25,845 bases of DNA from a virus: the IMG/VR virus record IMGVR_UViG_3300027784_000040, positions 1 to 25,845 of that record. One strand, written 5' to 3'. The notes beneath the pieces were generated by a model. It had not been told where the DNA came from and made no database searches. It saw only the letters and a list, made by a program, of their open reading frames with translations. The position numbers and the translations under genes are program-made. The first letter of the stretch is position 1. Every line of letters begins with the position of its first letter. Below are positions 1 through 25,845 of the stretch, in pieces.

Positions 1-30
1 GTTAGTATAGATAGAGATTAAATTTTAACG

Positions 31-58
31 TTGACATACCTTGAAGTTATGCTATACT
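31..58 (+). promoter_or_regulatory. Sigma-A-type extended -10 promoter for the early region
   Basis: TTGACA at 31-36 and TATACT at 53-58 are separated by 16 nt, and a TG dinucleotide one base before the -10 makes it an extended -10 promoter. It points at the sigma-like gene starting at 112. This is the strongest promoter in the left half and would be read by the unmodified host polymerase, so it is a good candidate for an immediate-early promoter. Confidence 0.8.
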
Positions 59-111
59 TGACATAAGCCCTTAGGGTGAGCAAACAAAACAACTTGAAAG
101 GATTGATAAAG

Positions 112-804
112 ATGAAACTGACCAATCGACAGATTATGAAAGAGGCCCACCGAAGGGCAAAGCAATATGAAGGAGACTATCAAGCATGTCTAGCCCTAGC
201 ACTCCGCGAAATCTACCGCGAACAAGGAGATCTAACATGCTCAGATAATCTGGAAGAAGAAGAAAACCAGTGGGAAAAACTTTTCGAATTTGCTCACAGA
301 CTAGGTGTCACAAATATATATCGAGCCGGGCTCGACGATGTATACGATCCCCATCAAGAAGGCCCAGACCTAGCTCAGCAAGCTCTCGGAGAGTTTATTG
401 AGAAATATGGAACCCTCGATCTCGATCTAAATGAGGCTAAGAGAGAGATAGCTATGAGAGTAAGATCACGGGCCTATGATCTGATCCGAAAGGAAGGCAG
501 AAAATACGAACAGGTAGGCGGTGTCTCCAGCCTATACGCTGGATCACACACAGCACTTAGACACTACACAGAAATCGGGATGGAGTCGGTAACCATGGAC
601 ACTGCAAATAACCCCGTACGCTATGCCATACACTCAGAAAGACTGCAAAAACTAAAAGCCAATCTCAAGCCGAAAGACCGAAACATTTTCGGCTACCTCC
701 TCGAAGGTTATTCCCAAGCTGATATTGCAAGAATGACAGGAAGGTCAAGGATGTCAGCTTCCCGCGACGTAAAACGCATTAAGAAGGTTGCACAGTCTAT
801 ATAA
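112..804 (+). CDS. Sigma-70-region-4-like DNA-binding regulator
   Basis: Predicted transcription regulator of 230 aa. The C-terminal 45 residues (from LKPKDRNIFGYLLEGYSQ on) read as a helix-turn-helix of the sigma-70 region 4 type, with the recognition-helix pattern YSQADIARMTGRSRMSASRD. A helical stretch around RVRSRAYDLIRKEGRK resembles part of sigma region 2. The N-terminus (MKLTNRQIMKEAHRRAKQYEGDY) is a start module common on Firmicutes phage hypothetical proteins. A longer frame opens at GTG 76, but ATG 112 is preferred because it has the GAAAGGA-TGATAAA site shared with neighbouring genes. It is the first gene after a strong host-type promoter and lies directly upstream of the repeated CCGTTAC elements, so it may act on them (inference). 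It could equally be an ArpU-like late regulator. Confidence 0.6.
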   Translation: MKLTNRQIMKEAHRRAKQYEGDYQACLALALREIYREQGDLTCSDNLEEEENQWEKLFEFAHRLGVTNIYRAGLDDVYDPHQEGPDLAQQALGEFIEKYGTLDLDLNEAKREIAMRVRSRAYDLIRKEGRKYEQVGGVSSLYAGSHTALRHYTEIGMESVTMDTANNPVRYAIHSERLQKLKANLKPKDRNIFGYLLEGYSQADIARMTGRSRMSASRDVKRIKKVAQSI

Positions 805-810
805 ATCCAT

Positions 811-844
811 CCGTTACAGATTGGCTCCTGTTTCGTAACATATA
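811..844 (+). promoter_or_regulatory. Repeated intergenic element, copy 1
   Basis: CCGTTACA at 811-818 and TCGTAACATATA at 833-844. GTTAC and GTAAC are 17 nt apart, as in all eight copies. Read as a promoter, GTTACA (813-818) and TAACAT (836-841) are 17 bp apart, a sigma-A spacing with 4/6 matches each. Read as an operator, the inverted half-sites are 22 bp centre to centre, about two helical turns. It follows the sigma-like gene and precedes the gene at 882. Confidence 0.6.
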
Positions 845-855
845 GCAGGAGCCAA
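821..855 (+). other. Perfect 10-bp stem-loop overlapping element copy 1
   Basis: TTGGCTCCTG (821-830) pairs perfectly with CAGGAGCCAA (846-855). The 15-nt loop contains the whole TCGTAACATATA half of the repeated element. No T-run follows, so it is not an intrinsic terminator. It could be an RNA hairpin in a read-through transcript or a DNA-level operator symmetry. Confidence 0.55.
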
Positions 856-881
856 CAAACACCCAAGGAAGGATGATTCAA

Positions 882-1103
882 ATGATGAAAGACTGCAAAT
901 ACTTCGCAAGGGAAGCATGGAAGGAACCGACTGGAATATCCACCGCTGAAGGAGCTGACGAAAAGATGACACTTTGCCAGTGCCATCTTTTCCAGTCGGT
1001 AGAAAAATGTAACACCGACTGTGAGGATTATGAACCAGGTGAATCGATACAACCAGAATGTAAAGGATCAAAAATCGGTAGGGATTTTGACAAAATTCAT
1101 TAA
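882..1103 (+). CDS. Small cysteine-rich protein, unknown
   Basis: Product of 73 aa that I do not recognise. It carries several cysteines (C5, then CQCH and later CNTDC plus one more near the end), so metal binding is plausible but no standard ribbon is complete. An in-frame ATG lies at 873, inside the ribosome site. ATG 882 is preferred because AAGGAAGGATGATTCAA immediately before it matches the spacing at other early genes; ATG 885 is also possible. It is a single-gene unit between element copies 1 and 2. Its last 30 nt can pair with the spacer of copy 2. Confidence 0.6.
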   Translation: MMKDCKYFAREAWKEPTGISTAEGADEKMTLCQCHLFQSVEKCNTDCEDYEPGESIQPECKGSKIGRDFDKIH

Positions 1104-1131
1104 AGCTAGCCGTTACAAAATCCTTATCGAT
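1074..1131 (+). other. 16-bp imperfect stem pairing a gene end with element copy 2
   Basis: Positions 1074-1089 can pair with 1116-1131 over 16 consecutive positions: 14 Watson-Crick and 2 G-U pairs. The left arm is the end of the gene at 882-1103; the right arm fills the interval between the two conserved halves of element copy 2. The G-U pairs suggest an RNA-level fold. No U-run follows. Confidence 0.45.
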
Positions 1132-1143
1132 TCGTAACATATA
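1110..1143 (+). promoter_or_regulatory. Repeated intergenic element, copy 2
   Basis: CCGTTAC at 1110-1116 and TCGTAACATATA at 1132-1143, with 17 nt between GTTAC and GTAAC. The TATA end runs into AATAGGAGGG, the ribosome site of the gene at 1163. A transcript starting about 7 nt after TAACAT would begin right at the Shine-Dalgarno sequence. Confidence 0.6.
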
Positions 1144-1162
1144 ATAGGAGGGTGATGATAAA

Positions 1163-1462
1163 ATGAAAAACGAAGTCAGACAATTTCAGAAGTTATTGAA
1201 CAGTAAAGTCCAGAGATTGTACAGCCCGCAAAAGAATCATCCCGCATTCCTTCGAGCAATGCAGGAGTATGAACACCATATAAAGACAGGTGTTTCGGAT
1301 ACCGAAATATTGCGGGAAGGTATCCGATACGTTGAAAACTGTAAGGAATATGATGACATTATGTGCACTGTGTGCAGTCATGTAAATTCTTCAGACTGCA
1401 ACGAGTGCACAGATACAAGCAAATTCTCCCCAGACTTCAAAGCAATAAGAAGATCACGATAA
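1163..1462 (+). CDS. Unknown protein with C-terminal zinc-binding motif
   Basis: Product of 99 aa, not recognised. The N-terminal two thirds look helical and charged. Residues about 68-81 contain CTVCSH followed by CNEC, four cysteines spaced like a small zinc knuckle. The start is supported by AGGAGGGTGATGATAAA directly before ATG. The unit sits between element copies 2 and 3 with its own ribosome site, so it may be expressed alone. The start region shares the 11-nt run GATAAAATGAA with the reverse complement of the small RNA predicted at 17387. Confidence 0.7.
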   Translation: MKNEVRQFQKLLNSKVQRLYSPQKNHPAFLRAMQEYEHHIKTGVSDTEILREGIRYVENCKEYDDIMCTVCSHVNSSDCNECTDTSKFSPDFKAIRRSR

Positions 1463-1496
1463 CCGTTACAAAACCCTTGCCGATTCGTAACATATA
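1463..1496 (+). promoter_or_regulatory. Repeated intergenic element, copy 3
   Basis: CCGTTAC starts on the base after the upstream stop codon (TAA, 1460-1462), and TCGTAACATATA ends at 1496, again with a 17-nt interval. GAAAGGAATGATAAAAA and the ATG at 1518 follow almost at once, leaving no room for other leader structure. Confidence 0.6.
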
Positions 1497-1517
1497 AATA
1501 GAAAGGAATGATAAAAA

Positions 1518-1739
1518 ATGAAACTTTTCGAAATAACTAGTATAGGTTACTTTGATGAAGTTGGCGTGATGGTAGCTGCTCGCAGCATGCGGGAGGCGTT
1601 CCATCACGCGAAACACAACGAGAATATTAGAGGAGGTGAGGAACGCGAAATAAAAATCAAACAAATCCCCGCTGTAGAATTTGACGCTGACGATACTAGA
1701 ACGATTGAAAGACATTATCATGAATACATTAATTTTTAA
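1518..1739 (+). CDS. Unknown small protein
   Basis: Product of 73 aa (begins MKLFEITSIGYFDEVGVM). No family is recognised. It reads as a small alpha/beta fold: a beta start, an AARSMREAFHHAKHNE helix, then a charged strand and an acidic C-terminal helix rich in His and Tyr. The ATG has the shared extended start site GAAAGGAATGATAAAAA. Single-gene unit between element copies 3 and 4. Confidence 0.65.
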   Translation: MKLFEITSIGYFDEVGVMVAARSMREAFHHAKHNENIRGGEEREIKIKQIPAVEFDADDTRTIERHYHEYINF

Positions 1740-1773
1740 CCGTTACAAATTGATAACGGTTTCGTAACATATA
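1740..1773 (+). promoter_or_regulatory. Repeated intergenic element, copy 4
   Basis: CCGTTAC begins directly after the TAA stop at 1737-1739; TCGTAACATATA is at 1762-1773 with the same 17-nt interval. In this copy the interval also contains TAACGG (1754-1759), which can pair with CCGTTA (1740-1745) to make a 6-bp stem, so the left half has an alternative partner. Confidence 0.6.
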
Positions 1774-1782
1774 GTAGAAGCG

Positions 1783-1846
1783 AATTGATTGGACAACACC
1801 CGACAGCAGCGAAAAATGGTTGCTGTCGGTGATTGGCTAATCAATT
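1783..1846 (+). other. Two-tier leader stem-loop S1
   Basis: The outer stem pairs 1783-1792 with 1837-1846 (AATTGATT against AATCAATT plus two more pairs). A symmetric internal loop of about 7 nt per side follows, then an inner stem CCGACAGCA (1800-1808) with TGCTGTCGG (1821-1829), extendable by two pairs. It lies between element copy 4 and the ribosome site at about 1856. The outer arms match those of S2, while the inner stem is unrelated but still perfectly paired. Confidence 0.65.
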
Positions 1847-1869
1847 ATAAAAAAGAAAGGAAGATTCAA

Positions 1870-2133
1870 ATGAAAGCTAAAGAAGTTTTTGACGGTGCTA
1901 GATTAGTTAAATTTAATGAGGATTATATCGCGTATGTTTGGCACGGCGGGCTGACTGTCAACATTTTCATTCTTAATGAAAATAATGACTGGTTAGCAAT
2001 CGATTGCTTCACCATGCACCCAGATGAGGACCTTTCTTACGAATTCCCGAAGAAGGATCCCGAAGATGTAGAAATGCACATTAATGATTTTATTGATGAT
2101 TATACTGAATATGTTAACTCAATCGACTGCTAG
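1870..2133 (+). CDS. Unknown acidic protein
   Basis: Product of 87 aa, not recognised. It is rich in Asp/Glu and aromatic residues, with strands at YIAYVWHGGLTVNIFIL and an acidic C-terminal helix. A frame opens at TTG 1789 but would translate the S1 stem-loop. ATG 1870 is chosen because GAAAGGAAGATTCAA sits at the right distance before it. That ribosome site is an 11-nt exact match (GAAAGGAAGAT) to the reverse complement of the small RNA at 17387. Confidence 0.65.
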   Translation: MKAKEVFDGARLVKFNEDYIAYVWHGGLTVNIFILNENNDWLAIDCFTMHPDEDLSYEFPKKDPEDVEMHINDFIDDYTEYVNSIDC

Positions 2134-2138
2134 ATTAG

Positions 2139-2172
2139 CCGTTACAATTGACCTGAAAATTCGTAATATATA
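2139..2172 (+). promoter_or_regulatory. Repeated intergenic element, copy 5
   Basis: CCGTTAC at 2139-2145 and TCGTAATATATA at 2161-2172, spacing 17 nt. This is the only copy whose right half departs from GTAAC (it has GTAAT), a change that makes a promoter reading stronger (TAATAT at the -10) and the inverted repeat weaker. Confidence 0.58.
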
Positions 2173-2185
2173 GACAGAAGGGAGG

Positions 2186-2244
2186 ATTGATTGACTTGCA
2201 GGGAGTAGGAGCCAAACGCTCCTGCTCCTCACTGGTTAATCAAT
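2186..2244 (+). other. Two-tier leader stem-loop S2
   Basis: The outer stem pairs 2186-2195 (ATTGATTGAC) with 2235-2244 (GTTAATCAAT), one G-U pair. The internal loop has TTGCA on the 5' side. The inner stem pairs 2202-2212 (GGAGTAGGAGC) with 2218-2228 (GCTCCTGCTCC), one G-U pair, with loop CAAAC. It follows element copy 5 and precedes the start site of the gene at 2267, the same position as S1. Confidence 0.7.
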
Positions 2245-2266
2245 TAAACCGAAAGGATGATAAAAA

Positions 2267-2734
2267 ATGATGAGGCAGGAAAGTTTGAAGAAAGTATTGG
2301 AAAATAACGGCGGAATGATCGTATCAGAAGGTACACTAAGGGCAGAGGATATGTTTCAGACTCTCAGATATATCATAGAAAAATATGAGGAATTCGACAG
2401 CAAAAAACTGAAACACGAATTTGATTTGGGGGAAGAACTGATAGAGAAAATCGAGCAGGAAGATGATAATTACTACCAAGATGTATTAGAACTAAATGAC
2501 ATAGTTTATTTACTGGAGGATCATGTCACCGCCAACACTCCAGAAGGATTTTGCTGGGGTACGGCAGAAGGTGATGGAGCTTGCTTCGGATTCTTCTGTG
2601 CTTGCCCTAGATGCACAGATATGGAAGGATGCGAGGAATCTGAGGCGGATAAAATCGACCAGCACGGAATGTGTTGGGATTGCAAAAATTATGAACACTT
2701 CGATGGGGAATGTCCTTACTGCTACGTTCAGTAA
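2267..2734 (+). CDS. Unknown protein with C-terminal zinc cluster
   Basis: Product of 155 aa, not recognised. Residues 1-90 are helical and strongly charged. The last 65 residues are cysteine-rich: CACPRC and a nearby GC, then CWDC and CPYC close to the end, enough for two zinc sites of the ribbon type. It could be a nucleic-acid or protein-binding adaptor, but no family match is claimed. Start site GAAAGGATGATAAAAA before ATG; the next codon is also ATG. The leader carries S2, and element copy 6 follows directly after the stop. Confidence 0.7.
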   Translation: MMRQESLKKVLENNGGMIVSEGTLRAEDMFQTLRYIIEKYEEFDSKKLKHEFDLGEELIEKIEQEDDNYYQDVLELNDIVYLLEDHVTANTPEGFCWGTAEGDGACFGFFCACPRCTDMEGCEESEADKIDQHGMCWDCKNYEHFDGECPYCYVQ

Positions 2735-2768
2735 CCGTTACAAATTGACCCGAAATTCGTAACATATA
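2735..2768 (+). promoter_or_regulatory. Repeated intergenic element, copy 6
   Basis: CCGTTAC begins on the base after the TAA stop at 2732-2734; TCGTAACATATA is at 2757-2768, 17-nt interval. The last base of the element is also the first base of the following 12-bp hairpin. Confidence 0.6.
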
Positions 2769-2795
2769 GTGAGGGGTGAAAGTTCACTCCTCACT
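2768..2795 (+). other. Leader hairpin S4
   Basis: Positions 2768-2779 (AGTGAGGGGTGA) pair with 2784-2795 (TCACTCCTCACT) over 12 bp with one G-U pair and a 4-nt loop. ATATAGT (2764-2770) could alternatively pair with ACTATAT (2799-2805). It lies in the leader of the gene at 2823, where S1 and S2 lie for their genes, but it lacks the outer stem/internal loop form. No U-run follows. Confidence 0.6.
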
Positions 2796-2822
2796 AAAAC
2801 TATATGAAAGGAATGATAAATT

Positions 2823-3140
2823 ATGATGCATTGGAAAGTTGAAAGAACAAATAATAAAGACTTGGTTTTTGAAGGTAACTGTTTGAGTAGGTATGACAAT
2901 GGTGATGATATATTCACAATTTACAAGACTAAGGAAGAAAGGTATATACTGGAAATAATTTATAAACCGTCAACTGCATCCACCTACAGGGAGGGAATGA
3001 TATTTGTAAACGTAACTGACCTAATAGAAGAATTGAAGATATTATCTCAGAATAGATTTAACTGTCCTTTTTATGATGGTTTTAAGGAGTTGTTATGGGG
3101 TGCTGGGCTTCAACATTTAACAGAAAGGAAGGTGAGATAG
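2823..3140 (+). CDS. Unknown protein
   Basis: Product of 105 aa, not recognised. It looks like a mixed beta-strand protein: WKVERTNNKDLVFEG, then FTIYKTKEERYILEIIYK, then a helix VTDLIEELKILSQ. Start ATG 2823 has GAAAGGAATGATAAATT before it; the next codon is also ATG. It is followed by the gene at 3142 with one base between stop and start, so the two are co-translated. Confidence 0.6.
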   Translation: MMHWKVERTNNKDLVFEGNCLSRYDNGDDIFTIYKTKEERYILEIIYKPSTASTYREGMIFVNVTDLIEELKILSQNRFNCPFYDGFKELLWGAGLQHLTERKVR

Positions 3141-3141
3141 A

Positions 3142-3501
3142 ATGAAGTCTTACCAGACTAAAATACCTATATTTAAAGAAAGTACTGTGGATGATTACGA
3201 ACATGGCGAATCCTCCAGAGAACGTCAAGTGGTGCCTATAGATATACAATTTAAAGGTGATACAGTCAAAGAAGTGGTTAAAGAGATAAAAGAATTCCAT
3301 TGTGTGAGTGATGATTACCTCCTCATTGAGCCATGCGGGGAAACTGGAAGAGTAGACGTCATGATAATGGAAGACCGCGACGGCATTAAAATGGAAAAAG
3401 GAGATAGGAATTATCAGCAATGGGTAAAAGGTGAAAAAACTTTATGGAGTGCAATCTACACTTATTATGTGCAAGAAGTTAGACCTGCATCACTGAGTTA
3501 A
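3142..3501 (+). CDS. Unknown protein
   Basis: Product of 119 aa, not recognised. No cysteine cluster, signal peptide or membrane segment. A beta-rich middle (VVPIDIQFKGDTVKEVVKEI) is followed by an acidic C-terminal half. The ribosome site AGAAAGGAAGGTGAGATAGA lies inside the end of the previous gene, one base away. Its TAA stop lies within the outer arm of stem-loop S3, so ribosomes finishing here would disturb that fold. Confidence 0.6.
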   Translation: MKSYQTKIPIFKESTVDDYEHGESSRERQVVPIDIQFKGDTVKEVVKEIKEFHCVSDDYLLIEPCGETGRVDVMIMEDRDGIKMEKGDRNYQQWVKGEKTLWSAIYTYYVQEVRPASLS

Positions 3502-3553
3502 TTGGCTTGCGGGAGGTAGAATGAAAATATTCTACCTCTCTTTGGTCAATTAA
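3498..3553 (+). other. Two-tier stem-loop S3 at a stop codon
   Basis: The outer stem pairs 3498-3506 (TTAATTGGC) with 3545-3553 (GTCAATTAA), one G-U pair. The internal loop is TTGC against TTTG. The inner stem pairs 3511-3522 with 3529-3540 over 12 bp, ten of them a perfect GAGGTAGAAT/ATTCTACCTC match. Architecture, outer-stem length and the TTGC loop match S2. Unlike S1 and S2 it lies before, not after, its neighbouring element (copy 7). Confidence 0.65.
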
Positions 3554-3569
3554 CCGTTACAAATTGACC
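3544..3569 (+). other. Alternative hairpin exclusive with S3
   Basis: GGTCAATT (3544-3551) pairs perfectly with AATTGACC (3562-3569); the 10-nt loop contains CCGTTAC of element copy 7. Forming it consumes the right outer arm of S3, so the two folds exclude each other. Confidence 0.45.
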
Positions 3570-3609
3570 TGAAACTCGTAACATATACCAGAGGAGGAGA
3601 TAAAATGAA
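3551..3609 (+). repeat. 59-bp exact direct repeat, copy A
   Basis: Identical base for base to 4826-4884. The block holds element copy 7, the GAGGAGGAGATAAA ribosome site and the first codons ATG-AA of the gene at 3605. The match stops at the third base of codon 2 on one side and one base before the TAACC on the other. Confidence 0.9.
3554..3587 (+). promoter_or_regulatory. Repeated intergenic element, copy 7
   Basis: CCGTTAC at 3554-3560 and TCGTAACATATA at 3576-3587, 17-nt interval. Identical to copy 8 and part of the 59-bp repeat. The interval begins AAATTGACC, the commonest interval sequence in the family. Confidence 0.62.
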
Positions 3610-3970
3610 AAATTTAGTCGGTTACTATTATGACATTTACAATCCAGAAACAGTTTTTTGCGTTGAGTGTGCAGAAAAACACTCAACGCAGAACAACCTT
3701 GAGATCGAAGATTATTTGCCGTTGTTTTATTACCATGACGTTGATAGCCCTTTGCACTGTGATGAATGCGAAAAATTAATACCGCTGACAATGACTGAGG
3801 AAGGTATCGACTACATACTAATGTCGCTTATAGGCTATGTAGTCGATGGTCACGGTAGGCAGGAAGTGATTACCGAGTGGTTGAGAGAATACGAGCATGA
3901 TATTGTTCAGCGTATGGAAAAAGACGCTGAATGGTTTTTCGAGAATATAATCATGGAGGTGGTAAAATGA
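3605..3970 (+). CDS. Zinc-binding protein, paralog of the gene at 5271
   Basis: Product of 121 aa. Two Cys pairs, CVEC near residue 18 and HCDEC near residue 56, suggest one zinc site. It is a paralog of the protein encoded at 5271-5675: both have a GY start, a CxxC pair, then DxPLHCxxC, LIP, a G(I/L)(D/E)YIL helix, a DxxGRxxV motif and W...Y. Function unknown; the shared core suggests a common, unnamed phage family. A perfect 12-bp hairpin (3659-3690) lies within the first CxxC coding region. The start site is inside the 59-bp repeat. The stop overlaps the next start (ATGA). Confidence 0.7.
   Translation: MKNLVGYYYDIYNPETVFCVECAEKHSTQNNLEIEDYLPLFYYHDVDSPLHCDECEKLIPLTMTEEGIDYILMSLIGYVVDGHGRQEVITEWLREYEHDIVQRMEKDAEWFFENIIMEVVK
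3659..3690 (+). other. Perfect 12-bp hairpin inside a coding sequence
   Basis: TGCGTTGAGTGT (3659-3670) and ACACTCAACGCA (3679-3690) are perfectly complementary, with an 8-nt loop GCAGAAAA. It begins at about codon 19 of the gene at 3605. No T-run follows. Confidence 0.75.
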
Positions 3971-4311
3971 CAGTTTATGTATCGATGGAGGATAGAGTTA
4001 TGGGCGGATTGATGAGTAATGAACGCGGATGGTTTTTTAATGAGGACAGGGAAGTTGAAATTATTATCAACAAGTTGATATTTCAGTGTGCAGATGAAAA
4101 GGAAGCTGAGATTGTTTATGACAACGCAAAGAATCGAAGTGATATGCAAAATATTAGAATACACAAAACGGATGAACCACCACAACCACAACCAAAACAG
4201 GATGAAAATACCAAACTGTACATTGAATATAAAACCAAAGCAGATTATCCCAAATTTTACGAACCGGGTAGATTCGCTCGGCTTGCAAGCGAAAGAAAGG
4301 GGGATAGATAG
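3967..4311 (+). CDS. Unknown protein with Pro-Gln linker
   Basis: Product of 114 aa, not recognised. The first 65 residues look alpha/beta (VEIIINKLIFQCADEKEAEIVYDNA). A PPQPQPKQ linker at about residue 70 joins a short basic/aromatic tail. ATG 3967 overlaps the previous stop and has GGAGGTGG upstream, so it is preferred to the in-frame ATG 3931 that lies inside the previous gene. Co-transcribed with the genes at 3605 and 4313. Confidence 0.65.
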   Translation: MTVYVSMEDRVMGGLMSNERGWFFNEDREVEIIINKLIFQCADEKEAEIVYDNAKNRSDMQNIRIHKTDEPPQPQPKQDENTKLYIEYKTKADYPKFYEPGRFARLASERKGDR

Positions 4312-4312
4312 C

Positions 4313-4816
4313 ATGAAAGTAGACAAGATTCAGGAAAAGGTTCGCGAATGGCTCGAAGGCGACAATAATCTGTGGAACGAAGGGCAGAACTTGCTTCGTC
4401 TCGCACTGGAATATCCATATACGGATGACGAGGGATGGAAGGAACTTGCAGAACACGCAGGAGATCTCACTGTGGAGGAAGTTGTGCAGGACTTATTCGG
4501 GAAGATCGGGCATTCAGACACTCCGGGCGATTGGTTCGAGTTCGCGGAAGGCATGAATTGGGGACTGTTCGACAGAGAACCGCACGAACCAGGGGAAGGC
4601 AACATTCAAGTGAGAGAAAAAGATGGAGATAAGTTGAAGGACGCCATGGCTGACATCCTCGACGAAGTGTATCGAGACATGGAGCTTGTCCAACCCGAAC
4701 CAAACTGGCTTGGCTGGGCACAACAAATGGACACAGCAACTCTCGCTGAGATACTTATAATCTTACGTGACGACTACAGCTGTCAGCACTATGTAGCCCA
4801 GCGGGGGTTGATATAA
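4313..4816 (+). CDS. Unknown acidic protein of higher G+C
   Basis: Product of 167 aa, not recognised. Highly acidic and Trp-rich, predicted helical, no cysteine motif. The same frame is open further upstream (from 4088), but ATG 4313 follows AAAGGGGGATAG and comes one base after the previous stop, so it is preferred. Base composition is unlike its neighbours: lines 4381-4440 and 4501-4560 contain 30 and 33 G/C of 60, whereas 5341-5400 contains 14 of 60. It is the last gene between the two copies of the 59-bp repeat, which is consistent with a later insertion. Confidence 0.65.
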   Translation: MKVDKIQEKVREWLEGDNNLWNEGQNLLRLALEYPYTDDEGWKELAEHAGDLTVEEVVQDLFGKIGHSDTPGDWFEFAEGMNWGLFDREPHEPGEGNIQVREKDGDKLKDAMADILDEVYRDMELVQPEPNWLGWAQQMDTATLAEILIILRDDYSCQHYVAQRGLI

Positions 4817-4825
4817 AATGAAAGC

Positions 4826-4884
4826 TAACCGTTACAAATTGACCTGAAACTCGTAACATATACCAGAGGAGGAGATAAAATGAA
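4826..4884 (+). repeat. 59-bp exact direct repeat, copy B
   Basis: Identical to 3551-3609 and covers element copy 8, the GAGGAGGAGATAAA ribosome site and the ATGAA start of the gene at 4880. The two copies are 1275 bp apart and bracket three genes. Confidence 0.9.
4829..4862 (+). promoter_or_regulatory. Repeated intergenic element, copy 8
   Basis: CCGTTAC at 4829-4835 and TCGTAACATATA at 4851-4862, 17-nt interval. It is the last copy in the array. The genes from 4880 to 7893 follow without another copy and mostly overlap, so this may be the promoter of the whole operon. Confidence 0.62.
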
Positions 4885-5134
4885 GTGTCCGAAGTGTTGG
4901 CAGGAACAATTAACATTGGTACAGGCGAAGAAGTCTCATTATCACTATGATATTAGGGATGGCGAGGTACACGTCGGTTTCGAACCTGAATCGATGGTTG
5001 AAGAACAGCAAGAAATACTTGAGGAGTTTGTTTACTGTAATGGTTGCGGTACCAAATTCAAAGCAACTGATAATGAAGGTGTTTGTGTGAATGTGAATGG
5101 TACTCTCATTGAATACAGGGAGGTGGGAAAATGA
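4880..5134 (+). CDS. Zinc-ribbon protein
   Basis: Product of 84 aa. It opens with a CPKC pair at residues 3-6 and has a second pair CNGCG near residue 54, typical of a treble-clef/zinc-ribbon fold split by a His-rich and acidic insert. The protein at 7391 has the same plan (CPVC start, later CFSCG), so these may be distant paralogs. Function not known. The start lies in the 59-bp repeat, with a 13-nt match (AGATAAAATGAAG) to the reverse complement of the small RNA at 17387. The stop overlaps the next start by ATGA. Confidence 0.7.
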   Translation: MKCPKCWQEQLTLVQAKKSHYHYDIRDGEVHVGFEPESMVEEQQEILEEFVYCNGCGTKFKATDNEGVCVNVNGTLIEYREVGK

Positions 5135-5274
5135 AGGATGAATACAGAAGAATCAGGTTCTGGATTAACAGATCAGAGGAAATATACCATTTACACAAAG
5201 ATCTGGCAATTAAGGAATTGCAGATAGCCAAAGACAGAATAGACAAAGCAATTGAAGAGTTAGAGGAACTATGA
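5131..5274 (+). CDS. Very small helical protein
   Basis: Product of 47 aa, not recognised. Predicted as one long amphipathic, charged helix (DLAIKELQIAKDRIDKAIEE), which could form a coiled coil. Its ATG overlaps the previous stop (ATGA) with GGGAGGTGGG upstream, and its own TGA overlaps the next ATG in the same way. The double translational coupling is the main evidence that it is real. Confidence 0.65.
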   Translation: MKDEYRRIRFWINRSEEIYHLHKDLAIKELQIAKDRIDKAIEELEEL

Positions 5275-5675
5275 TCGTAGGTTACAAGTTGAGTGAGGAT
5301 AGGCAGGTATGTTTGGATTGTTACGAGAAGATATCTGAAGAAGAATTACAATTCACAATGAATAAGAAAATTATTAAATATATCCATCACGATACTCCTT
5401 TACACTGCACAGATTGTCTTGTACTCATACCTGTTTATCTCAGTGATAATGGTTTGGAGTATATACTCGAAAGAATAGACAGTTATATGATTGATAATAT
5501 AGGCAGACCTGACGTGTTAAACAGATGGATAGATCATTATTATGAAGATTTACTGTACTTTGACCAGAGATACACAGTGGGGGTATTACTTTCAACAGTT
5601 GAAAGATTTTTGAAGAAAAGAGAAATTAGTTTAGAACACAGAAAAGATTCCGAAAATAGAGAGGAAGGATATTAA
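5271..5675 (+). CDS. Zinc-binding protein, paralog of the gene at 3605
   Basis: Product of 134 aa. It shares with the protein at 3605 a CLDC pair near residue 14, the DTPLHCTDC core, LIPV, GLEYIL, IGRPDV and W-x-D-H-Y, in the same order. The C-terminus is longer and basic/acidic. A zinc-stabilised adaptor role is plausible but unproven. Overlaps the previous gene by 4 nt; ribosome site AGAGGAACT. Confidence 0.7.
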   Translation: MIVGYKLSEDRQVCLDCYEKISEEELQFTMNKKIIKYIHHDTPLHCTDCLVLIPVYLSDNGLEYILERIDSYMIDNIGRPDVLNRWIDHYYEDLLYFDQRYTVGVLLSTVERFLKKREISLEHRKDSENREEGY

Positions 5676-5872
5676 TGAGTAATTTTGTGAGATTATCTGG
5701 CATGAATGGGAAAGAAATATACCTTAATTTAGGTAAAGTTTATTATTTTACTGAAAGGGATGATTACTTAACTGAGATATATTTGAGTTTGAAAGCGATA
5801 GACTACTCTATTGTGGTGGAAGAAACACCAGAAGAAATTCTTAAAAAGGAGGAGGAGGAAAATGAATTTTGA
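5675..5872 (+). CDS. FlbD-like small protein
   Basis: Product of 65 aa. The pattern FVRLSGMNGKEIYLNLGKVYY, followed by a strand and VVEETPEEILKK, resembles the FlbD family (start about MIKxTRLNGKEFxLN, ending VVKESVEEVI), best known from flagellar operons of Gram-positive bacteria. Phage homologs of this small beta fold occur as orphan genes, so a flagellar role should not be assumed. The ATG shares one base with the previous stop and follows GAGGAAGG. The poly-Glu end encodes a very strong ribosome site (AAGGAGGAGG) for a possible small frame at 5862. Confidence 0.5.
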   Translation: MSNFVRLSGMNGKEIYLNLGKVYYFTERDDYLTEIYLSLKAIDYSIVVEETPEEILKKEEEENEF

Positions 5873-5936
5873 TTTTTTCGAACACACACATATAGAGAGG
5901 ATGATGAATAATGTTAATAACTGTAGAAACCAGTGA
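5862..5936 (+). CDS. Possible 24-residue peptide
   Basis: A short frame whose ATG sits 5 nt after AAGGAGGAGG, one of the strongest ribosome sites in the region, overlapping the end of the FlbD-like gene and the start of the gene at 5911. The peptide has no recognisable feature. It may serve only to bring ribosomes to the ATG at 5911. Confidence 0.25.
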   Translation: MNFDFFEHTHIERMMNNVNNCRNQ

Positions 5937-6126
5937 AAGTATACGGGAAATGATAGGGGAAGGCATACTACATGGGGAAGTGATAGATGTCAGTGTTCAT
6001 CCGATTGATGAGACAATCAAAATCTTGGTTGAAAAGGGAGCTTACACTTACGTATTGGAAATAAAAGTAGATTGGATTTACTATGAAAGAAATCTATTTT
6101 TAGATATGTCTAAAAAGGAAGAGTGA
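5911..6126 (+). CDS. Unknown small protein
   Basis: Product of 71 aa, not recognised. Mostly beta-strand pattern (VIDVSVHPIDETIKILVEK, YTYVLEIKVDWIYYE) with an acidic/basic tail; possibly a small barrel. The ribosome site is GAGAGGATGATGAATA, a relaxed version of the shared start site. The next gene's ribosome site overlaps its stop. Confidence 0.6.
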   Translation: MLITVETSESIREMIGEGILHGEVIDVSVHPIDETIKILVEKGAYTYVLEIKVDWIYYERNLFLDMSKKEE

Positions 6127-6140
6127 GAGGAGAGATAGTG

Positions 6141-6371
6141 ATGTTTCTTAGTTTTCACAGGAATGACTACGATAACATGGAGATTGATTTACACGAACTG
6201 GACAGCGGTAATTTTTCCTTGAATGTAACATTCAAGAAAGGATATTGCGGAGTCTTTAATCAATCACTATTTTTCAAAGACAAGGAAGAGATCATGGAAT
6301 TTATCAACACTATGACTGAAGCGTTGGAAAAAGGACAAGCTTTACTAAGTTATGAGGAGGATGAAGAATGA
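6141..6371 (+). CDS. Unknown small protein
   Basis: Product of 76 aa, not recognised. Strands (FSLNVTFKKGYCGVF) followed by an amphipathic helix (KEEIMEFINTMTEALEKG) and an acidic end. An earlier in-frame GTG at 6123 would place the ribosome site GAGAGGAGAG inside the gene, so ATG 6141 is preferred. The stop overlaps the following start (ATGA). Confidence 0.6.
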   Translation: MFLSFHRNDYDNMEIDLHELDSGNFSLNVTFKKGYCGVFNQSLFFKDKEEIMEFINTMTEALEKGQALLSYEEDEE

Positions 6372-6727
6372 AAGACATTGATGTTGCATTACAATCAAGA
6401 ATGGAAACTGTACACAGGATACTGGATGCTGAGCGGGGTGAAGAATATCCTGATGATCTACCTTACTTTAATGAGTTAGGTCTATCTGTAGAGGAAGTGG
6501 CTGACGATATAGACTATGTGGCATGGGTATTGTCGACAGGCGGACCGCACGAGGAAATTAGATTCTATCTTGGCTATGATGTGGAGCGTCAAATACCTAA
6601 ACCTATCAAATTTACATTTGTGTTAGCTGAGTGGGGAAATTTTGAGCAAAAACAAATTACCGAATCTGAGGACAAGAAAGCACTGCATCAAATATTCTAT
6701 AGATTATACGGAGGTGTCCACGAATGA
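6368..6727 (+). CDS. Unknown protein
   Basis: Product of 119 aa, not recognised. A helical N-terminal half (METVHRILDAERGEEYPDD, VEEVADDIDYVAWVLSTGG) leads into a beta segment (PIKFTFVLAEWGNFEQKQI). Translation is coupled at both ends by 4-nt ATGA overlaps. Ribosome site GAGGAGGATGAAG inside the previous gene. Confidence 0.62.
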   Translation: MKDIDVALQSRMETVHRILDAERGEEYPDDLPYFNELGLSVEEVADDIDYVAWVLSTGGPHEEIRFYLGYDVERQIPKPIKFTFVLAEWGNFEQKQITESEDKKALHQIFYRLYGGVHE

Positions 6728-6864
6728 CGTTTACTGTACCAGATGGTTTTCACCTGCCGACGGATAAATGGGAGTGTCTGGATTGCGGATGCGAATTCTT
6801 CTGTGACTTGGGTGATGATTGTCCAGATTGTAAAGGTACGAATGTAGTAAGGAGTGATAAATAA
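6724..6864 (+). CDS. Rubredoxin-like zinc-ribbon peptide
   Basis: Product of 46 aa with CLDCGC and CPDCKG pairs about 14 residues apart. This is the two-knuckle arrangement of rubredoxin-like or zinc-ribbon minidomains, which bind one Zn or Fe. Start overlaps the previous stop (ATGA) with GGAGGTGTCCACGA upstream, and the TAA shares a base with the next ATG. Function unknown, possibly a protein-interaction or nucleic-acid-binding module. Confidence 0.7.
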   Translation: MTFTVPDGFHLPTDKWECLDCGCEFFCDLGDDCPDCKGTNVVRSDK

Positions 6865-7097
6865 TGGAGGATATTATTAACACCATATTATGGGAAGCTG
6901 AGTACAACGGACCATTGCATATGACAGATATAGAGAAAATACTTATTGAAAATGATACCTGTCCATGGTGTTTTTCTCCGCTACGTCAATTGACTGCCGA
7001 CGAATACAGGGAAACGCTAGACCCCGGTCACAATGTTTATGAAACTGTAGTTATTGGTTTGGAATGTGACATATGTGACTGGAAAGAAGATTTTTGA
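6864..7097 (+). CDS. Zinc-finger protein, unknown
   Basis: Product of 77 aa. Helical N-terminus (residues 1-30), then CPWC near residue 33 and CDIC near residue 70, likely one zinc site. Start overlaps the previous stop by one base; ribosome site AAGGAGTGATAA. One of several CxxC proteins in a row in this operon. Confidence 0.65.
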   Translation: MEDIINTILWEAEYNGPLHMTDIEKILIENDTCPWCFSPLRQLTADEYRETLDPGHNVYETVVIGLECDICDWKEDF

Positions 7098-7112
7098 GAA
7101 AGGGGAGTGTTG

Positions 7113-7385
7113 ATGATGAGAGCAAGTTTGTGTGAAAAGTGCGGGGAAGTATTTGATACTTACACTTCCCCGCCCAAATGCTCCGGTTGTGGGGTGAGAG
7201 GTTGGAAGTATGTTAAAATGGGTCATTGGGATCGAGCACAGATAATAGCCCGGAGATACGGAATGAGTACTGACACAGTCGCTGAAGCGTTGGCGGAGAT
7301 ACATGAGGATCCGGAGGAGGCAATGGGTGAAGTTATCGAATCACCTGATCTTATCTTTAAAATACTGCAAAATGTGGAGGTGTAA
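7113..7385 (+). CDS. Zinc-ribbon plus helical protein
   Basis: Product of 90 aa. The N-terminal ribbon CEKCGE...CSGCG (about residues 7-26) is followed by a helical segment (RAQIIARRYGMSTDTVAEALAE) that looks like a short helix-turn-helix, then an acidic tail. DNA binding is possible. The frame can be opened at GTG 7107, but AAAGGGGAG just before makes ATG 7113 or 7116 likelier. A perfect 10-bp hairpin covers the ribbon coding region (7141-7173). Confidence 0.6.
   Translation: MMRASLCEKCGEVFDTYTSPPKCSGCGVRGWKYVKMGHWDRAQIIARRYGMSTDTVAEALAEIHEDPEEAMGEVIESPDLIFKILQNVEV
7141..7173 (+). other. Perfect 10-bp hairpin inside a coding sequence
   Basis: GCGGGGAAGT (7141-7150) pairs with ACTTCCCCGC (7164-7173); loop of 13 nt. 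It begins at about codon 10 of the gene at 7113, between its two CxxC pairs. No T-run follows. Its placement resembles that of the hairpin at 3659-3690. Confidence 0.7.
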
Positions 7386-7390
7386 TTATT

Positions 7391-7612
7391 ATGGATTGTC
7401 CAGTGTGTGGGGAGGAAATAATACTGGTTAAAGTGGAAAAGAAGATAAATTTTTATCGTATGCCATGCGGATCCTCACCTTATTCACCAGTAGATTTAAC
7501 AGAGCAGTATTTCAAATGCTTCAGTTGTGGTTTGAAATACGATCCAATACCTCATAGTTATATAATTCAATACGATGAAGATTACTATGTATCATCTATG
7601 GAGGAAAAATAA
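7391..7612 (+). CDS. Zinc-ribbon protein
   Basis: Product of 73 aa. CPVCGEE at residues 3-9 and CFSCG near residue 45 form a likely zinc ribbon, with an aromatic-rich tail (YIIQYDEDYYVSS). Same plan as the protein at 4880. The ribosome site GGAGGTGTAATT lies at the end of the previous gene. The last base of the stop is the first base of the next ATG. Confidence 0.65.
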   Translation: MDCPVCGEEIILVKVEKKINFYRMPCGSSPYSPVDLTEQYFKCFSCGLKYDPIPHSYIIQYDEDYYVSSMEEK

Positions 7613-7893
7613 TGGAACTGTTAGCAGAGTTTGTTGAAGGTGAGAAATTAAGTGCATTATTAAAGACAATCAGTGCGGAAATTGTTAACAACATGGATAA
7701 AGAAAACTTCGATAAGTATCTCAACCTTCGGGATGAACTGGAGGAGGTGATAGATGAAGACATTCCCGAAGGTATTGTTATCTCAACACTTGTGGATCTG
7801 TCGATATTGAGAGCGTTGGAATATATTGAAGATCTGACAGTATTTGAACGTAAAAGAGTGCATGAAATACTTGCTGAGGAGTTGCATGAATAG
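7612..7893 (+). CDS. Unknown helical protein
   Basis: Product of 93 aa, not recognised. Predicted all-helical and acidic, no cysteines. Start shares a base with the previous stop; ribosome site ATGGAGGAAAAATA. Last gene of the early block: its stop lies in the spacer of the promoter at 7882-7910. Confidence 0.6.
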   Translation: MELLAEFVEGEKLSALLKTISAEIVNNMDKENFDKYLNLRDELEEVIDEDIPEGIVISTLVDLSILRALEYIEDLTVFERKRVHEILAEELHE

Positions 7894-7910
7894 GTAAACT
7901 ATGGTAGTAT
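7882..7910 (+). promoter_or_regulatory. Promoter for the replication operon
   Basis: TTGCAT (7882-7887) and TAGTAT (7905-7910) are 17 nt apart, with TG one base before the -10, giving an extended -10 sigma-A-type promoter. It lies in the only gap of the left half that lacks the CCGTTAC element, ahead of the ribbon-helix-helix gene at 7955. This marks a change of regulation from the small-gene block to the replication block. Confidence 0.6.
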
Positions 7911-7954
7911 AGAGTTACGTCTCGATTAACACAACTTAAGGAGGTATTAAAAAG

Positions 7955-8203
7955 ATGGTTAAACCAAAAAACACTACAGTAGGCTCACGGCTGTATTTAC
8001 CGCTAGCAGATCATAGGAGGTTGAAGAAGTTTACGAAGAAGATAGGCATAAGTATGGCAGAGTTTAATAGGCAGGTAATTATGTGGGCTATACGCGAAAG
8101 TCCTGAAAAGCTGGTTGAGTTGGGAGTGGACATACCTTACAGACCGAATAGACCTAAACAGCAGAGTATACTGGAGGAGGTAGAGGAGGAAATCAATGCT
8201 TAG
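7955..8203 (+). CDS. Ribbon-helix-helix-like DNA-binding protein
   Basis: Product of 82 aa. A short strand (SRLYLPL) is followed by two helices (HRRLKKFTKKIG, MAEFNRQVIMWAIRES), the arrangement of Arc/MetJ-type ribbon-helix-helix repressors. The N-terminus is basic and the C-terminus acidic. As first gene of the replication operon just after its promoter, it may autoregulate (inference). Ribosome site AAGGAGGTATTAAAAAG. Overlaps the helicase gene by 8 nt. Confidence 0.55.
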   Translation: MVKPKNTTVGSRLYLPLADHRRLKKFTKKIGISMAEFNRQVIMWAIRESPEKLVELGVDIPYRPNRPKQQSILEEVEEEINA

Positions 8204-9515
8204 ACTTGATGATTACCAGTTAGAAGGTATTGATTTTCTTCAGAAGGGTAATAAACTGCTTGGAGATAAAATGGGGTTGGGTAAGTCTGCTCAGTCTATC
8301 GTAGCAGCTGACGGAATACTCAACCAACAACCTTCTTACTGGAAGGTACTGGTAGTGACAAAGAAATCAATGATAGTCGAATGGAAACACGAAATAAAAA
8401 AGTGGTCAAACAGGTCAGTCGGTATACTGACAACGCAATCTGAATATCCAGAAGATGCGGATTTTATAGTCACTAACTACAGAGCACTATTCAAATGGGA
8501 TCTGAATAAGCATCACATTCTTATAGTTGACGAATCACATAAAGTGAAGAATAGAAAGACAAAGACGTTCAAATGTGTGCGAGATTTAGCCCGTAAAGCG
8601 GAGTACGTTTGGCTTCTCACAGCTTCACCGAGTCCTAACGGTCCAGAGGACTTGTGGGCACAGTTCAATATACTTGACCACAAAACTTTTCCGAGTTTCT
8701 GGAATTGGGCTAATATGTTCCTGTACGTATGGCATAATGGATTCGGTATGGAGGTTGGAGAGGTCAGACCTGATGCCAAGGATATATGGGATAAATACAG
8801 GGATACGTATATGCTACAACGCAGTAAAGATATACTTGACCTGCCACCGTTGTCGATGGAGAGCGTCCGCGTAGGTTGGAGAAACAGACAGCTTGAGATG
8901 TACGAGCAGATGAAGTATTCAATGATACTGGATATGGGAGATAAACTGGAATTGACTGACCATGTACTATCTCAGTTGACGAGATTACGTCAGATAGCCA
9001 CAGATCCTGTTACAATTAAAGAGGATCTGGGAGGGTCTGGTAAAACTGAATGGATAAAAGAGTTTGCTGAGGATACGCAGGAGCAGGTATTGATATTCAG
9101 TCAGTTCTCAACCTACATTGACCATATAGTGGATGAAATAGGGGATGGTGCAGATAAATTGATAGGTAGTATGACATCAAGTCAACGTGACGCGGTGATA
9201 AACTCCTTCCGGCAGGGTAACACTCAGTTTCTATGCGGTACTATAGGAGCAATGGGTGAGGGATTGAACCTCCAACAAGCTGAGATAGTTATATTTTCAG
9301 ACTTACCGTGGACACCAGATGAATTCCAGCAGGCATATTCCAGAGCACACAGACGGGGGCAGGAGAATCCCGTGCACGTTATCAAGTTGTTGAGTGAGGA
9401 TTCTGTGGACGAGTATATGGACGAGTTGTTACACAAAAAGGACAGAATTATCAGTGAAGCACTGGCACAGAGAACTATTCTGGAGCGTATCAAGAAGGAG
9501 GGGTTTAGTCAATGA
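8196..9515 (+). CDS. SNF2-like superfamily 2 helicase
   Basis: Product of 439 aa, an ATP-dependent DNA translocase/helicase of the phage SNF2 type. Q-motif-like YQLEG near the start, Walker A GDKMGLGKS (23-31), motif II DESH (112-115), motif III LLTASPSP (about 140), and C-terminal domain with VLIFSQFSTY, GLNLQQA and motif VI SRAHRRGQ (about 381-389). DESH replaces the usual DEAH. At 439 aa it is a minimal helicase core without accessory domains. Likely role: DNA replication or recombination remodelling in the host cytoplasm. Overlaps the nuclease gene by ATGA. Ribosome site GAGGAGGAAATCA. Confidence 0.9.
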   Translation: MLRLDDYQLEGIDFLQKGNKLLGDKMGLGKSAQSIVAADGILNQQPSYWKVLVVTKKSMIVEWKHEIKKWSNRSVGILTTQSEYPEDADFIVTNYRALFKWDLNKHHILIVDESHKVKNRKTKTFKCVRDLARKAEYVWLLTASPSPNGPEDLWAQFNILDHKTFPSFWNWANMFLYVWHNGFGMEVGEVRPDAKDIWDKYRDTYMLQRSKDILDLPPLSMESVRVGWRNRQLEMYEQMKYSMILDMGDKLELTDHVLSQLTRLRQIATDPVTIKEDLGGSGKTEWIKEFAEDTQEQVLIFSQFSTYIDHIVDEIGDGADKLIGSMTSSQRDAVINSFRQGNTQFLCGTIGAMGEGLNLQQAEIVIFSDLPWTPDEFQQAYSRAHRRGQENPVHVIKLLSEDSVDEYMDELLHKKDRIISEALAQRTILERIKKEGFSQ

Positions 9516-10405
9516 TAATTGAACCTACAGAGATACAAACCTATCTTTTATGTCCAAGGATGTGGCATTTTCGGTATATACAAGGTCTATCATCAAAACA
9601 TCCTTCTGATAAATTGTTTCTTGGTAGTGCTGTTCACCACGCACTGGATCATTACTATGAGAAAGTGTGGACAGGTGAAGAACCTGCTGAAAATACTATA
9701 GGTAAGTATAATGAATGGTGTCTTGACAGGATAAAAGAGATACACCATGACATAGGTGATATACCGCCAGAAACCTACGAAGAATTGAAAGATGCACAAA
9801 TTCTGGGTGAAAAATTACTAGTGGAGTATATCAATCACTACAGCAAGGGCGAAGGTATGATAGACCAAGTTATGTATGTTGAGGAGCCGTTTGAATTAAC
9901 AATAACTGACAATGTGTCAATTGGTGGAAGATTCGATATGGTTGTATCGGATGAACATGGATTTTATTGGGTAGTTGACCACAAAACTACAGGACAATTT
10001 ATGAAATATGATTCTCTCAAGCGTGATGTGCAAATGAGAACCTACGCCGTCGCTGGTGATGCTTTATTTGATAACTTCAAAGGTATTATAGTCAATCAAT
10101 TACGTAAATCCAATCCTGACAGAGCGAGAGTACCTGTACTGAAAAGGGAAAGGATACCATTTTCCAATAACGAGCATAAGAATATGATAGGTAATTTACA
10201 AAGTTACGCTGAACGTATAGGTAGTGAGGGTGAGCAGGTACCACCGCCTTCCCCGGATATGCACTGCGGTTGGCGTTGTCAGTTTAACCAGTTGTGCGAG
10301 ATGATGGAAACTAACCTTCAATCTGCTGAGGAAATACTTGAACTTGATATGATTAAACAGCATTGGAAGTTTGATAGACAACCTAACTATCTGAAGGAGG
10401 GTTAA
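9512..10405 (+). CDS. Cas4/RecB-like PD-(D/E)XK nuclease with Fe-S cluster
   Basis: Product of 297 aa. The nuclease core has H42 (GSAVHH), D142 (GGRFDMVV), D156-x-K158 (VVDHKTTG) and Q174 (QMRTYA). Four cysteines, C14 and C252-x3-C256-x5-C262, match the 4Fe-4S cluster layout of the Cas4/AddB family. Such proteins resect or process DNA ends with 5'-3' or 3'-5' polarity. It sits between a helicase and a Sak4-like annealing ATPase, so phage recombination is the likeliest role, not CRISPR adaptation (no array or cas1/cas2 seen). Overlaps the helicase gene by 4 nt. Confidence 0.88.
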   Translation: MIIEPTEIQTYLLCPRMWHFRYIQGLSSKHPSDKLFLGSAVHHALDHYYEKVWTGEEPAENTIGKYNEWCLDRIKEIHHDIGDIPPETYEELKDAQILGEKLLVEYINHYSKGEGMIDQVMYVEEPFELTITDNVSIGGRFDMVVSDEHGFYWVVDHKTTGQFMKYDSLKRDVQMRTYAVAGDALFDNFKGIIVNQLRKSNPDRARVPVLKRERIPFSNNEHKNMIGNLQSYAERIGSEGEQVPPPSPDMHCGWRCQFNQLCEMMETNLQSAEEILELDMIKQHWKFDRQPNYLKEG

Positions 10406-10406
10406 A

Positions 10407-10742
10407 GTGGATAGAAAAGAACTGGAAAGAGCAGTGCTTGAAAACTTTATTTACTATCTTCACGATCATCCCGTAGGTTATAAGGGTATGGCTACTGGTA
10501 GTGAAAATCAGGAGGAAGTTGACGAAAAATATCGTCAATACCTGTCAGATATACCTCTTGAAACCTGTTATGTGGATGCTTATGCAATGATGATGGCAGG
10601 TGCTGAAGTGTTAGCACTTGGATTGGTTGAAGTGATGGTAGAAAACGATATTTCATATGAAGAAATATTTGAACAGTATGAGGAGGTGGGGATAGATGGT
10701 CAGTCTAAAGGCGAAGATAGGAACGTCAACAAGGATACCTGA
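10407..10742 (+). CDS. Unknown helical protein
   Basis: Product of 111 aa, not recognised. Starts at GTG behind AAGGAGGGTTAAA. Helical, acidic, with an Ala/Met-rich segment (YAMMMAGAEVLALGLVEVMV) too polar at its edges for a clear membrane helix. Its last 47 nt overlap the next gene and contain that gene's ribosome site (GAGGAGGTGGGG). Confidence 0.6.
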   Translation: MDRKELERAVLENFIYYLHDHPVGYKGMATGSENQEEVDEKYRQYLSDIPLETCYVDAYAMMMAGAEVLALGLVEVMVENDISYEEIFEQYEEVGIDGQSKGEDRNVNKDT

Positions 10743-11460
10743 TACAGTAAATGCACTGATATTTGGAGATTCGGGAGCAGGTAAAACATATGCACTCAGC
10801 ACAGCTCCCAAACCTTTGTTGATTGCCAATGTTGATAACAGTATAACTTCGCTACCCCCTTCTGATGATATATACATTTACCCTGACCCTGAAACTGAAG
10901 GCAGACCTATACGCACTTGGGAAGAACTGGATGAACTACATTCCTATCTGGAACAAGGAGGGATAAAAGAACTAGGGATAACTACCTATGCTATTGATAC
11001 TATCACTGAAGCAGGTCACTTACTCAGTGAGAATTTATTGAGTAAGGAAGGACCTACTGGAAGAGTACATGAAAGGGTGATGTCACAGGCAGATTATGGT
11101 TTATTTGGTTCTTTGATGCTCGATGAAGTTCGTAGAATAAGAGATTTACCAGTTAATACTATCTTGACAGCACAATGTAGAGATGATACTGTGGAAAAAC
11201 CAGAAGGTGGCAGAGAGATGTGGCGGATGCCGGATTTTGGAGCAGGACAGCAAGCTTCTCAGAAATCCCCTACACAAATGGATATGGTCGGCTACATTGG
11301 TGTCTCTTCTGAGGATATGGAGACTCGCAAACTACTTGTACAACCTGTGAACAATCGGAAGGCAAAGATCAGAACCCGGAGTGGTAAAGAAACACCAACT
11401 GTTATTGAAAATCCCAATTTAGAAGAAATTTTCAATCTCATCTATAAGGAGGATGAATAA
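10696..11460 (+). CDS. Sak4-like RecA-fold ATPase
   Basis: Product of 254 aa. Walker A GDSGAGKT (24-31), Walker B-like TYAIDTI near residue 100, then a C-terminal part rich in basic residues. Length and neighbours fit the phage Sak4 group of single-strand annealing ATPases, which work with a cognate ssDNA-binding protein; that protein is encoded directly downstream. A more general AAA phage NTP-binding protein cannot be excluded. Start supported by GAGGAGGTGGGGATAG; overlaps the previous gene by 47 nt. Confidence 0.78.
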   Translation: MVSLKAKIGTSTRIPDTVNALIFGDSGAGKTYALSTAPKPLLIANVDNSITSLPPSDDIYIYPDPETEGRPIRTWEELDELHSYLEQGGIKELGITTYAIDTITEAGHLLSENLLSKEGPTGRVHERVMSQADYGLFGSLMLDEVRRIRDLPVNTILTAQCRDDTVEKPEGGREMWRMPDFGAGQQASQKSPTQMDMVGYIGVSSEDMETRKLLVQPVNNRKAKIRTRSGKETPTVIENPNLEEIFNLIYKEDE

Positions 11461-11461
11461 A

Positions 11462-11872
11462 ATGCCTAAGATTATTGTTGACCGTAGTCAGGAAGTCGAT
11501 CTCACACCACCAGCACCCGGAGTTTACAACGTGAAAGTGGACACATCCGAATCTGAAGTGAAGCAAGGTGCAAAAGCTTGGTACTTCACTGCCAAACTGA
11601 TTATAGAAGGCGGTGAGGAAGATGGTAAGCCAGTAAATGGTAACTTCATGACCACGGGTAGAGGCACCTTCCGTACCACAGAATTGTTGGAAGCTGTAGG
11701 TATGGATCCCGGAGATTCTAATGAAATTCAAATTGATACGGACGAGCTTCATGGTAGACGTTGCCGTGCGGAGCTAGGACCTCAAGAGGACAATCCTCAA
11801 TTCCCTGAAATCAAGAATATCATGCCGTTAGAGGATGTTAAAGACGACGAGGGAGAAGGCGTTGACTTCTAA
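11462..11872 (+). CDS. Phage ssDNA-binding protein, DUF669-like
   Basis: Product of 136 aa. A beta-rich core (VYNVKVDTSESEVKQGAKAW, FTAKLIIEGG, TTGRGTFRTTELLEAVG) is typical of DUF669 phage proteins that bind single-stranded DNA. The acidic C-terminus ending in GEGVDF resembles the protein-recruiting tip of bacterial SSB. In-frame ATG 11453 abuts the AAGGAGG site, so ATG 11462, 9 nt after it, is preferred. Pairs functionally with the Sak4-like ATPase upstream (inference from context). Confidence 0.78.
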   Translation: MPKIIVDRSQEVDLTPPAPGVYNVKVDTSESEVKQGAKAWYFTAKLIIEGGEEDGKPVNGNFMTTGRGTFRTTELLEAVGMDPGDSNEIQIDTDELHGRRCRAELGPQEDNPQFPEIKNIMPLEDVKDDEGEGVDF

Positions 11873-11878
11873 ATAGCA

Positions 11879-11896
11879 CATAAGGTACGCCTTATG
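11879..11896 (+). other. 7-bp hairpin after the SSB gene
   Basis: CATAAGG (11879-11885) pairs with CCTTATG (11890-11896), loop TACG. First of two hairpins packed into the 81-nt gap between SSB and primase genes. Confidence 0.55.
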
Positions 11897-11897
11897 C

Positions 11898-11927
11898 GAG
11901 CAGGGGTAGCCGTTACTACCCCTGCTC
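11898..11927 (+). other. 12-bp hairpin before the primase gene
   Basis: GAGCAGGGGTAG (11898-11909) pairs perfectly with CTACCCCTGCTC (11916-11927), loop CCGTTA. It is as strong as an intrinsic terminator stem, but the following bases (CTGCTTCTTGAG) are not a clean T-run, so termination would be partial at best. A role in attenuation, mRNA protection or replication is open. Confidence 0.65.
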
Positions 11928-11953
11928 CTGCTTCTTGAGAGGAGGAACCTCCG

Positions 11954-13747
11954 TTGTCATATAGCCAGCTATATGCTAATTATATTTATATCACACCCCA
12001 ACCCAACTCGTCAGGGGAAATATATGGGCACTGCCCATTCCACAATGATCGCAACAAATCATTCTCTTTCAATGATAATACTGGTCTCTGGTACTGTTTT
12101 AGATGTGAGTTAGGCGGTACTCCTGAATATTTCGTGGCCAAGATGGAAGAGATCTCAATGGCAGAAGCTCAGAGGAAAGTACAGCAGGTACTTGGAGAGG
12201 ATACATTACCCTCCAACCAGTTAATTACTGAGTGGGAGGATAATCTAAGAGATTCACCGTCTGTGCAGGCATATCTTAAACGTAGAGGTCTGACCGAAGA
12301 GGAAGTATGGTACGAAAATGAGTTAGGTTGGGATGGTGAGCGTTTAACCATCCCTATCCGCAATAAAGAAGGCGAATTACTGAACGTGAGAAGGTATTCA
12401 GTATCAGGTGAGGATCCAAAGGTATTGAACTGGCCGGGATTCGGTCAATGCGAAGTATGGCCTATCGAACAATTGGAATATTCCGATCAAATATTGCTAT
12501 GTGCAGGCGAGATGGATACGCTGTCCGCAATTGAGCAGGGATACCCCGCTGTAACAGGTACAGGCGGGGAAAACGTATGGAGACAATCTCTATCTACTCT
12601 CTTTTCCGGTAAAGATGTTTACATAGTATATGATGGTGACGATATTGGAGAACGATCTGCTCAGGATAGGGCTATAGACTTATCAGATTACGCTAAATCC
12701 GTGTATATAACTCATCTTCCCAAAGGTAAAGATGTTAATGACCTTCATAAAGAAGGAGAGGATTTACAGGAGTATCTTGACCGGGCTATCCTTATCGGAA
12801 CACCCGGAGCACGGGTAGTGGACGGTGAGGAATTACTCAGAGAAGCCGAATTAGAAGCACAGATGCCTTGGATAGTTGATACTCTCATCAGACCCGGTTG
12901 GTTAGGTGTTTTAGGTGGCCACGGTAAGGCGGGAAAGACCACGTTATCCATGCACTTGTTTGAAGCACTGAATAAAGCCGAAGAATTCCTCTGTTATGAA
13001 GTGGATGAACCAGTACCCACACTTTATGTTTCCTATGAGATGTCTACACCTGATTTATTGAAAATGTATTCCGAAATAATATCTCAGAACCCTGATTTAT
13101 GGCCTAAAACTGTTCTGGATCCTCCTAAACCGTTGGAACCAGACGATTTGAAGCCGTTTTTAGGTACTGAACCCGGCTTAGCAGTAATAGACTCTGCCAC
13201 ACCCGCTTTTGGACTTCGCGGTGAAGCTGAGAATCAATCTGGAGAGGTAGGACACTATCTCAGAGGTATACAAACTCTTGCCAGACGAACTGGATGGACA
13301 TTTATAATTATACATCACCTGAAAAAGTCTGCGGATGGATCAATTATGGATCTTGCAGGTTCACGAGAGTGGTTTGCAGCTCCTGATGCACTGATGATCT
13401 GGTCAAACGACAACGAAAAGCAGGACAAGCCCGGAGAATTGGTGGTTGACGGTCGATTACCTCCAAGAGATCCTTTAAAAATCCAGTTGAAATGGGATAA
13501 CTTGAAATATCTGGGTGAAAAGCCGGATGTTGAGGAGTCAGAGACTGAAAAAGAGGTAGTCAAACTGCTAAAAGATAATCCCGGACAGACTTTGAAAGCG
13601 ATTATGAAGGAATTGGACAGACCGCGAACCACAATCTGGTCAGTTCTGACGGAAGGTGATTTTCACAGATTAGGTACAGGTAAGAAAGGAGATCCTTACC
13701 GCTGGTATCACGTCAGTAATTTACCTAAAGAGGGGAGGGATTATTAA
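11954..13747 (+). CDS. Primase-helicase fusion
   Basis: Product of 597 aa, an RNA primer synthase and replicative helicase in one chain. A CHC2-type zinc finger comes first (CPFH at about 27-30, CFRC at about 48-51). A Toprim domain follows with catalytic Glu in CAGEMDTL (about 185) and DGDD (about 226-229). A RecA-like ATPase has GGHGKAGKTT (about 321-330), Walker B LAVIDS (about 410) and IIIHHLKK. The last 70 residues look like a winged helix. Start is TTG 11954, 9 nt after GGAGG; that site lies in GGAGG-AA-CCTCC (11941-11952), so it could be partly hidden by folding. The stop shares a base with the next ATG. Confidence 0.85.
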   Translation: MSYSQLYANYIYITPQPNSSGEIYGHCPFHNDRNKSFSFNDNTGLWYCFRCELGGTPEYFVAKMEEISMAEAQRKVQQVLGEDTLPSNQLITEWEDNLRDSPSVQAYLKRRGLTEEEVWYENELGWDGERLTIPIRNKEGELLNVRRYSVSGEDPKVLNWPGFGQCEVWPIEQLEYSDQILLCAGEMDTLSAIEQGYPAVTGTGGENVWRQSLSTLFSGKDVYIVYDGDDIGERSAQDRAIDLSDYAKSVYITHLPKGKDVNDLHKEGEDLQEYLDRAILIGTPGARVVDGEELLREAELEAQMPWIVDTLIRPGWLGVLGGHGKAGKTTLSMHLFEALNKAEEFLCYEVDEPVPTLYVSYEMSTPDLLKMYSEIISQNPDLWPKTVLDPPKPLEPDDLKPFLGTEPGLAVIDSATPAFGLRGEAENQSGEVGHYLRGIQTLARRTGWTFIIIHHLKKSADGSIMDLAGSREWFAAPDALMIWSNDNEKQDKPGELVVDGRLPPRDPLKIQLKWDNLKYLGEKPDVEESETEKEVVKLLKDNPGQTLKAIMKELDRPRTTIWSVLTEGDFHRLGTGKKGDPYRWYHVSNLPKEGRDY

Positions 13748-13929
13748 TGGCATTTTTCAGTAAAGATCCAGTACACTGGCATGAAGATCTTGAACTGGTT
13801 TTACGAGTGGCTAACTGTGCTGTCGATAGAGATATGTTCAAAGACGAAGCCGAAGTTGTTTATTTTTTCGAGAAGCCACATAAATTTAACGAATTGTACG
13901 AAGCGATGCTCAATGATCGGGATTGGTGA
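13747..13929 (+). CDS. Unknown small protein
   Basis: Product of 60 aa, not recognised. One Cys, several aromatic and acidic residues, helical pattern (HEDLELVLRVANCAVDR, HKFNELYEAMLND). Translation is coupled to the primase by a one-base stop/start overlap; ribosome site GAGGGGAGGGATTATT. Confidence 0.6.
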   Translation: MAFFSKDPVHWHEDLELVLRVANCAVDRDMFKDEAEVVYFFEKPHKFNELYEAMLNDRDW

Positions 13930-13932
13930 GAT

Positions 13933-14262
13933 ATGTTTTTATTGGGAGAGGAAGTTCTGGCGGTAGTCATGATGTTGGCTACCGCTTATTGTCCCTGTGC
14001 ATCCTGCTGTGCTCCATATGATGATGGTATCACGGCTATGGGAACTGAAGTAACTGAAGGTAGAACCATAGCAGGCCCACCTGAATGGCCTTTAGGTACT
14101 GAAGTGTACATAGAAGGTCGGGGAGTTTACACAGTCGAGGACAGAGGGGCAGCTATACAGGGAAATCGGATAGACATTTATATGGATTGTCACGATGATG
14201 CACTCAGATTTGGGAGGAGGAATAAACGAATATGGATTCTGAAATGGGGGAAGGAAAAATGA
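13933..14262 (+). CDS. 3D-domain protein (putative cell-wall hydrolase)
   Basis: Product of 109 aa. ATAYCPCASCC, VYTVEDRG and the DIYMDCHDDALRFGRR segment form the 3D domain, a double-psi barrel named for three conserved Asp and related to the MltA lytic transglycosylase core. Such domains occur in Firmicutes peptidoglycan-active proteins and in many of their phages. The start is uncertain: ATG 13933 has only a weak ribosome site, and ATG 13969 is possible. The first residues are hydrophobic but make no clear signal peptide. Its place amid replication genes rather than the lysis cassette is odd. Confidence 0.75.
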   Translation: MFLLGEEVLAVVMMLATAYCPCASCCAPYDDGITAMGTEVTEGRTIAGPPEWPLGTEVYIEGRGVYTVEDRGAAIQGNRIDIYMDCHDDALRFGRRNKRIWILKWGKEK

Positions 14263-14765
14263 AGTCAGAAATACTCGCGTTTGATCCCGGTAAATCAATT
14301 GGATGGTGTAGATTAGTTCCGCCACTCGAAATACTAGAGTCAGGTACTTTCCATTATAAAGATTATCAAACAATGACTGACTTGATACGTTCATTGGCTG
14401 ACGTTGATACGTTGGTTGCAGAGGACTTCCGGCTGTACCCCGGTAAGGGTGACGCTCTGGCTTGGGATGATTTACCAGCACCGCAGGCGATTGGTATGTT
14501 GAAGGTAATCACTTGGCAGGAACCTTATCCAAAGCAGATTGAGTTTCTCATGCCCAGCAGTAAACAATCTGTACCTACAGATTTGCTTGAGGAAATGAAT
14601 ATAGATTGGCACACACCTCACGAAAGGGATGCAATTAAACTGGCTTTGTTTTATTCATTATTCAAAATGGATTATCAACAACATGAAGAAGTGCAAGAGG
14701 TACTGAGGAGGTGGGCAGATGCTCGCAAGAGGTCTGGACGTGCTTCCAGACGGAGCAAATTGTGA
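14259..14765 (+). CDS. RuvC-like Holliday-junction resolvase
   Basis: Product of 168 aa with an RNase H fold. FDPGKSIGWC carries the first catalytic Asp (residue 8), VAEDF the Glu, and HERDAIKLAL the C-terminal Asp pair, the order seen in RuvC-like phage resolvases. It would cut branched replication or recombination intermediates before packaging. ATG 14259 overlaps the previous stop and follows GGGGAAGGAAAA; ATG 14232 is in frame but lies inside the upstream gene. Its basic C-terminal tail overlaps the polymerase gene by 47 nt. Confidence 0.75.
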   Translation: MKSEILAFDPGKSIGWCRLVPPLEILESGTFHYKDYQTMTDLIRSLADVDTLVAEDFRLYPGKGDALAWDDLPAPQAIGMLKVITWQEPYPKQIEFLMPSSKQSVPTDLLEEMNIDWHTPHERDAIKLALFYSLFKMDYQQHEEVQEVLRRWADARKRSGRASRRSKL

Positions 14766-16980
14766 GGATTGTGATTTGATTGAACAACCTTTCGTAGGTA
14801 GTGTGGGTAATAAGGATGCAGATATAGCAGTTATAGGCAAGGCACCTAGTGCTGATGAAGTAAAGAAAGGTAAACCATTTACTGATAGAGCAGGTGAAAT
14901 ACTGAATGGAATCCTGAAAGAAGTAGGTATTGAACGTTCGGAATTATACATGACAAATACTGTATGTTGTAAACCTGAGGATAATCGTGACCCAAGGGCT
15001 AAGGAATACAAATCCTGTCACGGAAGAATGATAAATGAACTTGAAGAAGTTGATCCTGATATTATATTAATTATGGGTAATATACCTCTACGGAGTATGC
15101 TGGGTGAGACAGGAATTACAAAATGGCGGGGAGGTGTCGAAGAATATCCCGGTAAAGATTGGATTGTAATACCCACCTTTCATCCAGCATCTATACTTCG
15201 TAATCCTTCTTGGCGTGATGATGTTGTGGAGGATTTACGTCTGACAAAGAAAATTTCTGAGAGAGGTTTGAGTGTGCTGGAAGAACATGAACCTGACTAC
15301 CAATGGCTCACTACAACCGAAGCTATGGTAAAACTAAGTAGAATGGACGAAGTGGTGGTAGACGTTGAAACAAGCTCAGAAGGAAGCTTACTGTGTATAG
15401 GGTTTGCTGATGTCAGATACCCGGATAAACAGTACATCATATCTTATGAGCACATTAATAGTAATCTCCAATTTAAGAATTACATGATAGCTCACAATAT
15501 GAAGTTTGAAGCACAGGTATTCTGGAGGCACGGGATTGAATGCAACTTTACAATGTGTGATGATACTATGCTTATGCACTATGCTATGGATCCACGTAAA
15601 GGTCAGCATGGTCTTAAGAAATTGGCTAACAATTATTTTCATGCTGGAAACTACGATCAGGACATACAAGAGTACATTACTGAGATGGAAAAATGCCCTG
15701 AAGATCTGATGTTCCGATACAACGCACTGGATGTATACTTTACAGCCAAACTATACAACAAGTTTGTTGAGGAAATGTCTGAAAGAGAGCAATACGTTTA
15801 TAATAGATTATTAATACCAACCATGCAAACACTGACTGAAATGGAGTACAAGGGAATACCGATTGATGTTGAGGAACTTGAACGTACTGAGAAATATCTG
15901 GATGGTAAACTTCATTCGATAACTGAGAGAATATATGAATTTGCTGGTAAGGAGTTTAACCTCAATTCGTGGCAACAGAAAGCCGAAGTGTTATACGAGG
16001 ATCTGGAAATACCTATCCCCGGACGGCTGTCAACAGATAAAGATGCACTCGAAAAGATAAAAGATTATCATCCGATTATACCTCTCATGCAGGAGTATAA
16101 CAAACTTAATAAATTACAGGGTACCTACATCAAGGGAATGAAGGAAAAACTAGATGAGGAAAATAAACTGCACACCAATTTTAATGTACATGGTACTGAG
16201 ACCGGGAGATTATCGAGTAGTGGCCCGAACCTTCAGAACATTCCTAAACGTGGAGAACACGCTGGATTAGTTAAGAATCTATTTGTACCTGAAGAAGGTA
16301 AGGTATTATGGGAAGCAGACTTTTCGCAAGCCGAACTAAGGTGTTTGGCATACTATTCCAATGACCCTACACTGATGGAAACATTCCACAAACGAGATGA
16401 TATTCATACTACCACAGCTGCTGGTATCTACGAAGTATCACCTGAAGATGTAACTGAAGAACAGCGTGACGTGGGTAAGACGGCAAACTTTGCAATTCTC
16501 TACGGAGTCAGTCCGCATGGATTGTCCAAACTATTGGATTCCTCCAAAGAGGAAGCCAAAGAAGTTATAAAAGGTTGGTTCAATCTGTACCCTAAAGCAG
16601 AGGAGTTTATGCGGGAGGTACAGGAGAAAGCACTTGAAGATGGATACGTCGACACACCGACTGGAAGGAGGAGATATTTTTACCCAGCAGGTAACAATAC
16701 TGGTTTTATACGCAGGCAGGCAGGTAACACACCGATTCAATCACTGGCATGGGATGTAACTCGTGAGAGTATGGTTGATATTCATTTACAGGGATATGAC
16801 ATACGTCTGACGGTACATGACTCAGTTATAGGAATGTCGGACAAAGATGAATTTGATCCTTATCCGATAAAAAAGACCATGGAGGAATCAGCCAATGAGT
16901 TACTGAATCATAAAGTGCCTTTTGTGGTTGACATATCGGTAGGACTAAGTTGGGGAGATATGGAGGAATTAGACCTATGA
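14719..16980 (+). CDS. UDG-domain / family A DNA polymerase fusion
   Basis: Product of 753 aa, the replicative polymerase. Residues 1-180 form a family-4-like uracil-DNA glycosylase domain with four cluster cysteines (C15, C18, C84, C100), GKAPSADE (40-47) and HPAS at 155-158. A 3'-5' exonuclease follows (DVE at 215-217, AHNMKFE, YNALD with D338). The polymerase part has motif A DFSQAELR (D534), motif B with QRDVGKTANFAILYG, and motif C VHDS (D701). In family 4 enzymes the first motif is usually GEAPG; Lys41 here replaces that Glu, so glycosylase activity is doubtful and the domain may only bind uracil or DNA. Ribosome site GAGGAGGTGGGCAG. Confidence 0.9.
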   Translation: MLARGLDVLPDGANCEDCDLIEQPFVGSVGNKDADIAVIGKAPSADEVKKGKPFTDRAGEILNGILKEVGIERSELYMTNTVCCKPEDNRDPRAKEYKSCHGRMINELEEVDPDIILIMGNIPLRSMLGETGITKWRGGVEEYPGKDWIVIPTFHPASILRNPSWRDDVVEDLRLTKKISERGLSVLEEHEPDYQWLTTTEAMVKLSRMDEVVVDVETSSEGSLLCIGFADVRYPDKQYIISYEHINSNLQFKNYMIAHNMKFEAQVFWRHGIECNFTMCDDTMLMHYAMDPRKGQHGLKKLANNYFHAGNYDQDIQEYITEMEKCPEDLMFRYNALDVYFTAKLYNKFVEEMSEREQYVYNRLLIPTMQTLTEMEYKGIPIDVEELERTEKYLDGKLHSITERIYEFAGKEFNLNSWQQKAEVLYEDLEIPIPGRLSTDKDALEKIKDYHPIIPLMQEYNKLNKLQGTYIKGMKEKLDEENKLHTNFNVHGTETGRLSSSGPNLQNIPKRGEHAGLVKNLFVPEEGKVLWEADFSQAELRCLAYYSNDPTLMETFHKRDDIHTTTAAGIYEVSPEDVTEEQRDVGKTANFAILYGVSPHGLSKLLDSSKEEAKEVIKGWFNLYPKAEEFMREVQEKALEDGYVDTPTGRRRYFYPAGNNTGFIRRQAGNTPIQSLAWDVTRESMVDIHLQGYDIRLTVHDSVIGMSDKDEFDPYPIKKTMEESANELLNHKVPFVVDISVGLSWGDMEELDL

Positions 16981-17207
16981 AGATAACTGTATTTACCAAG
17001 AACAATTGTCCGGGTTGTAGGAAGCTGGAAAATTGGTTAGAGAACAAAAGACCGAATCTTGACTGGACTGAACATAACATAGATGAAGATGAGGAAGCAT
17101 TTAATTATGTTATGTCTCTAAATGTGTGGTCAATGCCAGTCACTGAACTTGAAAATGGAGAACTGATTGTGGGCTTTGATGAACCCAAATTAAAGTCGAA
17201 GATATAA
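16977..17207 (+). CDS. Glutaredoxin-like protein
   Basis: Product of 76 aa with a thioredoxin fold. Redox motif CPGC at residues 11-14 after ITVFTKNN, cis-Pro in MPVTELENGE, and a final GFD strand-helix. Phage glutaredoxins of this kind commonly serve ribonucleotide reductases or keep small proteins reduced; no reductase is in the window. ATG 16977 overlaps the polymerase stop. A longer in-frame start at 16950 lies inside the polymerase and is rejected. Confidence 0.82.
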   Translation: MKITVFTKNNCPGCRKLENWLENKRPNLDWTEHNIDEDEEAFNYVMSLNVWSMPVTELENGELIVGFDEPKLKSKI

Positions 17208-17235
17208 GGGGTAACGGTAGGCCCCCTTATTTTTC
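17204..17235 (+). terminator. Intrinsic terminator T1 of the replication operon
   Basis: ATAAGGGG (17204-17211) pairs with CCCCTTAT (17223-17230), followed by a run of T. The stem includes the stop codon of the glutaredoxin gene. It terminates rightward transcription. Confidence 0.75.
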
Positions 17236-17320
17236 TTCGCTCAGAGAGGCGGTGAGCGTAACGGAAAGAATTAGTTTTGGAAATAAATGTTAGCAAAATA
17301 CTAAGCCCTACGCGAGGTGT
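17236..17320. other. Non-coding interval with a weak hairpin
   Basis: No gene is seen between terminators T1 and T2. CGCTCA (17238-17243) pairs with TGAGCG (17253-17258). GTAACGG occurs twice (17211-17217 and 17258-17264). Nothing else is supported. Confidence 0.4.
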
Positions 17321-17353
17321 AAAAAGCCCCCGGTATCGAAGGGCCGGGGGCTT
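17321..17353 (-). terminator. Intrinsic terminator T2 of the leftward operon
   Basis: AAGCCCCCGG (17324-17333) pairs with CCGGGGGCTT (17344-17353). On the - strand the stem is followed by TTTTT (17325-17321), so it ends leftward transcription of the lysis/virion operon, about 110 bp past its last gene. Its right arm overlaps the first two bases of the -35 box at 17352. Confidence 0.8.
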
Positions 17354-17380
17354 GACAAAGGAATTATATAGTTTTATAAT
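17352..17380 (+). promoter_or_regulatory. Perfect consensus sigma-A promoter
   Basis: TTGACA (17352-17357), 17-nt spacer, TATAAT (17375-17380): an exact consensus promoter, the best in the window. ATTATA (17363-17368) mirrors the -10 box as an inverted repeat and could be an operator. The only thing downstream on this strand before a terminator is a non-coding stretch of about 75 nt. Confidence 0.85.
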
Positions 17381-17386
17381 ATACTT

Positions 17387-17462
17387 AGTCTCTTAGCACT
17401 GCTTCATTTTATCTTCCTTTCAAGGTTTCCCCCACCTCCTCAGAGGTGGGGGTTTTCTTTTT
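17387..17462 (+). ncRNA. Predicted small antisense RNA against early-gene start sites
   Basis: Expected transcript of about 75 nt from the consensus promoter to terminator T3. It has no open frame. Its 5' half (17387-17428) is pyrimidine-rich and unstructured by eye. The reverse complement of 17402-17425 contains GAAAGGAAGATAAAATGAAG, which reads as a Shine-Dalgarno, spacer, start codon and second codon. It matches the shared start sites of the early genes: 10 contiguous nt CTTGAAAGGA plus GATAAA and ATGAA at the gene at 112; 11 nt at 1870; 11 nt at 1163; 12 nt at 3605; 13 nt at 4880; broken matches at 1518, 2267 and 2823. It could therefore block early-gene translation in trans. It also runs antisense to the 3' end of the leftward operon. 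Confidence 0.65.
17429..17462 (+). terminator. Intrinsic terminator T3 of the small RNA
   Basis: CCCCCACCTC (17429-17438) pairs with GAGGTGGGGG (17443-17452), loop CTCA, followed by TTTTCTTTTT. Very strong rightward terminator. It also prevents rightward transcripts from running antisense into the leftward operon. Confidence 0.9.
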
Positions 17463-17745
17463 ATCTCTCTTCAGCAATTGTTTTTAATAATCCGTAACCT
17501 ACTACATCTCTTGAAGGTACTTCATCCCATTCTTTTCTTTCCTCTTTCGTGGATGATGCAATCCTGAACAGCTTGTCCAGAACTCTCGCCACAAATAGAA
17601 GATCATCATATTGCTCAGGTTTTATCCCGTCTGGATAAAGTACCTTTAATATCTTCCCACTCTGGTTAAAAGAATCTCCATACTCCTGATTCTTTTTGTC
17701 CACCAATTCTCCAATCTCTTTCCCAAGATCAGCGTATTCTCCCAT
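17461..17745 (-). CDS. DUF1599-like (nucleotide modification associated) protein
   Basis: Product of 94 aa, all helical. KKNQEYGDSF, the FVARVLDKLFRIAS helix and the VVGYGLLKTIAEE C-terminus match the pattern of DUF1599-type proteins (KKNxDYGxSF, then RxxDKxxRL), a family found in phages and proposed to be linked to nucleotide modification or related to MazG-like pyrophosphohydrolases. The biochemical role is unproven. It is the last gene of the leftward operon; its start shares a base with the previous stop (TAATG) and it has only a weak ribosome site, so it is probably translated by coupling. Confidence 0.6.
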   Translation of the reverse strand: MGEYADLGKEIGELVDKKNQEYGDSFNQSGKILKVLYPDGIKPEQYDDLLFVARVLDKLFRIASSTKEERKEWDEVPSRDVVGYGLLKTIAEER

Positions 17746-18524
17746 TAAATATCATCCAATTTAATATCTTTAGTCCAGATGATTTCCCCGTCCTCCATGG
17801 CTATTAACCACCATTCACTACAGGACTTCTTACCTAGAGTTTCGAGTGCCCACATATCATCAGTAACGGCTGTGCCATTCAGGAATATTTTCACATTATT
17901 CCAGTTGTGGGTTGCTTGGGTATGGAAGTGACCTAGCAGTACGTGGTCAAAATCCTCCGGCAATCCGTTGTACCAGTTCTGAATTCTCTTTTCAATGCCG
18001 TACCAAGGGATACCGTGATATGATCTGATAGAATATCCGTGATACAGTAAGAAGTCTTTATCCTGTACAGTCATGATGTCGTAAAATTCTTCAGAAGATT
18101 CAATGTCCACGTGATCGAGAGATTCGCAAGCCCACTTTAATGAATCATAATACTGTAAATCCCAATTATTCGCTTCGTGGGTATACTTACCGACTCTACC
18201 GTGATTACCTCTGACTCCTTTGAATTTTATTTTTAATTTAACCCCACCAAAAATGTTACGAGTTATTTCCACTAATTGCTGTACCTGTTTCCTTGCGTAC
18301 CTCGCATCAGAGTCTGTATGATGAGGTTGTGTGGGGTAGATACTGTCTGCATCAATCAGATCTCCCAATCCAGCTATGTGGAGAGTGTCTGCCCCCACGT
18401 CAAGGCCTATATTCTCTGTCTCTTTTACGGCTTTTTCAAAAGCCAGAGCAGATTTTGAAGTATTAAAACTTTTGGTTTCTTTACCGTGGTGTAGATCACC
18501 TACACAAAGAACTAAATCTGTCAT
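17745..18524 (-). CDS. Calcineurin-like metallophosphoesterase
   Basis: Product of 259 aa. Metal-binding motifs in order: GDLHHG (D10, H12), GLGDLID (D55), GVRGNHGR (near 110), a YHGYS segment, and LLGHFHT near the C-terminus. This is the standard two-metal phosphoesterase set; substrate unknown. The fold fits a phage phosphatase or nuclease (Mre11/SbcD-like core) acting on nucleotides or DNA, or a protein phosphatase. Its start overlaps the amidase stop by 4 nt. Confidence 0.85.
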   Translation of the reverse strand: MTDLVLCVGDLHHGKETKSFNTSKSALAFEKAVKETENIGLDVGADTLHIAGLGDLIDADSIYPTQPHHTDSDARYARKQVQQLVEITRNIFGGVKLKIKFKGVRGNHGRVGKYTHEANNWDLQYYDSLKWACESLDHVDIESSEEFYDIMTVQDKDFLLYHGYSIRSYHGIPWYGIEKRIQNWYNGLPEDFDHVLLGHFHTQATHNWNNVKIFLNGTAVTDDMWALETLGKKSCSEWWLIAMEDGEIIWTKDIKLDDI

Positions 18525-19009
18525 ACTCGAATCATCCTGTACACACCCCTTAACGTATCCATATCAACATACGAACCCGGACATTGATTTGAGGAGTGTC
18601 CGGGTGCTTCATTATGACCTATTATTTTGGATGAACTGATACCGTAAGCACGTCCATATAATCTGAGTTCTTTCAACAACGAAAACATCTGTTTATGTGT
18701 GGCAGGTTCTTCGGCTAAATTGCCTATAAGACAGATCCCAACACTTCTTTGGTTATAACCACCTGTGTGGTAGTTGATATGTTTGTCAAGATTTGTTTTG
18801 AAACGAGTACCGTCTGGCGTAATGACCACATCATAACCTATACCCGGCCAGTCATGATAATTAATATGGTAGTTGGCGATAGACCAAGGACTATCGCCAA
18901 CTGAGCCGGAGTGGTGGATAACTATACTGTTTATTGATGAGGTGGGTCTTTTTATCCAGTTTTTTGAAGGATGTTTTGGCAGGTATTTGACAACATCAAT
19001 GCGACTCAT
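18521..19009 (-). CDS. N-acetylmuramoyl-L-alanine amidase (endolysin)
   Basis: Product of 162 aa of the Amidase_2/PGRP fold. SIVIHHSGS carries the first zinc His (H32); GYDVVITPDG, INYHTGGYN and the closing HNEAPGH...QCPG segment supply the remaining active-site residues. It cleaves the bond between muramic acid and the stem peptide to lyse the host. It has no C-terminal cell-wall-binding domain and no signal peptide, consistent with release through the holin encoded two genes upstream. It starts on the base after the protease stop. Confidence 0.88.
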   Translation of the reverse strand: MSRIDVVKYLPKHPSKNWIKRPTSSINSIVIHHSGSVGDSPWSIANYHINYHDWPGIGYDVVITPDGTRFKTNLDKHINYHTGGYNQRSVGICLIGNLAEEPATHKQMFSLLKELRLYGRAYGISSSKIIGHNEAPGHSSNQCPGSYVDMDTLRGVYRMIRV

Positions 19010-20182
19010 TTAACCACGCCTTAATGTTGCTATGTACATACTGCCCTGCTCATCCCAATCAATTTTACAACCTAATGCTTCGGCAAAGAATCTGAGAGGA
19101 ACCATGGTTCTCCATGTTAATTCTCCATTATCATCTCTTTGCTCTTCCATGAACGGGGGGATGTCCATTTCAATAACATCACCGTTAGATCTCATGAAAG
19201 GCTTACCTTCAAATCGACGTGACTCTACCCATTCACCGGGCTTGTCTATAAAAAACCTCAATTGTTGAGGTTCATACACTGCTTTAGCATTATTAAAACT
19301 GACCAAGCCGTAGCCGTATTCCTTATCCCAACCGCTGGGGCCAAGATCTGTGGATAGCATATAGAGGTGTTTGAGTACACCTTCATACGGCATATCTTCA
19401 CGTAAACGTTCTTTGATTTGTTCCAGTATAAGTGCGAGAGCACCTGCTACATGAGGGCAGGACATACTTGTACCACTCAAATAGGCATATTCATTATCAA
19501 GAACAGGGGCATAAACTTTTACGCCCGGACCACTTACTTCTACTTTACCTCTAGCAGAGAATTGAGCAACCTCTTTTTCGTTACAGATTGCTGATACACT
19601 GACAGATTCATCTATCCATGCCGGATAGTTAGGGTCACTAACTTCTTCATTGGGATTACCATTGTTCCCGGCTGCACAAATAGGGAATACACCTTCATCA
19701 ACAGCGTATTGAATGGCTTCTTCGAGGTCAGGGTGATTTTCTGGTGCCCCTAAACTCAAGTTTATAATATCTGCACCGTTGTCGACTGACCATTTTATTG
19801 CTTCTACTATACTCTCCAGACTACCTCTACCGTCTGAATCTAATGCTTTGACAGCGAGGATATTCGCTTCAGGAGCTACACCCGGTACTTCTTCACCTGA
19901 ACCAGCAGCAATTCCTGCAACATGAGTACCGTGGTAGTGCTCGTCCATGTAGTCAGGTTCTGAATCCACGAAACTTTTTCCGTCTACAACCCTATCCCGT
20001 AGTTCTCTATGGCTGTAGTCCACCCCAGTGTCAATTATCGCTATGGTTACACCTTTCCCTGTATAACCTTTCCTCCACATGTCCTTAGCACCTATTAATT
20101 TAACTCCCCAAGGGAAATAATTCTCAGGAACACTACTAACAGTGGATTCAATTATTGGTTCGGGTATTTCAAATATCATCAA
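19010..20182 (-). CDS. Subtilisin-like protease with copper-amine-oxidase-N-like tail
   Basis: Product of 390 aa. Complete catalytic set of the S8 family: D51 (IIDTGVD), H83 (HGTHVAG), oxyanion N172 (AAGNNG) and S238 (GTSMSCPHVAG). No signal peptide and no inhibitory propeptide of usual length precede the catalytic domain. The last 40 residues (MVPLRFFAEALGCKIDW, then a strand) resemble the copper amine oxidase N-terminal domain that decorates many Clostridia surface proteins and probably helps envelope attachment, not copper catalysis. It sits between holin and amidase genes, overlapping the holin gene by 4 nt, which suggests holin-dependent release and attack on protein layers of the envelope (inference). 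Confidence 0.88.
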   Translation of the reverse strand: MMIFEIPEPIIESTVSSVPENYFPWGVKLIGAKDMWRKGYTGKGVTIAIIDTGVDYSHRELRDRVVDGKSFVDSEPDYMDEHYHGTHVAGIAAGSGEEVPGVAPEANILAVKALDSDGRGSLESIVEAIKWSVDNGADIINLSLGAPENHPDLEEAIQYAVDEGVFPICAAGNNGNPNEEVSDPNYPAWIDESVSVSAICNEKEVAQFSARGKVEVSGPGVKVYAPVLDNEYAYLSGTSMSCPHVAGALALILEQIKERLREDMPYEGVLKHLYMLSTDLGPSGWDKEYGYGLVSFNNAKAVYEPQQLRFFIDKPGEWVESRRFEGKPFMRSNGDVIEMDIPPFMEEQRDDNGELTWRTMVPLRFFAEALGCKIDWDEQGSMYIATLRRG

Positions 20183-20595
20183 TTATCCCCTTCCCACTGT
20201 TCATGTTCTTTCTTCAGAATTCTTAGTGCTTCCTTCAATATTTCGGGTATTTTCACACCTACTACACTCAAATTTTCCAGTATTGAGATTCCCTCACGAG
20301 CGATAAGCCAGAATATAACTGCTGTCCGCACCATAGGGTCGTCAAATTCTATTACTATATCCAGTAAATGTCCGATAGATACAAGTATTAAGATACCTAC
20401 CTTACGAATTACTCCGTAAAGGTAAACATCTGAACTTACATCTTTCTTTTTAAACGCTGCCATAACACCTGTTAATAGGTCAAACGCGATAAATATCAAA
20501 AGAACCTGTAACATCATATCCCATCCGCCAAACAGGTACACGGCAGCTGTTCCTAGAGCTGCTATTATGCTGTTAAAAGCACATTCCCAATCCAT
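20179..20595 (-). CDS. Holin (phage_holin_4 / TcdE-like)
   Basis: Product of 138 aa. Hydrophobic segments at about 9-23, 28-48, 66-84 and 92-110, a charged loop FKKKDVSSD after the second, and a basic/acidic C-terminus. The DLLTGVMAAF motif is characteristic of the Cph1/TcdE/phage_holin_4 family. It makes the membrane lesion that lets endolysin reach the wall. Start ATG has CTAGGAGGCC upstream. The gap before it holds TAGAAC-A-GTTCTA, a short symmetric sequence of unknown role. Confidence 0.85.
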   Translation of the reverse strand: MDWECAFNSIIAALGTAAVYLFGGWDMMLQVLLIFIAFDLLTGVMAAFKKKDVSSDVYLYGVIRKVGILILVSIGHLLDIVIEFDDPMVRTAVIFWLIAREGISILENLSVVGVKIPEILKEALRILKKEHEQWEGDN

Positions 20596-20645
20596 TACTT
20601 GGCCTCCTAGAACAGTTCTACTTTATTCTACCATGTTAATTAGTG

Positions 20646-23600
20646 CTAGTCAAGGAATCTTGTACCAAGTCCTTGATGTCTTTCCAAATCTATAAGACCT
20701 CTAGCTGCCGTTGGTACACTTTGATGTCTTTGGTATTCTACTACTTCTTCCAGTTGTTGTATCCTATCTCTCAACATATCTCTTCGCATTGGATCGGTTT
20801 CCTGTAAAATCATATGTCTCAGTATTTGCAGTTGTACGTTCGGAGACTCCAATCGGTTATTTAACATATGTTCATCAATTACTACACCTTCTTCATCACC
20901 CCACGAATACACATCCATTAGAGATTCATCATTACCATGTACGTAAAGGTCAACTAGAGCTTCATCAACACGTTCCACCGCTTCATTGTAAAGTCTGCTG
21001 GCTTCTTTTCTTCCTGTTGGATCGTAAGATTCTGGATCCATTATCCTTTGAAGTGCAGGAACCTCAACACCGCCCGGCAATTCACCCTGCCTTAAAGGTC
21101 TGGCGATTGCGGAAGGCCCAAAGGTGGACATAGTGTGACCAGCAATCTGCCCCAAACGTCTACGCATCTCATCAGGAGCGTCTGGGTCTCCAGCAGCCAT
21201 TTGCGGTACCTCTCCAGCTGCCTGATAAGCACTGCTAACAATACCGAACCCTTCGGGCATAAGATCACCAAATGTTGGCCCGGCTGCTATCCCGGAAAGT
21301 CCATACAATCCACCATCCTGTAGACCTCTCGCAACATCACCCCACATTCCGAATCCACCTACCCAACCAAGAGAATCGAGGTAAGTTTCGGCAAAGCCTT
21401 CAGGTCTATCTCTACCAGATATAAGATCACGAATATTCCCAACACCATAACCCAAAGCAGGTCCTATAGTAGCGTATGTTATGAAAGGGGCAACACTCCC
21501 TTCTCTCCCTCCTGTCTCTACATACTTTTGGGATTCTCCAAGAACGTGGTCTTTGATAAATTTAGTTTGACGATAAATAAATCTAGAAAACTGTGAAAGT
21601 AACTTACCTGTTTGAGACTGTGTCCATAAAGGCATATCTAGAATACTTCTTGGGAACTGAGTTTCATTAAGTACATAAGCACCTAATTTTAACTGCTGCT
21701 CATTAGTTAATGAACCTCTACTTATAGCGTCGGCTGCATCTATACCCGCATTTTTCAATACTCTTTTAGTATTTTCCACATCAATTCCCTGATGTGCTTT
21801 CTGTACAATTTCAGGACCCCAAATTTTTCCACCTGCATATCCGGCAATCATTTGGTTATTGCTTTCAATTGCTGAAAACTTACCTTTTTGCATCATAAGT
21901 TCCGCAAGACTTTTCGACGACTTTTCGTACCAAGTGCCGGGTATATAACTACTATCAAGAAGGTTAGAATAAAATTCAGATACCTGATCTCTAGTTAGAG
22001 CACCTGCTTTGCTTGCAAATTCCTGAACTTCCTTAGGATTTTTAGCCAATTTTCTAATAGCTTCTATCGTAGTTTTTGCTCCTGTTATAGAAGCTGTATT
22101 AATTGACTGAGTAACATTTGAAATTGCCGAAAGACCCATAAGACGAAACACGTTCAGGTTAAGAGCAGTAGCAACTAAAGGACTGATCTCTGGTTTTTGA
22201 GCTCCTGTCACCCTGTTTATGGCTTCTTTAGCGTACTGGTATGCTGAATCTCCATGTTCAGCTCTAAGTTTTTGAAGAGCACTATCTATACCAGTGAATG
22301 CTCCTGATGCAGGATCGAAAGGCCCTAAAGCCCTGTGTGCTGCAATTACATCAGAAGCTTCATTAATGTGTAATTGAATGGCTTGATTAGGGTCCAGTAA
22401 AAAATCATCTGGTACTTCCAACTCCCGGAATATATTACTTCTGGGATACTGGAAGGAACCTTTCTTGTGAGCTACACCTCTTATCTGCCTTTGAGAAGCA
22501 CTCTTTAATGATTCAAATATTTTCTGTTCTGATAATTTGGGATTCGCTTCTTTGAATGCTATAACAGCACTTTTGGCTTTATCCGATAAACCATCAAGAG
22601 TATTAACATCCATAAATTCTCGCATCAAATTAACATCAAATTTACGGGGAAAATATTCTTGAATTAAATCTTCCTGAGTAAAGTGCCCTGTTACCTCACC
22701 AGTTTTTTGACTTAATTTAGGTACTCCACTTTCAATACTCATTTCTCCAGTAAAGTCCACAATATTTTTATATGCTTGTGCTATTTCAGTTTCTTCTGGC
22801 GTCAAATCATCCGCAGTTAATTTACCTTCAAGAAATTTTTGTGCTTTTAACTGCTGTTTACGTGTGGCTTGTGCTATCACAGGTTTGCGAAGTTCCTGCG
22901 TCAGACGTTCCTTCATAGTATAGGAAACGTTATCGACGTGCCTCACTTTATGTGCTATTTCTCTACCGCCATCACCAAGAGCACGTAAGTTTTCCGAAAC
23001 TGACCCCCAATACTTACGAATTTGTCCTGCCAAACCTTCAAATCCCCGCTGTAGTTCGGTAGGGTCTCCGGGTTTTTGCAGAGTATCCAGTAAATAATTG
23101 TGATTTGCAAAAGTACTATCTACTTCGATAATATCTTGTGCTATCCCCGGCTGTGAGAACACCTTGGAAAGGTGGTCAATACTGGTTTCCATTTCAATCC
23201 TTTCAGCAGCTTTTCTACCTGCTTCAAGGACATCATCACCTATGGAAAATGATTCACCTTTATATTGAGAAAGCAACTGTTGTGCCGTTTGCGGATCAAC
23301 TTCATTCCTAACTAACCAAGCAGCTTGCTGAGAAGCTGTTCCTTCTATCGGAAAATCACGGCCTACTTCTCTCAGTTCTTGAGGGTATTGTCGGGCTTTA
23401 TCCAACATGGTTCTAGTTGTTTCAGTTTTCGGATGTAAACGTGTTGGAGCACCTTTTTGGAATAATCTACCCAAAGCCATAGTGTCAGCTTCTGTAGCAG
23501 GTGCTGCCTTACCCGCTAAACCGTATTCTCTACCTAACCTTGTAGGAGCACCTTTAGGTACACCAGACACACGGCTGCGTAAAAATTCCGGTACTTTTTC

Positions 23601-24245
23601 TCTGGCAGCGTCCGCTTGTGTGGCTGCTTGTCCTGCTTTTTGGGCTGCTCTCTGCCCCAAGAAACTCTGCACACCTCCGAGAGCAGTACCTATAGTAGCA
23701 GAAGTGAGTACATTACGTACCGCCTGTGAAGCAGGCATTTCCTCATCCCGTGCTCTATGGGCAAGTAAATCCATAAGGTTATATGTCGCACTGGTTCCAG
23801 CTGCTCTGGCTGCTCCAAGACCAAGGCCTTGTGCTGTAGTTAATGTTTGTCCGGCTGCCGAAGCAGCTTTTGCACCGGGTGCTAGCATAGCAGGAAGAGC
23901 TGCCCCACCAGTCTTAGCTGCTAATGCTATAGGTGCTATCGAACCAAGTAACTCCCAACCGGGTCTGCCTTCTTCACCCGCTAGACCCATAGTTGCACCA
24001 TGTAGAATACCTTGTAGAGCGGAAGGGGTTTCTTGCTGCTCATGTTCCCTTAAAGTTTGCTCCAGTATAGGTCGAGCATCCTGCTGTACTGGTGAGGGAG
24101 GTAAACCTTCAGGTTGTTGGTGCCCTCTACCTTCAATCATCTGTCCGAGGAGACCACCGCCCTGCTGTTGTCTTTCCTGTATTCTATTTTGTAAGAAAGA
24201 ACTACCTTGCTGACGTTCCTGTATTCTTTGTTGTAGAAAAGACAT
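20646..24245 (-). CDS. Large virion protein, putative internal/DNA-ejection protein
   Basis: Product of 1199 aa. The N-terminus carries tandem copies of FLQ(Q/N)RIQERQQ plus a degenerate third. An Ala/Gly-rich hydrophobic stretch follows (about 80-160: LLGSIAPIALAAKTGGAALP, GLGLGAARAAG), then long charged helices, an N/S/T-rich segment near 700, and another Gly-rich part near 950. KGAPTRL occurs twice. Size, composition and position beside another Gln-rich virion-like gene and upstream of the holin fit an internal virion or ejection protein; no enzyme motif was found. A tape-measure role is less likely given the lack of regular coiled coil. Ribosome site AGGAGGAATAACTTAA. Confidence 0.5.
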   Translation of the reverse strand: MSFLQQRIQERQQGSSFLQNRIQERQQQGGGLLGQMIEGRGHQQPEGLPPSPVQQDARPILEQTLREHEQQETPSALQGILHGATMGLAGEEGRPGWELLGSIAPIALAAKTGGAALPAMLAPGAKAASAAGQTLTTAQGLGLGAARAAGTSATYNLMDLLAHRARDEEMPASQAVRNVLTSATIGTALGGVQSFLGQRAAQKAGQAATQADAAREKVPEFLRSRVSGVPKGAPTRLGREYGLAGKAAPATEADTMALGRLFQKGAPTRLHPKTETTRTMLDKARQYPQELREVGRDFPIEGTASQQAAWLVRNEVDPQTAQQLLSQYKGESFSIGDDVLEAGRKAAERIEMETSIDHLSKVFSQPGIAQDIIEVDSTFANHNYLLDTLQKPGDPTELQRGFEGLAGQIRKYWGSVSENLRALGDGGREIAHKVRHVDNVSYTMKERLTQELRKPVIAQATRKQQLKAQKFLEGKLTADDLTPEETEIAQAYKNIVDFTGEMSIESGVPKLSQKTGEVTGHFTQEDLIQEYFPRKFDVNLMREFMDVNTLDGLSDKAKSAVIAFKEANPKLSEQKIFESLKSASQRQIRGVAHKKGSFQYPRSNIFRELEVPDDFLLDPNQAIQLHINEASDVIAAHRALGPFDPASGAFTGIDSALQKLRAEHGDSAYQYAKEAINRVTGAQKPEISPLVATALNLNVFRLMGLSAISNVTQSINTASITGAKTTIEAIRKLAKNPKEVQEFASKAGALTRDQVSEFYSNLLDSSYIPGTWYEKSSKSLAELMMQKGKFSAIESNNQMIAGYAGGKIWGPEIVQKAHQGIDVENTKRVLKNAGIDAADAISRGSLTNEQQLKLGAYVLNETQFPRSILDMPLWTQSQTGKLLSQFSRFIYRQTKFIKDHVLGESQKYVETGGREGSVAPFITYATIGPALGYGVGNIRDLISGRDRPEGFAETYLDSLGWVGGFGMWGDVARGLQDGGLYGLSGIAAGPTFGDLMPEGFGIVSSAYQAAGEVPQMAAGDPDAPDEMRRRLGQIAGHTMSTFGPSAIARPLRQGELPGGVEVPALQRIMDPESYDPTGRKEASRLYNEAVERVDEALVDLYVHGNDESLMDVYSWGDEEGVVIDEHMLNNRLESPNVQLQILRHMILQETDPMRRDMLRDRIQQLEEVVEYQRHQSVPTAARGLIDLERHQGLGTRFLD

Positions 24246-24250
24246 TTAAG

Positions 24251-25845
24251 TTATTCCTCCTGTCCTCCCACCAATAATGTTTGCAATAACTGAGGAATCG
24301 GTGTCTCCATAAAATATTCGAGTCTTCCAATATCACCTTCCATTAAACCTTTTGTTCTTTCAGGATCCATACCTATCATTTGTCCTGCTCCTTGGAATAA
24401 ACCTAGAAGACCGCCAAGTTCTGTATAATCGTCTAATGCTTCTTCAGAAGCCATACCTACTTCGTCTCCGAACTCACTTTCTATTACTCTGAGTATATTA
24501 TCTCGCTCAGCCATAATTGAGGAAGCTTCGTGCATTAATCCTTCATTCTGAAATTGCATTGCGTAGTTATCTATCATTGATTCAGCATTTGCCATAAATT
24601 CATCTTCTTCATCAGCAGTCATAGCCATACTTCCAATAGGACCTAACAAATCACTGGCTAAAGCATTCGCAGTTAAATTGCTGAGTCCATAATCTTCTTC
24701 TAAATCCTCTGCTTTTGCGATTACCTCTGGATCGTTGGCAGCCATACCAGTAAGTTCCTGATATTCCATAGTTTTGGAACCTGCTATTTCGTCCATCATA
24801 CCTTCCATTGGGGTTCCTTCGAACATACCACTTGCTGCTTCAGGTATCTCACCTGTCATACCAGCCATTCCCATAATTGCATTAACCATCTGATTCTGCT
24901 GATCCATAGCCATCTGACCTTGCCTTAAACCAAGTTCCTGCTGAAACTGGTGATCTTGTTGAGCCATTTGCTGAGCATCCATAGTGGGTTGACCCATGTA
25001 TTGACCAAGAAGTTCACCTTCACGAAGTCCAAAGTTCTGCTCGAATTGACGTACATTCTCCAAAAATTGCTGCATCTGTAAAGTTGGGTCACCTTCGTAC
25101 ATACCAGTTAATTGAGCTTCTTCAAGCGGGAGCGTCTCATCAAACTGACGCATCTGTTCCTGAAGCTGACGATCTCTCAAGTCATGATCGGCAGCTGCTG
25201 TAGTTCCTCTAAGTAATTGGTCCATCCATTGTTGCTGAGCACGTTGGTCCATTTCTTGAGCGGTAAGGCCCATTTCCTGCTCCCACCTACGCATTTGTTC
25301 CTGCTGGCCAAGTCCCTGCATTATTGGGTCGGCTGCTCCAAGAGCACGTTGCAATTCAAAATCTCTTGCTCTGGCTGCTTCATCGGTCATTAATTGTGCT
25401 TGTTGCAGTGCTAACGGTATTGCATCAGCGTGAGCTTCTGCTTGTATTTGATCGAGTAAGTGAGTTATATCCCCCATTGCACCGCGTTCGGCTGCTGCTG
25501 CTGCACCAGAAGCACCCATTCCACGTCTGGCCCAATCTTGTTCAAGGCCGTGAAGCATACCTCTACCTTCTCGCATAGCAGCTTCTTGTCTCTGGTCAAC
25601 TGCTGGCTGCATCTGCTCCTGCATGGTGGTTATAAGATTAACTAATTGTTCGGGGTCCTGAAATTGTGGTTGAACCTCACCGCCAACCTGTCCAATCTGG
25701 TCAGCTAAAGCCCGCACCTCGTCAAGTGTAAATTCTCTTTCTGTCTCTGGTTCTGGTATTTGAGTTCCCTCAGGTCTCTGACCGTATATTTGTTGCACCA
25801 AACGATTTAGTGATTGAGCGTCCTGACCTGTTGCACCGGGTACTC
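24251..25845 (-). CDS. Gln/Met-rich virion protein, 5' end outside the window
   Basis: At least 531 codons; the frame stays open to the right edge (upstream residues read VPGATGQDAQSLNRLVQQIY), so a TTG at 25801 is not the real start. Very rich in Gln, Met, Glu and Ala. At about 24890-25150 it has three degenerate copies of a 36-residue unit: QF, then L-x-L-R/E-E-G/A, L-x-G-x-Y-x-G-x-P-T. Such repeats are common in phage minor virion and ejection proteins. An Ala cluster (GASGAAAAAE) lies near the visible N-terminus. It ends 6 bp before the next gene and is co-transcribed with it. Confidence 0.6.
   Translation of the reverse strand, partial: VPGATGQDAQSLNRLVQQIYGQRPEGTQIPEPETEREFTLDEVRALADQIGQVGGEVQPQFQDPEQLVNLITTMQEQMQPAVDQRQEAAMREGRGMLHGLEQDWARRGMGASGAAAAAERGAMGDITHLLDQIQAEAHADAIPLALQQAQLMTDEAARARDFELQRALGAADPIMQGLGQQEQMRRWEQEMGLTAQEMDQRAQQQWMDQLLRGTTAAADHDLRDRQLQEQMRQFDETLPLEEAQLTGMYEGDPTLQMQQFLENVRQFEQNFGLREGELLGQYMGQPTMDAQQMAQQDHQFQQELGLRQGQMAMDQQNQMVNAIMGMAGMTGEIPEAASGMFEGTPMEGMMDEIAGSKTMEYQELTGMAANDPEVIAKAEDLEEDYGLSNLTANALASDLLGPIGSMAMTADEEDEFMANAESMIDNYAMQFQNEGLMHEASSIMAERDNILRVIESEFGDEVGMASEEALDDYTELGGLLGLFQGAGQMIGMDPERTKGLMEGDIGRLEYFMETPIPQLLQTLLVGGQEE

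Follow-up and report, generated by a model that had tools for sequence, protein, structure and literature searches.

The window analysed here, a virus record of 25,845 bp taken over its whole length, is probably a fragment of a larger genome, and the host of the virus is probably a Gram-positive bacterium. At the left end of the window, a host-type promoter sequence precedes the gene for a sigma factor-like protein, and eight copies of a single intergenic element follow it:

31 to 58, plus strand: host-type promoter sequence, TTGACA-16-TATACT with TG before the −10 (extended −10), 11/12 match
112 to 804, plus strand: gene for a 230-aa sigma-70/ECF-like protein by profile matches, candidate reader of the elements
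811 to 844, plus strand: element copy 1, expected +1 at 848
1110 to 1143, plus strand: element copy 2, expected +1 at 1147
1463 to 1496, plus strand: element copy 3, expected +1 at 1500
1740 to 1773, plus strand: element copy 4, expected +1 at 1777
2139 to 2172, plus strand: element copy 5, the GTAAT variant, expected +1 at 2176
2735 to 2768, plus strand: element copy 6, expected +1 at 2772
3554 to 3587, plus strand: element copy 7, expected +1 at 3591
4829 to 4862, plus strand: element copy 8, the last copy, expected +1 at 4866, with tightly packed genes downstream

The element reads CCGTTAC-N17-GTAAY-ATATA in all eight copies, every one of them on the plus strand. The first-pass annotation had placed copies at 811, 1110, 1463, 1740, 2139, 2735, 3554 and 4829 and had described a constant 17-nt interval and a single GTAAT; all eight copies are present at these positions, the interval is identical in length in 8/8 and GTAAT was found once, in the copy at 2139. 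The invariant part is CCGTTACA...TCGTAAYATATA, usually with TAA or TAG directly before it. The conserved blocks are TAR-CCGTTACAAA on the left and TTCGTAAC-ATATA on the right, and the interior varies in sequence while remaining constant in length. Positions 37–40 from the start of the invariant part, just past ATATA, are purines in all eight copies, even in the four with a more distant ribosome-binding site. Copies 7 and 8 including their flanks are identical over 59 nt (3551–3609 for copy 7).

When up to two mismatches were allowed, the pattern gave 17 matches in the window against 1.05 expected, and none of 100 shuffles reached this number. The matches consisted of the eight copies, seven reverse readings of copies and two others. 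With a 37-position matrix the copies scored 43–55 bits, their reverse readings approximately 10 bits or less and the best other place, reverse readings aside, below 0. Neither strand of the remaining record contained a further copy. In the viral contig collection the pattern occurred in 11 contigs with one copy each, which is about the chance level by a rough estimate, and the strict pattern had no match in 84,980 bacterial and archaeal species genomes.

Other local features were also observed. In copy 1 (822–856), the right block is flanked by a perfect 10-bp inverted repeat made up of the spacer sequence TTGGCTCCTG and the post-element sequence CAGGAGCCAA. Just 5′ of copy 8, at 4814–4836, the start-like sequence ATGAAAGCTAA is similar to the beginning of the gene at 1870 and continues into the element, looking as if the element had cut off a gene start. 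Further along, at 11898–11927, the gap upstream of the primase-helicase gene contains a perfect 12-bp hairpin (GAGCAGGGGTAG...CTACCCCTGCTC), whose loop is spanned by a stray CCGTTAC.

The placement of the copies follows the gaps between genes. Between 804 and 4880, consecutive genes are separated by 50 nt or more in eight places; a single copy is present in each of these, and the three tight junctions of this interval (3140/3142, 3970/3967 and 4311/4313) lack the element. Past 4880, most genes overlap or follow one another closely, and the element is missing from the wider gaps that follow 5872, 7893 and 11872. It is likewise absent before the sigma-like gene at 112 and before the leftward genes at 17.5–25.8 kb. 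The copies had been described as starting soon after a stop codon, which does not apply to the copy at 3554, 52 nt past the stop with a hairpin between, and as ending just before the next ribosome site, which does not apply to the copies at 811, 1740, 2139 and 2735, where the leaders are 25–93 nt. Counted from the expected start, four units have leaders of 14–18 nt and one has a leader of 25 nt; the leaders of the other three, at 51–93 nt, carry strong hairpins. The hairpins adjoining the element are:

1783 to 1846, plus strand: strong hairpin in the leader downstream of copy 4, ahead of the ribosome-binding site, −34.5 kcal/mol, z −7.0
2185 to 2246, plus strand: strong hairpin in the leader downstream of copy 5, ahead of the ribosome-binding site, −39.3 kcal/mol, z −7.2
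2767 to 2796, plus strand: leader hairpin by RNA folding, beginning at the end of copy 6
3497 to 3554, plus strand: hairpin upstream of copy 7 that spans the stop codon ending the gene at 3142, of the same kind as those at 1783–1846 and 2185–2246

The outer arms of the hairpin at 2185–2246 resemble those of the hairpin at 1783–1846, and the similarity (ATTGATTG...GGTTAATCAATT) extends to the hairpin at 3497–3554; the inner stems of the three differ yet still pair. Two of the three are leaders and one lies upstream of an element.

The protein encoded at 112–804 was compared with profile collections. It matched the NCBIfam sigma70-ECF model TIGR02937 (E 4.5e-8, aa 84–227, below the curated cut-off), the RNA polymerase sigma factor family phrog_1740 (E 2e-6, aa 51–226) and Pfam Sigma70_r4_2 (E 1.7e-5, below the curated cut-off). 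When residues 1–168 or 74–168 were used alone, no sigma model matched in Pfam or NCBIfam, so the joint sigma70-ECF match leans on region 4. From these comparisons a sigma region 4 is well supported and a sigma region 2 is plausible. The single-sequence structure model was poor (pLDDT 55.5), and its top Foldseek matches were mostly sigma factors, many of ECF type, at non-significant scores. The first-pass annotation had named this protein as a suspected binder of the element; it appears to have picked the right suspect, with the sigma-70/ECF model matches pointing to a sigma factor rather than a repressor. No anti-sigma gene was recognised in this phage. The promoter sequence at 31–58, upstream of the sigma-like gene, is the best host-type match within positions 1–9000. 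No close relatives of the gene 112 protein were found in the viral contig, genome contig and phage collections, nor of the polymerase, the primase or a 1199-aa protein in the viral contig collection, and the collections searched yielded no relative in which sigma and element vary together.

Elsewhere in the window, the small proteins of 3605–3970 and 5271–5675 are apparently paralogous. The former weakly matches the DksA/TraR zinc finger (Pfam E 1.6e-4, below cut-off) and on this account may act on RNA polymerase. The DNA polymerase A of 14719–16980 has its N-terminus fused to a uracil-DNA glycosylase superfamily domain (Pfam UDG E 2.8e-27). On the minus strand, the gene at 19010–20182 combines a subtilase with a copper amine oxidase N-terminal-like domain and adjoins amidase and holin genes.

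Taken together, the eight elements are best read as promoters of one phage-specific class, used by RNA polymerase carrying the ECF-like sigma of 112–804, to which we assign a probability of roughly two in three. A promoter had been among the readings suggested for the element, and it is the one best borne out by orientation, placement, rigid spacing, asymmetric edges and the adjacent sigma-like gene. In the ECF register all copies read CGTTAC-N16-CGTAAC, with the last C changed once. ECF sigma factors require strict −35 and −10 sequences and a rigid spacer (PMC6411747); SigW promoters have the form TGAAAC-N16,17-CGTA and BldN promoters the form CGTAAC-N16-CGTTGA (PMC2375139). The features of this promoter type, namely a −35 ending in AC, a rigid spacer of 16–17 nt and a −10 with CGT, are all found in the element. 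The ECF −10 motif has been numbered X−14 G−13 T−12 Y−11 (PMC10575876); fitted to CGTA, it puts the +1 on position 37, which is a purine in 8/8 copies, the start itself being predicted from sequence. Phage-sigma promoters are typically few and well conserved (PMC4331800), and the element is likewise present as few, well-conserved intergenic copies oriented with transcription (8/8, one per gap).

Under the phage-sigma reading, the main sigma factor of the host would first transcribe the phage sigma gene from TTGACA-16-TATACT at 31–58. The phage sigma would then bind the polymerase and switch on eight transcription units, together because all eight signals would be read by the virus's own sigma factor. 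The left block CCGTTACAAA would serve as the −35 element, the right block TTCGTAAC as the −10 element and ATATA as the melting region. RNA would start at the purine approximately 4 nt past ATATA, so that four units would have very short leaders and three would have leaders with hairpins, and the last copy (4829) could also serve the packed genes up to about 17.2 kb.

The same arrangement was weighed against other explanations. The blocks GTTAC and GTAAC could be inverted half-sites at which a dimer of the 112 protein, or of another DNA-binding protein of the phage, represses or activates each unit; a dimer operator had also been suggested by the first-pass annotation. A mild dyad symmetry is indeed seen, each arm having TAnnnGTTACnAA (P 0.0006 given the centre, 0.023 corrected over all centres), and it counts against the sigma reading in that a sigma factor needs none; the half-site centres are 22 bp apart, or about two helical turns, and stoperators are likewise intergenic in one orientation (PMC9283540). 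However, a symmetric dimer site needs neither a single orientation nor invariant asymmetric flanks (CC on one side, ATATA on the other), and the low matrix scores of the reverse readings relative to the copies point the same way. Pfam scans of the genes tested gave no repressor-type regulator and no integrase, and no other promoter was identified from which the units could be regulated. From the sequence, a promoter accounts better for the rigid spacing, the asymmetric outer edges and the single orientation than a dimer operator does, and operator sites are considered unlikely as the whole explanation; an operator could overlap a promoter in a mixed case. At the RNA level, the element might fold into a hairpin or be a site of processing in transcripts that read through it, since GUUAC and GUAAC can pair and strong hairpins adjoin several copies. 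When folded without the neighbouring hairpins, the element does no better than shuffles (z +0.67, +0.54, −0.57), for which the hairpin reading was rejected; it has no Rfam match, and there is no covariation in support of a stem because the stem hardly varies. An RNA-level role is considered highly improbable.

It is also conceivable, if more doubtful than the operator, that a host sigma factor, either housekeeping or ECF, uses the elements as promoters and that the 112 protein has some other function. The hexamers GTTACA-17-TAACAT, put forward earlier as a housekeeping promoter, have housekeeping spacing and match at 4/6 and 4/6 positions, and host ECF sigmas use the same geometry as the element (PMC2375139). 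A total of 8/12 nevertheless falls below the cut-off of the host-type promoter scan (9/12 match to the TTGACA/TATAAT hexamers), which listed none of the eight copies in that register, so that the housekeeping assignment was not upheld. The phage has far better host-type promoters, at 31–58 (11/12) and 17352–17380 (12/12); the invariant CC, TTCG and ATATA would be left unexplained; and the strict pattern is absent from the bacterial and archaeal genomes searched. Read on sequence, the ECF register explains more of the element than the housekeeping hexamers do. A nested housekeeping promoter in the spacer (TTGACC, four copies) was considered and rejected, the spacing being too short and the motif absent from the other copies.

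A further locus, separate from the element, lies between convergent gene blocks:

about 17387 to 17462, plus strand: putative small RNA, with a 12/12 promoter at 17352–17380, a terminator at 17429–17462 and support from a pairing test

The locus (17352–17462) combines the 12/12 host-type promoter, approximately 40 largely unpaired nucleotides and a strong terminator, and the unpaired part contains UUCAUUUUAUCUUCCUUUC, which is complementary to the early ribosome-site consensus. Mean predicted pairing of the putative RNA was −20.9 kcal/mol with the start regions of the twelve genes from 112 to 4880 and −15.1 kcal/mol with those of later rightward genes (P 9e-5), although the twelve pairings are not independent tests because the early start regions resemble one another. 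A plain anti-Shine–Dalgarno sequence does not separate early from later genes (−14.5 against −14.1). Among 8,602 segments from both strands, this locus was the only place in the top 30 other than the opposite strand of an early start region. Since the same bases on the minus strand read as a ribosome site with a four-codon frame, a relic of a gene start is an alternative to a small RNA. A small RNA gene at about 17387–17462 is likely on the available sequence. More tentatively, there may be a two-layer regulon in which the ECF-like sigma opens the eight promoters and the small RNA base-pairs at the ribosome-binding sites of nearly all early genes, the sigma gene included, and far less well at those of later genes, shutting off translation of the early set together; we treat this as a possibility with the odds against it. 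To our knowledge, no phage small RNA acting in trans on a whole early regulon has been described. The closest parallel found, the c4 RNA of P1/P7, acts at a single ribosome site, where it blocks translation (PMC12197685).

If the phage-sigma reading is true, an orphan phage sigma factor gains a clear target sequence from genome data alone, and the compact sigma–promoter pair could serve as a tool for orthogonal expression; early-gene takeover would also have a clean example in a virus without a close relative. If the small RNA is real, one gene set would be controlled at the levels of transcription and translation jointly.

Several known systems resemble the arrangement in part. The start-associated (SAS) and ESAS repeats of cluster K mycobacteriophages, which the first-pass annotation had offered as a parallel, also occur in many intergenic copies before start codons, mostly in one orientation. 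The parallel holds for placement but not for sequence: SAS is GGGATAGGAGCCC and ESAS has imperfect inverted repeats of 17 bp whose spacer varies (PMC3203893), whereas the element here differs in sequence, has a fixed spacer and short arms, and does not qualify as either. The stoperators of cluster A mycobacteriophages are similarly repeated, asymmetric intergenic sites oriented with transcription, but they are 13-mer sites of a monomeric repressor (PMC9283540) and the element is 34 nt in two blocks. SigW and BldN ECF promoters share a −35 ending in AC, a spacing of 16 nt and a −10 starting with CGT; compared with SigW, the left box is CGTTAC rather than TGAAAC, the element is on a phage and no anti-sigma gene was recognised. 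Also similar are the promoters of phage sigma factors (SPO1 gp28/gp34 and the sigma factors of phiEco32 and 7-11), in which the sigma is made early and reads few, highly conserved, private intergenic promoters (PMC4331800, PMC9429907). The 7-11 promoter motif, TG-TGATGT-TATA, is unlike the element, and a bipartite ECF-type box here stands before nearly every early unit while the sigma gene itself is without one. Phage sigma factors with private, well-conserved, low-copy promoters are thus known, and what is new is the sequence of the element.
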